Below are positions 1 to 64,000 of a DNA stretch of 64,000 nt, piece by piece (the stretch's first letter is position 1; every line of letters begins with the position of its first letter). The notes under the pieces are model-generated. The model had not been told where the DNA came from. It searched no databases and saw only the letters and a program-made list of their open reading frames with translations. The stretch is from a virus, in IMG/VR virus record IMGVR_UViG_3300037963_002171, positions 1 through 64,000 of that record. One strand, given 5' to 3'. Position numbers and translations under genes: made by a program.

Positions 1-3000
1 AAACGACCTTCTTCAGCATTATAACCCTCCACCTCTTCTGCTATATTTGAAAATATATGTCTATTAAATGTTTTAAAATGTCTTATATACGATATACCTT
101 GATAAGCACCAAACATAACCCACCAAAGAGGACCTGCAGATTCTTTAAATTTACTTTTTAATAAAGCGTTAAAAGCTTTTGATGTTTTTCTTCTTATAGT
201 ATTTAACTCTCTTCTGTAAATCATTTCTGATTTATCTATATCTCTAAGCATTTTTGCAACCTCCATCATCTCTTCGTTAAATGCATCTGGATTACCCCAT
301 AAATCCCCTGAAGTAACGTCTGCAATACTCTTATCACCTTTTCTAATTCTTAATTGAAGCTCTTTAAGGTTCTCTATGGCTTGTGGAGAAAGGTCTTTAT
401 TTCTTTTCATTATTAGGTTTATCCCCAAAATAGACTCTTTTGTTGCTAATATTTTAACAAGAGAGGTATAAAGTCTGTCTGCTGCAACAGTATCTAAATC
501 TTTTATAGCTTTAAAATTACCATCACCTTTTTCTATTAAGTCTTTAATAAACTCAATACCTTTTTTACCTTTGTATTTAGCTTCTATCTCAAGAGGTGTT
601 TCCCCATATGTGTTTTTCTTTAAGTATTTTCTTGTGTAACCTTTAACCTCTTCTAAATCTTGCACATACTTTTCGTATGCTTCTTCCATTTCTTTTTTGT
701 CTTTTTCACTTGCATTGTTATGATTAACAACACGACCCTCTCTCATATTTAAATAATCAGAAAAGTCTAATATATCTTTCTTTCTAAAGTATTGTTCATC
801 ATCTATAAGCATAAATAAGTCGGGTGAAATAGGAGAACCTTTTTCTTTTATATCTCTATACCCAGAATGATTATCATCTAAAAACATATATAAAGTTGGT
901 GTGTCTTTAGTTCTTGATTCCTCCTCAACCATATTAGATATAAATTGGTCTTCGCCTCTTAAAATACTTTCTTTAATTGGTGAAAGTAAAACATCTCCAT
1001 CCTTGCCCTTAATAGCTCTAAACAATACAGAAATGTTCTTTTCATTACTAGAAGCAATATCCATTTTGTAAATTAAACCAGGGAAAAGAGAAAGAAGCAT
1101 ATCTGCTTTTTCTTCAACAACAATATAGTTTCCATTTTTAGAAAGCCTTACACCATCTATAAAAGCAAAGTTTGATTGAGGTTCAGTAAGCATACTTGTT
1201 ATATCTCTCTGGTGTCCCCTGTAATTTAAGGAAACAAATTCTGCTACAGAATTTATATATTTAGGAGAAAGGTTTCCTGACTGTAAATCTTTTTCTGAAT
1301 TAACAATTTGATTAGAAGTTGCTTTTGTTATTTTGTCCTTTGCACTACCTTGTAGATATGGAAGCAACCTGTTAGCTCCATCGTGTTTATTAACCTCTAA
1401 ATCATATACATACAAAAAGTCTTGTATTGATTGTGGTAGTTTTGCAAAGTCTTTCTTTAATTGGTTCTTTGAAACAGAAGATAAAATATTCATATTAGGC
1501 TTAATATAAAACTCATCTATTTGTTGATTAACAGAAACATTAGGTAATACTATACCATTTTCTGTTAAGCTTAATATTGGACCATCATTAAAGTTTTTAT
1601 TTAAAGCATTATATCCTATAGCCTCATCTCTCTTAACAATAGAAAAATATTTATTTATAAAACTAAACTCTTCTGAAAACTTAACGGAGTTAATGTAACC
1701 AAGAACAATATCAAATCTTTTATGTAGTGGAATTTCACCATCTTGTATAATATTATACACGTCTTCCCCTAACAAATTGTTCAAAGATGTCCATAAGGTA
1801 CTATAATTATAAATTCCAGTTTTAGAAAGCCTAACAGAACGTATAATGCTTTCTAGCTTTCTAAGTTCTTTATTAGTATCAAACAGTCTAAATTTTTTCT
1901 TTTCACCAAAGGGCATTATCTTATTTATAATGGCATCATAACCACCAGTATAAGCAGTGTCAGTTCTTTTTAATGTGCTTGTTATTTCTATTAGTTTCTT
2001 TAAGTTTCTAGACACAAGACTTTCTTTAACGTCTATGTAATTAAGCAAAACTTCTGGACCTTTGTTAAACATTTCAGTGTATAAGTCTGCTGCTTTAAAT
2101 TTCTTTTTTACAGATATTAACCCAGAAACATTTACAAGACCTTGATTGGCTAAGCCTACTATATTATTTAGCATATCTTGTGCTTCAATATATGTTTGTG
2201 GTATACTATTGTCAAAGTTTACAAGCTTTCTTAACACCTCTTTTGCTGAGTTTATAGATTCATTATTAAAAGCATTAACAATGTTTCTCATCTCATCATA
2301 TTTCTTTCCTACCTTAACATCTTTAGATTTTTTTACATCAACATCATACTTTTCTTTAGCAATTCTTTTTAATATATCTGAATCAGAATCACCAGGAAAT
2401 CTTTCTTTCATTTCTGCATAAAGAACAAAGTCATCGCCAGTCATTATTTCAGCGGTCTTTTCAAAACTTAATCCCCTAGAAACAAGCTCAGACCAAATAG
2501 GGAATGTTGCCATATTCATATTTAACCTTGTAGCAAACCCTTTATTTAAATTGTCTAAGAAAGCATTTAACATAAGGGCTAAACTTTCTGTTGCCTTTCC
2601 GTTTTTGTCAGTATAACTTTCGCTTAAACCTAAATACTTTATATTAGTTAGGCTTATATAAGGAGTGCTAACATTATATGCACTTAATATTTTTTGTAAA
2701 TTATTAAAAGTTGCAGACACACCTATTAACTGTCCCACTTCTTTTGTATTTCTATACACCTTATGTCCACCCATTATAGTTCTATCGTCTACTATTTTTT
2801 GTGGACGTATAAAACCTTTGTCTTCTAGTTTTTTAATTGTATCTGAAAAACTATTGATATTAAATTCAGCAAAACTTTTAAACCTTTCATCTTTAAGAAA
2901 CTTTGTTAAGTCTTCAAACATTTGATTATATTCAAGTTCTATTGAATTCTTTTTTGGTTTTTTATAAATACCAAACATATGACCATTATCACCATCCATA

Positions 3001-6000
3001 TCAGAACCAAGAATATCAGAAACCTCAGAAGGTATTGTAACCATACTACCCTGTCCTTTATTAAAGCCTGCAATAGTAGTTACTACGGCATCTCCAATAG
3101 AATATGGGGTTCTTTGAAAAATTAAAGTGTCTCCTACCTCATAACCATGTTGTTTAGCAAAACTCTCACTCACTTCTATTTGAACATCTCCTTCTTCTCC
3201 AACCAAATATCCACCAGATAATCCTGATGACTCTGACAGCTTTTCAATTTGAGAACCATTGTGTATAGCAAAATCTGTAGACTGATGACCTATTCCCCCT
3301 GGAGCACGCATTTTTAATCCCTTCTTTCTTATTTGAGACAAGAATATATCTCTAACTGCACCATAAGTACCACTGTCCATACTTCCACTCTCTACCATGT
3401 CTTTCATAAATGGACCATAAGCCTCTGTGCTTATGTTTTCAGAAACCACATCTACTATTGATTCTAGTTTTTTACTTATATCGCTTTTACTTCCAACCAC
3501 TACTTTATTAAAAAAGTTTTGGTATTTTTTACCAAAAAAATCTACCATCTTAGTTATAAGAGCTTCTGCATCTTCTTTCATATTTACGTTAGAAAATAAA
3601 GCAAGAACTAATTGTTTGTTTATTGTAGACTCTCTAGACTTTTTGTCAAGCTCTGTTTGAACACCAAAGTAAGAACCATCTAAACCATATTGCGTGACAC
3701 CTTCAGAATCATTGTATTTAAATAAATTATCTTGGTTTTCATTTAACTTATCTACATTAACAACCCAATCGCCATCTTTGTTTTTGTTTACAACATCATC
3801 TAAATTTAAATATTTTTTATCCAAACCTTTAGACGCTCTTACACCATTAACTTTACTAGCTGATTTAAATGATATAACATTTACAACACCATCTCCTGTT
3901 ATTCTATCTCTTTCTTCTAGCATTTCTTTAAGAGGCTTGAAGTTAGGGTGTCTGTCTGCATACTCATCAGTTATAATAAAAACATTTGTTTTTAAATAAA
4001 AAGGATGTCTTACACCCACAGATTTTTCAAAAGTAGAGTTGTCTAAGTTTTGCCCATAATAAACAAACTTATAATGCTGTCCCACTTTTCTTAAACCACC
4101 ATATTTTTTAGCTATTTTTTTTGCAGTAGACAAAAGTATAAAGCTAGAAGCATCTGTTCTATTTAATTTTTTTCTTTCTATATCGTTAAGTAAGATGGGC
4201 TCAACTCTTATATCTTTATTATATGTTACGTGGCTAGCTATTGGACCTGTTCCCCTTTTGTTATAGTCTGTGAAAATATCTTGATTTGTTTTTCCAAAGT
4301 ATTGCATTGGCCCTATGTATAAATCTTTGGCATAATGTTTGTTTATAAAATTATTTACGCTTATTTGTTCTAACACCTCAGCTAAACGAGATAATCTATT
4401 AAAAGTATCTACAGGTATATCTTTTTTAGAAACCTTACCTTCTCTAAGATTTTTTATAATTTCTAAATTCTTTTCTGTTAAACCAATTTCTGATAACACA
4501 GAAGGTATTCCTGATTTATAACCACGTTGTCTTTGAACACTTAAAAGCAGGTCAGACATTTCTTGAATATCTTTATTCCTAGACTTTTTATCAAATCCAA
4601 GTTTTTCAGCTTCTAACCTTCCCTCCTCTAAACTTAAAAGTTCAGCGTTAAGAATATGTAGTTCTGTATTTTTTTCTCCAAAGTCTGAAATATTTTGACT
4701 ATATGTTTTTTCATTGTTGTTAATTGCATTAGCAATTAGACTTAATCTAAATACAGTTATTTGGTCAGGTGGTGTTTTACCTGGATTAAAACCTTTTCTT
4801 TTTCCATTTTTATATATAGTGCTACCAATAATAGGAACAACTCTCGGCCTTTGAGACTTACCATCTAACCATCTCTCAATAATTCTATTGCCTTTAAATA
4901 ATCTTTTAAGTTCTCTTTTGTTTTTTAATGAATCAGGGTTGGATTCATTTATCATTTCATCTAATTTATTTTGAAGTATATCTATTTGATTATGTTTAAT
5001 CAATAAAGCAGCAGACTCCCCATTAGGATATTCTATCTGAGTATCAAATTGTTGTTCTGAATACTTTTCAAATATACTACGAGATATTTCTCTTATAGTT
5101 TTATTTAACTTAGGTTTTGTTAAAAAGTTTCCTTTTTCTATACCCCACTTAAATATATTGCCACCTACAGTAACTTTGTTTACCTTAATAGCTATATGGG
5201 CAAAATCAGCAGAACCGCTTTCATTAGGTGTTGGATTAGCCATAGAAAAACGAATTAACTTTTCAATATTACTAACCTCTTCTTGACTAAACACTTTATA
5301 ACCAGATTCTCTGTGGTATTTTTTAAATTGATTTATATTAAAATCAATAACAGATTTTGCATATCTTTTTTTGTTTTCGTTTTCTTTAGAAGAAAAAGGA
5401 ATAACAGAAGAAGTCTTACCTTTGCTTTCTCTAAAGTTAAACATAGATGTTTCTTTTAATAACTCAAAAGCATTGTCTGAAACTATTTTTTCTACAGCTT
5501 GAGTATTGTATAAGCTTAAAACACTTACATCTTCTTTCATGTCTTCTGGTATTATATTGTCATATATAAACGCAGATACAATATTTTTTTTCTTTTGAAC
5601 AGACTCTGCCTGAGAAAGACCTTGCTTATCTATAGACATCATCTTTGAACGCAATCCATAGAATTGAGAGATTAATTTTAATCTACCAATTTTTTTAGGA
5701 CTATCTAATTGTTTTAAATCTTCTTTTGCTAAAACTAATTTTTTTCCTATTTCTTTTTCTATTTGTTGGTCTTGACTTTTTACACCCTTGCCTCTTATTT
5801 TTTTAGCAAGACTCATGCTTATATAGGTTTTCCCTTTGTTTTTACCAGAACCCTCAGTGTAAGTATAACCATAAAAGTTTTGTCTTTTTATTGATGAAAA
5901 CTCATGATGTATATCTTGCACAGCATTAAATGAACCATAACCATCTAAAGTGTTATAAGATGCATTTAAAAACCTCATAAACCTTGCTAGTATCTCTTGT

Positions 6001-9000
6001 TGAGGTGTTAAAGAAAAATCTTTTTTATCTAAAGAAGATATAAGATTGTTAATATCTTGTTCAAAATTTTCTAAACTTTTTACTTGTCCATTAGCAAGTC
6101 TTACAGATTGATGTATAGCTTTTGTTAAATCTTTTTCCTGAACATTTCTTCCCTGTATATTTCCCTGTAAAGAAATAAACTCTTTTCTAAAAGCAGAAAT
6201 AACTTTGCTTTCTTTATTTTTAGATTCTAAAACACCTTCTATAAAAGAACCATCAACATCATCATCATGCTGTTCTTTTACAAAATCTACACCAGACCCC
6301 TTTAGTGAATCACTTAAATATTTATTAGACCTTTCTTTATATGACTCGTATTCTTCGTTAGACCACCCATACTCTGTAGAACTACTAGGTCCAACCTTTG
6401 CAAGACGCCTAGCTTCTTTATCCATTTTACTTTTCATAGAAAGTTTATGGTCTCTTAATAGTTTTTTACCTGTAGCGTCTAATATGCCACCAGTTCTATA
6501 TTTTTCTAAATCTAAATTCTCGTCTTTTTCTAAAGCTTCATAGTATTCAGAAGTGTAATCTTTTACATCTGCATATTCTTCTGTAGTAAACAATTGATTT
6601 ATATTGCTTTTTTCAGCCATACCTTCTCTGTTAATCCTAAAATCAAACTTACCTTTTTTACCTTGTAGTTGATTATTGTAATCTTTCATTACCTCTGCAA
6701 GAACATCTTTCATAGTTAAAAACTCAGAGTTACCTGTATTTTCAAATATGTCTAAAGCTTCTTTCTTTGTTTTCTTTCCCTTAGCACTACTAAATAATTT
6801 TTTCATGCTACTTAAAACTCTACCTTTTAACTTTAAGTCAACAAGGTTTTCTATGTTTTGTTCGTCTTTAGATTTTGCTATTAAATCTACAACAGCCTCT
6901 TCTACAATATACCTTTGCTCTTCATCAGGTAGAATTTCATAACCTAATGCTTTTGCCTTGTCTATGGTATAAACAGAATAACCTTTAGGACCACCTTCTC
7001 CTTTCTCTCTCCATTTTTCATATGTTAGTATATCCTTACTGTCTCTAACTATATTTTGTAAGTAATATGTTTTATCTCCCTTTTTAAACTTAAGAGCAGG
7101 TGAGTATTTATATTTAGCGTTTGTAAAAACTTTTTGGCCAATAACCATATTTCTTAAAGCTTTAACCCAAGGCTTACTCCACTGACCCATAAGATACACG
7201 TGTGCTAACTCATGAAAAAGTGTTTCTTGTGTTGCTGTTCTTGAATTTAAAAACACAGACAATCCCTCTGCCATACCAGCATACCTTCTTCCACCTTCTG
7301 ATTTTGCAAAATGGTCAAACACAATTAAGTTAGCTCCCATTTTTTTTAATCTTTGTCTAAAAACTTCTTCTACACCAAAATGCCTTTGAGGTATTTTTTT
7401 ACCATACCTATCTTCTACTTTATATAAGTTTTTAACTTCAGATGTTGCTCCAAAAATAATTGTAGGTATAACACCCTCCTCTTTTGGAGGTTTCATTTTT
7501 TTAGTAGGCTTCTTTGTTGGTTTAGGGATTGTTCTTTTTTTTACCTTAATCTTATTTTTAATTTTATTTAATTTAGATGTAGGCGTAGAATCTTCTTTCC
7601 AAGCTTCATATTCTTGAATAGTTTGAGCAATTTTATTTGCAATACCAGGGTCCTTTCCCGAAAAAAATCCTTCAACCGTTTGTACTGGTTGAAACTTATC
7701 TGTATATAATAAACTATATGCAGAAACTAATTCAGCTTTTGATTTTCCTTCTGGATTTGCTAACGCATCTTCTGCTTTATATTTTTGTAATAACTGATTT
7801 CCGCTTGCCGTATTTTTAGCAGAATCTTTTATTTTCTGATTAATAAGTTTCTCACTCTTACCCTTCTTTCTCATAAGGTCAATAAAGGCTCTGTCTGTTT
7901 TTGATAAAGTTTTATCTAGGGCCGTAATTCTATCCGACTCAGGAGTTACTTTTTTATCTTGTTTAGGTTCAGTTTTTTCAGCTTTTTTTATCTCCTCTTC
8001 AGTTACTTCTTCTCTTAACTTTTTAAGTTTTATTTCTTCAGATTTTTTTTTATTCTTTTTATCCAACTCAGCTACAGCATCTTCTGCTTCTTGTAGATTA
8101 TCTTTCTTAACCTGAATCATAGCATCTTCATATCCTGCAATATCTTGATTTAATCCTTCTTTAGTTTTAGCTATTTCTTTATTAAGTATTTCTAACTCTT
8201 CTTTCTTTTGAGCTTCAGCATTTTTTGATGTAGTTTCTCTACTCTCAATTTTAGCTTTTTGTTCTTCAAACTTTTCTAACTGACTAGATAATTGTTCTTT
8301 TGTTTTAGCAACATAAAAAGCCAATCTACCATACTCTCTTAAATGACCAGGAGACATACCTGCTAAAGATGAGTTTGCATATGGTTCAAAAGCTTCTTGC
8401 ATTTCTGTTGCAAGATTTTTTATTTCTTTAGCCTGAGCTTCAGTTATTCTTTTTTCTGAAACTTCTCTTGCTAAATGCTGGTCCATTTGAGCAAAGTCTC
8501 CTTCTGTAACTACAGACAAAACAAAAGACTCTATTGCTTTTGCTTTCTTTACAACTAGTTGCTCGTCTGCTGTAAATTCACCACCTTCTTGACCCTCCAT
8601 TTCTGCTATCTTTTGTGAAGCTTGAGCAAATAAAAGTTGGCTATCAGTATCTTTACTAAAACCTGAAGCCTCTATTTGTCTATCTAATATTCTTTGACCA
8701 TCAGCTAAACTATTTATTACAACTGCACCAGCACCCATACCAAATCCAGCACCAAAAGAAATTACTCTAGTTTCAGCCATTTCAGGACTATTAAAATAAT
8801 CCCAATAACCCATAAACTCTTCTCCTTTTATTTCAGCTAGTCTTGTTCTAACTCTCCAGTCTTGATACACTTCTTGAAACTCTTCTAGTTTACCTTCTGA
8901 ATAAACAGTAGTACCACCACCTATTAAAAACTTAGCCACCTTATTTGCAAAACCTCCTCCCGCAACAAGCTTAACCCCCTTACCCATAAGAGCAGGCATA

Positions 9001-10232
9001 CCTCTAGTAAGTATACCGTATTGTAAAGCATTAATAAACCAATAGTTTTGATTATCTCTCCACACTTGAGAAGCAACAAAAGCTGATTGTTCAGGAGTTA
9101 ATCCCTCCATTGTTTTTGCCTCATGAAAAGCATCTGCAGCAATCATTACACCCTCTGAAGCTGATGATAACTGACCAGCACCAACAAAAGAACCAACACC
9201 TTTTAATGTTGGATTAAACCTGCTTCCATAAAACATTTGACCCACTTGCTTTGTTCTTTGCCCAAATTGACTTTTAACTACAGGGTCAACTAGCTTCTTG
9301 CCAACACCCATCACTCTTCCAGCACCTGGAACTCCTTTTACTAATTTAACAGCACCAGGCAAAGCTCTGGCTCCCATTGCTGCACCAGCAACACCTGTTC
9401 CTATAAACATAAATATATTAGGTATTTGTTCAGCAACATCTGTAAGCCAAAAATCCCAAGATGCCATTTGAGAATAGTCAATAGTTAATTCTCCATTTTC
9501 ATCTTTTTTAACAAAGTCTCCGTGTTTTAATCTTTTTTGTTTTTTTATTGTTTCATTCCAACTTCGCATTTCTGTTCCTGTTTCTCTCCAAATATTTGCT
9601 ATACTAGAAGATAAGTCTATACCAGTTATGCTTTTATATGCATTTGAAACCTTTGCAACATCACCCACTACAGGAATCTTTCCAGCCACTGAAGATGCAA
9701 CTGCTTCTTCTTCTTTTCCCATTTCTGTGTATCCTGTTAATTCTTTCATCCAATCTATAGCATTTGCTCCACTTACTAACATGTTACCTACACCAGAAGC
9801 TATAGCTCCTCCAAACTTTTCTAAAGCATTATAGTTTTTATAAGGAAGATAAGAATCTCTTGCTGCAATTAAAACTGCATTGCTAATAGGTTTGTTTAAA
9901 CCTAAAGCATCTAAGTTTTTATTTGTCTTGTCCATAAAGGCACTATAGTCATCTTCTGGAGATGTAAAGATATTCTGTTTATCATATCCTTCCATTATAT
10001 CAATCTTGTCAAAAACATCTTGGTCTACAAAGCCATATTGTTTGTCGTCTCCTGGACTTACAGAAGGTTGAACAGGGGTGTCCATTGAGGGTGTAGAAAT
10101 AACTTCTTGTGAAGGTATGTTAGATACATTAATATTTTGTTCAGGTATTTCCTGAGTTAAACCCTCGTCGTACAAATTTATATCTGTTTTTAAGTCGCTT
10201 TTGACTTTATTTATATTTGTTGATATTGGCAT
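1..10232 (-). CDS. Giant virion protein with zincin and RNA-polymerase-like DxDGD domains; 3' end lies outside the window
   Basis: The frame is open from the ATG at 10232 to the window edge, giving at least 3410 residues. An N-terminal region has Gly/Ala-rich hydrophobic stretches (about residues 170-240), followed by a Lys/Glu-rich coiled coil (about 600-800). HELAH (residues 1007-1011, bases 7200-7214) is a zincin metallopeptidase motif, and EEAVVD at 1111-1116 could supply the third zinc ligand. DMDGD (2411-2415, bases 2988-3002) follows a segment with RTPYSIGD, a GF-containing strand and IPSEVSDILGS. That order matches the catalytic double-psi barrel of the giant RNA polymerases of crAss-like and related phages. 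It is last in a run of cargo or ejection genes, 5 nt after its neighbour, so it is probably packaged and injected. The motifs are seen directly; polymerase activity is inferred. Confidence 0.72.
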   Translation of the reverse strand, partial: MPISTNINKVKSDLKTDINLYDEGLTQEIPEQNINVSNIPSQEVISTPSMDTPVQPSVSPGDDKQYGFVDQDVFDKIDIMEGYDKQNIFTSPEDDYSAFMDKTNKNLDALGLNKPISNAVLIAARDSYLPYKNYNALEKFGGAIASGVGNMLVSGANAIDWMKELTGYTEMGKEEEAVASSVAGKIPVVGDVAKVSNAYKSITGIDLSSSIANIWRETGTEMRSWNETIKKQKRLKHGDFVKKDENGELTIDYSQMASWDFWLTDVAEQIPNIFMFIGTGVAGAAMGARALPGAVKLVKGVPGAGRVMGVGKKLVDPVVKSQFGQRTKQVGQMFYGSRFNPTLKGVGSFVGAGQLSSASEGVMIAADAFHEAKTMEGLTPEQSAFVASQVWRDNQNYWFINALQYGILTRGMPALMGKGVKLVAGGGFANKVAKFLIGGGTTVYSEGKLEEFQEVYQDWRVRTRLAEIKGEEFMGYWDYFNSPEMAETRVISFGAGFGMGAGAVVINSLADGQRILDRQIEASGFSKDTDSQLLFAQASQKIAEMEGQEGGEFTADEQLVVKKAKAIESFVLSVVTEGDFAQMDQHLAREVSEKRITEAQAKEIKNLATEMQEAFEPYANSSLAGMSPGHLREYGRLAFYVAKTKEQLSSQLEKFEEQKAKIESRETTSKNAEAQKKEELEILNKEIAKTKEGLNQDIAGYEDAMIQVKKDNLQEAEDAVAELDKKNKKKSEEIKLKKLREEVTEEEIKKAEKTEPKQDKKVTPESDRITALDKTLSKTDRAFIDLMRKKGKSEKLINQKIKDSAKNTASGNQLLQKYKAEDALANPEGKSKAELVSAYSLLYTDKFQPVQTVEGFFSGKDPGIANKIAQTIQEYEAWKEDSTPTSKLNKIKNKIKVKKRTIPKPTKKPTKKMKPPKEEGVIPTIIFGATSEVKNLYKVEDRYGKKIPQRHFGVEEVFRQRLKKMGANLIVFDHFAKSEGGRRYAGMAEGLSVFLNSRTATQETLFHELAHVYLMGQWSKPWVKALRNMVIGQKVFTNAKYKYSPALKFKKGDKTYYLQNIVRDSKDILTYEKWREKGEGGPKGYSVYTIDKAKALGYEILPDEEQRYIVEEAVVDLIAKSKDEQNIENLVDLKLKGRVLSSMKKLFSSAKGKKTKKEALDIFENTGNSEFLTMKDVLAEVMKDYNNQLQGKKGKFDFRINREGMAEKSNINQLFTTEEYADVKDYTSEYYEALEKDENLDLEKYRTGGILDATGKKLLRDHKLSMKSKMDKEARRLAKVGPSSSTEYGWSNEEYESYKERSNKYLSDSLKGSGVDFVKEQHDDDVDGSFIEGVLESKNKESKVISAFRKEFISLQGNIQGRNVQEKDLTKAIHQSVRLANGQVKSLENFEQDINNLISSLDKKDFSLTPQQEILARFMRFLNASYNTLDGYGSFNAVQDIHHEFSSIKRQNFYGYTYTEGSGKNKGKTYISMSLAKKIRGKGVKSQDQQIEKEIGKKLVLAKEDLKQLDSPKKIGRLKLISQFYGLRSKMMSIDKQGLSQAESVQKKKNIVSAFIYDNIIPEDMKEDVSVLSLYNTQAVEKIVSDNAFELLKETSMFNFRESKGKTSSVIPFSSKENENKKRYAKSVIDFNINQFKKYHRESGYKVFSQEEVSNIEKLIRFSMANPTPNESGSADFAHIAIKVNKVTVGGNIFKWGIEKGNFLTKPKLNKTIREISRSIFEKYSEQQFDTQIEYPNGESAALLIKHNQIDILQNKLDEMINESNPDSLKNKRELKRLFKGNRIIERWLDGKSQRPRVVPIIGSTIYKNGKRKGFNPGKTPPDQITVFRLSLIANAINNNEKTYSQNISDFGEKNTELHILNAELLSLEEGRLEAEKLGFDKKSRNKDIQEMSDLLLSVQRQRGYKSGIPSVLSEIGLTEKNLEIIKNLREGKVSKKDIPVDTFNRLSRLAEVLEQISVNNFINKHYAKDLYIGPMQYFGKTNQDIFTDYNKRGTGPIASHVTYNKDIRVEPILLNDIERKKLNRTDASSFILLSTAKKIAKKYGGLRKVGQHYKFVYYGQNLDNSTFEKSVGVRHPFYLKTNVFIITDEYADRHPNFKPLKEMLEERDRITGDGVVNVISFKSASKVNGVRASKGLDKKYLNLDDVVNKNKDGDWVVNVDKLNENQDNLFKYNDSEGVTQYGLDGSYFGVQTELDKKSRESTINKQLVLALFSNVNMKEDAEALITKMVDFFGKKYQNFFNKVVVGSKSDISKKLESIVDVVSENISTEAYGPFMKDMVESGSMDSGTYGAVRDIFLSQIRKKGLKMRAPGGIGHQSTDFAIHNGSQIEKLSESSGLSGGYLVGEEGDVQIEVSESFAKQHGYEVGDTLIFQRTPYSIGDAVVTTIAGFNKGQGSMVTIPSEVSDILGSDMDGDNGHMFGIYKKPKKNSIELEYNQMFEDLTKFLKDERFKSFAEFNINSFSDTIKKLEDKGFIRPQKIVDDRTIMGGHKVYRNTKEVGQLIGVSATFNNLQKILSAYNVSTPYISLTNIKYLGLSESYTDKNGKATESLALMLNAFLDNLNKGFATRLNMNMATFPIWSELVSRGLSFEKTAEIMTGDDFVLYAEMKERFPGDSDSDILKRIAKEKYDVDVKKSKDVKVGKKYDEMRNIVNAFNNESINSAKEVLRKLVNFDNSIPQTYIEAQDMLNNIVGLANQGLVNVSGLISVKKKFKAADLYTEMFNKGPEVLLNYIDVKESLVSRNLKKLIEITSTLKRTDTAYTGGYDAIINKIMPFGEKKKFRLFDTNKELRKLESIIRSVRLSKTGIYNYSTLWTSLNNLLGEDVYNIIQDGEIPLHKRFDIVLGYINSVKFSEEFSFINKYFSIVKRDEAIGYNALNKNFNDGPILSLTENGIVLPNVSVNQQIDEFYIKPNMNILSSVSKNQLKKDFAKLPQSIQDFLYVYDLEVNKHDGANRLLPYLQGSAKDKITKATSNQIVNSEKDLQSGNLSPKYINSVAEFVSLNYRGHQRDITSMLTEPQSNFAFIDGVRLSKNGNYIVVEEKADMLLSLFPGLIYKMDIASSNEKNISVLFRAIKGKDGDVLLSPIKESILRGEDQFISNMVEEESRTKDTPTLYMFLDDNHSGYRDIKEKGSPISPDLFMLIDDEQYFRKKDILDFSDYLNMREGRVVNHNNASEKDKKEMEEAYEKYVQDLEEVKGYTRKYLKKNTYGETPLEIEAKYKGKKGIEFIKDLIEKGDGNFKAIKDLDTVAADRLYTSLVKILATKESILGINLIMKRNKDLSPQAIENLKELQLRIRKGDKSIADVTSGDLWGNPDAFNEEMMEVAKMLRDIDKSEMIYRRELNTIRRKTSKAFNALLKSKFKESAGPLWWVMFGAYQGISYIRHFKTFNRHIFSNIAEEVEGYNAEEGR

Positions 10233-10237
10233 ATTAG

Positions 10238-12238
10238 TTAAAATTTATCATAAAAAGAATCGTAATCATATTGAGTTTCTCCTTTTTCATTTTTGCCAGC
10301 CTCTGAATATTGAGAGCCTACCATGTTATATATTCCTAGAATTTTTCTATAATTTTTTATCAAATCTACTGCTTCTTTGTCAGACATCCAAGCATTACCT
10401 TGTTCATCTGGAGCTTCTCTAAAAGCATTTATATATCCTTGTATGTCTCCTTCTTTTAATTTGTTAATAGCTTTTGTGACAACAGGGTCTTTTGACATAC
10501 CAAGCTCTCTTATTGTTACTGATGGAGCCTTATACTCAGCCTCTTGTAGTGCATGAGCTAATATAACAGAATCAAAAACAACATTAGTGTCTTCTACTCC
10601 AACATCTTTTCTAAGCATATATAAAGGTTTCTGAAGCGTTTTAACAGCGTTATCAGTGTTAGCTATATCCCAGCTAAACTTTTCATTAGGTTTGTAAACA
10701 TAAGTTCCTGGAGAACTTTGTTGTGCTGATTTAGATGTGTAATTTATGTCTCCTACCATTTTATCTAAAGCTGTTCCAATCAAAGGATTGTTTTCTGGGT
10801 CCACTTTAACATAAACATATTTGTCTCTTTTTGTAAATCCAGTTCTAGACTCTCTTCTAAAACTTACTGCTTCAGCATCTCTTAAAACAAAATACATTAC
10901 ACCCCTTTTAGTTTTATTTTTTAATAATGCAGAACTATCTCCCTCTTGACTTACATCATCTAGTGTTAATATTTTAGGTCTAACATTTCCATTTTCATCT
11001 ATATCGTCCACTTCAAAACCATACTCTATAGACATTACATCAAAATTTCTATTAAAAGGTTCTCCTCCTGGCAATGTTTTCCCATCTATAGAATAGTTAC
11101 CTTCATTATCAAAAACTTGAACAGAACCAGTAGAAATCATTCTTCTTATTTCCGACAAATTTACACTATTTTTATTTGCATCTTTTTCTGTATCTCCTTC
11201 AAATACTAAAGCAGCCATTCTTCCTTTTATAGGTTCAAAAACAGTTCTTCCAAAACTTTTCTTTCCTGGTATAGTCATTGCGCTTCTTACAGGTTGGGCA
11301 CCCCCTATTGCTGATAAATTATCAAAGGCATTAAAGTTTTCTGGGTCTTTCCAAAAGTTTTCTCCAAATTCTCCAAAGTCTCCAGTAAAATGTCTATTCC
11401 ATTGATTATTAATCATTTCTAAATGATTTGTAATACTTTTAGTATCTCTTGGATAACCTCTTAAAATTTCTTGTTGTTTTGCACCTATAGGTTTGTCTCT
11501 AAAATAATTAGTGTGTAGGTAGTTAATCATCTCTCCTCTACTTGGAGCATTTTCTCCTACAATGTTATAAGGTAAACCATGGTCAATTCTCATATTGTGA
11601 ATAATAGCCGCCATGTTACTTTCCTCACCCATACCCATATCTTTATCTAACAGTGCATTTTCTCTAGCATATATATTTCCTTTATATCTTTTTAAATCAT
11701 CTTCCTCTATTTCTTTATATGGCATATATGCACCTTGATAAATAAAAGCATCCACCTTTCCGCTTCTCCAATTTTCCCAACCTTGTCTATCTGCTCTAGA
11801 AACTAATTGAGGATTTGATTTCATTTGTTCTAAAAACTGAGCTATATTTTTATGGTTAGCTTTTATAATTTTAGCTTCATCACTTCCCAATATAGACTCT
11901 TTATATTCGTTTATAAGATTTCTACCCCCAGCATTCATAAACTTAACAACATCATCTCCAGAAGACTCTAAAGCTAGTTTTATTTTATTCAAAGAATTTT
12001 GTTCTAAGTCTTGCATTCTTTTCTTATCCTTAGGCCTATAATGTCTAGATACCTCTCTTGCTTGAGCAAGGGTATAATTAAACTCTTGTTCTATATCATT
12101 TGCTATTTTTCTTTCATACGCATTTATTTGAAGTTCGTTGTTTAGAACTTGCATTTGATTTTGCTTTTCACGATTAGCTCTATTTCTTCCTTCCGTAGCT
12201 TGAGAAGACCAATTCATATTTTGCCAAAATTCTGCCAT
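10238..12238 (-). CDS. Internal virion / cargo protein (666 aa)
   Basis: No catalytic motif was recognised. The N-terminal 130 residues are Gln/Asn/Arg-rich and predicted helical, starting with the tryptophan-containing MAEFWQNMNWSS. The rest is a mixed alpha/beta protein with no signal peptide or membrane segment. It sits between the transglycosylase-bearing 896-residue protein and the giant polymerase-like protein, the usual place of podoviral ejection or cargo proteins. A virion-internal role is inferred from position only. Confidence 0.6.
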   Translation of the reverse strand: MAEFWQNMNWSSQATEGRNRANREKQNQMQVLNNELQINAYERKIANDIEQEFNYTLAQAREVSRHYRPKDKKRMQDLEQNSLNKIKLALESSGDDVVKFMNAGGRNLINEYKESILGSDEAKIIKANHKNIAQFLEQMKSNPQLVSRADRQGWENWRSGKVDAFIYQGAYMPYKEIEEDDLKRYKGNIYARENALLDKDMGMGEESNMAAIIHNMRIDHGLPYNIVGENAPSRGEMINYLHTNYFRDKPIGAKQQEILRGYPRDTKSITNHLEMINNQWNRHFTGDFGEFGENFWKDPENFNAFDNLSAIGGAQPVRSAMTIPGKKSFGRTVFEPIKGRMAALVFEGDTEKDANKNSVNLSEIRRMISTGSVQVFDNEGNYSIDGKTLPGGEPFNRNFDVMSIEYGFEVDDIDENGNVRPKILTLDDVSQEGDSSALLKNKTKRGVMYFVLRDAEAVSFRRESRTGFTKRDKYVYVKVDPENNPLIGTALDKMVGDINYTSKSAQQSSPGTYVYKPNEKFSWDIANTDNAVKTLQKPLYMLRKDVGVEDTNVVFDSVILAHALQEAEYKAPSVTIRELGMSKDPVVTKAINKLKEGDIQGYINAFREAPDEQGNAWMSDKEAVDLIKNYRKILGIYNMVGSQYSEAGKNEKGETQYDYDSFYDKF

Positions 12239-12260
12239 TTTATTTTTTTTAATTAAGTTA

Positions 12261-14951
12261 TTAGTTAGGTTTGTTTACGTTTTCCAAAAAATTACTAGAT
12301 AAACCTTCAAAACCAGATTTTTCTTTGCTTAACTCATATTTATTTTCATCATCTATATTTTTAAGATTTGCAAGTCTAGTAAAAGAACTATCTAAATTAT
12401 TATTTGCAATTTTTTGCATATAGTAATTTACATCATTTATAGCCGAACCAATAAGCTGACTACCTATAGCGCCTTCTATATTAGCAGTTCTTCTTGCTTC
12501 TTCATAATCCATTTTAGCATCTATTATACCTTTATCCATTCTAGCCTTTTCTTGAAACTTTAACATACCGCCATACATTTCCATATTTTTTCTTCTTGTT
12601 GCAGCATCCATTGCTCCTAACTTTAATAAACCCCCAACTCTATTTGCATTAAGAACACCAGCATTAGCTAAAAAAGTAGCTCTACTACCACCAGAAGCTC
12701 TCATAGAGTTTCTTATACCCATATTATAGGCTTTTGACAAATCTGTTTTCATAGAAAACTTTTCTTGTGCAGTTAAACCTGATTGAGAAATTTCTTTCAT
12801 CTTTTGCATATGGGATTCCCAAGCTCGACTTAAACCAGGTATATCTTTAGTTGGTATAGTTTCTCTTGCTCTTTCTAAACTTTCTAAACCTAATGCCGCT
12901 TTAGTTCCTGTAATAGCTGCTTGAGCTAAAAGACCCAAACCCTTTTCACCCATAAATTTTTTAAATTTATCAAAACCTGATGGTGGTGGTTTCTTTATAC
13001 CCAACTCTTCATCAGTTTCAGTTTCTTCTTCTATATCATCTTCTATATCTAATTCCATATCATCTGTAAAAACAAAAGGAATATCATCACTTGCAGATTC
13101 ATTAATTACAGGTGGTGGTGTGTTTGGCTGTATTCCTATACGAGCTCTAGGTATTGATGAATCTATAGCATCTAATACAGTAGGCTCTACAGGAGTTCGT
13201 TGTAAATTTATTTCTTCTTCTTGTTCAGGTGTAGCATCCACATCCATTTCATCTTGTGGGTCTAAAACAAAATCTTGTTCTATTGGATTTATAATGTTTA
13301 AGTTTGTTGAACCAGTACGCTCTTGATATCTTTGTAAAGCTCTTCTTTGTTCTTCAGTAAGGTTTTGTTGATTTATATCATCACCACCTCCTTGTTCAGT
13401 TGGAGAGTCACCACCTGGTCTTGAAACTAAATTAACATTTTCTGGTCTATCACCTTCTAAGTTTTCTGAAGTATCCATAGTTTGCCTAGACAAAACTGGA
13501 CTGCTTGGTACATCTGGATTTCTTGGAACAAAACCTTTATAACCTGGTCTTTTCCACTCCATACTTCTATGCTCTAATGAACCAACTGGAGGTTTATCAA
13601 CATAAACCTTATTGCCGTCTTCGTCGTATGTTTTATTCCAAACCTTACCAACTTTTAAATATTCTTGCAATTTCTTTTGCCATTGTGGTTTATTTTGAAT
13701 TTTTTCTATATATTCTGGTGTAGGAGCATATTCATCTTGCTTTAAATTATTTCTTTGTTCTTGAGTAAGTTGATTATAATCTCTACCATATTGTCTTTGA
13801 GCTAACCAATTTGCATCACTAGATATTTGAAAATCTGCACGATTTTTATCTCCCTTTATTCCACCTTTGTAATCTTCTTCTAATACTACAATTTCTTCAG
13901 GTTGAAAAAGCTGGTCTTTTACTTCCCAATATTTAGAGTTTTCACCATTTAAAATAACATCATTTTGTAGCTTAAGACGCATTCCTTCACCTGTTCTAAA
14001 ATTACCATCCTCAATACCTTTTTTCATAGCATCTATTCCATCTTGAGCATTTCCTTCAACAAAGCTTTGTTCATAAATTTCTGGAAGTTGGTTTTCTGTA
14101 GCTCCAGGCATTTGGGTTTCGTAGCCAGTTATTTCTCCAAGAGGTCCATAAATAGGAACACGTTTACCTTGGTCAATCTCATCACCCATCTTAGATTCTA
14201 CAGCCTTAGTAATTTCAGTATTAAATTCATCATCATTATTTATGGTAAATTCTAAATTTGACACATCTTCAATTTCATTTAAACGACTACGAAATTCTTC
14301 TTTTGTAAGTTCTTCTCCATTTAAAATATAAGATTGAGGTTGTTGATTGTTTTGCTGTTGATTGTTTTGTTCTTGATTACCTGGAGGATTGTTGTCTCCA
14401 AATTGTCTATAGTAATTAGATATTCCATCTTGAGTTAATTCGTTTCCACCAGCAGCCCAAGTTTCTTTATTTGCATTTAAAGCGTTTTGATATTGTGTAG
14501 GATTATTAGTTTTCCATTTATCAAAATCCTCTTTAGATTTTAAAGCTACAGGCAAACCTACAGCTTTAGCAAAATCACCAGGCTCTACACTAGACCCCTC
14601 AGGCTTTATTTTAAACATTGAACTAACATGTTTTTCTACAAGGTCAAGTTGTTGTAGTTCGTTCATTTCAGAAATGTCAGATATCTTATATCTCTTACCA
14701 GCTATAGTCTTGTAGTTTTTTCCTTTATCTGGCATAAATTGTATTAAACCAGTAGCTCCACTACCAGCAAGATTTGTCTGTTTAGTAGAAAAACTACCCG
14801 CTGTCTCACCTTGTATAACAGATAATATTTCTTGTACAGAAACACCTAAGTTAGTAGACATTTTATTTAATCTGTCTTTAACACCAGGTAATGCCAAAAA
14901 AGCTTCTCTGTTGTTTACATATTTGTCTAATGTGGATACTTCTAAAGCCAT
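12261..14951 (-). CDS. Virion protein with N-terminal lytic transglycosylase (SLT-like) domain, 896 aa
   Basis: Residues about 20-115 form a soluble-lytic-transglycosylase-like domain. The catalytic Glu is probably E49 in QGETAGSFST, followed by SGATGLIQFMPDKG (64-77), the family signature around the substrate groove. Downstream come an Asn/Gln-rich linker (about 190-210), a long acidic and Pro-rich region (about 500-660) and a helical C-terminus. Such proteins usually ride in the virion and open peptidoglycan during DNA entry. It lies in the cargo cluster, directly downstream of two smaller virion-type proteins. The domain call is firm; the exact virion location is inferred. Confidence 0.8.
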   Translation of the reverse strand: MALEVSTLDKYVNNREAFLALPGVKDRLNKMSTNLGVSVQEILSVIQGETAGSFSTKQTNLAGSGATGLIQFMPDKGKNYKTIAGKRYKISDISEMNELQQLDLVEKHVSSMFKIKPEGSSVEPGDFAKAVGLPVALKSKEDFDKWKTNNPTQYQNALNANKETWAAGGNELTQDGISNYYRQFGDNNPPGNQEQNNQQQNNQQPQSYILNGEELTKEEFRSRLNEIEDVSNLEFTINNDDEFNTEITKAVESKMGDEIDQGKRVPIYGPLGEITGYETQMPGATENQLPEIYEQSFVEGNAQDGIDAMKKGIEDGNFRTGEGMRLKLQNDVILNGENSKYWEVKDQLFQPEEIVVLEEDYKGGIKGDKNRADFQISSDANWLAQRQYGRDYNQLTQEQRNNLKQDEYAPTPEYIEKIQNKPQWQKKLQEYLKVGKVWNKTYDEDGNKVYVDKPPVGSLEHRSMEWKRPGYKGFVPRNPDVPSSPVLSRQTMDTSENLEGDRPENVNLVSRPGGDSPTEQGGGDDINQQNLTEEQRRALQRYQERTGSTNLNIINPIEQDFVLDPQDEMDVDATPEQEEEINLQRTPVEPTVLDAIDSSIPRARIGIQPNTPPPVINESASDDIPFVFTDDMELDIEDDIEEETETDEELGIKKPPPSGFDKFKKFMGEKGLGLLAQAAITGTKAALGLESLERARETIPTKDIPGLSRAWESHMQKMKEISQSGLTAQEKFSMKTDLSKAYNMGIRNSMRASGGSRATFLANAGVLNANRVGGLLKLGAMDAATRRKNMEMYGGMLKFQEKARMDKGIIDAKMDYEEARRTANIEGAIGSQLIGSAINDVNYYMQKIANNNLDSSFTRLANLKNIDDENKYELSKEKSGFEGLSSNFLENVNKPN

Positions 14952-14982
14952 GCTATTTGTATTTTTATTGTTTTTTAATTTT

Positions 14983-15462
14983 TTACCGACCTCTACTTCT
15001 TAATTCCTGAAAAGCGTTTTTAACTTTATTTTTAAAATCTACAGATGGTAAAGAAAAATTTTCAGCTTCAGTAGAATCTAAAATATCATAGGTTGGATTA
15101 AGCATGTCATCAGAAGCAATTTCTGTTTCTTCTGCTGTCTCTACTTCAGGTATATCACCCCCCATTTCTGCTGTTCCTGCTTTTACCCATGAATCCATTT
15201 CTTGAAAAACTAATTTACCTGCTGCTGCAAAGTTACCATCTTTTTTATATTGTTCCAATCTAGTCATAGCTTTTTTATCAAATACACCTTCACCACCAGT
15301 GAGTTCCATTCCAGTGTCTTCACCCTTTTTATCTACAACAGTCAAAGGATTTTCTTTATGTGAAAATTTACCTTTAGTCATACCACCTGTTTCAAATTTT
15401 TTATATTCATCTGACATAAAATCAGAAGCAGTCATATTTTTTAATTTCATTAAATCTTTCAT
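14983..15462 (-). CDS. Small acidic virion-associated protein with Gly-Gly motif (159 aa)
   Basis: The N-terminal half carries FETGGMTKGKFSHKENP and MELTGGEGVFDKK. This paired Gly-Gly/His/Gly-Gly-Glu pattern recurs in tail-end proteins of Bacteroidetes and marine phages. The C-terminal half is acidic and probably disordered. It overlaps the preceding 365-residue gene by 4 nt (ATGA-type coupling) and precedes the transglycosylase protein. The function is unknown; membership of the cargo/tail set is inferred from position. Confidence 0.55.
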   Translation of the reverse strand: MKDLMKLKNMTASDFMSDEYKKFETGGMTKGKFSHKENPLTVVDKKGEDTGMELTGGEGVFDKKAMTRLEQYKKDGNFAAAGKLVFQEMDSWVKAGTAEMGGDIPEVETAEETEIASDDMLNPTYDILDSTEAENFSLPSVDFKNKVKNAFQELRSRGR

Positions 15463-16556
15463 TTTTTCATATATTTTAGTTCTTGTGGTCTTGTTTCTGT
15501 CATTTCTTTACCTAAATGACCCATAGGTTTCATTATACTAACTCTTCCCCCATATGGCATTGAAGATTCTCTAAAAGCTAAATAATCATCAGATAAGTAA
15601 TTGTTTTTAATTTTACCACCACTTTCCATTTTTATGTCATATTTTTCATAAGTAGAAGCTAAAGCTGCTGCATTATTAATAGCGTCCTGTTGTTTTATAA
15701 AAGCTTCTTGTGAAGACATTTCTCTTCCTTTAGCCATTTTAACTGCACTTAAAAAAGACTTTTTATATTTTTCATTTTCTTCTTTTCTTTTTTCTTCAGC
15801 TTTTTTTGCTCTTCTTCTAGAGCCTATAGAACCTATTATATCACCAAGATTTGAAATAGCCTGTATTCCCCCTCCTATAAAATCTCCTAATAATATTCTA
15901 CCAACTCCCATTCCTAATTCAGCAGTATCTGTTGCAACTTCTTTTGCAGTATATGTAGTAGGGTCAGAATCATCTACTACTTTATCAAGAACAGAACCAA
16001 CTATAGCTCCAGCACCTAAAGCTCCAGCTGTAGAAATTCCTGTTCCTAAAAAGTTTTTCCCAACTTCTGCTCCAGCGATAGGAGACATTGTAGATGGGTC
16101 TAATGGAATATCAGGAACATTACCTACAACTTCAGCATTTATTGCAGGAGCGGTAGCAGAATATGCATCAAGAGCTTGTGTTGCTGATAGTTCTTGGGAT
16201 ATTGTGTCATATGCTTGTTTACCACCTTTAATTGTTTTTGGGTTAATTAATGCTGATGTTAATTTTTCGCCTACAGAAGGTTTGTATACCTCATAAGGAT
16301 TTACCCCTGACTTTACTGCTCTTTTATAATCTTCTATATTAAAAGACATTTGTTCTCTAACATTGGTAGAACCAGATAATTCAGACAAATAATTTTTAAG
16401 CCCACTTAAAGGGCTTGTATTTCTATCTTGAGGTGTTACAAAAGAAGAGGTTGGTGTTATATTTAAATCTGAAAAATCATATAAAGGAGATTCATAACCC
16501 CCCTCTACTTTAGAGTCTCCATAAATATTTTGCATATATTGTTGTACTTTACTCAT
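15459..16556 (-). CDS. Virion/tail-associated protein with glycine-rich hydrophobic centre (365 aa)
   Basis: The middle (about residues 160-245) alternates Gly/Ala-rich hydrophobic stretches (GTGISTAGALGAGAIVGSVLDK and LGMGVGRILLGDFIGGGIQ), which could insert in a membrane during genome delivery. A basic Arg/Lys/Glu coiled segment follows (RRRAKKAEEKRKEE). The C-terminus has ESGGKI and PYGGRV, echoing Gly-Gly motifs in neighbours. It overlaps the 2417-residue gene upstream and the 159-residue gene downstream by 4 nt each. It is a candidate ejection or channel protein by composition and position; no family was recognised. Confidence 0.6.
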   Translation of the reverse strand: MSKVQQYMQNIYGDSKVEGGYESPLYDFSDLNITPTSSFVTPQDRNTSPLSGLKNYLSELSGSTNVREQMSFNIEDYKRAVKSGVNPYEVYKPSVGEKLTSALINPKTIKGGKQAYDTISQELSATQALDAYSATAPAINAEVVGNVPDIPLDPSTMSPIAGAEVGKNFLGTGISTAGALGAGAIVGSVLDKVVDDSDPTTYTAKEVATDTAELGMGVGRILLGDFIGGGIQAISNLGDIIGSIGSRRRAKKAEEKRKEENEKYKKSFLSAVKMAKGREMSSQEAFIKQQDAINNAAALASTYEKYDIKMESGGKIKNNYLSDDYLAFRESSMPYGGRVSIMKPMGHLGKEMTETRPQELKYMKK

Positions 16557-19500
16557 CGTTTTGAATATCTATAATTTGGTATAACAGAAAATATGTTATA
16601 CGTGTAATTTTTTCTAAAATCATTGTCTGGTACTTCAAAAGTTGCATCTAAAGTAGATTCGTTAAATCCCATAACCATAGAATAAATAGCATAAAACCCC
16701 CTCACTCTATTTTCTCGCATTTGCCCTATCCCATTTACGTTAATAAATTGATTTTCTGCACTATTATCTGAAGTTAAACCATTCTCCATTCTTCTCATAG
16801 GAACATTATGAACACCATCTCTATATGTATACCAGGGTGTTATATTTACATAATCAGATGAACTACTTACTGTATCATTAATATAAGGTCCTGAAAAAGA
16901 AGGCAAAGGTAAAGTTGGGTTTAATTCTACACCTTCATTTGATACCCATACATTTTGAGCTGGATATAGAGGACTACTATTACTAAATCCTTCTAGTATA
17001 ATATAAGGAAATTCTGGAACACCATCTGAATCTTGCCAATCCTCTACATGTGTCATATCAAACTCATGTATTCCATTAGGATTTGCAGAACCCTGGAATC
17101 CAAATTTTCTAAAATATAAATGACCATAAGCATCTTGTTCAGGATTAATAAGAACATCAAAACTATCAAAAACCTTTGGTTGCACAACTTCATCGTTTAT
17201 TACACCCACTATATGAACTGGTTCTTTGTATGGCATTATATTAGTTTTTAATACAAAATTATTTAAGTTAGCTATATTATCACTTGGGTATTTGTAACTT
17301 TTTTGTGATATATTTATATTATTATTAGCTAACAATTCTTCTGAAGTGGGATTAGCAAAAATATAAAAATCTTCTGCTCCAAAATTTAAATATTTAGTGG
17401 CAGTAGATTCTTGTGTTCCTTGTAGAGAAAACAAATTTAAACCTGTCATATCAGTAGCTGAAAAATCTGTATACCCATTAGATAAATACAATGAATTCAA
17501 AGACTCATCTTCTGGATTGTCATATAATGTATACATTCTATTTCTATAAGTTATATATTCAGCTCCTCTCTTTGAAATAAAACTAGTAAAAGCATCTAGT
17601 TTTTCATTATAAACTATAGTCTTAGGCACCTCTAAATGAGGGTAAAGTGTTAATAAAACTTCATCATATTGAATGTCATAACCAATAGCTATACCTCCAG
17701 GTATTTCAGCACCATCTGAACTTCCATAATTTGAGTGCCAAGTTTTTACATTATTATCGTATGATAAACTTGCATCATGTCTAACTACTGTATTAGATAA
17801 AGGATTATCTCCAATAGTTTTATTGTTGTAACTTTGGAAATAAGATTGCATACCAAGAGAGTCTCCTAATGAAACTACTGACCATCCTCCACTTTTTGAT
17901 TTACCTAACTTTAAAAACTTACAAGCATTGTCATCATAATAATATGCACTATTAGGAGTGATAGCTCTTCCGTGTATATGTTGACTTCCAAAAGAATCAC
18001 TTACATAATCATACCTTTCTAAAACTGCATCAGTTCCTGTAATTGTAGTTATAGCTTTTCCTTCTCCTGAAGGTATCATAATCCTAGGGTTAACAGATAA
18101 ATGACAAGTTCCTGAACTTTGTAAAGCAAATAATTCATTTTGCAATAAAAAAAGTTGAGTTATAGGTCCTTTAGAATAATCTAAATCCTTAAATTGTCCT
18201 GCAGTAAATACTGCAAAAGAATCTCTATAATCTCCTGGAAACTTAGGTTCAGACCAAGAAACAGTATATGGCCACTCAAATACTTCTACAAAATCTAATG
18301 GTTTAGCAATAAAAGATAGTATGCTATTTTCTGTGTTAAAAGATGAATTATAAGTAATGCTACCAAAATCGTCTTCAAAATATCTTGATATATCAGCAGT
18401 TGAAGAACCCAAAAAAGTTCCATATCTTAAATCTAAATTTACCTCTGTTTCTATTGGAGCAGTATATCCTGTAAAAGTAGTTCTATCAAAAAAGTTTTCT
18501 GAATCATCAGATGGATTATGAACTTTTTTTACTGAATAGTTGCAAACAAAAGTATCTCCACCAAAAACATGATGACCATTTTTTCCTGTTCTTGTAAAAG
18601 CTCCTATACCTGGCACATACCCTACAGACTCTTCATTTACTGGTGTAAAATGACCACAAGATTGAAAAGTGTTATTGTTAAAAGCATTTACAGAATTACC
18701 TCCATACAAAGTATTAGCAGTTGCACCTGTTGTTAAAGAAGCAACTGTTACTTCAGGTGAAAACTGACTCCAGTTTGGGTCTGGATAATTGCTACCAATA
18801 GCTGCATTTCCAAAAGTTAAATAAACCCTTTCTTTCCAATTATCTTTTGCTATACAATGTCTTGTTATTGGCATAGCTCCATGATGTTTTAGGGATAAAA
18901 CTATTTTTCTATTTCCTAAAGCATAATCTGCATTTTCTTCTGAATAATTACCCACTTGGTCTGTTGCGGTGTCTGTATTAGCCCCTAGAGTCCATTTATA
19001 ATAATTTGCGTCTGTTGGATTATTATGAGCTCTAGGATTATCAGAATTATTATTTTGTTTATGAAAGTCATGCCACATAGTAGCATTTTTATATGGTCTA
19101 TCTGAAAATAAAGTTCCAGAATCAACTTCTTCTCCAGGAGAAACTATTTGCATATGTTGTATATTAGACTCATACCAATATCCATTAAGAGGCCATGTTG
19201 AATCGCTTCTACGAATATCTTCTCCTCTATAAAAATCTCCATCATCAGAATTTAAACCATTTTGTGGTCTTAAAACATCTGGTAAAATATTACAGGCTCT
19301 TACACCTTGTTCGTAAGTTCCTAAATAAGTTTCTGCACTTGTTACATCTGAAGGATAACTGGTTGCATCAAAACTTGAACCATATCCATTGTTTGATATA
19401 AAAGCATATGGATATTCAAAAGCACCAGCAAGACCAAACTGTTTAATATCCATACCTTGCCCTGTTCCTGATATATTTCTTTTTATCCAATCAGGTCTTG

Positions 19501-22500
19501 CCATACCGTACATAGGATAAGCTCCTATTCTTTTTGAATAAAATTTAGTATAAATACCATAACCATATTCCACACTGTCTGCTGGGTCAAAATCTATAGC
19601 GTAATCTTTATCAGAATCTCCAAAAAAATCTCCAGCATATTGAGACATTTCAGAATCCCAATTTGTTGAACCAGAGCTTACTCTAGAAAAGTAATGTTTC
19701 CAAGAACCTATATCTAAAAATTCCACTTCTTCACCAGTGTTAACTTGCACACCTTCACCCATCAATAATGATGGTTGCAAATGACAAGCAAAAAGGTCTA
19801 TACTCCAAGGACCTTGAGTGTAGTCTGGATAAGACCCACTAGGCAAATATCTAGTACTAGCAGAACTGTTCCAATTTCCTCCTGATAAGAATTTATTAAA
19901 GAAACCTATCCATGGTTCGTGATTGTTTGGTATATTTCCTGATGGGTCAGCTAACCTTGTGTTTCTTACATTTTGTTTTATGCAATACCTAGATTCTACA
20001 ATTTTTAATCTACCACCAGAAGTGCCTGGTAAAAAGAAATTATCATCACATGTTGTTTCTGGTGAATCTATTGTATAAACATTAGAAGCGTGCCATGTAG
20101 CATCTAAATTAATAGGAGATTGAGAGTTGTCGTATTGTGTAGTCATAAGATTAGGTGAAAAAACAAATGCTGGGTCTCCAGCACTAGTCTGAGGTGATGT
20201 AGCCCACGGCTGACCATAAGAAGTAGAGTTATAAGCTTGCTGTGTTCTTGTCCAAAAGGGAATAGGGTCATCACCAAATCTGTCAGCCATTCCAGTTCTA
20301 TTAGCTCCATTCCACTCGTATTCTGTATTATTAAACTCATATATTGTATCTTCATTTACACTTGCATAGCTTACAGCCCTATTTAAAATACCAGATGTAA
20401 TAATAGTTCTGTCATCTGAAGTTCTAGGAACTCTTACAATAGAGTATCCCCCCACTTTAGAAGTTGTATCACTAGATAGTTTTACTTCAAAATATGGGTA
20501 AACTACACCAGCATATTGACCTTCTCCTGGTGACTGAGGATGCCATCCATAAGGTCCATTTCCATTCATGTCATCATAATCGTCACTGTCTCCAGACGGA
20601 TTTGGCCAATTACTAAAACCATTGTCAACAGAATGTCTACTTGTTTGGTAATACCAAGGCCAAGCTGCTTTAGCTGAAGAAATTGCGCTAGACGAATATT
20701 CAGGTTTAATATATTCTGTGCTATGTTCAGGCATTCTTATATCTCCTATTCTTTTAACAAACATAGGTTGCCCTTTTTTATCATAAAACAAAATACCAAA
20801 TCTATATATTTCTCCTCTTCTATAACCTACATGGTTAGAATTATAAACTGGGTTAGCATAACTTGCATAATACCCTGTGCTATTTTTGTCTAAATTATAA
20901 AAAGGAGGTTTACATCCCGCAAAATCTCCAGAATTAATTAAATTCTCTTTATTGTCTAATTGAATAGGAGCTGCAGGGGATTCTGGTGTGGTATCTAACA
21001 TTCTAAATGTTACCCTTACACCTTCAAATTGACCATTATCTAATGGTGTATTAAAATTATCACTTTCTGCTCCAAAAATACCTCTTTTAGCTGACCATTG
21101 CATATTTATATCTCCTTCTGAATTTACAGGTTGAACAGGTGCTCCATGAAAAGAGTCATAAAGACCAGCACTAGCCTCTCCAGCCACTCCAGGACCCTTT
21201 ATATATCTATAATAATCTATAGACCAATTTGGTCCTTCGGGATAATAGTATTTGCCATTATTTTGATTTTTTGGACTAGCTATACCCACATTATCTCCAT
21301 TAAAGGTTACTCCAGCATGAGAATATAAAAGGTCTTTAAATAAATGAGGATTGGCAACAGTGGAGTGTTTTTGGTTTTTACTATTATATGACCTCACTTT
21401 AAAATTATCAGCAATTTCAACATTAGTACCTGTTAAATTTCCACAAAATAATCTATTATCTTTAATTCCCAATGCCTTACAAGAATCCCAAGAAATATTA
21501 TCAGTTCCAAATTCTGCACTTATTATTTCTATTCTAGAATCTTCACCACCACTATGAGTCCATTGTATTGTTCCTGTAGCTGGTATAGGATATGTTGCAA
21601 AAACTTCAGCTGTACCAGGCGCTCCATTCACATAAGGAATGAATATCATTTCTACAGAATCAAATCCTAAATCTAGGTTTTCTATTTTTCCAAAAATTGA
21701 TTTATTGGTGTTGGTTCCAGGCGCACCTCCTTTTGTAAATGCAGCTTCTGTACCCTTTGAACTAACTGGAACACAAGCTGGGTTTGTAATAGGTGACATT
21801 CTAGAATATCTACCATCAGCTGTTTTATATCTAAAACAATATGAATAAGCTATAGAGTCTAATGCTCCGCCATCACCAAAACCAGTTACTTCTGGAATAG
21901 AAAGTTTAGATTTAACAAAAATATTAAAACTATCAGGGTCATTCTGTACGGAATAATATATAGATTGATTAGCCGCTACATTCATGGTTCTTAAAGGTAT
22001 ATCACCATCTGTAAAATATATTCTTCTTACTTTTTCATTTTCTTCAGTACCTACTACCTTTACTCTTTTTTTATCAGAAAAACCCAAGTTTCCTTGATAA
22101 AATAATTCATAACCAACATCACCAGGATAAGACAGTGTTCCATCTTTTTTTTGAGCTGTTTTTATTACAAAGTCTGTTGGATAACCATTAGCATCTGCTT
22201 GGTCATTCCACTTGCCTAAAAGAACCAAATAGTCTGAAAAACCATAATGGCCTAATATTTGCATTTTTTTTGCTTCAGTGAAACCCTGAGCATATGTTTC
22301 TTCCCAAGTTGTATTAACCTGAACTGCATAAGTGGAAGGTTGACCAGAAGCAATTAAAACTTCAGGTATAGTTATTTCTTCTGAATCTGGAAGTTCTAAC
22401 TCATTAAAATACTGTTCAGCAAGCTGACCAAAACCAGCAGCTGTCCAATAAAGAGCATCTGTCATCATATTGGTATTATGTATAGCACCCATAGTGGTCC

Positions 22501-23806
22501 AATTAATTGAATTAGTTGGCATACTAGAACTATATGTAAGTTCTAAAAAATCTATTGTAGCGTATTCATATGGTGAATAAGTGTCAACTAAATTAGCACC
22601 AAAAATATCTTCTCCAAATGGTCCTAAATCACCTTGACCATCTATTATATCATTTAACGTTTCAGATTCTATCGTTTTAAAAAAAATATTTCCAAATGTG
22701 TAATCTATTTGTTCATTTAGTACATAATTTTCTGGATTATTTAAATTACCACCTTGAAACTCATAGTTCATGTTCATTTGATTAAGATACAGTCTTTCTT
22801 TAATGTACTCTACCCAATGTAAAAACAGTCCTTTACCATAAGTGGTTAACACAGTTCCTCCACCTGAAGAAGAATCTATAGAAGCAAGTAAAGTACCTGA
22901 AGCTAAAATTTCAAAACTAGAAACATATTCACTAGGTTCATTTACATTTGTAAAATTCCAATTAACTAAATTATTGGCTCCATTTGATGTTGCAATTTCA
23001 AAAATGTTAGTCACTTCTTCAACTAACTCTCCGTTAGAGTTTAATAAAGATATAGTTGATAATTCATTAAAAGCAGTAGAAATATAACCACTCAACCAAC
23101 TAGTGTTACTAGATTGCGATTGCCATACTTGTATATCTTCTGAGCTCATATTCACAACACCCCTATAAACACCTGAAACGCCACTTACAGATAAATCTAC
23201 TTTAAAGGTCATTGAACCATAACCATTAATTTCATTAGGAAGAGTTGTTGTAAGAGTACTTACGTATGTCTCAAATTCAGATATTATTTCTTCTGACGGA
23301 ACCCAAGAGTTTACTGATGGGTTGCTTACTCCCAGTTGCGCTTGAATAAATTTAGGAAGATAAATAAATGTATTACCGAAATCAACAGTACCTCCATTGC
23401 CATCATCTCCCCAATCATCTAACCATGCGTAGTTATAATAATACGCGCTTATATCCTCACCAGTACCAGCTTGTATGTTAAACAAATTATTTGTAATACC
23501 ATAGTTTATAATATCTTCACCTCCAAAAACATAATCATCTACTTCAAAGTATCCAGAAATGTCTGTAGCCCAATTAGAAATATTTGAAAGAATAGGTGTT
23601 GTAGTAACACTTTGAGTTCCTTGTGTTAAACCTAAAGCTTTTTTGTCGCTGTCATATGGTTGTGCAGATACATTACCACCCTCATGAGAAACTAATCTAA
23701 TATTCTTAGCATCTCTATAAGTATGGGGAGGCTGTAAAGAAGGGTCCATGTCCACCTTCATTCCCTTTAAAAAAGTATTTGGTTTTCCTTTTTTTCTTAA
23801 ACTCAT
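16553..23806 (-). CDS. Giant tail protein, stabilization/muzzle-like (2417 aa)
   Basis: The N-terminus reads KPNTFLKGMKVDMDPSLQPP then TYRDAKNIRLVSHEGG. This resembles the start of the stabilization or muzzle proteins of crAss-like phages (F-x-G-M…D-x-x-P…Y-x-D-A-x-N-I-R-L). Around residues 590-625 are KRVKVVG and RRIYFTDGDIPLRTMN, typical of the beta-propeller-like part of that family. The remainder is Tyr/Trp/Gly/Asn-rich beta structure without coiled coil or signal peptide. At 7.25 kb it is longer than I would expect for the family, so receptor-binding or insertion domains may have been added. It follows the connector genes and precedes the cargo genes. Confidence 0.65.
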   Translation of the reverse strand: MSLRKKGKPNTFLKGMKVDMDPSLQPPHTYRDAKNIRLVSHEGGNVSAQPYDSDKKALGLTQGTQSVTTTPILSNISNWATDISGYFEVDDYVFGGEDIINYGITNNLFNIQAGTGEDISAYYYNYAWLDDWGDDGNGGTVDFGNTFIYLPKFIQAQLGVSNPSVNSWVPSEEIISEFETYVSTLTTTLPNEINGYGSMTFKVDLSVSGVSGVYRGVVNMSSEDIQVWQSQSSNTSWLSGYISTAFNELSTISLLNSNGELVEEVTNIFEIATSNGANNLVNWNFTNVNEPSEYVSSFEILASGTLLASIDSSSGGGTVLTTYGKGLFLHWVEYIKERLYLNQMNMNYEFQGGNLNNPENYVLNEQIDYTFGNIFFKTIESETLNDIIDGQGDLGPFGEDIFGANLVDTYSPYEYATIDFLELTYSSSMPTNSINWTTMGAIHNTNMMTDALYWTAAGFGQLAEQYFNELELPDSEEITIPEVLIASGQPSTYAVQVNTTWEETYAQGFTEAKKMQILGHYGFSDYLVLLGKWNDQADANGYPTDFVIKTAQKKDGTLSYPGDVGYELFYQGNLGFSDKKRVKVVGTEENEKVRRIYFTDGDIPLRTMNVAANQSIYYSVQNDPDSFNIFVKSKLSIPEVTGFGDGGALDSIAYSYCFRYKTADGRYSRMSPITNPACVPVSSKGTEAAFTKGGAPGTNTNKSIFGKIENLDLGFDSVEMIFIPYVNGAPGTAEVFATYPIPATGTIQWTHSGGEDSRIEIISAEFGTDNISWDSCKALGIKDNRLFCGNLTGTNVEIADNFKVRSYNSKNQKHSTVANPHLFKDLLYSHAGVTFNGDNVGIASPKNQNNGKYYYPEGPNWSIDYYRYIKGPGVAGEASAGLYDSFHGAPVQPVNSEGDINMQWSAKRGIFGAESDNFNTPLDNGQFEGVRVTFRMLDTTPESPAAPIQLDNKENLINSGDFAGCKPPFYNLDKNSTGYYASYANPVYNSNHVGYRRGEIYRFGILFYDKKGQPMFVKRIGDIRMPEHSTEYIKPEYSSSAISSAKAAWPWYYQTSRHSVDNGFSNWPNPSGDSDDYDDMNGNGPYGWHPQSPGEGQYAGVVYPYFEVKLSSDTTSKVGGYSIVRVPRTSDDRTIITSGILNRAVSYASVNEDTIYEFNNTEYEWNGANRTGMADRFGDDPIPFWTRTQQAYNSTSYGQPWATSPQTSAGDPAFVFSPNLMTTQYDNSQSPINLDATWHASNVYTIDSPETTCDDNFFLPGTSGGRLKIVESRYCIKQNVRNTRLADPSGNIPNNHEPWIGFFNKFLSGGNWNSSASTRYLPSGSYPDYTQGPWSIDLFACHLQPSLLMGEGVQVNTGEEVEFLDIGSWKHYFSRVSSGSTNWDSEMSQYAGDFFGDSDKDYAIDFDPADSVEYGYGIYTKFYSKRIGAYPMYGMARPDWIKRNISGTGQGMDIKQFGLAGAFEYPYAFISNNGYGSSFDATSYPSDVTSAETYLGTYEQGVRACNILPDVLRPQNGLNSDDGDFYRGEDIRRSDSTWPLNGYWYESNIQHMQIVSPGEEVDSGTLFSDRPYKNATMWHDFHKQNNNSDNPRAHNNPTDANYYKWTLGANTDTATDQVGNYSEENADYALGNRKIVLSLKHHGAMPITRHCIAKDNWKERVYLTFGNAAIGSNYPDPNWSQFSPEVTVASLTTGATANTLYGGNSVNAFNNNTFQSCGHFTPVNEESVGYVPGIGAFTRTGKNGHHVFGGDTFVCNYSVKKVHNPSDDSENFFDRTTFTGYTAPIETEVNLDLRYGTFLGSSTADISRYFEDDFGSITYNSSFNTENSILSFIAKPLDFVEVFEWPYTVSWSEPKFPGDYRDSFAVFTAGQFKDLDYSKGPITQLFLLQNELFALQSSGTCHLSVNPRIMIPSGEGKAITTITGTDAVLERYDYVSDSFGSQHIHGRAITPNSAYYYDDNACKFLKLGKSKSGGWSVVSLGDSLGMQSYFQSYNNKTIGDNPLSNTVVRHDASLSYDNNVKTWHSNYGSSDGAEIPGGIAIGYDIQYDEVLLTLYPHLEVPKTIVYNEKLDAFTSFISKRGAEYITYRNRMYTLYDNPEDESLNSLYLSNGYTDFSATDMTGLNLFSLQGTQESTATKYLNFGAEDFYIFANPTSEELLANNNINISQKSYKYPSDNIANLNNFVLKTNIMPYKEPVHIVGVINDEVVQPKVFDSFDVLINPEQDAYGHLYFRKFGFQGSANPNGIHEFDMTHVEDWQDSDGVPEFPYIILEGFSNSSPLYPAQNVWVSNEGVELNPTLPLPSFSGPYINDTVSSSSDYVNITPWYTYRDGVHNVPMRRMENGLTSDNSAENQFINVNGIGQMRENRVRGFYAIYSMVMGFNESTLDATFEVPDNDFRKNYTYNIFSVIPNYRYSKR

Positions 23807-23809
23807 TTG

Positions 23810-24469
23810 TTAAACATTAAGTAATCCATTTAAACTTTTAACTGGAACTAAAGTATTCCAGATTGCAGCTGCTTTTTTCATTTCTATAGGAGAAGGCATA
23901 TTGTCGTTTCCTCTAGCTTGAGCACAAAGTTGTGACCAATTTTGCTTTAAGTCCATATATATATATCTAGGAAGTTCTCCGTTAAAATAATCTCTTGATT
24001 TATATTTAAACATAATATAAGCAGATACAGCATCTTCATGATTATCTGCAATAGTAGGAAAACCTTCATCATCTGTATCTATAGCGTAATAAGCTATGTC
24101 TATAGATGAAATATCACTAGTAGAAATATTTATAGTATCTTCTGTTAAATAAAAAGTATTTTGTTTATCTACATCAGAAGGAAAAGATGCTGAACTTTGT
24201 GAAAAATAAGTGGAGCTAGAAGCATCACCTGTTTTCTTTATATCTATTAATTTTAAAAAATCAAAAGGTAATGAAGCTTGCTTGTTTACTATGTTTAGTG
24301 TTACACTTTTTTTTACAAAAGTTTTGTAAGAACCTATTTTTCTTTCAGCTTCAAAAGCCCATTCTACAAAATCATATAGGCTTCTAGAAGCATCAGTAAC
24401 GTCTAAGTTTCTTATAACATTACCAACAACTCTTTTTACACTAACTCTTTTGCCAGACTGTCCATTCAT
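23810..24469 (-). CDS. Connector / tail ring protein (219 aa)
   Basis: The C-terminal half has IDIAYYAIDTDDEGFPTIAD, then EDAVSAYIMFKYKSRDYFNG and an LKQNWSQLCAQARG helix. This arrangement (an E-G-x-P-x-I turn followed by two helices) is typical of head-tail connector or ring proteins of crAss-like and P22-type podoviruses. It lies 3 nt from the giant stabilization/muzzle-like gene, where a tail-tube or ring protein is expected. The assignment is by motif memory and synteny. Confidence 0.55.
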   Translation of the reverse strand: MNGQSGKRVSVKRVVGNVIRNLDVTDASRSLYDFVEWAFEAERKIGSYKTFVKKSVTLNIVNKQASLPFDFLKLIDIKKTGDASSSTYFSQSSASFPSDVDKQNTFYLTEDTINISTSDISSIDIAYYAIDTDDEGFPTIADNHEDAVSAYIMFKYKSRDYFNGELPRYIYMDLKQNWSQLCAQARGNDNMPSPIEMKKAAAIWNTLVPVKSLNGLLNV

Positions 24470-24470
24470 A

Positions 24471-24896
24471 TTAATATTCTTTTACTTCTTTAATAACTTT
24501 TTTAAATTTAGACAAAGGCAAAACTTTACATTTTTTAAATTTAGATGGTCTTAACCAAACTAATTTATTATAGTAGTTTTCTAAAATAGGAACTTTATAT
24601 TTTACAACTTCTCCAGTTCTTTCACTTTCTGCAATATCTAACCTTATGTGAAAAGGTCTTTTGTTTTTGCATTTCTTTACATATATAGTTCCAAATCTAT
24701 GAGGCAATCTAGCCTTTTCTCTATTGCTAGCCACCTCATCTATCATAACATCAAAAAACTTACTTACAATACTTCTGTATTCTGTGTAAGAAAGTTGCCT
24801 ATCTCTAATAGTTCCCTTTACTTTTATATTTTTTTTTATTTTACTAAATACATCTTTTAAAAAAACATATTTATCTTTAAATTTTCTTATATCCAC
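24471..24896 (-). CDS. Small basic connector-region protein (141 aa)
   Basis: This strongly Lys-rich protein contains LPHRFGTIYVKKCKNKRPFH, a pattern I associate with a conserved small protein in the connector region of Bacteroidetes phages. It ends in a basic KKCKVLPLSKFKK segment. Its stop lies 1 nt before the 219-residue gene, and its start shares one base with the stop of the gene upstream, so it is translationally coupled. A DNA-binding or ring role is possible. The function is not established. Confidence 0.5.
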   Translation of the reverse strand: MDIRKFKDKYVFLKDVFSKIKKNIKVKGTIRDRQLSYTEYRSIVSKFFDVMIDEVASNREKARLPHRFGTIYVKKCKNKRPFHIRLDIAESERTGEVVKYKVPILENYYNKLVWLRPSKFKKCKVLPLSKFKKVIKEVKEY

Positions 24897-25609
24897 TATG
24901 CTTTACTTTTACTGCTTTGTTGTTTTTGTTTTGGAGCAACTGCTACTTTTTTAGCATCATTTCTTGAGTTATTCATATTATCTGAATCAGTTTTCAAATA
25001 AATAGAAAATTCTATAGCTAAAATATTTTTAATTAATATTGATACTAATTCATCTGGTATAGGATATTGTGCTCCAGCATTAAATCCTTTTACCTTTTCT
25101 GGATTAGCAGCTATAAATGATACAAATACTGTTTTACCTGTTACTAACTCACCAGGATTGTTATATATATACATGATATTATCTCTACCATCTGTTCCCC
25201 CAATAGTAGATGGATTATAACTTATAGTTGCATAATATCTGTTATCTGCTGGAGCAAATCTTGACATTTCAAAAAATTCTTTTTCAGACTCATTTACTAT
25301 AGGTAAATTAAATTGTTCTGAGGAAGGAATAGTAGAATCGTTTCTTAAAACCACATCTACTATACCTCTGTTTTTTGAAAAACCTACTAAATTAGGTATT
25401 TGAATTGTTCCATCAGTTAAGTCTTTTGAAATAGTTTGAGTCATTTCTCTAGCAATTCGTTTGCCACCTTTACTATATTCAAATATTAACTTAGACCTAT
25501 GGTAATGTACCATAGCTTTTATTTGGCGAATAGATAATGTAGAATCTTCACCAGATATACCTCCCTCTACTATGTTTTTAATATTATATGCTATTTCGTT
25601 TAATGTCAT
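24896..25609 (-). CDS. Connector / ring protein (237 aa)
   Basis: It starts MTLNEIAYNIKNIVEGG then SIRQIKAMVHYHRSKLI, an N-terminal helix pair I recognise from ring or adaptor proteins next to the capsid genes in Bacteroidetes phages. The middle is beta-rich and the C-terminus is a disordered Lys/Gln/Ser tail (KQKQQSSKSKA). A terminator-like hairpin lies just upstream, at 25620-25655. The role as one of a set of neck proteins is inferred from position and the N-terminal pattern. Confidence 0.55.
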   Translation of the reverse strand: MTLNEIAYNIKNIVEGGISGEDSTLSIRQIKAMVHYHRSKLIFEYSKGGKRIAREMTQTISKDLTDGTIQIPNLVGFSKNRGIVDVVLRNDSTIPSSEQFNLPIVNESEKEFFEMSRFAPADNRYYATISYNPSTIGGTDGRDNIMYIYNNPGELVTGKTVFVSFIAANPEKVKGFNAGAQYPIPDELVSILIKNILAIEFSIYLKTDSDNMNNSRNDAKKVAVAPKQKQQSSKSKA

Positions 25610-25619
25610 ATTTATAATT

Positions 25620-25655
25620 TTAAAAAGACAAGGGGCAGGGCGTACCTAACCCCTC
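25620..25655 (-). terminator. Hairpin with U-tract between two connector genes
   Basis: On the minus strand an outer AGGGG/CCCCT stem and inner AGG/CCT stem (bases 25631-25654) are followed by TGTCTTTTT. This is an intrinsic-terminator layout inside the late block, after the 343-residue gene and before the 237-residue gene. It could attenuate rather than fully stop transcription. Confidence 0.55.
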
Positions 25656-25676
25656 ATCACAAAGCAGGGAGCAAAA

Positions 25677-26708
25677 TTATTTTCCCTTTAATTGTTGTAC
25701 TTCGTTAACTCCAAACTTATAGGTTTCATCACCTATGTTTGCTAATATCTTTCTTGCAGCAATCATACAAACTTCTTCCCTTCCATGTGAAGGTAAAAAC
25801 ATTATATCATCAACTGATGTTGGGTTGGCTATATAAACCATAATTACCCTTTTTGCGGTCCCTGAAGGTATGTAGGTTATATTGTAATTTGATAATTCTT
25901 CTCCTTCTTGATAAGCATAAGTGTCTGTTTCTGTTAAAGGAACATAATTACCTTGATTAGTTGGGCCAAAAAAAGGTGACACTTCTGTTTCATTTACAGG
26001 TGCTGGTCTTATCCAATATACATCATCTGTTTTTACAGCTTTATAGTTTTTTTCATCCGCAGAGTTAAAAGGGTCATCTTCTGATTTTACAAAATTATCT
26101 ACACTTAATATATCCACTTCTTGACCAGCTTTTACTGTAAAATTAGGAATACCGTCTCCAGTAAATGTATTTATAGTTCCATCTAAAGTTCCTGGATAAC
26201 TACCATCTGCATCTAATTCTGCAGTACTTAATTCACCTCCTGCATAAGCACCTTCTACAACTCTTAAACTTAAAAGAGTTCCTACATTTAAATCTACCCT
26301 ATCTGCTTCTTCTATTAAAGTTGGTTCATCTGTTGGTTTATATGGCCTAAATGAAACACCTAAAACACTATAGTCTATACTATTGTTTTGAAAAGAAACA
26401 TCCATTCCAAAAGTATTTTTTTCAACCTCTATATTAATCCCAGAAACATCTTCTGAATTTGCAGCATTACTTAACGTTGTATCTCCTGTTGTAAGCGTGG
26501 GCATAGAAAAGGTTACAGAACGAACAAAACCTCCTAAATCGTCTCTAAACTCTTGACTAGTGGAATATACGGAAACTCTTTCTCTAATGTACTCGTTTAG
26601 AGCCAATTCAAGAAAGCCGTTTATTTCACCATTTGTTAACCAAGGAGAGTCAGACCTATCTACAATAAGCCTAACTCTACTCCTTGCTGTCAATGCATTG
26701 TTTATCAT
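25677..26708 (-). CDS. Head-tail connector / adaptor-like protein (343 aa)
   Basis: The N-terminus (ARSRVRLIVDRSDSPWLTNG then EINGFLELALNEYIRERV) has the helix-loop-helix look of head-completion or adaptor proteins. A long beta-rich middle, probably an inserted domain, follows, and a C-terminal helical part (DDIMFLPSHGREEVCMIAA) closes the fold. It overlaps the 238-residue gene by 4 nt. It lies in the neck module between capsid-associated and tail genes. The neck role is inferred; no enzyme motif was seen. Confidence 0.5.
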   Translation of the reverse strand: MINNALTARSRVRLIVDRSDSPWLTNGEINGFLELALNEYIRERVSVYSTSQEFRDDLGGFVRSVTFSMPTLTTGDTTLSNAANSEDVSGINIEVEKNTFGMDVSFQNNSIDYSVLGVSFRPYKPTDEPTLIEEADRVDLNVGTLLSLRVVEGAYAGGELSTAELDADGSYPGTLDGTINTFTGDGIPNFTVKAGQEVDILSVDNFVKSEDDPFNSADEKNYKAVKTDDVYWIRPAPVNETEVSPFFGPTNQGNYVPLTETDTYAYQEGEELSNYNITYIPSGTAKRVIMVYIANPTSVDDIMFLPSHGREEVCMIAARKILANIGDETYKFGVNEVQQLKGK

Positions 26709-27421
26709 TTGCTACTTTTTTTATTTTTTTTAGTAGTAGCTTCCTGCTTTTGTTCAACCAAATCCATTTCCACCTTACCATTACCATTTAATTGGTTTTT
26801 AAGTAATGCAAAAATATCTTTATTATCTTTTAACCATTTTATTACTTGGTCTTCTGAAATACCAATTACTTGACTTCCATACTTAAATGTATCTTTATCC
26901 CAAACAATTACATTAGATTGTTGTGCTTCTAATATAAATGTTCTGTAATGTTTATCTTCATCAAACCAAACAGACATAAAATAGTCTGGATTTTCTGCAG
27001 CAATTTTTAAAACATGTGCTTTAAGAATATCATCTCTAGAATCTAAATTTAATCCCAACAATCTTCCTAACTCTCTTACTTCAGCCATGTTTAATTTAGC
27101 TGCTTCCATAACTGCATTAGCTGATGTCATAATTGCATTAGCTTCTGCCTCTTGTCTTACAATAGAATCATCTCTTAACCAAGAACCATTAGTAACTAAA
27201 GGATGTCCTTTTAAGAATTCATCTACTAATAAGTGGTGTTCTTCCATAATGTTTAAAGTTATTACAGGTTGAGTGCTTGGAAAGCCTCTGTGAGCTACAC
27301 CATTTATGTCTGTATATGTGTGCATCTTACCTGTCTTATCTTTATAATTACCAAAGAATACATAACTCATCTTTGTAGGTGCTTTACTTCTGTAGTGCAC
27401 CATATGTTTATTTTTGCTCAT
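26705..27421 (-). CDS. Structural-region protein of unknown function (238 aa)
   Basis: A beta-rich N-terminal third (YVFFGNYKDKTGKMHTYTD) is followed by an Ala-rich helical middle and a predicted helix-turn-helix-like ISEDQVIKWLKDNKDIFALL near residue 190. It ends in a Lys-rich tail (TTKKNKKSSK). A second Met at residue 7 (MVHYRS) is an alternative start. It is coupled by a 4-nt overlap to the 343-residue connector gene. No family was recognised. Confidence 0.5.
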   Translation of the reverse strand: MSKNKHMVHYRSKAPTKMSYVFFGNYKDKTGKMHTYTDINGVAHRGFPSTQPVITLNIMEEHHLLVDEFLKGHPLVTNGSWLRDDSIVRQEAEANAIMTSANAVMEAAKLNMAEVRELGRLLGLNLDSRDDILKAHVLKIAAENPDYFMSVWFDEDKHYRTFILEAQQSNVIVWDKDTFKYGSQVIGISEDQVIKWLKDNKDIFALLKNQLNGNGKVEMDLVEQKQEATTKKNKKSSK

Positions 27422-27427
27422 AATTTG

Positions 27428-27577
27428 TTATTTTAATTTTTGTCCATGTTTGCTAGTCCACTTCAAACCTGGCCCGCTTTGTTTAATTAATAGACCACAC
27501 CCGCTCTTTCGAGTAGACTTCGAGTGTTCTTCCACTTTCCCAGTATCTGGGTTATATTTTAATATTGTCCTTGCCAT
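27428..27577 (-). CDS. Very small basic protein (49 aa)
   Basis: An ATG at 27577 opens a 49-codon frame: MARTILKYNPDTGKVEE at the start and a basic, Gly-rich end (GPGLKWTSKHGQKLK). It fits tightly between a hairpin and the next gene, and its stop lies 6 nt before the 238-residue gene. The sequence looks protein-like rather than random. The function is unknown; by position it belongs to the head module. Confidence 0.5.
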   Translation of the reverse strand: MARTILKYNPDTGKVEEHSKSTRKSGCGLLIKQSGPGLKWTSKHGQKLK

Positions 27578-27581
27578 AATA

Positions 27582-27646
27582 AAAAATACTTTACCCCCTC
27601 TGAATATTCATAGACCTTTAAGACTTTATAAAAATCTAAGAGGGGG
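27582..27646 (-). terminator. Long-loop hairpin with U-rich tail after the 153-aa gene
   Basis: CCCCCTCT (27594-27601) pairs perfectly over 8 bp with AGAGGGGG (27639-27646), leaving a 37-nt loop that contains its own small palindrome (GAATATTC). On the minus strand it is followed by TAAAGTATTTTTTATT, consistent with a terminator or a 3' stabilising structure. Confidence 0.5.
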
Positions 27647-27664
27647 ATAAGTATAAATTATATA

Positions 27665-28126
27665 CTAGTTATCAAATGTGATAGCAGCATAATTTTGTGC
27701 AAAAGCTTTTACATACCAGCTTGTTCCATCACAAACCAATTCTACTCTATCTCCTTTTAAAGAAGCAGAAGCAAATTGAATTTTAGTATTAGAAGAAGCG
27801 GCAACATCACCATCAGTAGCAGCATTTTCACCCTGAGTAGAACCATATATAGCTCCAACAAAATCTTCAGCGGCATCACCTTGAACTATAGTTGACGCAG
27901 CTGTATCATAGTCAGCAGTCAATATAACAACAAAATTTAAACCCTCTGCAGCTCTTGGCAGGGTAACATCTACACCATTAGCGCCTAGTAAAATAACTTT
28001 ACCAGAATCCGTGTCTTCCAAAGTAGTATCAGCCGAAACTGTTTTAGTTTGGATAAACGAACCATTTAAGCTTTTTAAGACATCATCTGAATCAGCTGAA
28101 CGTCTTACTGTAAATACATCTTTCAT
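27665..28126 (-). CDS. Putative capsid decoration / head protein (153 aa)
   Basis: This is a beta-rich protein with SGKVILLGANGVDVTLPRAAEGLNFVVIL at residues about 46-74, a pattern common in small phage head or spike-tip domains. A Ser/Ala/Asp-rich middle and an aromatic end (GTSWYVKAFAQNYAAITFDN) follow. It has its own flanking hairpins, suggesting independent dosage from its neighbours. It is a decoration protein candidate by position between the capsid and connector genes. Confidence 0.45.
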   Translation of the reverse strand: MKDVFTVRRSADSDDVLKSLNGSFIQTKTVSADTTLEDTDSGKVILLGANGVDVTLPRAAEGLNFVVILTADYDTAASTIVQGDAAEDFVGAIYGSTQGENAATDGDVAASSNTKIQFASASLKGDRVELVCDGTSWYVKAFAQNYAAITFDN

Positions 28127-28177
28127 TTTTTAATAATTTTTAAAGTTAACACTTAGTTTCCTATTTTTAAATGATTA

Positions 28178-28200
28178 GAGGAGGGCTAAGTTCCCCCCTC
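28178..28200 (-). terminator. GC-rich hairpin after the 104-aa gene
   Basis: GAGG-A-GGG (28178-28185) pairs with CCC-C-CCTC (28193-28200) with one internal mismatch and a 7-nt loop. No clear U-tract follows on the minus strand, so it may protect a 3' end or slow the polymerase rather than terminate. Confidence 0.4.
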
Positions 28201-28215
28201 GTCACATTGATTTTA

Positions 28216-28530
28216 TTATGCTACGTATGAAATTTCACATTGAGTTACTTTATCTAAAGCAGCTACAACGTCTATAACGCCAGCTCTAGAATTAGCAATT
28301 AATTTGCAAATTTGTTCTAGCACAATTTCTTCGTTTGTAGCATTTGTTGTTAAAGTTGCTACCGCTACCGCATCACCATCTTCAGTTGTTGCTGTTTGGC
28401 TAGCTGCTTTAAAAGTTAAAGCAACCGCTTGGTCAGCTACATCTACAGATAATAATCCACTTGCTGGAAACAAACTACTTTCTGTAGTGCTTGCTGTATC
28501 TTCGAAGAATAAATATTTTTCTTTTGCCAT
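28216..28530 (-). CDS. Small paralog-family virion protein (104 aa)
   Basis: It follows the pattern shared by several neighbours: a short start (KEKYLFFEDTAS), a strand at VDVADQAVALTFKA, an acidic turn, a strand ending TTNATN, then a helix (EEIVLEQICKLIANS) and a final strand (VTQCEISYVA). It is more divergent than the copies at 28553, 28992 and 29323. No known domain was recognised. Its place next to the major capsid gene suggests a virion component. Confidence 0.5.
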   Translation of the reverse strand: MAKEKYLFFEDTASTTESSLFPASGLLSVDVADQAVALTFKAASQTATTEDGDAVAVATLTTNATNEEIVLEQICKLIANSRAGVIDVVAALDKVTQCEISYVA

Positions 28531-28552
28531 TTTATTTAAATTTTAAGGATTA

Positions 28553-28870
28553 TTAATTAGCTGCTGGTGTAATTGAAGTCACGCCAGTGATTTCAGAAGT
28601 AGCATATTTATTATCAACTGCATCAGCTAATTTTAAAAATGCACCAGCATTATAATTAGCAAACACTTCGCCTATAGCAATCATAGCTTTTTTACCATTA
28701 TCGCCAGCTCCATATGTTAATTTTACAACATCAACACCGTCTGTACCAACAGCACCTCTAAAGTGCAAATCAATTTCATCAGGGTCGTTATATCTAGCTT
28801 CTACAAATGATTCTACTGGCCAAGCATTGGCATCATCATCTGAAGCTCTTACATATACAAATTTTTTCAT
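28553..28870 (-). CDS. Small paralog-family virion protein (105 aa)
   Basis: It starts MKKFVYVRASDDDANAWPVE and has the shared layout: first strand, Pro-containing loop, two strands (EIDLHFRGAV; VVKLTYGAG), a helix (KKAMIAIGEVFANYN), then FLKLADAVDNKY and a final ITGVTSI strand. It is clearly related to the proteins at 28992-29297 and 29323-29658 and to those at 39091 and 40578. The function is unknown; it is flanked by hairpins on the downstream side. Confidence 0.55.
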   Translation of the reverse strand: MKKFVYVRASDDDANAWPVESFVEARYNDPDEIDLHFRGAVGTDGVDVVKLTYGAGDNGKKAMIAIGEVFANYNAGAFLKLADAVDNKYATSEITGVTSITPAAN

Positions 28871-28898
28871 TTTTTATAATTTTAAAGTTAAGGGTAAG

Positions 28899-28960
28899 AG
28901 GAAATTTTTTCCTGTCACACATATTAAGTTTAATTACGTGATGTTTAAAACCGCCATCAC
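28899..28960 (-). other. Two hairpins between paralog genes
   Basis: AGGAAA/TTTCCT (28899-28913, 3-nt loop) and GTGATG/CATCAC (28938-28960, 11-nt loop) lie in the 121-nt gap between the 101- and 105-residue genes. Neither is followed by a strong U-tract on the minus strand. They match the pattern of a hairpin in nearly every gap of the head module. Confidence 0.4.
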
Positions 28961-28991
28961 ATTACGGTTGTATTTATTAAGCACCATTATA

Positions 28992-29297
28992 TTAATCGTG
29001 CGTCAATGAGTTAACGTTAACTAAATCTGGATGCATAAATCTTCCTATAGTAACATCTGCTAGCTCAATAAAAGAACTAGAATGTCTTTGAGCATCAACA
29101 ATAGCTTTCATAACTTCTTTATGTTTTCCTGTATTAATAGTAAATCTAGCAAGAGCTAATCCTCCATCATCACCTATAAATTGAATTCTTAAACTAGTAG
29201 CACTAAATAAATGTATAGAACGAATAGAATGATATGGTATAGCTAAAGCTGTATCTGTATCATCTGCAGCACTTCTTGCATATATAAATTTTTTCAT
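28992..29297 (-). CDS. Small paralog-family virion protein (101 aa)
   Basis: It opens MKKFIYARSAADDTDTALAI and has the most canonical family features: IPYHSIRSIHLF, a TSLRIQFIGDD strand, INTGKHKEVMKAIVDAQR helix, FIELADVTIGRF and a closing VNVNSLTHD. GKHKEVMKAI matches NKHKEVMEAI in the 250-residue protein at 39824. It is probably a head accessory or decoration protein; function is inferred from location only. Confidence 0.55.
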   Translation of the reverse strand: MKKFIYARSAADDTDTALAIPYHSIRSIHLFSATSLRIQFIGDDGGLALARFTINTGKHKEVMKAIVDAQRHSSSFIELADVTIGRFMHPDLVNVNSLTHD

Positions 29298-29322
29298 TTT
29301 TTAAGTTTTAAATATTAATACC

Positions 29323-29658
29323 CTATTCAGTTGTAGATGTAACAGATTGAATTCCACTATGAACATAATCCTGTGCATCATCATCAGCTATTGGAATAAA
29401 TAAAGCTCTACTAGTACGACCTGCTTCTACTATAGCTCTTATTACATCTTTAGATGTTCCTGTAGTTATTTCTAAATCTACATTAGCTACGTCGTCACCA
29501 GTCTCATCTTCTACAGATTCTGCCTCTTTAGGCTCTATACTAATTAAGAGAGAAGTTGCATCTGTTAAAATAAAAGAACGTATTTTGTCTACAGGAAATG
29601 CCATTGTATTAGTAGCATTTTTTCTTACATAAAAAAATTTTATAGGTTTTGCACTCAT
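29323..29658 (-). CDS. Small paralog-family virion protein (111 aa)
   Basis: Immediately downstream of the major capsid gene. It starts MSAKPIKFFYVRKNATNTMA and continues FPVDKIRSFILTDATSLLIS, closely matching the 101-residue neighbour. An acidic insert (EAESVEDETGDD) sits between strands, then TTGTSKDVIRAIVEAGRTSR and FIPIADDDAQDYV. A strong hairpin lies between it and the capsid gene, so it can be expressed at a lower level than capsid. Confidence 0.55.
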   Translation of the reverse strand: MSAKPIKFFYVRKNATNTMAFPVDKIRSFILTDATSLLISIEPKEAESVEDETGDDVANVDLEITTGTSKDVIRAIVEAGRTSRALFIPIADDDAQDYVHSGIQSVTSTTE

Positions 29659-29678
29659 TTTATTGTTTTTAAAGTTAA

Positions 29679-29714
29679 GATGGGGGAGGGGAGATTGAAC
29701 TCCCCCGCGCCATC
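29679..29714 (-). terminator. Strong hairpin immediately downstream of the major capsid gene
   Basis: GGGGGAG (29682-29688) pairs with CTCCCCC (29700-29706) over 7 GC-rich base pairs with an 11-nt loop, and outer GAT/ATC arms may extend it. It lies 8 nt after the capsid stop codon on the minus strand. It is likely a leaky terminator or an RNase barrier that stabilises capsid mRNA. Confidence 0.55.
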
Positions 29715-29722
29715 AATTAAAT

Positions 29723-31168
29723 TTACGAATTAGATAATATACCACAAGATAATGGATTTCTAAGAATAATACCAGATTCTGAAAGAATTTGACATTCAAA
29801 GAAGTCATCACCATTAGCAGCCATCATTGAGTTATAGTCGTAAGGATTAACCATACCAGGTACGTATTTTTTAACAAAACTTCTGTTAAAACCTTCAGCA
29901 CCTTTAGCTATTAACTCTACATTACTAACTCCATTTTGCATACCCATGTCTACAAATACCATTTTACCTGATTCATTTGAAGTATCAAATGTAGATGAAA
30001 TAGAGTTGTGTAGATTGTCATCATCAAACACTGGGCAATATGCTAATATCATTTTGTTACCAAGAATATTATACTCAGTAAAGTTAGCACCTAACGCAAC
30101 ATCAGCTCCGCCTTTACCAGCAAATACTGGAGTACCAGAACCTAAAGTAACTAATAAGTCTTTCATAGCTCTGTGGAAGTCAATTCTTCCTTGTGTTCCT
30201 GTAAATACTGTCCAAACATTTCCTTCAGCATTTAATGCATTTTTAGAAAGTGTACCGATAAAGTTAACGATATCCTCTTCTGTTAATGCACCAGCAGTAT
30301 AAGTAGCTTGGTTAGCACCATCAATCTGAGCTAATAGACCATCACCCATAATTGGAAGACCTGAAGTAGCAGTACCTCGGTCACCTGGGAAGTCAGCAGC
30401 TCCTGTAGTAGCTGTAGTAAGAGTAGTTAAAGAATGCTTACCATACCATCTTTGACACTCTAGCTCATACATAAACTGGTCAGTCATTTGTTGCTCTTTT
30501 GTAAAATACCATAATCGGTGTCCATTAGACTCAATCCAAGTAACATCAGTTAAGTCAGAACCCATAATTTTTGTTTTTTTACGAGATAGAGTTAACCAGT
30601 TCTTGTAAGTATCTGGGTAAGCATAGTTTTGTCCTACCTCAGAAGCTAACGAACCTTGATTAAACGCACTACCAATACAACCTACAACATCTCCAGCAAC
30701 TGAATTAGTTGCAGTATCTGTCATTGCATCAATAGCTCTTAATGTAATAGTATTAGTTGCATCAGAAGATGTTACTGTTGGAACACTTGTTACCATTGCA
30801 GTTGCACCATCTTTGAATCGCACTATGTCATTTACGTTTAGATTATCACCATAAAAAGCGCTTCCTGTTCCTTGGTGTTTTACAACCATTGATACAGTAT
30901 CTCCCGCATTATAAGTTGCGTTAGTGATAGATGCGTTCAATACAGCTGGTTTTCTGTATCGTCCCATCATTTTCCATTCAAAAGCGTAGTCGCCTATAAT
31001 TTTTTCTGCAGCATTACGACCTGCAGCTTCTAACAAATATGTTAGAGAGAAACGTGGATATTGTGAGATAATTTTTTTTCCTATCTCTGGATACTTTAAT
31101 AAATTGGTTACCAACGCCGTTTCATCCGTTGTGTCTTTTCCATATGTACCCGTATATACATTTGCCAT
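29723..31168 (-). CDS. Major capsid protein
   Basis: The 481-residue protein has the expected size. It is placed after terminase, portal and a scaffold-like gene. The N-terminal part (TNLLKYPEIGKKIISQYPRF) is helical. A beta-rich insertion with Gly/Thr/Ala-rich sequence follows (about 75-170), and long mixed segments include SRKKTKIMGSDLTDVTWIES. The acidic and aromatic C-terminus ends ILRNPLSCGILSNS. Own hairpin downstream and A/T-rich initiation region. The HK97-like fold is assumed from gene order; no sequence signature alone proves it. Confidence 0.75.
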   Translation of the reverse strand: MANVYTGTYGKDTTDETALVTNLLKYPEIGKKIISQYPRFSLTYLLEAAGRNAAEKIIGDYAFEWKMMGRYRKPAVLNASITNATYNAGDTVSMVVKHQGTGSAFYGDNLNVNDIVRFKDGATAMVTSVPTVTSSDATNTITLRAIDAMTDTATNSVAGDVVGCIGSAFNQGSLASEVGQNYAYPDTYKNWLTLSRKKTKIMGSDLTDVTWIESNGHRLWYFTKEQQMTDQFMYELECQRWYGKHSLTTLTTATTGAADFPGDRGTATSGLPIMGDGLLAQIDGANQATYTAGALTEEDIVNFIGTLSKNALNAEGNVWTVFTGTQGRIDFHRAMKDLLVTLGSGTPVFAGKGGADVALGANFTEYNILGNKMILAYCPVFDDDNLHNSISSTFDTSNESGKMVFVDMGMQNGVSNVELIAKGAEGFNRSFVKKYVPGMVNPYDYNSMMAANGDDFFECQILSESGIILRNPLSCGILSNS

Positions 31169-31241
31169 TTTTAAATAATTTTAATTGTTATAAATAAATT
31201 AATACACAATAACAAATAAAATAGCGTTGCCTTTTTATTTA

Positions 31242-32264
31242 TTACTTCATAAATTCGACAGGGTCAAAACCATTTTTCATTTTAGTTTCAACATGTCTAC
31301 TTTTTCGGCTTAAGTTAGGATTTGTAATTTTATCAATCACGGAGGCTTTGCCTCTTTCCACACCTTGGCCAGATAACATCTTAAAGATTTTGTCTTTATA
31401 TTTCCATAAGAAAGCAGCATCTGCTACATTGGCAGCGCTTCCATATAGTTCTTTAGAAAAATCACCAGATGTTATATAATTATATAGTTCCCTTTTTTCT
31501 GTTTTTCCAACTTTACCACCAAAAAAATCTTCTTTAGTTTTTATATATGTTTGTAAAGCTTTTCTGTTTTCTATATTTTGTTTTTCAGTTTCTTTCTGTA
31601 ACCTTTCCTCTTCTTGCTTTATTGTTTTTCTTTCGTTAGCAATATAGTTTTGAAGATTCTTTCTAATTAGTAAAGCTTCTTTTTTCAAAAGACCTGAATC
31701 ATGCATTCTATCTACAGTATCTTTTATTTCTTCTTTTTCTAAACCTGAAGCTTCTAAGTCAGAAGCAACTAATTGTGCGTCATTCATTTTAAGAAATGCC
31801 TGTAAATTTTGTATAGTATCATTAACAGGAGATGGTTCACTTATAGCCTTTTTAACAGCTTCTTTAAAAGTTTTTTCATCTTTAGCCTCTACACCTATTT
31901 CAGATGCTAGAGTTTGCCAATCATACACTTCCTCTTTTACATTTTCACTCTTTTTAGTTTCTTCTTTAGAAACAGGTGTTGAGTCCCAATCTTCATCCTC
32001 TTCAATTTTAGATTCTTGTTTTTCTTCTGAATCTAATTCTACCTTATCCCAAGAGAATGAATCATCATCAGATTCTTCTTCATTGGTAGTTTCTTCTTGT
32101 TCCTCAACCTCTTCTTTTTGAGGCTCTTCTTTACTATTAGTTTCTTCTCCAACAAAAGCCTTAGGGTCAAATGCTGGAGTAGTTTCTGTTTGTTCTTTAG
32201 TTTCTACAGTTTCCTGCTCAACTTTGTCTATTAGGTCTTCACCTGATGTTTGTTCTTTGCTCAT
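31242..32264 (-). CDS. Scaffold-like protein between portal and capsid (340 aa)
   Basis: The N-terminal half (about residues 1-125) is extremely Glu/Asp/Ser/Thr-rich and low complexity. The C-terminal half is helical with Lys/Glu coiled coils (ERKTIKQEEERLQKETEKQN) and a basic end (NPNLSRKSRHVETKMKNGFD). An acidic, helical protein encoded between portal and major capsid genes is the usual signature of a scaffolding protein. No protease motif was seen. Assignment by composition and synteny. Confidence 0.6.
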   Translation of the reverse strand: MSKEQTSGEDLIDKVEQETVETKEQTETTPAFDPKAFVGEETNSKEEPQKEEVEEQEETTNEEESDDDSFSWDKVELDSEEKQESKIEEDEDWDSTPVSKEETKKSENVKEEVYDWQTLASEIGVEAKDEKTFKEAVKKAISEPSPVNDTIQNLQAFLKMNDAQLVASDLEASGLEKEEIKDTVDRMHDSGLLKKEALLIRKNLQNYIANERKTIKQEEERLQKETEKQNIENRKALQTYIKTKEDFFGGKVGKTEKRELYNYITSGDFSKELYGSAANVADAAFLWKYKDKIFKMLSGQGVERGKASVIDKITNPNLSRKSRHVETKMKNGFDPVEFMK

Positions 32265-32292
32265 AATTTAAAATTTTGCTCTTTGCTTTGTA

Positions 32293-32300
32293 CAAAGATA
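32293..32300 (-). promoter_or_regulatory. Bacteroidetes-type -7 element upstream of the scaffold-like gene
   Basis: The minus-strand sequence TATCTTTG fits TAnnTTTG and lies 28 nt before the ATG at 32264. No TTTG box is found 19 nt upstream, so it is a half-match. It would give a short leader for scaffold and capsid transcription. Confidence 0.35.
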
Positions 32301-32304
32301 GTTA

Positions 32305-34590
32305 TTATTTTTTACTTACTTTTTTAACCTCTTTTTCGCTTTTATTTTTCTTTTCTGTTTCTTTAGAATGTTTTAATTTTTCAGTTTCTATTTTATCTTT
32401 TAAACCAGATTGCATAGCTTCTTTTTGCAATGTAGCTTTTATTTTATCACTACTAACATTAGCTTCCAAGTCTGCTTGTAAGTTAGCAATTTCTACTTTA
32501 GCTTTTCCAGCTTCTATAGCTGCATTTACTTTTCCTTGGTTTTCTAATTCTTTAAGATTAAGCTCATGTTGTCTTTGTGCATCAGCCTGTTGAGCTTGCG
32601 CTTGTAATTGTTGCTGTTGCATTTCTTGTGCTTGTTGAGATTGTTCTTGTATTTCTTTAATACCATGTTCTAAAATATGTTCAGCTTCTGTAAGAGTTTC
32701 TGCTTTTAATATTTTAATTACACTTAGAAGGTCTATACTACCACTTTGAAGAGCTGCTTGTGATAATTGCGTTACAGCTTGTTTTACTGCATCTTCTTTA
32801 CCACCCTCACTAATATATATACCATAATCATTTAAAGATACATCAGGAAATACTGTTAACATTTTATATCCACCATCTCCCAATATATATCCAGCTTTTT
32901 TTCCTCCTGCCCAAGATATTTTCATAAGATTGCAAACTTTTTCTATTGCTCTTTTCTTTACTTCTGAATGTTGGAAAAACCAATTTTCTGTTACAAGGTT
33001 AGATTGTACAACTGTTCTTTGCACATTACCAACTGCTTCATATTGAGAAACAGCACCTTCTCTTTGTGGGGATATACCACACACTTGTCCAGCTGTTTGT
33101 TCCAACATTAATTTTAAATTAATTAATTGTTGTACAGAATTAGATAATGTAAAGTCCACTTGTTGAAATTGATTAAATCTAGCAGTATCAGCTCCTTCAT
33201 CTCTAGAATTAATAGGTATTATACCATCATTCTTAATGTGATAAAGAACTGTTTGCATATCCATACCTATATTTGACGGCATTTGTGAAACGTCATAAAC
33301 AACAGCTTTTCCTCCAGCTCTAGATAATGTTAACTCTATATGATACATAACCACATTGTATAACATTTGAATATGTTTAAGAACATCCACTATACTTGTC
33401 ACTCTACCTGAAGATAGATTATGAACACATCCTGTGTAAGATAAATCAGTTTTTCCAGCATCATCTACAGAACGAACCTGATTAGGTCTTCTTCTGCAGT
33501 TTACTAATATTTGACCACCTATTTTTGTACCCTCCCAAATATCATCTACATATTTAGTTTCTACAATTTCACCTTTTCTTGGTTTGTAGTTGTCTGCTAC
33601 TATTTTTCTAAAAGGGTTGCTTTCATCATATTTATTAGGAGAAACTTTTACTTTTATTGCTCTAATAGATTTCCATTCTCCATGAATTAATCTAACCTTT
33701 ATACCTGTAGAAGTATCGTATTGAACCCAATCTAAATTAGAATTATAATGAGCTAATTCGTCACCAGACGACACATGTCTCATCTTTTCTAACTCCATAA
33801 CATCCTCTTTTGTTAGCTCATCTCCATACTCATCTAATATCTCATTAATACCTAACCATCTTTGTTCTACCACCCATTGAGCATTGTCTAAGTAATCACT
33901 TTCTATAGACATATCAAAAGCTATATTTCTTGGGTCTATTCTTCTTATTTGTGGGTCTCCATTTAATATATCTACTTTATAAAAAACTTTACCTGTTACA
34001 AGAAAATCTCTAAAACCCCCTCTAAATAAATCTTTCCAACTATATCTTTCTTTTAAATAATGCAATCCATCCTCTACAGCTTCTTCTACAGCCTCTTTAT
34101 AAGTGTATCGCATAAACTCTTCTATATTATCTGGTATTTCCATTCCTGTTAAGTTTTCTGCAACATCCATACCCATACTTTGATTTATTTCTTTTTTTAC
34201 ATCAGAAAGTATAGATTCAGCTATAAGTGATATTTTAACATCTTCTTTTCTTTGGACAGCATCTTTATTTACAGAACTCACTTTGGTTTCTAGTGGTCTA
34301 CGTAATTCTTCGCTAGTAAGAAGGTCTATTTTAGGAGCTATTATATTAAAGTTAGTCATACGAGCAGGAAATGGTGTTCCGTACTGGTCAGTAACGTGCT
34401 CATAATCTTTTGGGTCAAAATGACCATGATATGCTTGATAATTTCTTATATCTTTATATCTATCATTAATATAAAGACTATTGTTGTGTTGTGCAATGTA
34501 TGGAGCCATAGCGTCCAAATTTTGTTCACACCAATTTTTATCTTTCTCCTTATCTGTAAGAAGTTGTCTAGGAAAACTAGTATACGGCAT
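32305..34590 (-). CDS. Portal protein (761 aa)
   Basis: It lies directly downstream of the large terminase (2-nt gap). The N-terminal region contains RNYQAYHGHFDPKDYEHVTD then NFNIIAPKIDLLTSEELRRP, the aromatic/Asp-rich loop and P-K-I-x-x-L-x-x-E-E-x-R-P motif characteristic of portal proteins of crAss-like and related podoviruses. The length suits a podoviral portal. The C-terminus is a Gln-rich coiled coil (QEQSQQAQEMQQQQLQAQ), as in barrel regions. No frameshift or truncation seen. Confidence 0.82.
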   Translation of the reverse strand: MPYTSFPRQLLTDKEKDKNWCEQNLDAMAPYIAQHNNSLYINDRYKDIRNYQAYHGHFDPKDYEHVTDQYGTPFPARMTNFNIIAPKIDLLTSEELRRPLETKVSSVNKDAVQRKEDVKISLIAESILSDVKKEINQSMGMDVAENLTGMEIPDNIEEFMRYTYKEAVEEAVEDGLHYLKERYSWKDLFRGGFRDFLVTGKVFYKVDILNGDPQIRRIDPRNIAFDMSIESDYLDNAQWVVEQRWLGINEILDEYGDELTKEDVMELEKMRHVSSGDELAHYNSNLDWVQYDTSTGIKVRLIHGEWKSIRAIKVKVSPNKYDESNPFRKIVADNYKPRKGEIVETKYVDDIWEGTKIGGQILVNCRRRPNQVRSVDDAGKTDLSYTGCVHNLSSGRVTSIVDVLKHIQMLYNVVMYHIELTLSRAGGKAVVYDVSQMPSNIGMDMQTVLYHIKNDGIIPINSRDEGADTARFNQFQQVDFTLSNSVQQLINLKLMLEQTAGQVCGISPQREGAVSQYEAVGNVQRTVVQSNLVTENWFFQHSEVKKRAIEKVCNLMKISWAGGKKAGYILGDGGYKMLTVFPDVSLNDYGIYISEGGKEDAVKQAVTQLSQAALQSGSIDLLSVIKILKAETLTEAEHILEHGIKEIQEQSQQAQEMQQQQLQAQAQQADAQRQHELNLKELENQGKVNAAIEAGKAKVEIANLQADLEANVSSDKIKATLQKEAMQSGLKDKIETEKLKHSKETEKKNKSEKEVKKVSKK

Positions 34591-34592
34591 AA

Positions 34593-36413
34593 TTAATCAT
34601 CTTTATAAGGAACTAATCTATTTCCATCTTTTTTGAAATAAACAAATCCTAACTTTTTACCCTGTTCACTTTTTTCTCTTGCTTGTATTTGAAATATATC
34701 AATATTATGTATAAGACATAGTCCAAATGATATAGCCCTATCGGTATTTCTAGTTCCATAATCAGCAAGTTCGTTTAATAAATCTATGAACCATATATCA
34801 TCAACATTAGTTTTAATATAATCGTCCATGTACTGCTCCATTACAGATTTTGTTTGTTTATTCATCTGTAACCCATATCTGTTCCTAGTTAATGTACCAG
34901 GAGCATGTGCAGTTTTTGGTTTTTCTTTAAGATATTTTAAAGCATTTTTTCTTTTAAAATAATCTATAATACCAATTTTAGTATACTCTACAAGCATCTT
35001 TGCATTGTAGTATATTGCTAATTTTAAACATCCGTCCCAAAACTCTTCTGCTGTTTTAGGTCTTTCTGTGTAATCTGCTACTATATAATCGCTAGGTATG
35101 TCTGGTGAAACAAATCTTCTATATATAAGAGCACTTCCTAAAGACGTAGAAGCTTCAGCTCTATCTTGGTCATAAGAGTCAATACCTCCTATATCTAAAC
35201 CATCATATTCTTCATTTGGATGTTCTAAGATTAAATAAGGCCCATTTATATCAGCCACCCATTCTACCGCATCTGTAAATCCATCTTCATCATCAAACAC
35301 CCATTCTATTCTACCTCTTTGAATTTGATTCTGCAATCTACTTTTAGCCATTATCCTACCCCTTTGTGCATTAATTAAAGATAAGTCAAATCTACTTCCT
35401 TTAGTCTTTAAGAAAGCCTCTTCTACTGTAAGGGGGTAGTTTTGTATGTGTAGATTGTAAGCCTTACTACTATCTCTTCCTTCTAGTTTTGTTCTTTCTT
35501 CTATTAAAGCTTTTCTTGCACCTTTTTCATCACTCACTCCTGTTTTTAAATCAAAAAAACCATGATAACAAACAGAAGCTGGAATAAACATAGGTATAAG
35601 GTTAAATGAATCAGCATTGTAATACATTTCCATAAAATCCTTAGAAGATGTTTCTATGTCACCACCCGTTCCTCCAATAACAGGAACACCAAATTGAATG
35701 TTACCATCCATAAAACAGGCTTTAGAAGACATATAAGCATTAAGTAATTCTTTAAACTCACCAGCCTCTTCAAAAATCATCACACTTAAACGTTCACCTT
35801 TAAACACTTCGGGATTGGACATTGTTCTGCAATGTATAGCAGATTGATATCCACTTATTTGCCATTTACCATCTTTAGTTTTTTGTTTATATCCACTTCT
35901 AATAATATCAGACGTGTCTTTTAAAACAGAATGCCTAAGATTAATGTGTTGGCCATTTAATCCTTTTTTCACTTTGTCAAAGAACGAATCAGCAGTCACT
36001 TGTAATCCTGCTGCTATTCCCACTTCATTATATGGATAAAATGTATATTCATGTCCACATAATGCTGAATTCATATAACTAAAGCCTTTATCTCTGGCTT
36101 TAATAACAATCATTCCCTTTTCCTCTTTTTTACATTCTTCAAATAAATCAAAATATAATTTATCTAAATCCCTGTACCAGGGTGATATAAGAGTTTTTCT
36201 ATTTCCATCTTCACCACTATTACCTAATATCTTATAAAAATTAAGGTAATAATAATGTTTCCCAGTAATACGGTTCATGCCCTTTGGCTTGTATCCGTAT
36301 TTGCATCTATGTATCTGCTCTTCCCAAAACTCTTGGTAAGATACAGATTCATGGTCTAATTCAGGTATACCTTCGTAGACTATGGGTGCGTATTTTTCAA
36401 TCTTTTTGCTCAT
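34593..36413 (-). CDS. terL: Terminase large subunit (606 aa)
   Basis: ATP-driven packaging motor and nuclease. GKHYYYLNFYKI (51-62) is the pre-ATPase motif of the T4/crAss-type family. KARDKGFS (105-112) is the Walker-A-like adenine/phosphate loop. LSVMIFEEAGEF (about 210) is Walker B with the catalytic Glu, and GGTGGDIETSS is the coupling region. The RNase-H-like nuclease follows: GGIDSYDQD (first Asp), MLVEYTKIG (second acidic residue) and NTDRAISFGLCLIHN (third Asp). It overlaps the 59-residue gene by 17 nt and is followed by portal. Full length. Confidence 0.93.
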   Translation of the reverse strand: MSKKIEKYAPIVYEGIPELDHESVSYQEFWEEQIHRCKYGYKPKGMNRITGKHYYYLNFYKILGNSGEDGNRKTLISPWYRDLDKLYFDLFEECKKEEKGMIVIKARDKGFSYMNSALCGHEYTFYPYNEVGIAAGLQVTADSFFDKVKKGLNGQHINLRHSVLKDTSDIIRSGYKQKTKDGKWQISGYQSAIHCRTMSNPEVFKGERLSVMIFEEAGEFKELLNAYMSSKACFMDGNIQFGVPVIGGTGGDIETSSKDFMEMYYNADSFNLIPMFIPASVCYHGFFDLKTGVSDEKGARKALIEERTKLEGRDSSKAYNLHIQNYPLTVEEAFLKTKGSRFDLSLINAQRGRIMAKSRLQNQIQRGRIEWVFDDEDGFTDAVEWVADINGPYLILEHPNEEYDGLDIGGIDSYDQDRAEASTSLGSALIYRRFVSPDIPSDYIVADYTERPKTAEEFWDGCLKLAIYYNAKMLVEYTKIGIIDYFKRKNALKYLKEKPKTAHAPGTLTRNRYGLQMNKQTKSVMEQYMDDYIKTNVDDIWFIDLLNELADYGTRNTDRAISFGLCLIHNIDIFQIQAREKSEQGKKLGFVYFKKDGNRLVPYKDD

Positions 36414-36576
36414 GCTTTTTAAATGGACTTTCAGCTACTCTCACATCTGACAATTTACCACCCACTTTAAAAACCGTTTTTAACCTCTCTTGGTATTTAT
36501 TATAAGCAGATTGTTCCATAAAAGTGTCACCATCTACTACAAATTTTTTGTCCCCTATTTGTATTTTTTTTGTCAT
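36397..36576 (-). CDS. Small conserved-position protein overlapping terL (59 aa)
   Basis: The frame from ATG 36576 reads MTKKIQIGDKKFVVDGDTFM at the start and is basic towards the C-terminus (ESPFKKHEQKD). It overlaps the upstream gene by 4 nt and the terminase by 17 nt, both typical of coupled translation. It has no recognised domain. A packaging accessory is possible but only from its position. Confidence 0.55.
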   Translation of the reverse strand: MTKKIQIGDKKFVVDGDTFMEQSAYNKYQERLKTVFKVGGKLSDVRVAESPFKKHEQKD

Positions 36577-37100
36577 ATTTTATCTTTAATGCTCATTTGC
36601 TCTTCTAAATAACTCATCTTGGCCTCACCTTTTATTTTTTGCCTACTACCCCTTCTTTCTATTGCGTCTAAAAGTTTTTGCCTAGTGTTAAGAACTTTTT
36701 CAATACCTATCATTATCTTTTGCATACTTTCGGCATTGTCCTCGTTTATTCTTGTATCTCTCATTAAACGAGTGTATTCATCAATCTTTTCATTGAACGC
36801 TACTAATTGAGCATCTAATGGGTCAAATTGAAGTTCTTTATACTTTTTAATTGCTACAGCAATTTTTTCATTCTTTATACCCTTCCATTCATACTTCCCA
36901 AATATAGCCTTGCTTACAGACTTAACTCTTTCTCTTTCTACAAAATGCCTGTAAGGGCTATCGTAATCACAAACTAAAGCCACCCACATCATTGCTTTAA
37001 TTCCTAAATCTTCTACAAGTTCTCTAAACTCATCAATGGCATATAAACCATCGTCTTCTTGTATTATTTCCCCCTTTTTGCTTAACCCCAATAAATACAT
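36573..37100 (-). CDS. Candidate terminase small subunit (175 aa)
   Basis: This helical protein includes GIKAMMWVALVCDYDSPYRH and YEWKGIKNEKIAVAIKKYKE, then a coiled coil (VAFNEKIDEYTRLMRDTRIN) and a charged tail. It sits two genes upstream of the large terminase, where small terminases are normally found, and no other gene nearby looks like one. A classical helix-turn-helix is not obvious, so the role is inferred from size, helicity and position. Confidence 0.45.
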   Translation of the reverse strand: MYLLGLSKKGEIIQEDDGLYAIDEFRELVEDLGIKAMMWVALVCDYDSPYRHFVERERVKSVSKAIFGKYEWKGIKNEKIAVAIKKYKELQFDPLDAQLVAFNEKIDEYTRLMRDTRINEDNAESMQKIMIGIEKVLNTRQKLLDAIERRGSRQKIKGEAKMSYLEEQMSIKDKI

Positions 37101-37103
37101 ACA

Positions 37104-37613
37104 CTAATCACTAGTTGCATCAAGTGCTATAAATATTTCTATATCGCAAGCTGCGGTGTCTGAAGATGCTGATATATGTGTGGCATTTACAAAACTTTCA
37201 CTTGCTTCTTCATAACTATGTCCAGCGTCATCTGCAAAAAAACCAATATGGTCAAAATCTGCATCATTATTATCATCAGGAACACCAAAAATATAACTTC
37301 TTCCAGCATCTATTTTTACATAGTAAGCATTGTTACCACTACTATCTTCTAATCCAAGTGTAATAAAATTAGTGGTATCTAAATTAGTTATTCTTAAATA
37401 TCTAAGCTGGTCTCTATCTATTGTAGTATACCCAGAGCCAGAATCCCCAAAACTTATAATAGTTGCTAAATCTGACGAAGTTCCTATAGTGGTAACAGAA
37501 AATTGTGACTTTATAATTTGAGTTATGTTGTCAATACTTTTAGCGTGCGAACAATTATATGATTGACCGTTTAAAACTATACTTTCAGTTACCCTTGTTG
37601 TTAATGTAGCCAT
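37104..37613 (-). CDS. Beta-rich virion-type protein, paralog of the next gene (169 aa)
   Basis: I chose the ATG at 37613 (MATLTTRVTESIVLNGQSYN) because it avoids overlap with the upstream gene and has an A-rich initiation region; an upstream in-frame ATG at 37649 would add 12 residues. It shares the start MATLT…TE-I-V-L-x-G and the LRYLRITNLDTTN / DAGRSYIF pattern with the 161-residue protein upstream. A similar strand pattern occurs in the proteins at 62653 and 63099. Likely virion surface or accessory protein; unproven. Confidence 0.55.
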   Translation of the reverse strand: MATLTTRVTESIVLNGQSYNCSHAKSIDNITQIIKSQFSVTTIGTSSDLATIISFGDSGSGYTTIDRDQLRYLRITNLDTTNFITLGLEDSSGNNAYYVKIDAGRSYIFGVPDDNNDADFDHIGFFADDAGHSYEEASESFVNATHISASSDTAACDIEIFIALDATSD

Positions 37614-37623
37614 ATTGTTTTTT

Positions 37624-38109
37624 TTATGCTGTAGCTTCAGTGCTTGCAATAAACACCTCCACCTTAGCAGGTGAGCGTTGTGAATAAGCTTTTATTTCTT
37701 CTATTGTATTTAATCCTGCAGCAGTTCCCGTGTGAGCCATTTCTGCTGTAGTTATATCGTCTGAATCATCAGCAAAAATAGCTTCATAATGCGAATATAA
37801 ATAAAATGATTTTCTACCTTCTAATTCTATAGCTTGATGTGTTTCATTAGTTTCGTTAATTATGTTTAAAACTATAGGGTCTGCTCCTAAATTACTTATT
37901 CTAACATACTTTATACTTCCATTATCAAAAACACCACCAGAAATAGTGTCTGCATGAGTGGTGTATAAACTAGTTAAAGTTCCCTGTTTAAACTTATAAA
38001 CTCTTGAATAAACATCAACGATATCATTAAATATCATAGTCTTAGAACTACCTTGTTGTCTTCCTTCTAAAACTATATTTTCCGTGTGAGTTACTGTTAA
38101 TGTAGCCAT
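37624..38109 (-). CDS. Beta-rich virion-type protein, paralog of the previous gene (161 aa)
   Basis: It begins MATLTVTHTENIVLEGRQQG and contains IKYVRISNLGADPIVLNIIN then IELEGRKSFYLYSHYEAIFA. These align with the 169-residue protein downstream, indicating a tandem duplication that has diverged. No enzyme motif, signal peptide or membrane segment. It shares one base with the stop region of the 100-residue gene upstream. Confidence 0.55.
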   Translation of the reverse strand: MATLTVTHTENIVLEGRQQGSSKTMIFNDIVDVYSRVYKFKQGTLTSLYTTHADTISGGVFDNGSIKYVRISNLGADPIVLNIINETNETHQAIELEGRKSFYLYSHYEAIFADDSDDITTAEMAHTGTAAGLNTIEEIKAYSQRSPAKVEVFIASTEATA

Positions 38110-38411
38110 TATTTTCTTTTTTTAATTTTAAATTTTAATTTCCATACCCCATGCTCTACATATTCATATGAATGTAAAGAGTAGTCTCCTGATTCTAAAT
38201 TTACATAAGTGTCAACACCTTCTTGTATTCCACCACCTACATAATATATTTTTTTATCTAATATATCATAACCATTATTTATAAGTGTCATGGCTATGTC
38301 ATCTTCCTTTTCTACTAAAGATTTAAAATCTTTAGAAAAACTACTATGAGCGTAGCAATTACCTATTGATAATTTATTAATAACACCATAAGCAGTTTTT
38401 TCACGTATCAT
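38109..38411 (-). CDS. Unknown small protein with near-leaderless promoter (100 aa)
   Basis: It starts MIREKTAYGVINKLSIGNCY and has a mixed alpha/beta sequence with a basic end (HGVWKLKFKIKKRK). A -7 element (TATCTTTG) ends 4 nt before the ATG, so this gene probably begins its own transcript. No domain was recognised. Confidence 0.5.
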   Translation of the reverse strand: MIREKTAYGVINKLSIGNCYAHSSFSKDFKSLVEKEDDIAMTLINNGYDILDKKIYYVGGGIQEGVDTYVNLESGDYSLHSYEYVEHGVWKLKFKIKKRK

Positions 38412-38415
38412 TTGT

Positions 38416-38423
38416 CAAAGATA
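38416..38423 (-). promoter_or_regulatory. Bacteroidetes-type -7 element, near-leaderless
   Basis: TATCTTTG on the minus strand matches TAnnTTTG exactly and lies only 4 nt upstream of the ATG at 38411. The expected -33 TTTG is not clear. The transcript would have almost no 5' leader. Confidence 0.5.
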
Positions 38424-38446
38424 TGAAAAATTAAGGACATAATATA

Positions 38447-39094
38447 TTAACACGATATTATAGATGATAACACATTATTAACACGCAATAATCCAGAACT
38501 AATTGGATTCATTATACCATTAACAAATACCAAATCTTTTTCTGTTGGTTTTTTAATAGCTTGGTTAATATCTCTTATAACAGTATATGCATGTTGCGAT
38601 TTAACATCTAGTCTTACTTCATCTAAATATCCTGGAGTTCTTTCAAAAAATAAAGAAACCATATCTTCATTATAATTATCACTAGAACTTTTGTTTTTAG
38701 AGCTAAAAGAACTGCCACCCCTATATAAATTAGCAGGATAAGAAACCATTCCTTTTACTCTAATTATTTCAGCTCTAAAAAAACCAAATGCTTTAGTGGC
38801 ATCAAAAGCTTGCACAGGTGTTGCTGCAGCCATAGTAATTCTAGTAGATATAGTTCCTGATGTTAATGTCCCTAATACAGATTTATCATCATAATTATAA
38901 TCATAAGTTTGATTTCCTTCATATGGATTTTTCCAATAAACTTTATCACCAGGCGAAACTTTTAATGTAGTAAGGTCTTTGAATCTTTCATCATCAGTGC
39001 CATAATATTGATTTACAGTGGTAGAACCCGAAGAAGTAACTTTAAGTTTTCCTAGGTTTATGGTTTCTGAAAATTTAAATATTAAGTTTTTCAT
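38447..39094 (-). CDS. Unknown structural-region protein (215 aa)
   Basis: No recognised family. The N-terminus (KNLIFKFSETINLGKLKVTS) resembles the opening strand of neighbouring beta proteins, and a Tyr/Asp/Asn-rich region follows (NQTYDYNYDDKSV). The C-terminal part has PGYLDEVRLDVKSQHAYTVI then NQAIKKPTEKDLVFVNGIMN. It overlaps the preceding 100-residue gene by 4 nt. A virion accessory role is inferred from its neighbours. Confidence 0.5.
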   Translation of the reverse strand: MKNLIFKFSETINLGKLKVTSSGSTTVNQYYGTDDERFKDLTTLKVSPGDKVYWKNPYEGNQTYDYNYDDKSVLGTLTSGTISTRITMAAATPVQAFDATKAFGFFRAEIIRVKGMVSYPANLYRGGSSFSSKNKSSSDNYNEDMVSLFFERTPGYLDEVRLDVKSQHAYTVIRDINQAIKKPTEKDLVFVNGIMNPISSGLLRVNNVLSSIISC

Positions 39095-39393
39095 TTTATT
39101 ACCACTTTAGTTCCAGTAGACAGGGCAGTTACATAGTCTGACGCAAACTTTCCTGTTATATTGTTAAATTCAATCACGTTTTCTGGAGACATATTAAAAA
39201 GCTCTCCTATTGCTCTTACAGCTTTTGGTCCTTTACTTGATTCTACAGTAAAATCAAACTTATATGAGAATGGTGCTTTTTCAAAATACACAGATATAGA
39301 TGTAGAGGATACATATTTAGCCCCAACAAAAGAACTTACTGGGAATAAATAAAACTCAGACTCAGAATAAACTATCAAAACAAACCTTTCCAT
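39091..39393 (-). CDS. Small paralog-family virion protein (100 aa)
   Basis: The layout matches the family next to the capsid gene: MERFVLIVYSESEFYLFPVS at the start, a TSISVYFEKAP strand, an F-D-F-T-V strand, helix (GPKAVRAIGELFNMSPENVI), EFNNITGKFASDY and a final strand. It has its own -7 element and a hairpin just upstream. Function unknown. Confidence 0.55.
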   Translation of the reverse strand: MERFVLIVYSESEFYLFPVSSFVGAKYVSSTSISVYFEKAPFSYKFDFTVESSKGPKAVRAIGELFNMSPENVIEFNNITGKFASDYVTALSTGTKVVIK

Positions 39394-39397
39394 TGTG

Positions 39398-39405
39398 CAA
39401 ATATA
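39398..39405 (-). promoter_or_regulatory. Bacteroidetes-type -7 element, near-leaderless
   Basis: TATATTTG on the minus strand lies 4 nt before the ATG at 39393. It directly follows a small hairpin, giving a terminator-then-promoter arrangement. No convincing TTTG lies 19 nt upstream. Confidence 0.5.
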
Positions 39406-39412
39406 ATAAATT

Positions 39413-39427
39413 AAACGCGAAGCGTTT
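39413..39427 (-). terminator. Perfect short hairpin after the nuclease gene
   Basis: AAACGC and GCGTTT pair perfectly around a 3-nt loop, so the same hairpin forms on both strands. On the minus strand it follows the nuclease stop by 14 nt and ends in its own TTT followed by TAATTTATTA, a weak U-tract. Confidence 0.4.
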
Positions 39428-39441
39428 CGAAATTAGCAATA

Positions 39442-39819
39442 CTACCGCTTTCCACCAAAATAAGCTTTAGCGTGTCCTTCACTTACTAATGCTTCATTAA
39501 TATTGGTATGTATTAAACCTAATTCAGAATCTTTTTCTGTGAATAGCTCTCCAAGAATTCTTCCGTATTTTCCTTTGCCCCAGCTTTTCATTACTATTTT
39601 ATTTTCTTCAACATACTCCTTTAACCTTTTTTTAGCAGCTAAACCCTTTGCTTTCTCTTCTAAGTCCCTAGTTCTGCTTTCTGGTGCATTTATACCATAC
39701 ATTCTTATTCTTCTTTTTATATATGTATTAAAGCCAAGGTCTATAATAACATCTACCGTGTCACCATCAACCACTCTTTTCACTTCTACGTCGTATGTAT
39801 ATTTTTGTAATTTTTCCAT
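39442..39819 (-). CDS. Thermonuclease (staphylococcal-nuclease family), 125 aa
   Basis: A Ca-dependent phosphodiesterase family. VVDGDTVDV (16-24) supplies the metal-binding Asp residues, RRIRMYGINAPESR has the catalytic Arg (R39) and Glu (E47), and KGKYGRILGEL has the second Arg (R87). The ATG at 39819 (MEKLQKYTYD) is preferred: it starts 4 nt after the upstream gene, while an ATG at 39888 would add 23 residues and overlap that gene by 65 nt. No signal peptide. It is unusual to find it among virion-type genes; it may act on host DNA or during entry. Confidence 0.85.
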   Translation of the reverse strand: MEKLQKYTYDVEVKRVVDGDTVDVIIDLGFNTYIKRRIRMYGINAPESRTRDLEEKAKGLAAKKRLKEYVEENKIVMKSWGKGKYGRILGELFTEKDSELGLIHTNINEALVSEGHAKAYFGGKR

Positions 39820-39823
39820 AATA

Positions 39824-40576
39824 TTATCTTGGTGTTTGTGTCCAGGTAACTCTACCTCCAAATATAGTATTAGTTGAACCAACGGCAATTCTTACCCACA
39901 TAAATTCTCCAGCTTGACTTGCAAAAGTGCTAGCTAAAGTAACATTATTATTAGAAGTTGTTGTTCCTAAAGAAGTTAAATCCCCATCTTGTTCTCCTTT
40001 GTAAAACTCTACAGCTAAAGAGTTGTCAGAAGCGTCCACCCTTCCCCCATTAGCAGTAAATCCTTGTGGAACTCTCACACAAGCATATAGATTTGTGCTA
40101 CCTGTAGCCCTAACACCTAATTTCCCAGTCACTCCTGTTTCTATAACAAGAGCATCAGTGGTTCCTTCTTCTGCTATCCAATCATTAGGATGTATATACG
40201 TGGAACCAAAATACCCTGCGTATCCAACTATATTAAAACCTGCAGATTGACTCACTGATATACTAACATCACTCATATTAGAATCTAAGTATACACCATT
40301 TATATTGTCAGCTATAAGAATAACTGGGTCTTCTCCAAAGTTAATTTCTTTATATATTGCTTCCATAACCTCTTTGTGCTTATTGGAAGTTATAGTAATG
40401 TTAATATAAATATTATCAGTGTCTGGTTGACTAGCTGCTACATGGTCACCTGTAACATGTATTCTTAAATTTGTGTCAGAAGTGGGATACATTCCCTTTA
40501 TGTCATTAGCCCAATATCCATAAAAAGTATCGCTACCAGAAGAATCTGTACCAAAAGTTATAAATTTGTTTTTCAT
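39824..40576 (-). CDS. Fusion of paralog-family domain and carbohydrate-module-like domain (250 aa)
   Basis: Residues 1-110 follow the paralog-family plan (TNLRIHVTGD strand, TSNKHKEVMEAIYKEINFGE helix, VILIADNINGVYLDSN, then a strand). Residues about 130-250 are a separate beta domain rich in Gly/Thr/Ser (YACVRVPQGFTANGGRVDAS; GEFMWVRIAVGS), like small virion surface domains. It is 1 nt from the next upstream family member. This two-domain form suggests that the small domain anchors on the virion while the second is exposed; that is inference. Confidence 0.5.
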   Translation of the reverse strand: MKNKFITFGTDSSGSDTFYGYWANDIKGMYPTSDTNLRIHVTGDHVAASQPDTDNIYINITITSNKHKEVMEAIYKEINFGEDPVILIADNINGVYLDSNMSDVSISVSQSAGFNIVGYAGYFGSTYIHPNDWIAEEGTTDALVIETGVTGKLGVRATGSTNLYACVRVPQGFTANGGRVDASDNSLAVEFYKGEQDGDLTSLGTTTSNNNVTLASTFASQAGEFMWVRIAVGSTNTIFGGRVTWTQTPR

Positions 40577-40577
40577 A

Positions 40578-40946
40578 TTACGCTACATTTATAGATAAAC
40601 TCACAATTGAACTTATGTAATTAGAATTTATTTCTCCTGTAGAAGTATCATCCACCTCGTCATAAATAACCACAAGGTCATCTTCACCTAAAATAATTTC
40701 TTTCATAATTTGATTAAACACATCAACAGCTCTAGGAGCAGTAGTACATATTATGTTTATACTGTCTCCATCACTACCTTCATCAAGAATAACATTTGCT
40801 ATAGGTTTAAGTTTAATTTGAACCACTGTCCCAGCAGTTACTATTTCAGAAATATTTTTTGCAGGAACACACATAGAATCTAATCTACTGTCGTCATCAG
40901 CCAATACTCCAATTTTTCTTACATAAATTAACTTGTTGTTATTCAT
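40578..40946 (-). CDS. Small paralog-family virion protein (122 aa)
   Basis: It starts MNNNKLIYVRKIGVLADDDS, then VPAKNISEIVTAGTVVQIKL, an acidic insert, NIICTTAPRAVDVFNQIMKE helix and DLVVIYDEVDDTSTGE, ending in a beta strand. This matches the family at 28553-29658. Its ATG lies within the end of the 48-residue gene (GATGAATAA overlap), so it is translationally coupled to the first gene of the late block. Confidence 0.55.
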   Translation of the reverse strand: MNNNKLIYVRKIGVLADDDSRLDSMCVPAKNISEIVTAGTVVQIKLKPIANVILDEGSDGDSINIICTTAPRAVDVFNQIMKEIILGEDDLVVIYDEVDDTSTGEINSNYISSIVSLSINVA

Positions 40947-41085
40947 CCTCTATAGACTTATTCATTACTGTAATACAAATTGGACCTAAAAAGAATTGAG
41001 CCTCCATATATGGCTCTTGGTCAGTGGGCTCATAGTGTCGTATACCCAACACAAATCCCCAGTGAAAACTAAATACTACCTGCAT
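40939..41085 (-). CDS. First gene of the leftward late block, small protein (48 aa)
   Basis: The frame from ATG 41085 reads MQVVFSFHWGFVLGIRHYEP, then FFLGPICITVMNKSIEDE at the end. The aromatic FHWG and FFLGPICIT segments look like a conserved small phage protein. It overlaps the next gene by 8 nt. A -7 element and a palindrome overlap its start. The function is unknown; it may be structural or regulatory. Confidence 0.55.
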   Translation of the reverse strand: MQVVFSFHWGFVLGIRHYEPTDQEPYMEAQFFLGPICITVMNKSIEDE

Positions 41086-41093
41086 AGTATGCA
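41081..41093. promoter_or_regulatory. Inverted repeat overlapping late-block start and -7 element
   Basis: TGCATA-G-TATGCA is a perfect 6-1-6 inverted repeat. It covers the ATG at 41083-41085 and touches the -7 element at 41092-41099. It is positioned as an operator, or as an RNA hairpin hiding the start codon. Confidence 0.45.
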
Positions 41094-41099
41094 AACTTA
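41092..41099 (-). promoter_or_regulatory. Bacteroidetes-type -7 element of the leftward late block
   Basis: TAAGTTTG on the minus strand matches TAnnTTTG and lies 6 nt before the first late ATG. Upstream is a long A/T tract (41101-41124), which could act as an UP-like element. No TTTG box at the usual spacing was found. Confidence 0.5.
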
Positions 41100-41524
41100 C
41101 AAAAAATTTTTTTTATATTTTTTTGAGAGTGCGAACCTTATTCCTATATACGCACCACCCACTCGTATTTTTAAATCCCTACCCCCTCTTTTTTATATTA
41201 CAGGATTAAAATTGCAAAAGAATGCTTATGTATACACTATATGTACCACCTCAGGTCTCTCTTCGTTCGTCTTGAGTGTGGTTTCAGTAAATTTCTTCGT
41301 GTGTATGTACGAGTGATACACATTATACTGCCTTATTCACTATCACCACTACAGCAGGTTATTGTTGAGTATTGCAGTGTGTTACTCTTTAAGTGATTTG
41401 CTCATCTACTGTACAGTCATTGTCCCACTCCCGCCCAAGTTACAAAAAAAAAACGACATTGTCAAGTCAACTTCGTATCAAATTTCGTTGAGTTATATTA
41501 TTTGAGTGTTTTGTTCTAACTGCT

Positions 41525-41542
41525 GTTCTTTCCTGTACTGTA
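41525..41542 (+). repeat. Repeated early-region motif, copy 1
   Basis: GTTCTTTCCTGTACTGTA, 95 nt before the first rightward gene. Two further copies, at 42412 and 43280, share GTTCTTTC and TACTG at identical spacing, all in the same orientation and all intergenic. Candidate phage-specific promoter or regulator site. Confidence 0.5.
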
Positions 41543-41636
41543 TAATTTTTTATTACAAGTACAAAATGTCCTTGGGAAATTATACTTAATAAAAGTCCTG
41601 CCCAAAAGCGTTTGACTATAAGCAGGCATTACAGAT

Positions 41637-42257
41637 ATGGCAACTAAATTGTCTAAACTCCGCAAAGCAGTGAGCGGATTAACAAATATCACTACAAACA
41701 GAGCTGACTTCTCTATTGGAGTTAAAACAGGCTCTATGGCTGATATGGTTCCACAAAAAATAGGTGGATTAAACTATTCAGTTATACAAGACGGCGGAGA
41801 ACTTGTCGCTTCGTCAAAGTGCAAACCATTCTGCATTGAAGATGTTATGCTTCACGACAGAAAAAAAGATGATAACGGCAACTGGGTAACTAAAGACCTT
41901 CCTTCTGCAGTTATAAACTTCAAACTTGACAGTTCAACTGAACAAGAAATGGTTTACACTTCAATGGTATTCAGAGGAACAACTTGGGAAGAAATAGTCC
42001 AAGACTTTGAACTTAACCATAAAGGTAAAGGCAAGTTGGGTAGTGGAGCAACAGCTTTATACTATATCTTCAGTAAAGGTAATGGTATGAGTTCTATTGA
42101 ACACTTCCTTGAGGAACTTGAAAACGGCACGCCGATTAAGTTTGCTCAATACAAGCGTGAGTATACTAAAGGTTTAAACTTTACATCTCACCAATATTAT
42201 CTTAGTGACAAATCTAAAAAGGATTCCGATGATTCTTCTAACGATACTGATTATTAA
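41637..42257 (+). CDS. First early protein, unknown (206 aa)
   Basis: No family was recognised. The N-terminus is basic (MATKLSKLRKAVSGLTNITT); the centre is a mixed fold with CKPFCIEDVMLHDRKKDDNG and FRGTTWEEIVQDFELNHKGK; the C-terminus is acidic and Ser/Asp-rich. It follows the divergent region and a repeated motif and ends at a strong terminator, so it forms a single-gene early transcript. Being first suggests a host-takeover or early regulatory function, which is inference. Confidence 0.6.
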   Translation: MATKLSKLRKAVSGLTNITTNRADFSIGVKTGSMADMVPQKIGGLNYSVIQDGGELVASSKCKPFCIEDVMLHDRKKDDNGNWVTKDLPSAVINFKLDSSTEQEMVYTSMVFRGTTWEEIVQDFELNHKGKGKLGSGATALYYIFSKGNGMSSIEHFLEELENGTPIKFAQYKREYTKGLNFTSHQYYLSDKSKKDSDDSSNDTDY

Positions 42258-42274
42258 GGTAATACAGGAATTGC

Positions 42275-42303
42275 AGGGGTAGCTCAGGCTATCCCTCTTT
42301 TTT
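42275..42303 (+). terminator. Intrinsic terminator of the first early gene
   Basis: AGGGGTAGC and GCTATCCCT form a 9-bp stem (one G-T pair) around a TCAG loop, followed by CTTTTTT. It lies 18 nt after the stop codon. A textbook Rho-independent terminator. Confidence 0.85.
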
Positions 42304-42649
42304 CTAACAAAAAGAAATGGAGTCGCTACGCGACATCTTATACAAAAAGGAGTCTCGTGGTGGTGCTCAGTTCACTATCATCATGGCTTCTAACTATATA
42401 TGCGTAGTTCTGTTCTTTCTTCTACTGTATTGTTTACTTATATGTGAATGAGTAAGACTGTTTTATGGAGTTTAATAGGCAGGTATTAATAGTCCTGAAC
42501 GGTAGTTTCATAGTGTGTAATTAAATTATTGGTTGTAATAGTACCGTTAACTAATTTCCTACCCATAAAGCAAACTCAAGAGACTAGGCACGAACTGAAT
42601 GTATTGGGGTCTTACTCTATTCACTAACCTTATTAAAATTATTTATGTT
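42304..42649 (+). other. Intergenic region with repeated motif and small hairpin
   Basis: About 345 nt without a convincing gene. It has a short GTCGC/GCGAC hairpin near 42325 and the second copy of the GTTCTTTC…TACTGTA motif. An upstream in-frame ATG at 42599 would extend the next gene, but the extension is not protein-like. Probably the leader of the second early transcript. Confidence 0.45.
42412..42429 (+). repeat. Repeated early-region motif, copy 2
   Basis: GTTCTTTCTTCTACTGTA, differing from copy 1 at two positions. Located 238 nt before the ATG at 42650. Same strand and intergenic setting as the other copies. Confidence 0.5.
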
Positions 42650-42799
42650 ATGAATGCAACTTACAAATCCAGGCAGGAACTACGACAAGTTAACTGCTCA
42701 TCTTGCTATAGTATAAACTATGGTAAATTAACTTATTCAAGTCACGACTATGATTTAATTATATGTTCTGATTGTGGATATCAAAATGAAGTAAGATAA
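42650..42799 (+). CDS. Small zinc-ribbon-like protein (49 aa)
   Basis: From ATG 42650 the protein is MNATYKSRQELRQVNCSSCY, then a short strand pair and IICSDCGYQNEVR. Two CxxC pairs (CSSC and CSDC) spaced about 23 residues apart form a likely zinc ribbon. I prefer this start over the in-frame 42599 because the upstream 17 residues look non-coding and 42650 has the A/T-rich start context. Possible transcription or RNA-binding role; inferred. Confidence 0.6.
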   Translation: MNATYKSRQELRQVNCSSCYSINYGKLTYSSHDYDLIICSDCGYQNEVR

Positions 42800-42921
42800 T
42801 GAAGTCTGTTAAAAATTTAATACAAGGTATAGTTTACTTTGTATTAGTTAGTTTGTTATGTGTTGTTAAATTATACCTATTATACATTTTAATATGGGTT
42901 ATATGGGCAATATTAAGTTAA
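42799..42921 (+). CDS. Single-pass small membrane protein (40 aa)
   Basis: It overlaps the zinc-ribbon gene by TAATG. After a short basic start (MKSVKNLIQG) nearly the whole chain is hydrophobic (IVYFVLVSLLCVVKLYLLYI). It is probably an inner-membrane peptide made early in infection. Function unknown. Confidence 0.5.
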   Translation: MKSVKNLIQGIVYFVLVSLLCVVKLYLLYILIWVIWAILS

Positions 42922-42940
42922 ACCTTTTAAAATTTAAATT

Positions 42941-43144
42941 ATGATAAAAGCATTTAAAGATACTTGGGTGTTAATATTATTATTAATGTTCATTATATAT
43001 TTCTGTGTTAAATCACAGACTAAATTAGAAGACAAATTAGATGTCTTAATAGAAAATACTAACGACGAAAGAGTTGCTTTATTGCAAGATGAAGTTATGG
43101 ACTTAGGTTCTAAACTTGACTCAATGCATTTGAAGTATGATTAA
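42941..43144 (+). CDS. Small membrane protein with cytoplasmic or periplasmic coiled coil (67 aa)
   Basis: The transmembrane segment is about residues 9-24 (WVLILLLMFIIYFCV). It is followed by a charged heptad-like helix (SQTKLEDKLDVLIENTNDER). The start is preceded by TTTTAAAATTTAAATT, the A/T-rich initiation pattern used widely here. It belongs to a cluster of tiny early membrane proteins. No homolog recognised. Confidence 0.55.
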   Translation: MIKAFKDTWVLILLLMFIIYFCVKSQTKLEDKLDVLIENTNDERVALLQDEVMDLGSKLDSMHLKYD

Positions 43145-43202
43145 GGTTGATATAGCATTTATTGTAATAATTATTATAATGATATTAGTAGTACTTTCTT
43201 AA
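43137..43202 (+). CDS. Tiny membrane peptide, possible (21 aa)
   Basis: An ATG overlapping the previous stop (ATGATTAA) opens 21 codons that are almost entirely Ile/Val/Leu/Met (MIKVDIAFIVIIIIMILVVL). It could be a real membrane microprotein coupled to its neighbour, or chance in AT-rich DNA. A terminator follows directly. Confidence 0.3.
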   Translation: MIKVDIAFIVIIIIMILVVLS

Positions 43203-43208
43203 ACTATT

Positions 43209-43248
43209 AGCGTATGTATTTATTTATGTACGCTTTTAGTTTTTTTTT
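43209..43248 (+). terminator. Intrinsic terminator after the small membrane genes
   Basis: AGCGTA (43209-43214) pairs with TACGCT (43229-43234), followed by TTTAGTTTTTTTTT. It ends the second early transcript. Confidence 0.75.
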
Positions 43249-43255
43249 AAGAACT

Positions 43256-43279
43256 AATTACGGTTTTGCCGTAGTTTTT
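43256..43279 (+). terminator. Second hairpin with U-tract in tandem
   Basis: AATTACGG and CCGTAGTT form an 8-bp stem (one wobble) around a TTTTG loop, overlapping a short T run. It directly precedes the third copy of the repeated motif, giving a terminator-then-motif junction. Confidence 0.55.
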
Positions 43280-43297
43280 GTTCTTTCTTTTACTGAC
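43280..43297 (+). repeat. Repeated early-region motif, copy 3
   Basis: GTTCTTTCTTTTACTGAC, 36 nt before the ATG at 43334 and directly behind a tandem terminator. This placement between a terminator and a gene is what a promoter would require. Confidence 0.5.
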
Positions 43298-43333
43298 AAT
43301 TCGATTTATTAATAACTTTTTAAAATATAAATT

Positions 43334-43813
43334 ATGCCAAAACATCAAATCAAATACAATATTGTTAAAGAAGCTTTAGCTGAGTATATAAAAAACAAAC
43401 AAGTTATACCTATGTATAACAAAAAACAAATTAAAGAAGAGTTTTATAAACTTGAGGACCTTGAAAATAGTAAGGCATTTTTAGTTGACTATAATGCAAG
43501 AAAAAAAGTAAGGGTTGATATACAAATTACAAAACATATTATAATTGATATGTTATGTGGTTTTATAAAAAGAGACCAAGGATTTAATTATATAGGTAGT
43601 AATACTATGTATTCAAAAGATACTAAACAAAAGTATGAAAATGTAGATACCTATATTAAACTAGGAGATAAAGAAACCAGAGAAACAAGAATGGAAAATT
43701 TGGTTTGGGTTATAGAAGAACTTTTATGTTCTGGTAATTTTAGAAACTATATAACAAAAGACCAAGTAAAAAGACTTGTAATATCAACCGAAAACCTACC
43801 AAGCAATGAGTAG
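43334..43813 (+). CDS. Unknown early protein (159 aa)
   Basis: A Lys-rich helical protein (MPKHQIKYNIVKEALAEYIK; NARKKVRVDIQITKHIIIDM) without a recognised domain. It ends in ATGAGTAG, overlapping an in-frame ATG of the amidotransferase frame by 8 nt, so translation of the two may be coupled. As the first gene of the amidotransferase/amidoligase transcript it could be a partner of that system. Confidence 0.55.
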   Translation: MPKHQIKYNIVKEALAEYIKNKQVIPMYNKKQIKEEFYKLEDLENSKAFLVDYNARKKVRVDIQITKHIIIDMLCGFIKRDQGFNYIGSNTMYSKDTKQKYENVDTYIKLGDKETRETRMENLVWVIEELLCSGNFRNYITKDQVKRLVISTENLPSNE

Positions 43814-43898
43814 GGTTTGGGATGAAGGGGTAAATGGTATACCCTTCGACGCAATAGATGAATACCATGAAATTATTAACACTGAAAAAAATAAAAAT

Positions 43899-44831
43899 AT
43901 GTGTGGATTAGTAGGCTTTTCAGGTAAAGCAGACACAAGTGTGTTGAAAGCTTTACATTTATTAGCGGACAATGATTCCAGAGGTGGCCACTCTACAGGA
44001 ATGTTCGTAGACAATAAGATATATAAAACATTAGATGAATCAATGAATATATATCCAATGCTTAAATCAAATGTAACTGGTACTGTTCTTATAGGGCATA
44101 CTAGATACGGAACTCATGGTAAAAATACCACTGAGAACGCACACCCATTTCAGCACAAAGGAATTATAGGTGCTCATAATGGTGTGTTAGATAATTATGA
44201 AGAAGTTGGTAAGAAGTTTAATATAAACAAAACTACTGTTGACTCTGAAATGATTATTAAAGTGCTTGGCGAAACAAGAGACGCTGCAAACTTAGGTTTA
44301 TTTGGTGGTACTAAAGCAGTATTATATACAGCTGGAGACAATAGACTTTATGCTTATAGGCATAATAATCCATTGTTTTATTTACGCACAGATAATGGCA
44401 CATACTTTAGTTCTTTGAAAGAAGGTCTTGAAAATCTAACTAAAAGAAAGGAAGATATTACAGAGTGTCAAAAAGATAGAGTTTATGTTTGGGAAGAAGG
44501 TGAGTTAATTAAAACAATTAAAGTTAAACACAAACCAATACCAGCTGCTAAATCTATAAATACAGACTGGCGTTCTTATGGCGGTTACAATAATGTAACT
44601 AGCTCACAGTCAAGCCTTTATAGTCAGGCTAATTTATGGAATGACGATGACCTTAACATTGATAAAGAAGAAGAAGAAAATTATGAAAGAGCTAATCATT
44701 ATCACGACATAATGTTAAATCTAAAAGAACTTGATGAACACCTTGATTTAGATATAGAATCAAGAAAAGTTTTAAATGAAGCAATAAATGCTTTAGATGA
44801 TATAGCTACCGAAATTTATTATTCATATTAA
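43899..44831 (+). CDS. Class II glutamine amidotransferase (Ntn hydrolase), stand-alone, 310 aa
   Basis: It should hydrolyse glutamine and deliver ammonia to a partner. Cys2 in MCGLVGFSGKAD is the N-terminal nucleophile. NDSRGGHSTG (25-34), GHTRYGTHGK, AHPF and IIGAHNGVLDNYEE build the glutamine pocket, and TTVDSEMI has the conserved Asp. No synthetase domain follows; the C-terminal third is acidic and helical. I start at the ATG before Cys2, which has an A-rich context; an ATG at 43806, overlapping the previous gene, would add 31 residues, possibly a propeptide. The next gene, 11 nt away, is an amidoligase, a natural partner. Confidence 0.88.
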   Translation: MCGLVGFSGKADTSVLKALHLLADNDSRGGHSTGMFVDNKIYKTLDESMNIYPMLKSNVTGTVLIGHTRYGTHGKNTTENAHPFQHKGIIGAHNGVLDNYEEVGKKFNINKTTVDSEMIIKVLGETRDAANLGLFGGTKAVLYTAGDNRLYAYRHNNPLFYLRTDNGTYFSSLKEGLENLTKRKEDITECQKDRVYVWEEGELIKTIKVKHKPIPAAKSINTDWRSYGGYNNVTSSQSSLYSQANLWNDDDLNIDKEEEENYERANHYHDIMLNLKELDEHLDLDIESRKVLNEAINALDDIATEIYYSY

Positions 44832-44842
44832 AACTTTAGATT

Positions 44843-46090
44843 ATGGGAAAAGAATTAGAAAAAGGTTATGTTATTGATATGAATGGAGATGAACAACATG
44901 AAAATGATTGTGTTACATTAGCTAATGGAGATATTTGTCATATAGATGAAGCAAGATATTGTGAGTCAGATTCCGAGTATTACCATGAAGGTGATGATGG
45001 GTTAAAATGGTGTGAAACAGGCGAATGTTGGTATTTTGAAGATGAGATGGTATACTGTGACCTTTATAATGGAGGCGAAGGTTGGGTGCATCAAGATACT
45101 GATTATGCATATTCAGAATATAATGATACATATTTTCAAAACAGTGAAACAGCAACTGACTGTGGTTATGCATGGTGTGAAAGACGAGATGATTGGGTCC
45201 CAGAAGAACAAGTTGACGAAGGCGAAGAATGGGATAATACATACAAAATAGTAGACACTATGTTTACTAAAACATTTGGAATGCCTTACACATTTGGTGT
45301 TGAAATGGAAACATGTGAAGGTTATTATGAATACAATAGCGACTTTAGTCTTAAAGCTGTATATGATGGTAGTATTGATGGCAAAGAATATGTTACAGGT
45401 GTGTTACAGGGTAATAAAGGAATAGAGCATTTGGAAAAAATATGTAAAGCTATTAGTTCTGAATGTTATGTTGATAGAACTTGTGGAATCCATGTACATA
45501 TAGGTGGAGCTAACTTTAATAGAAGGTTTGCTATACTATCTATAATGCTTGGTCATTTAATGCAACATCAATTGTTTAGAGTTCAACCTAAATCAAGAAG
45601 GGCTAATACTTATTGTAAAAGAATACCTGAAGAGTTTGAGGAGTTAAGAACTGTAAATAAAAGAGAGTTTCCTTTTACACATAAAAGAATGTTAAGATTA
45701 TTATCTAAATATGTAGAGGGAGGTCTTCAAGGGTTTGGTAAGACTAATTGTAAAAAATCTAGAAACCCACATGGACATTACTCAGGAACAAGATACTACT
45801 GGCTTAATCTAAATAACTTTAGTTATAAGGATGGGCCAGAAACTATTGAGTTCAGGCAACATAGTGGCTCACTTGATTATCATAAGATAAAAAAGTGGGT
45901 GTTATTTTGTATGTGTTATGTTAACTTCATAGAAAATCATTCAAGAACCATAATAGAAACCTATAATAGATTCCAAGAAGACAAAGCAATCTGTATATCA
46001 ATGCGTGAAGTATTGCGTGCAGGTTTAGGAGATAAAGAGGGAGATATTATAGCAGACTATTATGATAACCGTGAACAACGATTCATTTAA
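44843..46090 (+). CDS. Amidoligase (COOH-NH2 ligase) with N-terminal Cys/aromatic repeats, 415 aa
   Basis: The C-terminal two thirds have the motifs of the glutamine-synthetase-fold amidoligase family: FGVEMET (151-157), DGSIDGKEYVTG (175-186), CGIHVHIGG (214-222), YWLNLNNFSYKDG and ETIEFRQHSGSLDYHK. Such enzymes form amide bonds between a carboxylate and an amine using ATP. Residues about 32-125 contain five degenerate 17-22-residue repeats rich in Cys, Trp, Tyr and acidic residues (for example ARYCESDSEYYHEGDDG, KWCETGECWYFEDE), perhaps metal-binding substrate readers. Preceded by a glutamine amidotransferase; a gamma-glutamylcyclotransferase lies 6 kb on. Substrate unknown. Confidence 0.85.
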   Translation: MGKELEKGYVIDMNGDEQHENDCVTLANGDICHIDEARYCESDSEYYHEGDDGLKWCETGECWYFEDEMVYCDLYNGGEGWVHQDTDYAYSEYNDTYFQNSETATDCGYAWCERRDDWVPEEQVDEGEEWDNTYKIVDTMFTKTFGMPYTFGVEMETCEGYYEYNSDFSLKAVYDGSIDGKEYVTGVLQGNKGIEHLEKICKAISSECYVDRTCGIHVHIGGANFNRRFAILSIMLGHLMQHQLFRVQPKSRRANTYCKRIPEEFEELRTVNKREFPFTHKRMLRLLSKYVEGGLQGFGKTNCKKSRNPHGHYSGTRYYWLNLNNFSYKDGPETIEFRQHSGSLDYHKIKKWVLFCMCYVNFIENHSRTIIETYNRFQEDKAICISMREVLRAGLGDKEGDIIADYYDNREQRFI

Positions 46091-46308
46091 TCGCTGCTCA
46101 TTCACACATTACTACAAGGGGGGAGTTGTAATCAATTTAATATTAATTCACCTGTTATACTTTGGAACGATTACCGTTTCTCCCCCTATGTAATCAACTA
46201 ATTAGGCGGGGTATCATTAACTTTAAATATTAATGGGTTATATAAATTCACGAGCCTCGCCTAAATAGTTTGTTAAACTAATTATTAATTATTAAAATTG
46301 TAAAAATT
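46091..46308 (+). ncRNA. Structured intergenic RNA candidate
   Basis: Non-coding, about 218 nt. GGGGGAG (46119-46125) pairs with CTCCCCC (46180-46186); nested inside, GTAATC (46128-46133) pairs with GATTAC (46169-46174). A second GTAATC (46190-46195) could compete for the same partner. A further stem joins TTAGGCG (46202-46208) and CGCCTAA (46258-46264). This is more pairing than expected by chance in AT-rich DNA. It may be an attenuator, a riboregulator or a small RNA; no known family was recognised. Confidence 0.45.
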
Positions 46309-46533
46309 ATGGCAGAATATAGTATAGAAATAGGAAACAACGATTTACTTGTCGAGTATACATACATACCAGAACAAAAAGAAAGATATCCAGACACAGA
46401 ACCTCTTAGGGCTCATGTAGAAATAGATAGAATTTTTTATAATGATACAGAAGTAACAGAATTAATGTATGAAGTAGCTGATGACTGGTTAATTCATTTA
46501 GAAACAGAAATAATAGAAAAATTAGAAAATTAA
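46309..46533 (+). CDS. Unknown acidic small protein (74 aa)
   Basis: An acidic, compact protein (MAEYSIEIGNNDLLVEYTYI; EIDRIFYNDTEVTELMYEVA) with a Glu-rich C-terminal helix. It follows the structured intergenic region, with a strong A/T-rich initiation signal (AAAATTGTAAAAATT). No family recognised. Confidence 0.55.
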   Translation: MAEYSIEIGNNDLLVEYTYIPEQKERYPDTEPLRAHVEIDRIFYNDTEVTELMYEVADDWLIHLETEIIEKLEN

Positions 46534-46535
46534 TT

Positions 46536-46685
46536 ATGGATAAACATTTAATAAAAAAGGTCGCAGATAAGTTTACTGACACCTTTTATGAACAAATATC
46601 AGACTATTTAACAGCTTATGGTTTAGAAATAAACGATAATAATGTTGACGAAGTAATTAAAGAAATTGTAAAAATTTATAAATAA
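46536..46685 (+). CDS. Unknown small helical protein (49 aa)
   Basis: ATG 46536, 2 nt after the preceding stop. The sequence MDKHLIKKVADKFTDTFYEQ then NNVDEVIKEIVKIYK is helical and charged. It lies between the 74-residue gene and the replication genes in the same transcript direction. Function unknown. Confidence 0.5.
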   Translation: MDKHLIKKVADKFTDTFYEQISDYLTAYGLEINDNNVDEVIKEIVKIYK

Positions 46686-46689
46686 AATT

Positions 46690-47013
46690 ATGAAAAAACT
46701 ATTTGATACCTTCTGGAAAGAGTACCCTCGCAAGGTGGGTAAAAAACAATCCCTTGATGCGTGGTTGAGATTAAAACCGTCACCTGAATTATATACAGTA
46801 ATAATGAAAGCATTAACTAAACAAAAACTGTACAAAAAAATGTGTGATGATAATAATATTTGGCACCCAGACTTTCCACATCCAATTAGATGGATTAAAC
46901 ATGAAAGATGGGAAGATGAGGTGCCTGATTTATTAAACACCTTAAACAACCACTTAAAGAGTAATTCACAAGTATATATTAACCCAAATAAAAATGGAAG
47001 AGATGAAAGATAA
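46690..47013 (+). CDS. Helicase-loader / replisome-organiser-like protein (107 aa)
   Basis: FDTFWKEYPRKVGKKQSLDA near the start and IWHPDFPHPIRWIKHERWED in the second half form the small domain found at the C-terminus of many phage replication initiators (F-W-x-x-Y-P-x-K…P-H-P-x-x-W-x-x-x-x-R-W-E-D). Here it stands alone. It overlaps the DnaB-type helicase gene by 20 nt, supporting a helicase-loading role. The domain match is recalled from memory, so the function is probable rather than certain. Confidence 0.65.
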   Translation: MKKLFDTFWKEYPRKVGKKQSLDAWLRLKPSPELYTVIMKALTKQKLYKKMCDDNNIWHPDFPHPIRWIKHERWEDEVPDLLNTLNNHLKSNSQVYINPNKNGRDER

Positions 47014-48298
47014 TAGAGACTATTTAGAAAAAGTTCTTTTAGGTAAACTAATGAACGATAAAAAATTATATTATGACAATCATTCTCTTTTAAGTGTTGA
47101 CATTTTTCAAAACACTAAACACAAAAACCTATACAAAATTCTTGATAAAAGTCTACAAACTATGGGTCAATGTGATATGTCTGAATTTTATAAACAATCT
47201 ACTGACAAATACGAGGCAATAAGTTTGGCTCAGGAATGCAACGATAAAGCATACGACCCATACATTGCAGAAAGATTAATACTAATGTTATTAGAGGACA
47301 ATAAAATGTCAGAACTTCAGAACCTTATGAACTCTGTTAATAAAAAGATAACTGAAGGGGAGGAGTTGTTCACTATCATTGACTTTGCGGACAGTGCGTT
47401 ACAAAAAATTGGTAATGTTTCTAACGACAAGCTCACTCATATTAGTGAACAAATGCCCGATATGATTAAAGGTATTGAAGATAATATCCATAATCAAGGT
47501 ATGACAGGTATTCCTAGTGGATTTGAATCAATTGATAAATTCACAAGTGGTTGGCAAAAACAAGACTTAGTTATCATAGGTGGTGCTTCCTCTATGGGTA
47601 AGACTAGTTTTGCTCTTAATTTAGCTGTAAATGCCTGTAGACACGATGTTAAGTGTGTTATATTCTCTTATGAGATGTCTGTTAATCAAATGCTTATGCG
47701 TATGGTTAGTGGAGACGCTGGTATAGATAATAAACATATGCTTAAGGGTATTATCTATAAAGATGAGTGGGGTAAGATACACAATAGTGTTGCAAGGTTT
47801 GAAAAGCTTAATCTATATATAGATGAATGTAGAAATACTTCTTTAAAGTATCTATTAAATAGAATAAGGCAATATGTTATAACTAAAAAGGTTGATATGG
47901 TTGTTGTAGATTACCTTCAGCTTATTAGTTATAATTTAAATGGCCGTAGTCGTGAGCAAGAAGTTTCTCATGTTACAAGAGCTTTAAAGAACTTAGCTAA
48001 AGAATTGAATATAACAGTATTAGCACTTTCTCAATTATCTAGGAATGTAAGTAAACGCGATGGGGGTCGCCCTACACTTGCCGACCTTAGAGAATCGGGG
48101 GAGATTGAGCAAGCTGCTGATACGGTTATATTTGTTTATAGACCTGAATACTACAATATTAAAGTAGATGAACGAGGCAATAGCGTTGAAGGATTAGCAG
48201 AAATTATATTTGCTAAAGGTAGAAATATTGGTATTGGTAGTAAGCATTTAAGGTTTATAGACTACTTAACTAAGTTTGAAAATTTACCAACAATGTGA
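46994..48298 (+). CDS. Replicative DNA helicase, DnaB family (434 aa)
   Basis: Hexameric 5'-3' helicase. The N-terminal DnaB domain (about 1-140) leads to the RecA-like ATPase: Walker A GGASSMGKTS (196-205), FSYEMSVNQM (H1a region), Walker B DMVVVDYLQLIS and arginine-finger/H4 region SREQEVSHVTRALKNLAKEL then RPTLADLRESGEIEQAAD. Full length for the family. No primase domain is attached. It is coupled to a helicase-loader-like gene and is the central enzyme of a replication module that must borrow the host polymerase. Confidence 0.93.
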   Translation: MEEMKDNRDYLEKVLLGKLMNDKKLYYDNHSLLSVDIFQNTKHKNLYKILDKSLQTMGQCDMSEFYKQSTDKYEAISLAQECNDKAYDPYIAERLILMLLEDNKMSELQNLMNSVNKKITEGEELFTIIDFADSALQKIGNVSNDKLTHISEQMPDMIKGIEDNIHNQGMTGIPSGFESIDKFTSGWQKQDLVIIGGASSMGKTSFALNLAVNACRHDVKCVIFSYEMSVNQMLMRMVSGDAGIDNKHMLKGIIYKDEWGKIHNSVARFEKLNLYIDECRNTSLKYLLNRIRQYVITKKVDMVVVDYLQLISYNLNGRSREQEVSHVTRALKNLAKELNITVLALSQLSRNVSKRDGGRPTLADLRESGEIEQAADTVIFVYRPEYYNIKVDERGNSVEGLAEIIFAKGRNIGIGSKHLRFIDYLTKFENLPTM

Positions 48299-48332
48299 TG
48301 TTAATTACTATTAAAAAACTGCTCTTTCTTTT

Positions 48333-48363
48333 TTTGTAAAGTGCGTTTTATTTAGTAGATTTG
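48333..48363 (+). promoter_or_regulatory. Consensus Bacteroidetes promoter before the HU-like gene
   Basis: TTTG (48333-48336), exactly 19 nt of spacer, then TAGATTTG (48356-48363): both boxes of the Bacteroidetes housekeeping promoter. The ATG at 48371 is only 7 nt past the -7 box, so the mRNA would be leaderless or nearly so. Confidence 0.8.
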
Positions 48364-48370
48364 CACTGTT

Positions 48371-48595
48371 ATGATTAGACTTGAACAAGCTGTATCTAAA
48401 GTGTCTGAAGACCTAGGTGTTAGTAAGTCACTTGTTAAAAAAGTGTTAAGCTTAACTTTTAAAGAAATCGAATCCAACTTAAAGGATGGAGATAATTTTA
48501 TGTTCAAAGGATATGTTAAGTTTGTTCAGTCTAAGAATAACAAAAAACCGATTAGTAAAACCGAATTATTTAATTTAAAAACAAAAGATAAATGA
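48371..48595 (+). CDS. HU/IHF-like DNA-binding protein (74 aa)
   Basis: MIRLEQAVSKVSEDLGVSKS then VKKVLSLTFKEIESNLKDGD and FMFKGYVKFV follow the two-helix plus strand plan of HU proteins. The usual DNA-gripping arm is shortened. It has its own consensus promoter, and its stop overlaps the next ATG (AAATGA). It probably bends or organises DNA during replication or recombination. Confidence 0.65.
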   Translation: MIRLEQAVSKVSEDLGVSKSLVKKVLSLTFKEIESNLKDGDNFMFKGYVKFVQSKNNKKPISKTELFNLKTKDK

Positions 48596-49227
48596 AACCG
48601 AATATTATTATTGCTGGACCATCAGGTTCAGGTAAGTCTAGCTCAATGAGAAACTTACAACCAACAAGAACAGCTGTTTTAAATACAGAAAGAAAGCAGC
48701 TACCATTCAAAAATGCTAATGAGTTTATGAATGTTCCAATTAAATCTGTATCAGAGTTCCACTCAGCTTTAGACAAGGCTATGTCAAGTGACAAAATAGA
48801 TACAATAATCGTAGAATCTTTTACATCTCTTATAGAAATTATATTCAGAGAAGCCGACATAAGATACAAAGGCTTTGATGTGTGGAGTTACTATAATAAA
48901 GAAATAGATAAGATTTTAGATAAGTCTAAAAACTCTGATAAGTATGTTGTATTTACTGCTATTGATGGCGTGTATGATGGCGACAATGGTGTTGAAGAAC
49001 GCTATGTTGCAGTAGATGGTAACAGATGGAAGAAAAGAGTTGAGAAAGAATTTGTATTAGCTTTATTTACAGATGTGAGAGCAACTGACGAAGGAGTTAC
49101 ATATAGATTTAGAACAAATACTACTGGTAGAGATTCTGCAAAGAGTCCTATGGGTATGTTTGATAGTTTACATATTAACAACTGTATTAAAACAGTTATT
49201 GATAAATGTGAAGAGTATTATAAATAA
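48592..49227 (+). CDS. Sak4-like RecA-family ATPase (single-strand annealing), 211 aa
   Basis: IIAGPSGSGKSSSM (5-18) is Walker A, and DTIIVESFTSLIEI is Walker B. The short RecA core with NTERKQLPF after strand 2 and a DGNRWKKRVEKEFV segment matches the AAA_24/Sak4 family of phage recombination ATPases. It is followed by a single-strand-binding-like protein and a recombination exonuclease, the usual functional partners. Full length. Confidence 0.8.
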   Translation: MKPNIIIAGPSGSGKSSSMRNLQPTRTAVLNTERKQLPFKNANEFMNVPIKSVSEFHSALDKAMSSDKIDTIIVESFTSLIEIIFREADIRYKGFDVWSYYNKEIDKILDKSKNSDKYVVFTAIDGVYDGDNGVEERYVAVDGNRWKKRVEKEFVLALFTDVRATDEGVTYRFRTNTTGRDSAKSPMGMFDSLHINNCIKTVIDKCEEYYK

Positions 49228-49253
49228 AATTGTTAATTTAAAAAAACCGAATT

Positions 49254-49808
49254 ATGTTTCCAAAATTAGAAGAAACCGATGTAACATCGAATAACAACAC
49301 GCAGTCAAGCTATTTAAAAGCAGGAGCTCATACTGTAAAGATTAAAAGTTTTAAAACTAGTGATGAAAATCCAGGGTATCAAGGTACCCCATACTTTGAG
49401 TTCATTGTAGAAAATGAATTTGGAGCTGCATTTTTAAAGTTTAACGGCATTGATTCACATACAAGTGAAGCAGCAGCCAAAGTTAGAACTAGTATATTTA
49501 AAAGCTTTTTAGTTTCAGCAGGAGCAACGACATATACAGACCCACAAATGGCCGCTAATAGCGTGCTAGGTAAAAGCTTGGAGGTTTGTTTAGCGTCAAG
49601 GGAATATTGGACTACAGACAAAGACACCAATAAGCCAGTAATAAAGTCAAGAATAGAGTATAAATTTGCAAATCCTTTTGGACAAAAGATTACTTTCAAA
49701 GAAAGTTTTAACAAAACTTTGTCTCCAGAGGATAGAGCAGCTTATGAAGCGGCATTGAGATTAGAATCAACTACAGTGTCTAATTCAGAAGTACAAACAC
49801 CATTTTAA
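49254..49808 (+). CDS. Putative single-stranded-DNA-binding protein (184 aa)
   Basis: The beta-rich core (SYLKAGAHTVKIKSFKTSDE; PYFEFIVENEFGAAFLKF) and C-terminal EYKFANPF segment resemble DUF669-type phage proteins thought to act as single-strand-binding proteins beside Sak-type annealases. The tail is acidic (RLESTTVSNSEVQTPF). It directly follows the Sak4-like gene. Function is inferred from fold-like pattern and neighbours. Confidence 0.55.
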   Translation: MFPKLEETDVTSNNNTQSSYLKAGAHTVKIKSFKTSDENPGYQGTPYFEFIVENEFGAAFLKFNGIDSHTSEAAAKVRTSIFKSFLVSAGATTYTDPQMAANSVLGKSLEVCLASREYWTTDKDTNKPVIKSRIEYKFANPFGQKITFKESFNKTLSPEDRAAYEAALRLESTTVSNSEVQTPF

Positions 49809-49810
49809 TT

Positions 49811-49981
49811 ATGAGATTAATAAATCATTTTGGTTCAAACCTTAGACAGAAAGATAAGTTTAGATTAGAAGCTAGAATATTAGGCATAACTTTATTTGAG
49901 TTAAAGTTTGATATATCTAGAAGATGTTTTAAATTAGTTATCCTAAATGTAGGGTTTGGAACAGAGAATTGCATGTGCTAA
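49811..49981 (+). CDS. Unknown small basic protein (56 aa)
   Basis: ATG 49811, 2 nt after the previous stop, with the usual TTTTAATT start context. The protein is basic and hydrophobic (MRLINHFGSNLRQKDKFRLE; FDISRRCFKLVILNVGFG) and ends in CMC. It overlaps the next gene through TAATG. No family recognised. Confidence 0.45.
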   Translation: MRLINHFGSNLRQKDKFRLEARILGITLFELKFDISRRCFKLVILNVGFGTENCMC

Positions 49982-50385
49982 TGATATACAAGCATAAAGC
50001 ATTTGTAAAAAACGGAAAGGTAACTTTCCAAAACAGAGAACAGTTTGACAACGACGTGTCTGGTAATGAGGGTAAGAATGTATACATTACTATTCGGGAG
50101 CAAAAGAACAGGCGTAGCCTGAACCTTAACTCTTATTATTGGGCAGTCGTTGTTAAACTGGTTTCAGTTGAAACAGGATATGACAAAGAAGAAGCACATG
50201 AGATATTAAAATCAATGTTTCTTCGTACTAAATATCAAATAAAAGGAATTTGGGTAGACGGAATGAAATCAACTACTAAGTTGAGCAACCAAGAAATGAT
50301 AGATTATATTGATGAAGTGAAACGGTTTGCATCATCGTCCTTAGGACTATACATACCAGACCCCAATGAAGTAGAGTATGAATGA
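49981..50385 (+). CDS. NinB-like recombination protein (134 aa)
   Basis: IREQKNRRSLNLNSYYWAVV then YDKEEAHEILKSMFLRTKYQ and STTKLSNQEMIDYIDEVKRF with LGLYIPDPNE follow the NinB (lambda Orf) family, a single-strand-DNA-binding helper in phage recombination. ATG 49981 overlaps the previous stop as TAATG and is preferred; a TTG at 49969 would add four residues. It is next to a RusA resolvase, the typical neighbour. Confidence 0.7.
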   Translation: MIYKHKAFVKNGKVTFQNREQFDNDVSGNEGKNVYITIREQKNRRSLNLNSYYWAVVVKLVSVETGYDKEEAHEILKSMFLRTKYQIKGIWVDGMKSTTKLSNQEMIDYIDEVKRFASSSLGLYIPDPNEVEYE

Positions 50386-50866
50386 TTTAGAAATATTTAT
50401 TAACGGCAACGTACCTTCAAGTAAGAATGGAAAGAGATGGACAGGCAAGTACCTGATTCATAGTAAAACTACAATGCGTTATATAAAAGAATCTAAAGGC
50501 GAATATTTAGAACACACATATCCTTTTAAAGAATTTATAAAAAGGTTTAATACCCCTTATGTAATTCATTTTAAATTTTATAGGAAGTCTAGGAGGAAAT
50601 TTGATTACGTTAACCCATTACAAACCGTGCAGGATTTAATGGTTAAGTATGATTGGTTGGAAGATGATAGCTCTGACCACCTCCTACCTATATTTGATAC
50701 ATATGAATACAACAAGGATAAACCTGGAGTATTAATAACAATAAAAGGAAAGGAAAATGACAAAAAGAAGAAAAGGGGGAACCCACTACACAAGACTGTT
50801 AGATTATCTAAAAGAAAACAAAACAATAACAAGTCTTCAAGCAATAAGAGACCTAGGAAACACTAG
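50378..50866 (+). CDS. RusA-type Holliday junction resolvase (162 aa)
   Basis: NGNVPSSKNGKRW near the start and KFDYVNPLQTVQDLMVKYDW then LEDDSSDHLLP supply the family pattern with catalytic Asp residues (D-x-V-N…D…D-D). The fold probably ends near residue 128; the last ~35 residues (KENDKKKKRGNPLHKTVRLS and onward) are very basic and are encoded in DNA that also encodes the start of the next gene in another frame. Overlaps the NinB-like gene by 8 nt. Confidence 0.82.
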   Translation: MNDLEIFINGNVPSSKNGKRWTGKYLIHSKTTMRYIKESKGEYLEHTYPFKEFIKRFNTPYVIHFKFYRKSRRKFDYVNPLQTVQDLMVKYDWLEDDSSDHLLPIFDTYEYNKDKPGVLITIKGKENDKKKKRGNPLHKTVRLSKRKQNNNKSSSNKRPRKH

Positions 50867-51101
50867 GCTATCAGCAACTATATTTGAATTAAGAAAAGAT
50901 GGATACAATATATCTAGTGACGATATACCTGTATCTAATAGATGGGGAGGTAAAACTATGGTAGCTGAATATAAATTAAAAACACACACATCTGTTCCTA
51001 CACAACAAGAAGATGGAACAACAAAGTGGGTAGATTACTATAGCTCAGACGAAGTAAACAGTGGTATTAAAGGAGTGTTAAATAAAATTTTAGGTAAATA
51101 G
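50757..51101 (+). CDS. Winged-helix-like protein (114 aa)
   Basis: HYTRLLDYLKENKTITSLQA then IRDLGNTRLSATIFELRKDG and a wing with TMVAEYKLK form the small helix-turn-helix domain common beside phage recombination genes. It overlaps the RusA gene by 110 nt in a different frame, an unusually long overlap. Its stop lies 2 nt before the exonuclease gene. Likely DNA-binding; target unknown. Confidence 0.65.
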   Translation: MTKRRKGGTHYTRLLDYLKENKTITSLQAIRDLGNTRLSATIFELRKDGYNISSDDIPVSNRWGGKTMVAEYKLKTHTSVPTQQEDGTTKWVDYYSSDEVNSGIKGVLNKILGK

Positions 51102-51103
51102 TT

Positions 51104-51919
51104 ATGGCAAAGAAAAAAATAAAAATTACACCTATTGTAGACAATGAGGTTACAGACTTAAATTATTATGATGACCACATGTATATAACAAACTCTAAAC
51201 TTAAATTATATTTAGAAAATCCGCCTAGAAAGTTTCAACACTTGATAGATTGTCCACCAAAACCTTCAGCAGCAATGAAGTTTGGAACGGCATTTCATAT
51301 GTTGGTATTAGAGGATAAAGAGTTTAGTAAGCATTATGCAGTAGAGCCTGACAGTATAGACAAAAGAACTACCTTGGGTAAAGCAACTTTATTAAAATTT
51401 AACGAAAGTTTAAATGGAAGAGAAGCTGTACCCTATAAAGATTTTTCATTAATGCAGAGTATGAATGCTAATTTAAAAGTAAGCAAAAATTATTCTTTAT
51501 TAGAAAATTGTAATCAGTTTGAAAAAATATATTTATGGAAAAATGAAACCTTAGATATATTGTGTAAAGGAAAGTTAGACGCTGTCAATACTAGAGATAA
51601 GTATATAGTTGATTTAAAAACAACAAGAGACGCAAGTCCAAAAGCTTTTAAAGAAACTATTATTAATCAAAAATATCATATGCAAGCAGCGTTTTATTGT
51701 GACGCATTAGGTTATAAAGATTATTATATATATGCAATAGAAAAATCAAAACCTCATTGCATATGTGTATATAAAATATCTGAAGACTTAATAAAGATGG
51801 GTAGAGATATGTATATAGCGTTGATTAAACACTACAAAAAATACGTGGAAGGTGGAGAAGTTCCTACAGATTATTTTGATAACAAAATATTTGAACTTGG
51901 AAAAGATGATGTGATATGA
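51104..51919 (+). CDS. PD-(D/E)XK exonuclease, RecE/DUF3799-type (271 aa)
   Basis: MKFGTAFHMLVLE (58-70) carries the conserved G-x-x-x-H; E140, GKLDAV (D159) and IVDLKTT (D170, K172) are the metal-binding and catalytic residues, and QKYHMQAAFYCDAL is the Q-x-x-x-Y motif. It should degrade one strand of duplex DNA, leaving single strands for the Sak4-like protein. Full length for stand-alone family members. Confidence 0.85.
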   Translation: MAKKKIKITPIVDNEVTDLNYYDDHMYITNSKLKLYLENPPRKFQHLIDCPPKPSAAMKFGTAFHMLVLEDKEFSKHYAVEPDSIDKRTTLGKATLLKFNESLNGREAVPYKDFSLMQSMNANLKVSKNYSLLENCNQFEKIYLWKNETLDILCKGKLDAVNTRDKYIVDLKTTRDASPKAFKETIINQKYHMQAAFYCDALGYKDYYIYAIEKSKPHCICVYKISEDLIKMGRDMYIALIKHYKKYVEGGEVPTDYFDNKIFELGKDDVI

Positions 51920-51999
51920 ATGACAAACAAGATTTTTTTATAATTTTTATGTTAGTGTGTTGGTTAGTTTTAATGCTAATGGCTTTTGCCGTAAAATAA
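51916..51999 (+). CDS. Tiny membrane peptide (27 aa)
   Basis: ATGA overlap with the exonuclease stop opens 27 codons: MNDKQDFFIIFMLVCWLVLM then MAFAVK. Nearly all hydrophobic after residue 6, so a single membrane span. Short, but its coupled start and snug placement before the next gene support it. Confidence 0.4.
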   Translation: MNDKQDFFIIFMLVCWLVLMLMAFAVK

Positions 52000-52005
52000 T
52001 TTAGT

Positions 52006-52362
52006 ATGGAAATAGTTTTTGTATATGGAACCCTTAGGCAGGGTTATAGTAATCATAGATTAATTATGAATTCTAAAATTATTGACATAGGAAGGACGGT
52101 AAACAACTATGCAATGTACGCAAATGGAATTCCCTATGTGTCTGAAAATGAGGAAGTTTCACAGATATATGGGGAATTATATTTGGTCAGCCCAAAAATT
52201 CTTCTTACCTTAGATATGTTGGAAGGACATCCATCGTGGTATAAAAGGAAGAAGGTTCCTATTGAAACTATAAATGGTAAAATATATAATGCGTGGTTGT
52301 ATTTCAATGAAACTAAAACAGAAAATTTAATTACCTCTGGTGATTATACAGATAATAGATAG
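52006..52362 (+). CDS. Gamma-glutamylcyclotransferase-like protein (AIG2/GGCT family), 118 aa
   Basis: FVYGTLRQGYSNHRL (5-19) is the substrate-binding loop, and LDMLEGHPSWYKRKKV has the catalytic Glu (E73) and the E-G-x-x-x-x-Y-x-R signature. These enzymes release 5-oxoproline from gamma-glutamyl amines. It could act on the product of the amidoligase encoded 6 kb upstream, removing or recycling a gamma-glutamyl group; that link is inference. Full length. Confidence 0.85.
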   Translation: MEIVFVYGTLRQGYSNHRLIMNSKIIDIGRTVNNYAMYANGIPYVSENEEVSQIYGELYLVSPKILLTLDMLEGHPSWYKRKKVPIETINGKIYNAWLYFNETKTENLITSGDYTDNR

Positions 52363-52608
52363 TTGAAAAAACATACAAAAATATATCTAAACCATTTTGG
52401 TTATGGTATAGAAGATTTTATACCATGCACGGTATGTAATTCCCAGGCCGTTGACATCCATCATATTGATGCAAGAAAAATGGGCGGCAGCAATTCTAAA
52501 GATTTTATTGAAAACCTTGCAGCATTGTGCAGATTGTGTCACGATAAAGCTGAATCCAACAAAAAATTTAATCAACAAGTAAAACAAAAACATCTTAAAT
52601 TATTATAA
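52363..52608 (+). CDS. HNH endonuclease (81 aa, TTG start)
   Basis: CTVC (22-25), DIHHID (His 33-34), GGSNSKDFIENLAALC and CRLCHDKAE complete the HNH/zinc fold with paired Cys residues. The start must be TTG at 52363, directly after the cyclotransferase stop, because no suitable ATG lies before the first zinc ligand. Could be a free-standing homing nuclease or a replication/packaging helper; without a terminase-adjacent position the role is open. Confidence 0.8.
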   Translation: MKKHTKIYLNHFGYGIEDFIPCTVCNSQAVDIHHIDARKMGGSNSKDFIENLAALCRLCHDKAESNKKFNQQVKQKHLKLL

Positions 52609-52609
52609 T

Positions 52610-52861
52610 ATGGTAGTAAAAATAAGTCCAGAAATTTTAGCAATGAGATTAACTCATAATAAAATAGAAAAAAAATATAAAGCCTTAGGCTGGTCGCCCT
52701 GGGAAGAAGTGTATGAAAATTATGTAGGAAGAAAATTAACCAAAGAAGCACAGGTTGATTATGAAAAACACTATGAATATTTTTTTAATCAAATAGTAAG
52801 TTTAGCCTCTTCCGTTGAAGAAGAGGAAGTTATTAAATTAAATAATAAAACAAATGAATAA
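52610..52861 (+). CDS. Unknown small helical protein (83 aa)
   Basis: A helical, charged protein (MVVKISPEILAMRLTHNKIE; GWSPWEEVYENYVGRKLTKE) with an acidic tail. It overlaps the DnaA-like gene by 8 nt. No family recognised; it may be a partner of that gene. Confidence 0.5.
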   Translation: MVVKISPEILAMRLTHNKIEKKYKALGWSPWEEVYENYVGRKLTKEAQVDYEKHYEYFFNQIVSLASSVEEEEVIKLNNKTNE

Positions 52862-53345
52862 AACAGAAATTAGTCCATACTTAGAAAACAACACTGCTGT
52901 TGTTAGAGAGGACATAGATAAAGTTATTAATTTAGCTTGTAAACTTGGAGACATAACAAGAGAGGAACTAGAGAGCAGTTCTAGAAAAAGACTAATAGGA
53001 GATGTAAGAATGTGTGTAGGTAATTTATTAAGAAGAGTGTTTGGTATAACACTAGATGAAGCAGGTGTTTATTTAAATAGAGACCACGCATCAATAATAC
53101 ACTATGAAAAACAACATGGGTATTTAATGACACTTAATTATTATAAGAAAATTTACAACGCTTGTGTTGAATTGGCTTGCGACAAGACATTTAATTCAGA
53201 ACAAGTTTTGGAAACTCACTATGAATCTCTTAATAAATTAAAAAAAGAAAACTCTATTTTAACAAGAAGAGTTAAAGAGTTATCAAAAGAATTAAAACAA
53301 TATACCGCAATAAAAGAAAATATTCTTAAATTGCAGTCTATTTAG
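52854..53345 (+). CDS. Protein with DnaA domain-IV-like DNA-binding motif (163 aa)
   Basis: Residues about 41-90 match the DNA-binding domain of DnaA: SSSRKRLIGDVRMCVGNLLR, FGITLDEAGVYLNRDHASII, HYEK. The L-N-R-D-H-x-S-I/V signature is the DnaA-box recognition helix. No ATPase domain is present; the C-terminal 50 residues are a coiled coil (KLKKENSILTRRVKELSKEL). It may mark the phage origin for the phage helicase or compete with host DnaA. Last gene of the rightward block. Confidence 0.75.
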   Translation: MNKTEISPYLENNTAVVREDIDKVINLACKLGDITREELESSSRKRLIGDVRMCVGNLLRRVFGITLDEAGVYLNRDHASIIHYEKQHGYLMTLNYYKKIYNACVELACDKTFNSEQVLETHYESLNKLKKENSILTRRVKELSKELKQYTAIKENILKLQSI

Positions 53346-53378
53346 AACATCTTTTTGATGTTTTCCATATCTGTTTTG

Positions 53379-53407
53379 AAAGGGGGCTTAATTGCCTCCT
53401 TTTTTTT
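53379..53407 (+). terminator. Terminator at the convergent junction
   Basis: AAAGGGGGC and GCCTCCTTT form a 9-bp stem (one wobble) around TTAATT, followed by eight T in all. It ends rightward transcription 34 nt after the DnaA-like gene and overlaps the stop of the opposing gene. Confidence 0.85.
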
Positions 53408-54689
53408 ATACAGGAACGTTATAGAATAGTTCGGCTTGAAGACCATTGTGTTTAGACCATATGAATCCGTGTGCTCTTTTAACATTACCAATGTATCCTT
53501 TATCATCGTGCCATTGGTCAGTAGCCGCCATACTTCCAAGATTTCTAACAGTAATACCAGAAAGTTCATTAGTGGCTCCAATTTTTTTGTGATGTACGCC
53601 GTGCAAGTGCCCCCTATGCAACTCAACATAACGCACATCACTCCATATATCTCTAAACCTTTGTGGTAATATTTGAACAGCTTTATCAGCTTTCATCTTA
53701 TGTCCGTGGTCAAAGGCTATTAGATTATTTCCGTATTTAAAACCTTTCATAAGCGGTCTAGTGTTATCTATCACCACATTCTCGTTATGCTCGTAGAACA
53801 GCTCTAATGCGTCCCCTAGATACATTATACACTCTTCATCATGATTTCCAGGCATAACTACCACGTGAACAGGACATATACTAGATAGTTCATCAATTAC
53901 CATAGTAATTAATTTTCTACCTCGTTTATACATTTCAATATGATGGTCACTATTAAATTGAGGAGTGCCTTTAGTAGTCCTTGGAATAGGCTTATCACCA
54001 TCAGTATTTAAGAAATCATTACCCACTACAAATAGTATTTGGTCAATAGTAAAACCAGATGCTCTCTTCAATAAATGCTCAATCGCCGCAATCAATCTTT
54101 CTTGAGCAATATCCATAGAATATTCATCACCTATTATACCTATCTTTCCAAGATGTAGGTCGTAAGCTCCAATCTCTAGGCAATGCGCGGTAGTGTCTTG
54201 ACCATTCAATTTAGTTTTTACTTTAGGCTTATATGTAGCCATCTCCTTTAAGTCTTCTATTAAATTTTGCCTTGTTATCTCAAGGTTCTTAAAGGGATTG
54301 GCTCTCTTAAGTTTAGCCTTGCAACGATACATCGTTGTAGTAACAGGCTTTCTATCATTGTCAAAACCTGTTTGCTCATAAGTTCCTATATCATACCAAT
54401 CAACTTCCCATTCACTATCATCTACACTAAATGCCTCTAACAAGTCATCTAATGATTGTATTCTAGTTGAGTCTTCAGATACTATAAATTTACCTTCAGG
54501 ACCCTCTTCCATGTGTAATCGTTCTTTTTTAGCAGTTCTATTATTTGTGTGACTACCTCGTATTTGTCTAGCAAGACTTCTAACTTGCTCATAATTTGTA
54601 CCAAACATTTTAGCAGTATCTGCATATTTTGAATTTAGTCTATCGGGATTATCCAATAGAAATTTTTTCATTTCATCTACTTTTTTCAT
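53406..54689 (-). CDS. Metallophosphoesterase (calcineurin-like), 427 aa
   Basis: IGAYDLHLGK (D-x-H), VVGNDFLN (G-N-D/H-x), MPGNHDEECI (G-N-H-D/E), FDHGHKMKAD (G-H) and HRGHLHGVH (G-H-x-H) are the five metal-binding blocks of the family, in order. The N-terminal ~120 residues are separate and include a small helical part (NSKYADTAKMFGTNYEQVRS) that may bind DNA. Probable nucleic-acid phosphodiesterase. It forms a two-gene unit with the 134-residue gene (4-nt overlap). Confidence 0.8.
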   Translation of the reverse strand: MKKVDEMKKFLLDNPDRLNSKYADTAKMFGTNYEQVRSLARQIRGSHTNNRTAKKERLHMEEGPEGKFIVSEDSTRIQSLDDLLEAFSVDDSEWEVDWYDIGTYEQTGFDNDRKPVTTTMYRCKAKLKRANPFKNLEITRQNLIEDLKEMATYKPKVKTKLNGQDTTAHCLEIGAYDLHLGKIGIIGDEYSMDIAQERLIAAIEHLLKRASGFTIDQILFVVGNDFLNTDGDKPIPRTTKGTPQFNSDHHIEMYKRGRKLITMVIDELSSICPVHVVVMPGNHDEECIMYLGDALELFYEHNENVVIDNTRPLMKGFKYGNNLIAFDHGHKMKADKAVQILPQRFRDIWSDVRYVELHRGHLHGVHHKKIGATNELSGITVRNLGSMAATDQWHDDKGYIGNVKRAHGFIWSKHNGLQAELFYNVPV

Positions 54690-55090
54690 ATTGTTATTCT
54701 ATATAGTATATTTTTTTTAGGAACACCAAGTTCTTCTACTATATTCTGAATATCAAACCCCATTTCCATATTTGAAAAGTTATTTGCATCAGAAATATAT
54801 ATACTAGGCTTTTTTAGAATGTGGTATTTTATATATGTTTCCATAGAATCCACTTGAAGATAAGTTCTATTATCTCTTTCTGAATCTTTTACAGTTTTAA
54901 TATAAGCTAGTTTTGTGAAATGTTTTTTACAAATCTCTTCGTCATTAGATTTGTTATTTACAGTGGTCAGTGTTCCGTCTGGATTAATTATATCCCATTT
55001 TCCTGGCAAAGATTTGATTTTTTCACCCACCTCCAGCTTGTTCTTAGTTGCTTGTATTGAGGCTACTATGAGAAATTCCATATTTAACAT
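54686..55090 (-). CDS. Unknown protein coupled to the phosphoesterase (134 aa)
   Basis: A mixed alpha/beta protein (VASIQATKNKLEVGEKIKSL; FTKLAYIKTVKDSERDNRTY) with no recognised domain. Start may be the ATG at 55090 or the one at 55081 (MEFLIVASI), which has a better TTAAAT context. It overlaps the phosphoesterase by 4 nt. Possibly a partner of that enzyme. Confidence 0.5.
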   Translation of the reverse strand: MLNMEFLIVASIQATKNKLEVGEKIKSLPGKWDIINPDGTLTTVNNKSNDEEICKKHFTKLAYIKTVKDSERDNRTYLQVDSMETYIKYHILKKPSIYISDANNFSNMEMGFDIQNIVEELGVPKKNILYRITI

Positions 55091-55163
55091 GCCTAAATTT
55101 CAGTATTTTTTTATAAAAATCATAAGAAAATTAGGTATTTTATTAACAAACAGGTGTTGAAAT

Positions 55164-55442
55164 CTACTTTTTACCCCTATTTCTTGCTCTATTTCGCCTT
55201 TGAAGCTCTAAAACCAATGAACCTGTTTGAGTGTGAGAAGCATCTTTACCATCACCCTTTTTACTGTTAGGGTTATTTTTATTAAACTTATTAAGAGATG
55301 CGCGGTACTTTTTTCTGCCTGTAGAACTATGATACTTTGTATCATACTTTTTCTTTTTAGTTCTAGCTTTTGGATTAGAAGCATAATACTTTGCAGTTTT
55401 AGATTTACCTGTACGTTTACCTGCTAATGAATTTCTTGCCAT
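55164..55442 (-). CDS. Small highly basic protein (92 aa)
   Basis: Extremely Lys/Arg/Ser/Asn-rich (MARNSLAGKRTGKSKTAKYY; KKKKYDTKYHSSTGRKKYRA), with a C-terminal RRNRARNRGKK. Likely binds nucleic acid. It is one of a run of six tiny basic genes here; 1 nt from the next. Could be packaged with DNA like a histone-like protein; inferred from composition. Confidence 0.55.
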   Translation of the reverse strand: MARNSLAGKRTGKSKTAKYYASNPKARTKKKKYDTKYHSSTGRKKYRASLNKFNKNNPNSKKGDGKDASHTQTGSLVLELQRRNRARNRGKK

Positions 55443-55443
55443 T

Positions 55444-55740
55444 TTAATCGTATTGAATTATACCTCCATGTTCTTTTTTTCTTTTCTTGTATCTACTAAC
55501 TCTACCTTTTCTTTTCTTTTCTTTTTTTGCAGCAGCTTTTTCAGCTGGAGTTAGTTGCGACCAAGTTGTTGGAGTTTTTTTAGAAACACGTTTTGTTGGA
55601 CGAAAAGTGCTTTCTCCTCCACTATAATCTTTTTTGCCAGAAGGAGTTCTCCAATCTTCTTTAAACCATCGTTTAAGAGCCAAACCTTTTTTTGTTTTAC
55701 GTACAGCCATTAGTCTTTCTGATACTTCATTAAACAACAA
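55444..55740 (-). CDS. Small highly basic protein ending HGGIIQYD (98 aa)
   Basis: Lys/Arg-rich throughout (MAVRKTKKGLALKRWFKEDW from residue 11; KRKGRVSRYKKRKKE), ending HGGIIQYD. The first ten residues overlap the upstream gene by 31 nt; an ATG encoding MAVRKTKK at 55710 avoids most of that and may be the true start. The QYD end is shared with two other small basic proteins in this block. Confidence 0.55.
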   Translation of the reverse strand: MLFNEVSERLMAVRKTKKGLALKRWFKEDWRTPSGKKDYSGGESTFRPTKRVSKKTPTTWSQLTPAEKAAAKKEKKRKGRVSRYKKRKKEHGGIIQYD

Positions 55741-55898
55741 ATTTTACCACCATGTGCCATCTTTTTCTTTTTACCACCAGTTCCCCAATTTTTAGCACCA
55801 ACTTTACGGCATTTAGCTAATGCACCACTTGCATAAGCAGAAGGCCAAACTTTATATCTAGCTTTTACTTTATGATAACATGCATCTTTCTTTGCCAT
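55710..55898 (-). CDS. Small basic protein with HGG motif (62 aa)
   Basis: MAKKDACYHKVKARYKVWPS then ASGALAKCRKVGAKNWGTGG and an HGGKICCLMKYQKD end. Four Cys residues could bind metal. Its ATG overlaps the stop of the 57-residue gene by one base (TAATG). Composition suggests nucleic-acid binding. Confidence 0.55.
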   Translation of the reverse strand: MAKKDACYHKVKARYKVWPSAYASGALAKCRKVGAKNWGTGGKKKKMAHGGKICCLMKYQKD

Positions 55899-56071
55899 TA
55901 TTTTTTCTTTTTAGTTGCCGTTCTATGTACTTTTTGTATATCAAAACTAGCTGTTAAACTTCCTCCAGGATGAGCTTTAAATTTACCTTTATGCTTCATT
56001 AACTTATAATTGTTGTTTCCTTTTTTCATCCAGTGAAATCCAGCTGGAGCTTTTACTGTTTTTTTTACCAT
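55898..56071 (-). CDS. Small basic protein (57 aa)
   Basis: ATG 56071. The sequence MVKKTVKAPAGFHWMKKGNN then KGKFKAHPGGSLTASFDIQK is Lys-rich and compact, ending in ATKKKK. Tightly packed between its neighbours (2 nt and 1-base overlap). The APAGFHWM segment looks conserved in small phage proteins; function unknown. Confidence 0.55.
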   Translation of the reverse strand: MVKKTVKAPAGFHWMKKGNNNYKLMKHKGKFKAHPGGSLTASFDIQKVHRTATKKKK

Positions 56072-56073
56072 AA

Positions 56074-56403
56074 TTAATCATATTGTTCTCCTGCCATTCT
56101 CATAGGAACTCTGCAACCTGTGTTACAATTCCATTTACGGAGAGATTTATTTATTCTTGAATTTGGGTCTCTTGCCGTTTTAGCACTAGTTAATCTTTTT
56201 TTCATACCTTTCATTCTAGCACAAAAAGATTTTCTACGTTTTGCAGCCTTACTTCCTTTCTTTAATTTAGAAGGTTTTGTAGTAACAGCAGTTTTAAGTT
56301 TAGAACCAGGATTTGCTCTTCTATAAGAAGCAACTCCTTTTTTGTTCAAACCTCCACTGGGATTCTTTCCTTCTTTTCTTTGCCATGCTGGTGTTTTAGC
56401 CAT
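56074..56403 (-). CDS. DUF6321-like small basic protein ending GEQYD (109 aa)
   Basis: MAKTPAWQRKEGKNPSGGLN, then RKSFCARMKGMKKRLTSAKT and ARDPNSRINKSLRKWNC, matches a small conserved basic protein of marine phages that I recall as DUF6321. It ends RMAGEQYD. No known activity. Strong positive charge suggests binding of nucleic acid, possibly in the virion. Confidence 0.65.
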   Translation of the reverse strand: MAKTPAWQRKEGKNPSGGLNKKGVASYRRANPGSKLKTAVTTKPSKLKKGSKAAKRRKSFCARMKGMKKRLTSAKTARDPNSRINKSLRKWNCNTGCRVPMRMAGEQYD

Positions 56404-56406
56404 AAT

Positions 56407-56532
56407 TTATCGTCCTTGTCCTCTATAGGGTTTTTTATAATTATTTTGAGACTTACTAGCATTTTTGCTATGTATGCCTTTTCTCTTTTTACCCCCACTG
56501 CTTCTATAAACGAAACTATTTTGCTTTGCCAT
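56407..56532 (-). CDS. Tiny basic protein (41 aa)
   Basis: ATG 56532, within the last codons of the holin gene (17-nt overlap). MAKQNSFVYRSSGGKKRKGI then HSKNASKSQNNYKKPYRGQG resembles a recurrent tiny phage protein of Bacteroidetes phages. Function unknown. Confidence 0.55.
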   Translation of the reverse strand: MAKQNSFVYRSSGGKKRKGIHSKNASKSQNNYKKPYRGQGR

Positions 56533-56902
56533 TTCTAACTTTTTCTAACGAGCGTCCCCCAAAATAGGAACCCACGATTGTTATTAGTACCATAGTTAAT
56601 AAATCTGTCCACTTTTCTTCAACTTCAAACGCTATAAATCCAGCGTCTATAAATATCAAAAGCATAGTGCACACCATTACAAATATAAGCATTAATGGTC
56701 TAACGTTTTTTGAAAGCCATGAATCGCTATTCATATCAGCCTTCCACCTATCTGTAATGTTCTGTTCCATTTGAGCTTCATGACTGAGTATCAGTTCTTT
56801 AAGCTTTCTTTTTGCTTCCAGTCTTTCTTCATCTGTAGTTATTACAGTATCTAGTATTTCACTAGCATTTCCAATAAGACCTTTTATTACTCCTTTTAAC
56901 AT
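56516..56902 (-). CDS. Holin of the 3TM type (128 aa)
   Basis: A charged helical N-terminus (TTDEERLEAKRKLKELILSH) is followed by DMNSDSWLSKNVRPLMLIFV and two or three membrane segments, the last near LTMVLITIVGSYFGGRSLEK. This matches the 3TM holin family (ADxxSxSWLxKNxRP). It overlaps the putative endolysin gene by 7 nt, forming the core of a lysis cassette. Confidence 0.8.
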   Translation of the reverse strand: MLKGVIKGLIGNASEILDTVITTDEERLEAKRKLKELILSHEAQMEQNITDRWKADMNSDSWLSKNVRPLMLIFVMVCTMLLIFIDAGFIAFEVEEKWTDLLTMVLITIVGSYFGGRSLEKVRNGKAK

Positions 56903-57366
56903 AAACTAAAATCTTTATATTCTATTGTTACACACTCTCCGCTTTCTATAGCTTTTGCTATACGAGGGTATATTCTTTTATAAGCTTGTGTAGACTTGCC
57001 TATAAAACCGTTCTTCGTGATTTGGTTGTTTTCTTGGGAGTCGCCAACCAAGAGACACCCAGCTGTATGCTCGTCAGTATTACCACAATGTATAAGTATA
57101 TACTCAAAATTAGGCACATTAGTAACGTGAAGCATACCAATATGAATGTCAGAAAAGCGTTTCTTATATTTTTCATTATATCCACCCACTCTTCTAAGTT
57201 CCAAATCATAAATGCCTTCAGGTATTCTAGTTTCTCCATAAACTTTATTTTCTCTATATTCATCTTCTAAAGTGTAGGCTAAAAATTTTCTTTTATCTCC
57301 AACCTCAAACAACATACCATTTGTACAATCTTCTCCATTTGAAAATCTAATAACCTCTAATTTCAT
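56896..57366 (-). CDS. DUF5675-family protein, candidate lysis enzyme (156 aa)
   Basis: YTLEDEYRENKVYGETRIPE, ILIHCGNTDEHTAGCLLVGD and the spacing between them match the DUF5675 family of phage proteins. The conserved His, Asp and Cys residues in IHCGNT…GCLLVG look catalytic or metal-binding, like an L,D-transpeptidase/peptidase-type fold. Located directly upstream of a holin and without signal peptide, it is the best endolysin candidate, but activity is not established. Confidence 0.7.
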   Translation of the reverse strand: MKLEVIRFSNGEDCTNGMLFEVGDKRKFLAYTLEDEYRENKVYGETRIPEGIYDLELRRVGGYNEKYKKRFSDIHIGMLHVTNVPNFEYILIHCGNTDEHTAGCLLVGDSQENNQITKNGFIGKSTQAYKRIYPRIAKAIESGECVTIEYKDFSLC

Positions 57367-57640
57367 TGTATTTAGTATTTGCGTTTATTGTTATTTCTGC
57401 ACCTGATGTTACAGAAATTGTTCTTATTTGATTTAAAACAGTAGAGTCTTGGCTATTTATATTACATAAAGGTGGATTAGGATTAGCCTTACCACTTTCA
57501 GAATACACACCACTAATATATGATGTTTTTTGAAATGTAACCTTTGGTTTAGATGGTTGCAAATCAATAGTTATTTCACCCAACCCACCAGTAGAGTTAC
57601 AATGTATTTGTATAGCATTATTTGCAACTTTGTATTTCAT
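57347..57640 (-). CDS. Unknown beta-rich protein (97 aa)
   Basis: Short strands (AIQIHCNSTGGLGEITIDLQ; AEITINANTKYNEIRGY) without helices or signal peptide. Overlaps the DUF5675 gene by 20 nt. Composition is like small virion or adhesion domains. No family recognised. Confidence 0.5.
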   Translation of the reverse strand: MKYKVANNAIQIHCNSTGGLGEITIDLQPSKPKVTFQKTSYISGVYSESGKANPNPPLCNINSQDSTVLNQIRTISVTSGAEITINANTKYNEIRGY

Positions 57641-57649
57641 AAAAAAAAA

Positions 57650-58243
57650 TTAACCTTCCGTTGTTAAACCAGTTAAAGTACTAGTCTGGTCTTCACCAGT
57701 ATCAGATGTATTCCAAGGATTAGTAACCTCAGTAACAGCTCCAGTTGTGTCACCAGTAGGAAGTCCACCAAAAGCAGAATATGGGTTTTCGTCTACTACA
57801 ATAAAATCTCCATACAACCAATATGTCATTTGAGCATCTGCTTCCCCTTGAGGAGGAGTTCCGTCTTGGTCATTTAATTGAGTGAATAAAACATATTTAT
57901 AAGTTCCTCTGCCAGGCCAAAATCCACTTGGACCAAAAGCCTCTATAGTTATTTTCCCATCTTCTACAGTAGACCTAAAAGTTATAGTTTCAGTAGTAGC
58001 CTCTTCAGACTCAGGGTTAGCATAATAAAAATTTCTTATAACAGCTCCAGTTTTACCAAATACAGTAAAATAAGCTTTATCTGTTAAAGTTTGTATACCA
58101 GAACCAGAAGCTCCACCACCTGTAGTAAAGTCATAATCACTTCCGTCGCTATCTTTTATATTAACGACTAATTTAAAATAATTACCCCTTAAAGCTTTTA
58201 TATTAAGCCTTTGTGCTGGATATGTTATTGCAGTATTTGCCAT
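57650..58243 (-). CDS. Tail-fibre / baseplate-like beta protein (197 aa)
   Basis: LNIKALRGNYFKLVVNIKDS then DKAYFTVFGKTGAVIRNFYY and KYVLFTQLNDQDG followed by WLYGDFIVVDENPYS resembles the N-terminal beta domain of baseplate upper (BppU-like) proteins, which start with a G-x-x-x-x-L-x-V-x-I-x-D-x-D-G strand pair. A Thr/Gly-rich tail follows. Its start overlaps the thioredoxin-like stop by one base. Structural role inferred. Confidence 0.45.
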   Translation of the reverse strand: MANTAITYPAQRLNIKALRGNYFKLVVNIKDSDGSDYDFTTGGGASGSGIQTLTDKAYFTVFGKTGAVIRNFYYANPESEEATTETITFRSTVEDGKITIEAFGPSGFWPGRGTYKYVLFTQLNDQDGTPPQGEADAQMTYWLYGDFIVVDENPYSAFGGLPTGDTTGAVTEVTNPWNTSDTGEDQTSTLTGLTTEG

Positions 58244-58638
58244 TATTGAAACTTATTTAAAATAATTGTATCAACAGAATGCTGTATAGTTTTTTTATCA
58301 GCATCTAACTGAAACATTATATTAGGATTAAATCTTTCTTTTTCCTCTCCGTTATCAAAAACTAAAACTGTAGGTACAGCAGATATATTATATTCTTTTT
58401 GCACCTTGTTGCATTTGCCAATATCCACTCTATATTTTTCACACTCTTTTAATTTATTAAGCTCTGCAAATTGGTTAGAAGAATTCCAAGCCACCCAAAA
58501 CTCTACCACAACAACGTCTTTAGCTATTGTTTTATTAAAGTTTTCAAAACTAACAAAGTCTTGCCCAACAGCAGTACCAACTATAAAGAAAAATATAGAT
58601 AATAAAATATAGGCAATATTTGTTATATTAATGCTCAT
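58243..58638 (-). CDS. Membrane-anchored thioredoxin-like protein lacking the CxxC (131 aa)
   Basis: An N-terminal hydrophobic segment (about 7-25) precedes a thioredoxin-like core: VVVVEFWVAWNSSNQFAELN aligns with the active-site strand, and ISAVPTVLVFDNGEEKERF has the cis-Pro. At the active site WNSSNQ replaces W-C-G-P-C, so classical redox chemistry is not expected. Two Cys lie further on (C65, C74). It sits in the lysis-region operon. Possible chaperone, lysis or exclusion role; unknown. Confidence 0.7.
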   Translation of the reverse strand: MSINITNIAYILLSIFFFIVGTAVGQDFVSFENFNKTIAKDVVVVEFWVAWNSSNQFAELNKLKECEKYRVDIGKCNKVQKEYNISAVPTVLVFDNGEEKERFNPNIMFQLDADKKTIQHSVDTIILNKFQ

Positions 58639-58916
58639 TGCATGTTATCTATTTTGTTTCTGAGATATTTCATATCCTCTTTAATCTCTGAAACATCTTC
58701 TTGAGTTGTTAAAATTGTTTGACGTATCATTTTGTCCTTCATGTCAAATTCCATTTTTGTAACCTCTGGTGGAGGAGCTATTGGAAGTTCTTTTGCTTCA
58801 GCTATATCAGCTTGTAGTGTAAACCACATACCTACAAAAGCAAAAATTAAAACTGATATTCCACCTAATGTTTTTAAGCTTACCTCAAACTTAGAATCTT
58901 CTGATATTTCTTTCAT
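58635..58916 (-). CDS. Membrane protein with C-terminal coiled coil, spanin-like (93 aa)
   Basis: One membrane segment (LGGISVLIFAFVGMWFTLQA, about 17-36) is followed by a Pro-rich linker (ELPIAPPPEV) and a charged coiled coil (EDVSEIKEDMKYLRNKIDNM). That layout suits an inner-membrane spanin or a virion-release accessory. It overlaps both neighbours by 4 nt. Role inferred. Confidence 0.5.
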   Translation of the reverse strand: MKEISEDSKFEVSLKTLGGISVLIFAFVGMWFTLQADIAEAKELPIAPPPEVTKMEFDMKDKMIRQTILTTQEDVSEIKEDMKYLRNKIDNMQ

Positions 58917-59125
58917 TTTTTTGCGAATTTTTCAACTCCGCTTATTCCAAAACACCCCAACACCACCCAAACGAAGCTGTCGTATACAAACTTATTAATA
59001 ACCAAGTCTTTGCCCACCCAGCCTGTTACCAAATCTGCTACCATAATCAAGACCATAATAGCAAAAGCGACAAAACCAACTATCGCTTTTTCATTCCAAT
59101 TATTATCGTCTTTAAATATGTTCAT
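58913..59125 (-). CDS. Two-span small membrane protein, holin-like (70 aa)
   Basis: Two hydrophobic segments (AIVGFVAFAIMVLIMVADLV and FVYDSFVWVVLGCFGISG) separated by a short charged loop, with a basic C-terminus (EKFAKK). Second holin or antiholin candidate next to the spanin-like gene. No family motif. Confidence 0.5.
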   Translation of the reverse strand: MNIFKDDNNWNEKAIVGFVAFAIMVLIMVADLVTGWVGKDLVINKFVYDSFVWVVLGCFGISGVEKFAKK

Positions 59126-59427
59126 TAGTCGTATTGTCTCATTATATTACCACCATGTCCATACTTATACATCTTTCCGCCACCCATCATTTTTTTCTTT
59201 TTCTTAACCTTACCGCCATACTTCATTTTTCTACCTGGAGTATTTGTTTTCATTTTAGCTCTTCTAGCTTTTTCATTATTTAAAAACTCTTGCATAAACT
59301 CTTGAAGAGTCCTTCTAGTTTTTCCTCCATCTTTATATTCCATTTTACCACCTTTTTTCATATATCCCATTTTGTTTCTAACTTCTTTTGGTAGTTTTTT
59401 TAATCCAGGGTTGTTGGGTTTTTTCAT
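59125..59427 (-). CDS. Small highly basic Gly-Gly-repeat protein ending RQYD (100 aa)
   Basis: Lys-rich with repeated Gly-Gly units: KKGGKMEYKDGGKT, KYGGKVKKKKKMMGGGKMYK, then YGHGGNIMRQYD at the end. The HGG…QYD end is shared with proteins at 55444 and (QYD only) 56074. It shares one base with the next gene. Probably nucleic-acid or virion binding; inferred from charge. Confidence 0.55.
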   Translation of the reverse strand: MKKPNNPGLKKLPKEVRNKMGYMKKGGKMEYKDGGKTRRTLQEFMQEFLNNEKARRAKMKTNTPGRKMKYGGKVKKKKKMMGGGKMYKYGHGGNIMRQYD

Positions 59428-59429
59428 TT

Positions 59430-60020
59430 TTAATTTGTTTTATATTTTACTTTACCTCCTTCGATATAAATACCTTCTGGCTTCCTTATTGCTTGTCCCC
59501 ACAAATTATACATTAAACCTGTGTTTATTGATTTGTCTATAACTTCTTCCATACCAACTCCGCAAGGAAGACCAGTATTGCAATCAACAAACTCCATTAT
59601 ATATTCAGTAATATATTCATATTCTATTTCTACTATAGTATCAGTTATATAAACGTATTCTGTTTCATACACAAACTCCACCTCTACAATAGTATCATAT
59701 ATCCATTCTATAAATGGTATTTCAATAAATACAGTATCACATTCTTCTATATTAGGAAGGCAATCGGAAGGTAACGTTGGCTCTGCTCCATTTTCATCGT
59801 CTCCATTGACACAATCGGCCCACCCATCGTTAAGATAAAACAATCCTCCTTCTCCATTAGGAACACATCCATTTGGTGAATACTGAGTCCAATTAGCTGG
59901 GTCATCCCCACAAAAAAATCCATTTTGTGCTGCGCAATCTAAACATAGTTGCTGAAAATCATAGCCTTGAGAAAAGGCATAAGAAGAGAAAAGGATGAAT
60001 ATATATATTAGTTTCTTCAT
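59430..60020 (-). CDS. Secreted Cys-containing protein with Tyr/Glu/Thr repeats (196 aa)
   Basis: A signal peptide (KKLIYIFILFSSYAFSQ) is followed by a Cys-rich region (QQLCLDCAAQNGFFCGDD; residues 22-60) and a low-complexity acidic stretch of imperfect repeats (DTIVEVEFVYETEYVY; DTIVEIEYEYITEYIM). The C-terminal part is compact. It is directly upstream of no other secreted gene but downstream of the barrel-like gene by 1 nt, so the two likely act together at the cell envelope. Confidence 0.6.
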   Translation of the reverse strand: MKKLIYIFILFSSYAFSQGYDFQQLCLDCAAQNGFFCGDDPANWTQYSPNGCVPNGEGGLFYLNDGWADCVNGDDENGAEPTLPSDCLPNIEECDTVFIEIPFIEWIYDTIVEVEFVYETEYVYITDTIVEIEYEYITEYIMEFVDCNTGLPCGVGMEEVIDKSINTGLMYNLWGQAIRKPEGIYIEGGKVKYKTN

Positions 60021-60021
60021 A

Positions 60022-61092
60022 TTACAAAAATAAATAATTTATTCCAATCTTAAATTCATGCACAGGCTTCATCCAATATCTTTGGTGTGAACCCTCTACA
60101 AATAAACCTAGGCTTTTGGTTAGCCTTACACCTAATACGAGACCTGCGTCCCATTCAATTACGGCTGGTATAGGGTCCTCATCCCACTGGGGGAGGTCAT
60201 AGTCAAAACTATAGTCATCTAGACCAATGTGGTATGGAAGAATATTCATCCAGCCGTGACACCACCACTTGGGAGTCCACTTGTAATAAGCCACACCAAG
60301 AGTTGCAGAAAATTCTTTTTGCAGTCCTAGTTTTTCTAATTCACTATCATTGAATTCATCAATGGCATTTCCAAAATGATATGTCATAAATTCTTCTGTT
60401 GTATGTGCTATCATGACGGAATCTCCGCTTGACACATCAAACCAGTCGTAGTTTACATAGTTTCCTTGTCTCCACTGTTCACTTACATATCCAAAGTCTT
60501 CAGCTATGGCAGTAAATGGTGTAACAGAGGGGTCCCAAAACTCGTATATTGGTAAAAACCCATATGCAGGGTGTATTCTAAATGCAGCACCTAATGTAAA
60601 ATCCCAATTTCCAATGTTTTTACGCCATTTAAGCTCAGATAATACATATTTAAGGTCTACCCTTTGGTTGTCTACAAATTGTCCCTTTAAAACGAACCAA
60701 TCACCTAAATAACGTAAAAAGAAATCCTGATTTACATACTCTTCTCCCCTATCTCTTATAAAAGAAAGGTTTGCAAGGTATTCCCAGCCTTTAGCATTAC
60801 CTATAGGCGCTTTATTAGCCATTGTAGATTCTGTTCCATCATAAAAAGACTTCACCTTGTGTTCATAATCAAAACGAGCCACCTTGCGAAGGCCTAATGT
60901 AAAATTATAATCTACGGGGTTAATTTCTGTAATATCTATAAGTTGTTTATCTTCTATTTTAAACATGCCGTCTTCTAGAGTAGAAGAACCCATAGTAGAA
61001 GACGCATAAAAAGTTGAATACTTAAAGAAATCTTTTATTTGTGCATTTGCGAAAGAGCACAAAACTAATAGTAAAAATACAAAATTTTTCAT
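60022..61092 (-). CDS. Outer-membrane beta-barrel-like protein encoded by the phage (356 aa)
   Basis: A signal peptide (KNFVFLLLVLCSFANAQ) precedes a protein rich in alternating aromatic/polar strands (NFTLGLRKVARFDYEHKV; WDFTLGAAFRIHPAYGFLPI; AGLVLGVRLTKSLGLFVEGS) and ends in EFKIGINYLFL, a typical barrel C-terminal strand. It most likely inserts in the host outer membrane. Possible roles are blocking receptors against superinfection or aiding lysis; both are inference. Gene order and A/T-rich start fit its late-block neighbours. Confidence 0.7.
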   Translation of the reverse strand: MKNFVFLLLVLCSFANAQIKDFFKYSTFYASSTMGSSTLEDGMFKIEDKQLIDITEINPVDYNFTLGLRKVARFDYEHKVKSFYDGTESTMANKAPIGNAKGWEYLANLSFIRDRGEEYVNQDFFLRYLGDWFVLKGQFVDNQRVDLKYVLSELKWRKNIGNWDFTLGAAFRIHPAYGFLPIYEFWDPSVTPFTAIAEDFGYVSEQWRQGNYVNYDWFDVSSGDSVMIAHTTEEFMTYHFGNAIDEFNDSELEKLGLQKEFSATLGVAYYKWTPKWWCHGWMNILPYHIGLDDYSFDYDLPQWDEDPIPAVIEWDAGLVLGVRLTKSLGLFVEGSHQRYWMKPVHEFKIGINYLFL

Positions 61093-61093
61093 A

Positions 61094-61783
61094 TTATGCT
61101 AAACTTAATCCATAAATTGGATATTTATCTTTATTTGGAGTTCTTGATGGAGTTGCTTTTACATAACAAAAAGCAGTATCACCACTACTTATTGTAACAT
61201 GTTTCCACCTTCCCTCTATAATAACACCTGTATCTAAATTACCTGCAGCAGAATAACTTGTACCACCAGCATCAGTTGGAGTTCCATAAAATGTTTCTGA
61301 CCAGTTACCATTCCAGTCAGTTAAACCATCAGACAACTTGGTGCCAGGAAAATGATTTAAAGAAGGATGAAGATTAGTTAATGTACCTGACTTTGTTATT
61401 TGTATTGCTACTATTTCGTATTTTGGTAAATTACATAGCTTTTCGTCATCTAAAACAGCAAGTCTAGCACCTTCTTCTAATGTTATTGTTCCACTTGTTG
61501 AGCCTGCACCTGTAAAAGACTTAACAGTTCCTAAATATATATAGTCACCATCACCTTGTCTATTACCAGAAGTACTGTCTTTTCCACTGTGAGTAACAAA
61601 TAAATCTTGTCCAACAAATAAATTGCCAGAATCAGCAACATAATTATCAAAGGCTATAGTTGTAGCACCCATTGCTATATTTGAACCATTGTTTACTTTG
61701 CAAACCATACCCGACAAATCACAACTTCCTCCGTTTTCTATGTTTATAATTCCATCATATAAACTAACTTTATTACTTGGCAT
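61094..61783 (-). CDS. Beta-rich virion-type protein, paralog of the next gene (229 aa)
   Basis: The C-terminal half (FPGTKLSDGLTDWNGNWSET; SYSAAGNLDTGVIIEGRWKH) aligns with WPGSTDTDLQTWSASEKFAG and YPQGAEIPGRFKRVVI in the 215-residue neighbour. YDGIINIENGG near the start matches YDGLVYLNAAR. No signal peptide or catalytic motif. Probably a duplicated virion surface or adaptor protein. Confidence 0.55.
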   Translation of the reverse strand: MPSNKVSLYDGIINIENGGSCDLSGMVCKVNNGSNIAMGATTIAFDNYVADSGNLFVGQDLFVTHSGKDSTSGNRQGDGDYIYLGTVKSFTGAGSTSGTITLEEGARLAVLDDEKLCNLPKYEIVAIQITKSGTLTNLHPSLNHFPGTKLSDGLTDWNGNWSETFYGTPTDAGGTSYSAAGNLDTGVIIEGRWKHVTISSGDTAFCYVKATPSRTPNKDKYPIYGLSLA

Positions 61784-61809
61784 TTTATTTTAATTTTATT
61801 ATTAATACT

Positions 61810-62457
61810 TTACACTCCAAATCTATGTTTTCTTTTGGGAGCCCAGCTTTTTGGTGTTTGATACCTGCTTGGAACCGCAATTAAATAACACAAACATTCT
61901 TCATTATTATTACCATCAGTACCATCAATAACCACACGTTTAAATCTACCTGGTATCTCTGCTCCTTGAGGATAACCACCAGCTAAAGAATATGCTGTTC
62001 CATTATCACTAGCACCAGCAAACTTTTCAGAAGCAGACCAAGTTTGCAAATCTGTGTCTGTACTTCCTGGCCATTCTCTAGCCGCTGGAGTAAGTACTGC
62101 TAGATAAGTTGTGTCATTCAAAATTTGTATTTTTGCTATCTCAAACTTTGTTTCTTTATGAACAAAATCATTATTTGATATATCCATAGATAAGTTTTCT
62201 AAAAAATAAACATCCTCATCATCAACTTTAGATATTTTCCCTATAATTTCATTTGTTAAACTATGAATTAACACATCTCCTGGAAAAAGTTTATCAGAAT
62301 GGTCTGCATTTAATCTAATAGAATGAGAACCCACTACAGCGGGAAAACTACTAGTTACAGAAACTTGCATATTAAAATCACCAGTAAGGTCTAAACTGTC
62401 CCTAGCTGCGTTTAAATATACAAGTCCATCATAAGCAAATCCTGCAGATGCTGTCAT
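61810..62457 (-). CDS. Beta-rich virion-type protein, paralog of the previous gene (215 aa)
   Basis: Paralog of the 229-residue protein (shared YDG start, W-P-G/F-P-G turn, Ser-Leu-Ala-Gly-Gly loop, G-R-F/W-K-x-V strand and CYLIAVPSR / CYVKATPSR end). It has a basic C-terminus (WAPKRKHRFGV). Likely virion component in the block with other duplicated beta proteins; function unknown. Confidence 0.55.
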   Translation of the reverse strand: MTASAGFAYDGLVYLNAARDSLDLTGDFNMQVSVTSSFPAVVGSHSIRLNADHSDKLFPGDVLIHSLTNEIIGKISKVDDEDVYFLENLSMDISNNDFVHKETKFEIAKIQILNDTTYLAVLTPAAREWPGSTDTDLQTWSASEKFAGASDNGTAYSLAGGYPQGAEIPGRFKRVVIDGTDGNNNEECLCYLIAVPSRYQTPKSWAPKRKHRFGV

Positions 62458-62463
62458 AAATTA

Positions 62464-62625
62464 TTACCTTGGGCTTTTTACAATTTTTCCTCTAGTTATA
62501 GCTCTTGGCTTAGCGTAAGAGTGTCTACTCTTTCTAAACTGATGTTTTGCACTTTTAACTTTTCTACTAGAGGTTTTAGCTAACCCTGTTCTTGTGCTTT
62601 TAATTTGGTCTAATAAACTTCCCAT
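62464..62625 (-). CDS. Tiny basic protein (53 aa)
   Basis: ATG 62625. MGSLLDQIKSTRTGLAKTSS then RKVKSAKHQFRKSRHSYAKP is strongly basic, with no acidic residue after D6. It ends 6 nt before the 215-residue gene. Another member of the tiny Lys/Arg-rich set in this block, probably nucleic-acid binding. Confidence 0.5.
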   Translation of the reverse strand: MGSLLDQIKSTRTGLAKTSSRKVKSAKHQFRKSRHSYAKPRAITRGKIVKSPR

Positions 62626-62652
62626 TATATTATTTTTTTAATTATTATTAAT

Positions 62653-63087
62653 TTATTCTGAAAATAAAGCAATCTCATATTCCATAGCAGAAGCTGATTG
62701 AGCTACAAAGACATCTAAATGTCCTGCATAAGGGATAAGAAAGGCAGTACCTTCATATACTCTACCTAATAAGTTATCTGCATCTGTTGGAGTGTTTCCA
62801 TCTTTTACAAAAATTTCTAAATACTCTCCAGCTGTAGTTGATAGGTTTTTTATATACAGCACATGATTTAAGTCGTCTCCAAAGTCAGCTTCATCTATTA
62901 CTCTTAATTTAGTAGTAGAACCGTGACTTCTTCTTGATACTCCTGTAAAATTATCTAAACCTTCTGTTCTTGTGCCAGCTTTTTTTAACTGAAAAGTGCA
63001 ACTTATACTTAAAGGGTTAGATGTTATATTGCCAGAGCTTATACTTATTGAAGCCGTAGTTGTTGGTGATACTAGTTTTGTTGCCAT
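62653..63087 (-). CDS. Beta-rich virion-type protein, paralog of the upstream gene (144 aa)
   Basis: SISSGNITSNPLSISCTFQL, then VLYIKNLSTTAGEYLEIFVK and RVYEGTAFLIPYAGHLDVFV. It aligns along its length with the 158-residue protein upstream (shared T-G-V-x-R-R, L-G/I-G-x-x-x-E-G, L-I-P, G-H and final E-Y-E/C strand). Resembles the pair at 37104/37624 in strand order. Probable virion protein. Confidence 0.55.
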   Translation of the reverse strand: MATKLVSPTTTASISISSGNITSNPLSISCTFQLKKAGTRTEGLDNFTGVSRRSHGSTTKLRVIDEADFGDDLNHVLYIKNLSTTAGEYLEIFVKDGNTPTDADNLLGRVYEGTAFLIPYAGHLDVFVAQSASAMEYEIALFSE

Positions 63088-63098
63088 ATTATATTATT

Positions 63099-63575
63099 TT
63101 AAGCTTTTCCTAACTCAAAAACTGCAGAGTCTGCATCTATGCTTTCTGCAAAAACGCAATATTCTACAAAATCAGCAGCGTTAGGTGTTGTTACTGTTAT
63201 ATCTGAAGCACCAGTATGACCCTGTAAAGGTATTAAAGTGCTTTGACCTTCCCATAATTTACCAATAACACAATTTTGAGCAGAAGCATTAGTTGCTGTT
63301 ATTGTAATATAAACAGTACCAGTGGTTGTAGTGTTTGGATTGTGTAACCACAGCCAAGCTGTAGCATCAGCAGCACCATGTTGGTCTGCATCAAAAATAA
63401 CTACACCACCATTGGCACCTTCTATTCTTCTAACTCCTGTTGAGTTTTTTAGATTTGTTGAATTGTCAATAGCCGTTAAAGTAAAGGTTTGACTAATATT
63501 GATACTGTCAGAAGTCATACCAGTACTAGTTAAAGTAATGGTTGCTTTTGTTACTGGATTTGTTGAATAAGCCAT
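63099..63575 (-). CDS. Beta-rich virion-type protein, paralog of the downstream gene (158 aa)
   Basis: TSTGMTSDSINISQTFTLTA, AWLWLHNPNTTTTGTVYITI and GKLWEGQSTLIPLQGHTGAS align with the 144-residue protein. A -7 element lies upstream at 63597-63604, so it probably starts a transcript. Thr/Ala-rich, no signal peptide. Virion surface role inferred. Confidence 0.55.
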   Translation of the reverse strand: MAYSTNPVTKATITLTSTGMTSDSINISQTFTLTAIDNSTNLKNSTGVRRIEGANGGVVIFDADQHGAADATAWLWLHNPNTTTTGTVYITITATNASAQNCVIGKLWEGQSTLIPLQGHTGASDITVTTPNAADFVEYCVFAESIDADSAVFELGKA

Positions 63576-63596
63576 TTTAAATCTATTTTAATTATA

Positions 63597-63604
63597 CAAA
63601 TATA
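63597..63604 (-). promoter_or_regulatory. Bacteroidetes-type -7 element
   Basis: TATATTTG on the minus strand, 21 nt before the ATG at 63575 and just after the stop of the partial gene at 63616. No TTTG at 19 nt upstream. Would start the second leftward transcript. Confidence 0.4.
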
Positions 63605-63615
63605 CTAAATTATTA

Positions 63616-64000
63616 TTAATCTTCTTTTCTTATAAGAGCTCTTCTAGCAAACATAGGCATTCCTTTAATAAAAGAACCTTTTGCTTTGCTGTCGCCCTTT
63701 TTAAAATATTTTGTATCTCTCTCATATTCAGCACCTTTTGCAAAGAAATATAAACCTGAAGTTATATTATCTGCAGTACGTAATACAGGAGGAACAACCA
63801 TGTGTCTTAACTTAGATATGTTCATTAATAAAAACATATCACCAGTTAAACTCCACATATTATTAATTATAGGATTATCATCACTTTCATCATCCATTCC
63901 ACTAGCTAAAGCAATAAGTATAAATAATCCCACAGCACCCTGTGCACCTCTCCACATTCTTTTAACAGCTTCTTGTTTAAAGTCAGGAAGTTTGTTAAAT
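63616..64000 (-). CDS. C-terminal end of a large protein (5' end outside the window), probably of the giant virion protein
   Basis: The frame is open to the window edge: before the first internal ATG (63957) it reads FNKLPDFKQEAVKR. The visible part has two hydrophobic segments (GAVGLFILIALASG; LTGDMFLLMNISKL) and a basic end (KGMPMFARRALIRKED). The partial gene at 1-10232 lacks its C-terminus and runs in the same direction, so joining the window ends would make one gene. That join is inference; an independent gene is possible. Confidence 0.55.
   Translation of the reverse strand, partial: FNKLPDFKQEAVKRMWRGAQGAVGLFILIALASGMDDESDDNPIINNMWSLTGDMFLLMNISKLRHMVVPPVLRTADNITSGLYFFAKGAEYERDTKYFKKGDSKAKGSFIKGMPMFARRALIRKED

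Follow-up and report, generated by a model that had tools for sequence, protein, structure and literature searches.

Whether a glutamine amidotransferase, an amidoligase and a gamma-glutamyl cyclotransferase encoded on one strand of a phage genome serve a single function, and on which substrate, is the question raised by this locus. The window (the whole 64,000 nt stretch that was analyzed) covers most of a virus record of 65,985 bp. The first-pass annotation placed the three genes at 43899-44831, 44843-46090 and 52006-52362, with 11 nt between the stop of the first (44831) and the ATG of the second (44843); Pfam, PHROGs and a comparison of start sites agree with this placement. It also suggested that the three proteins could make and trim an amide or gamma-glutamyl modification. 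The families, the intact active sites and the functional linkage behind that suggestion are borne out below by conservation and domain fusion, whereas the reaction and the substrate are only deduced from them. The best explanation, which is given slightly less than an even chance, is that the trio forms one functional unit of the early/replication block, a glutamine-fed amide or gamma-glutamyl ligase with its own eraser, for which the likeliest class of substrate would be peptide or amine precursors used to build the host envelope.

The terminase, portal and major head protein are akin to their counterparts in crAss-like and Flavobacterium phages, and the virus is a relative of the crAss-like phages of Bacteroidota and of Flavobacterium phages. 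The host is presumably a member of the Bacteroidota. A Shine-Dalgarno sequence is not obvious at any of the three gene starts, and Bacteroidota genes usually lack an obvious one. A megablast search of the trio region against named phages returned no match. The trio lies in a replication block on the plus strand, and the structural genes are on the opposite, minus strand. A DnaB-like replicative helicase in this block (46994-48298, plus strand; Pfam DnaB_C 1.8e-83) served as the anchor for collecting relatives, which gave 26 contigs. The rest of the replication/recombination block around the cyclotransferase (48371-53345, plus strand) encodes, by Pfam, AAA_24/Sak4-like, SSB-like, NinB-like, RusA-like, PDDEXK exonuclease (DUF3799), HNH-like and DnaA C-terminal-like proteins in an order that is the same in relatives; the SSB, RusA and HNH labels were assigned from sequence and position. 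The DnaA C-terminal-like DNA-binding domain (52854-53345) matches at 2.3e-07, slightly under the Pfam cut-off. A giant ORF of at least 3410 aa (3-10232, minus strand) continues past the start of the window; should the record be circular, it may be continuous with the open frame at 63616-63999 (minus strand), and the joined product would be about 4,000 aa long. PADLOC models, whose scope is defence and not counter-defence, gave no match for the three trio proteins.

The first gene (43899-44831, plus strand) encodes a class II glutamine amidotransferase of 310 aa. It stands alone, as the first-pass annotation had it: a glutaminase domain at about residues 1-210, beginning with an N-terminal Cys2, is followed by a divergent C-terminal tail, and there is no synthase domain. 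The match to GATase_6 (7.8e-13) is over the curated Pfam cut-off, PHROGs concur, and the protein aligns with the glutaminase domain of GlmS (1xff/4amv). Removal of Met leaves the N-terminal Cys that marks class II, along with the Arg, Thr-His, Asn-Gly and Asp of the glutamine pocket; C2, R69, T72, H73, N94, G95 and D115 are kept in 13/13 relatives. An alternative in-frame start at ATG 43806 was rejected, as it would bury the nucleophile Cys2 and is missing from several relatives. Since relatives without the upstream ATG (L026, L030 and L032) begin at MCGLVGF with Cys2 exposed, 43899 is upheld as the right start. Directly upstream of the gene, 43334-43813 encodes a 159-aa protein of no clear family, which is conserved mainly among the closest relatives (47-55% identity).

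The second gene (44843-46090, plus strand) encodes a 415-aa Amidoligase_2 protein, a GS-like carboxylate-amine ligase with its catalytic domain at about residues 145-415. Pfam PF12224 matches at 6.1e-21, with a score of 75.9 bits against a curated cut-off of 22, and PHROGs concur. The ExE, HxH and ExR motifs (E154/E156, H217/H219 and E336/R338) do not vary among 16 phage sequences or among 14 close relatives, and D175 and E182 are also kept in 14/14 lineage sequences. The structural model has a pLDDT of 73.7. Its solved Foldseek matches include glutamine synthetase (5.9e-4), YbdK (8.4e-4, probability 1.00), PafA, Dop and plant glutamate-cysteine ligase. All 10 top solved matches belong to the GS-like superfamily, yet the TM scores are 0.25-0.34, with residues 269-332 poorly modelled. 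All five of these enzymes work on the gamma-carboxylate of glutamate. When genome contigs were scanned with the window-type amidoligase, neither a cellular nor a prophage relative turned up.

The amidoligase also has an N-terminal extension of 140 aa (44843-45262, plus strand), recognized from its composition and model. It contains 40 D/E residues versus 7 K/R (29% D/E) and is modelled with a pLDDT of 86.9 as tandem beta-hairpins rich in Tyr and Trp. A search against Pfam gave no match, and against PDB folds nothing was significant (best E 0.32); the LIM/zinc-finger matches, at E 2-3, are weak. Among the BFVD matches of the amidoligase, one is labelled a LIM-domain protein, from which no claim of a metal site is drawn. 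The conservation of this domain, as the majority fraction, is 0.56 versus 0.71 for the catalytic domain. Since it is absent from most relatives, the domain cannot define the common function.

The third gene (52006-52362, plus strand) encodes an AIG2-like gamma-glutamyl(amine) cyclotransferase of 118 aa. The match to Pfam GGACT (PF06094) is 7.1e-26, or 91.6 bits against a cut-off of 22.8, and PHROGs concur. The YGTL substrate loop and E73 are kept in 11/11 relatives. This catalytic Glu73 aligns with the LDDFE Glu of 3jub, a position that is Gln in the sister entry 3jud. Solved relatives are ytfP (1xhs), ykqA (2qik) and AIG2-like domain-containing protein 1 (3jub); the last is GGACT, the gamma-glutamylamine cyclotransferase, which cleaves gamma-glutamyl amines. 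The gene is within the replication block, 5.9 kb downstream of the pair on the same strand, and this distance is about 6 kb in all relatives that span both.

The trio is well retained in the lineage. The three genes occur in the same order in every helicase-anchored contig covering the place, and the cyclotransferase is present in 10/10 whole lineage records searched. A scan with the amidoligase returned 28 loci, and the amidotransferase is directly upstream in all those covering the place, including distant ones (27-43% identity). The catalytic residues have not been lost from any of the three proteins in the relatives compared. Pairwise omega, from counts of the Nei-Gojobori type in which many dS values are high, is about 0.08-0.25 for the cyclotransferase, 0.09-0.29 for the amidotransferase and 0.17-0.43 for the amidoligase, and judged from these sequences the three genes evolve under purifying selection. 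Closer alignments were used for the pattern scan; the distant alignments A1 and A2 had no usable stretch.

The same three families also occur together in independent, unrelated phage groups. Searches of named phages with the amidotransferase and cyclotransferase led to loci that were chosen by hand for diversity, a non-random sample, from Vicosavirus NV1, Suseptimavirus ECBP2, Alcaligenes, Zobellviridae, Grimontviridae, spring-water phages and Arthrobacter. An amidoligase is present at every named-phage locus reached via the amidotransferase. A single protein combines the amidotransferase and cyclotransferase domains in phage C75C1, in record ctfjg026 and in 13 viral contigs (L017 4503-5399; L019 7503-8720; further fusions in L046-L058). 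The amidoligase lies just upstream of the fusion in 10 of the 13 viral contigs, and the other three end too early; an amidoligase was not seen within 8 kb of the fusion in ctfjg026. The fused amidotransferase domain scores under the Pfam cut-off (21.9-22.5 versus 23 bits); Cys2 and the N-G motif are present in 13/13 contigs and the R-T motif in 12/13. The linkage proposed in the first-pass annotation therefore holds in every related contig covering the place and recurs in unrelated phages and fusions, and a functional link among the three genes is supported by these comparisons.

The linkage is not found everywhere. The phage amidoligase of Porphyromonas L006 is solitary, with no amidotransferase within 5-6 kb, and Bacillus L018 has only the amidoligase and cyclotransferase, again with no amidotransferase within 5-6 kb. 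Since some phages carry an amidoligase without a nearby amidotransferase, ammonia supply by the latter is not universal. Chromosomal amidoligases from Bacteroidota, Verrucomicrobiota and others (L080-L113), gathered by a scan with a different amidoligase subfamily from that of the window, have an amidotransferase neighbour in 0/34 cases and a cyclotransferase neighbour in 1/34 (flanks of up to 8 kb); therefore, linkage to the amidotransferase is not inherent to the amidoligase family. Some genomes have several chromosomal amidoligase copies (Parabeggiatoa, Verrucomicrobia UWPOB_VERRUCO3).

In the proposed reaction, the amidotransferase would hydrolyze glutamine to ammonia and glutamate beside the amidoligase, which would use ATP to activate a carboxylate and join it to ammonia or another amine. 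The activated carboxylate in the GS/gamma-glutamylcysteine ligase superfamily is usually the gamma-carboxylate of glutamate. The cyclotransferase would strip gamma-glutamyl groups that have a free alpha-amine, giving 5-oxoproline. Given the fold neighbours, the gamma-glutamylamine-type cyclotransferase and the glutaminase, the simplest reading is that the unit both forms and cleaves an amide or gamma-glutamyl bond. Signal sequences are not apparent in the three trio proteins, so the modified target should be cytosolic. Modification of an envelope precursor might change the surface to hinder superinfection or might modulate lysis, a role put forward by others for a fuller version of this gene set; such a substrate and such a role are weakly indicated. 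An AIG2-like cyclotransferase needs a free alpha-amine on glutamate, and D-glutamate inside peptidoglycan has none. Because of this need, ordinary peptidoglycan stem linkages are disfavored and a terminal gamma-glutamyl cap would be the more plausible product. The distance of the cyclotransferase (5.9 kb) and the modest fold scores of the amidoligase (TM 0.25-0.34) count against the proposal, and the location among replication genes fits a nucleotide or DNA target equally well.

The amidoligase could instead act as a protein-tagging enzyme like PafA, putting glutamate or an amide on side chains of host or phage proteins, with the N-terminal domain recognizing the target and the cyclotransferase reversing the reaction. 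The Pup ligase PafA and Dop are among its fold neighbours, and the lineage-specific N-terminal domain, which is less conserved than the catalytic domain, resembles a recognition module. However, no target protein is linked to the trio, the domain is absent from most relatives, and cyclotransferases of the AIG2-like fold act on small gamma-glutamyl amines, so tagging is considered unlikely. Less likely again is phage DNA as the target, with the unit amidating or aminoacylating one of its bases or nucleotides. The trio does lie among helicase, recombinase, SSB and exonuclease genes, and the loci of other phages adjoin primase/helicase genes or uracil-DNA glycosylase and ribonucleotide reductase genes, but such a position may merely reflect early expression. 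No base-carboxylating, hydroxymethylating or other base-modifying gene was recognized in the part of the ORFs whose proteins were scanned, and the cyclotransferase would have no obvious role.

A role in auxiliary nitrogen metabolism, with glutamine, ammonia and glutathione-type peptides recycled to feed phage synthesis, is more doubtful still. The authors of Phage-ZRK32 prefer nitrogen metabolism for the set of genes described below, but in the accessible portion of their report the ZRK32 effect is not traced to those genes (PMC10945688). Bacteria already have glutamine synthetase and glutaminases, and a dedicated ligase kept across large phage divergence suggests a specific target. That the three genes are functionally unrelated and merely share an early expression block is improbable: the cyclotransferase is some distance from the pair here and in close relatives, and is missing from the otherwise complete set of uncultured phage cr108_1, but the domain fusion, the recurrent adjacency in unrelated phages and the retention in 10/10 lineage records argue otherwise.

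The glutamine-fed ligase with its own eraser can be extended to a broader and more tentative reading, in which the trio would be the minimal core of a gamma-glutamyl capping/uncapping system that is widespread among phages and acts on a cytosolic target, with the acidic N-terminal domain possibly recruiting that target. If the domain does so, the substrate would be easiest to identify in this reduced version. The three-part lineage and the natural fusions narrow the search to the amidotransferase, amidoligase and cyclotransferase, a tractable minimal set for enzymology. An envelope precursor as the target would explain a superinfection-exclusion route, and a protein or nucleotide would represent a new phage modification.

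The known counterpart is the "peptidoglycan modification cassette" of phages (RIO-1/PSA-HP1, phiEco32, LUZ24, CW02), a set of five to seven genes that includes these three, a second ligase and an ATP-grasp enzyme (PMC5498523); that paper cites Iyer et al. and Hardies et al. 2013 for it. The first-pass annotation stated that the linkage had been noted in comparative studies of amidoligases, and this is confirmed by several papers that deal with the cassette in phages and refer to Iyer et al. 2009 (PMC10945688, PMC11318856, PMC10580990, PMC5498523, PMC11253131). The published proposal is a change in the peptidoglycan side chain that blocks superinfection (PMC5498523, PMC11318856, PMC10580990, PMC11253131), and action on peptidoglycan is a hypothesis in the literature too (PMC5498523). 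The literature searched gave no biochemical result for any phage member and no substrate for the cassette. The linkage is less unexplored than the first-pass annotation suggested, since it is already described and named. The cassette is found in phages of Pseudomonas, Escherichia, Vibrio, Salmonella, Bacteroidota, Cyanobacteria and Planctomycetes.

The first-pass annotation also overlooked the two further ligases of the usual cassette, both of which are absent from the window's lineage by profile search. The PF14395 COOH-NH2 ligase profile had no match in the window's record or in 8/9 related records, with Cellulophaga phage phi14:2 and cr108_1 strongly positive. A weak match in G008 (2.4e-4) was discarded, since it lies within the amidoligase gene itself. 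The ATP-grasp ligase profile matched 0/10 lineage records and both of the same controls. Peptidase_C26, an extra component of cr108_1, is absent from the lineage. The window trio would work like the known cassette, but since two defining parts are missing, it is a reduced variant and not a full cassette member.

The RIO-1/phiEco32/LUZ24/CW02 cassette, like the window, has GATase II, Amidoligase_2 and gamma-glutamyl cyclotransferase among early replication genes. It is compact, whereas the window cyclotransferase is 5.9 kb apart, it includes the COOH-NH2 ligase (PF14395) and ATP-grasp ligase that the window lacks, and the acidic N-terminal domain is particular to the amidoligase of the window's lineage. 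The Crassvirales cassette of phi14:2 and cr108_1 contains the nearest named amidoligases by fold, which are among the best by sequence, and shares with the window the order of amidotransferase then amidoligase. Unlike the window, phi14:2 has consecutive genes for the cyclotransferase, ATP-grasp, COOH-NH2 ligase, amidotransferase and amidoligase, and cr108_1 has the extra Peptidase_C26 and no cyclotransferase. Two distant relatives (L078 and L079) hold the full cassette set; a second, smaller amidotransferase-like ORF is directly 3' of their amidoligase (L078 11466-12131, L079 10989-11750). In the tree, the trio-type amidoligases of the lineage and the full-cassette amidoligases of the Crassvirales type are intermixed in one clade (support 98/96), which indicates that cassette parts were lost or gained at least once.

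Within the 6 kb examined, Arthrobacter phage Salgado (Laroyevirus) resembles the window in having the three-gene set and neither an ATP-grasp nor a COOH-NH2 ligase. Its cyclotransferase, amidoligase and amidotransferase are contiguous as the last three genes, unlike the window's set, and its amidoligase is of a different subfamily and lacks the acidic N-terminal domain. C75C1 and the 13 viral contigs have the same three domains close together, but with two of the three in one protein. The peptidoglycan amidation pair MurT/GatD of Staphylococcus aureus offers an analogy only, as its folds (class I GATase and Mur ligase) are unrelated to those of the window pair. In that system, as is proposed for the window pair, a glutamine amidotransferase and an ATP-dependent ligase work together (PMC3267633). 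The kind of system is already known and the variant is new. Its new features are that an undescribed phage lineage consistently keeps the set in three-part form, that the cyclotransferase gene stands apart, and that the amidoligase carries an acidic, aromatic N-terminal domain of 140 residues.
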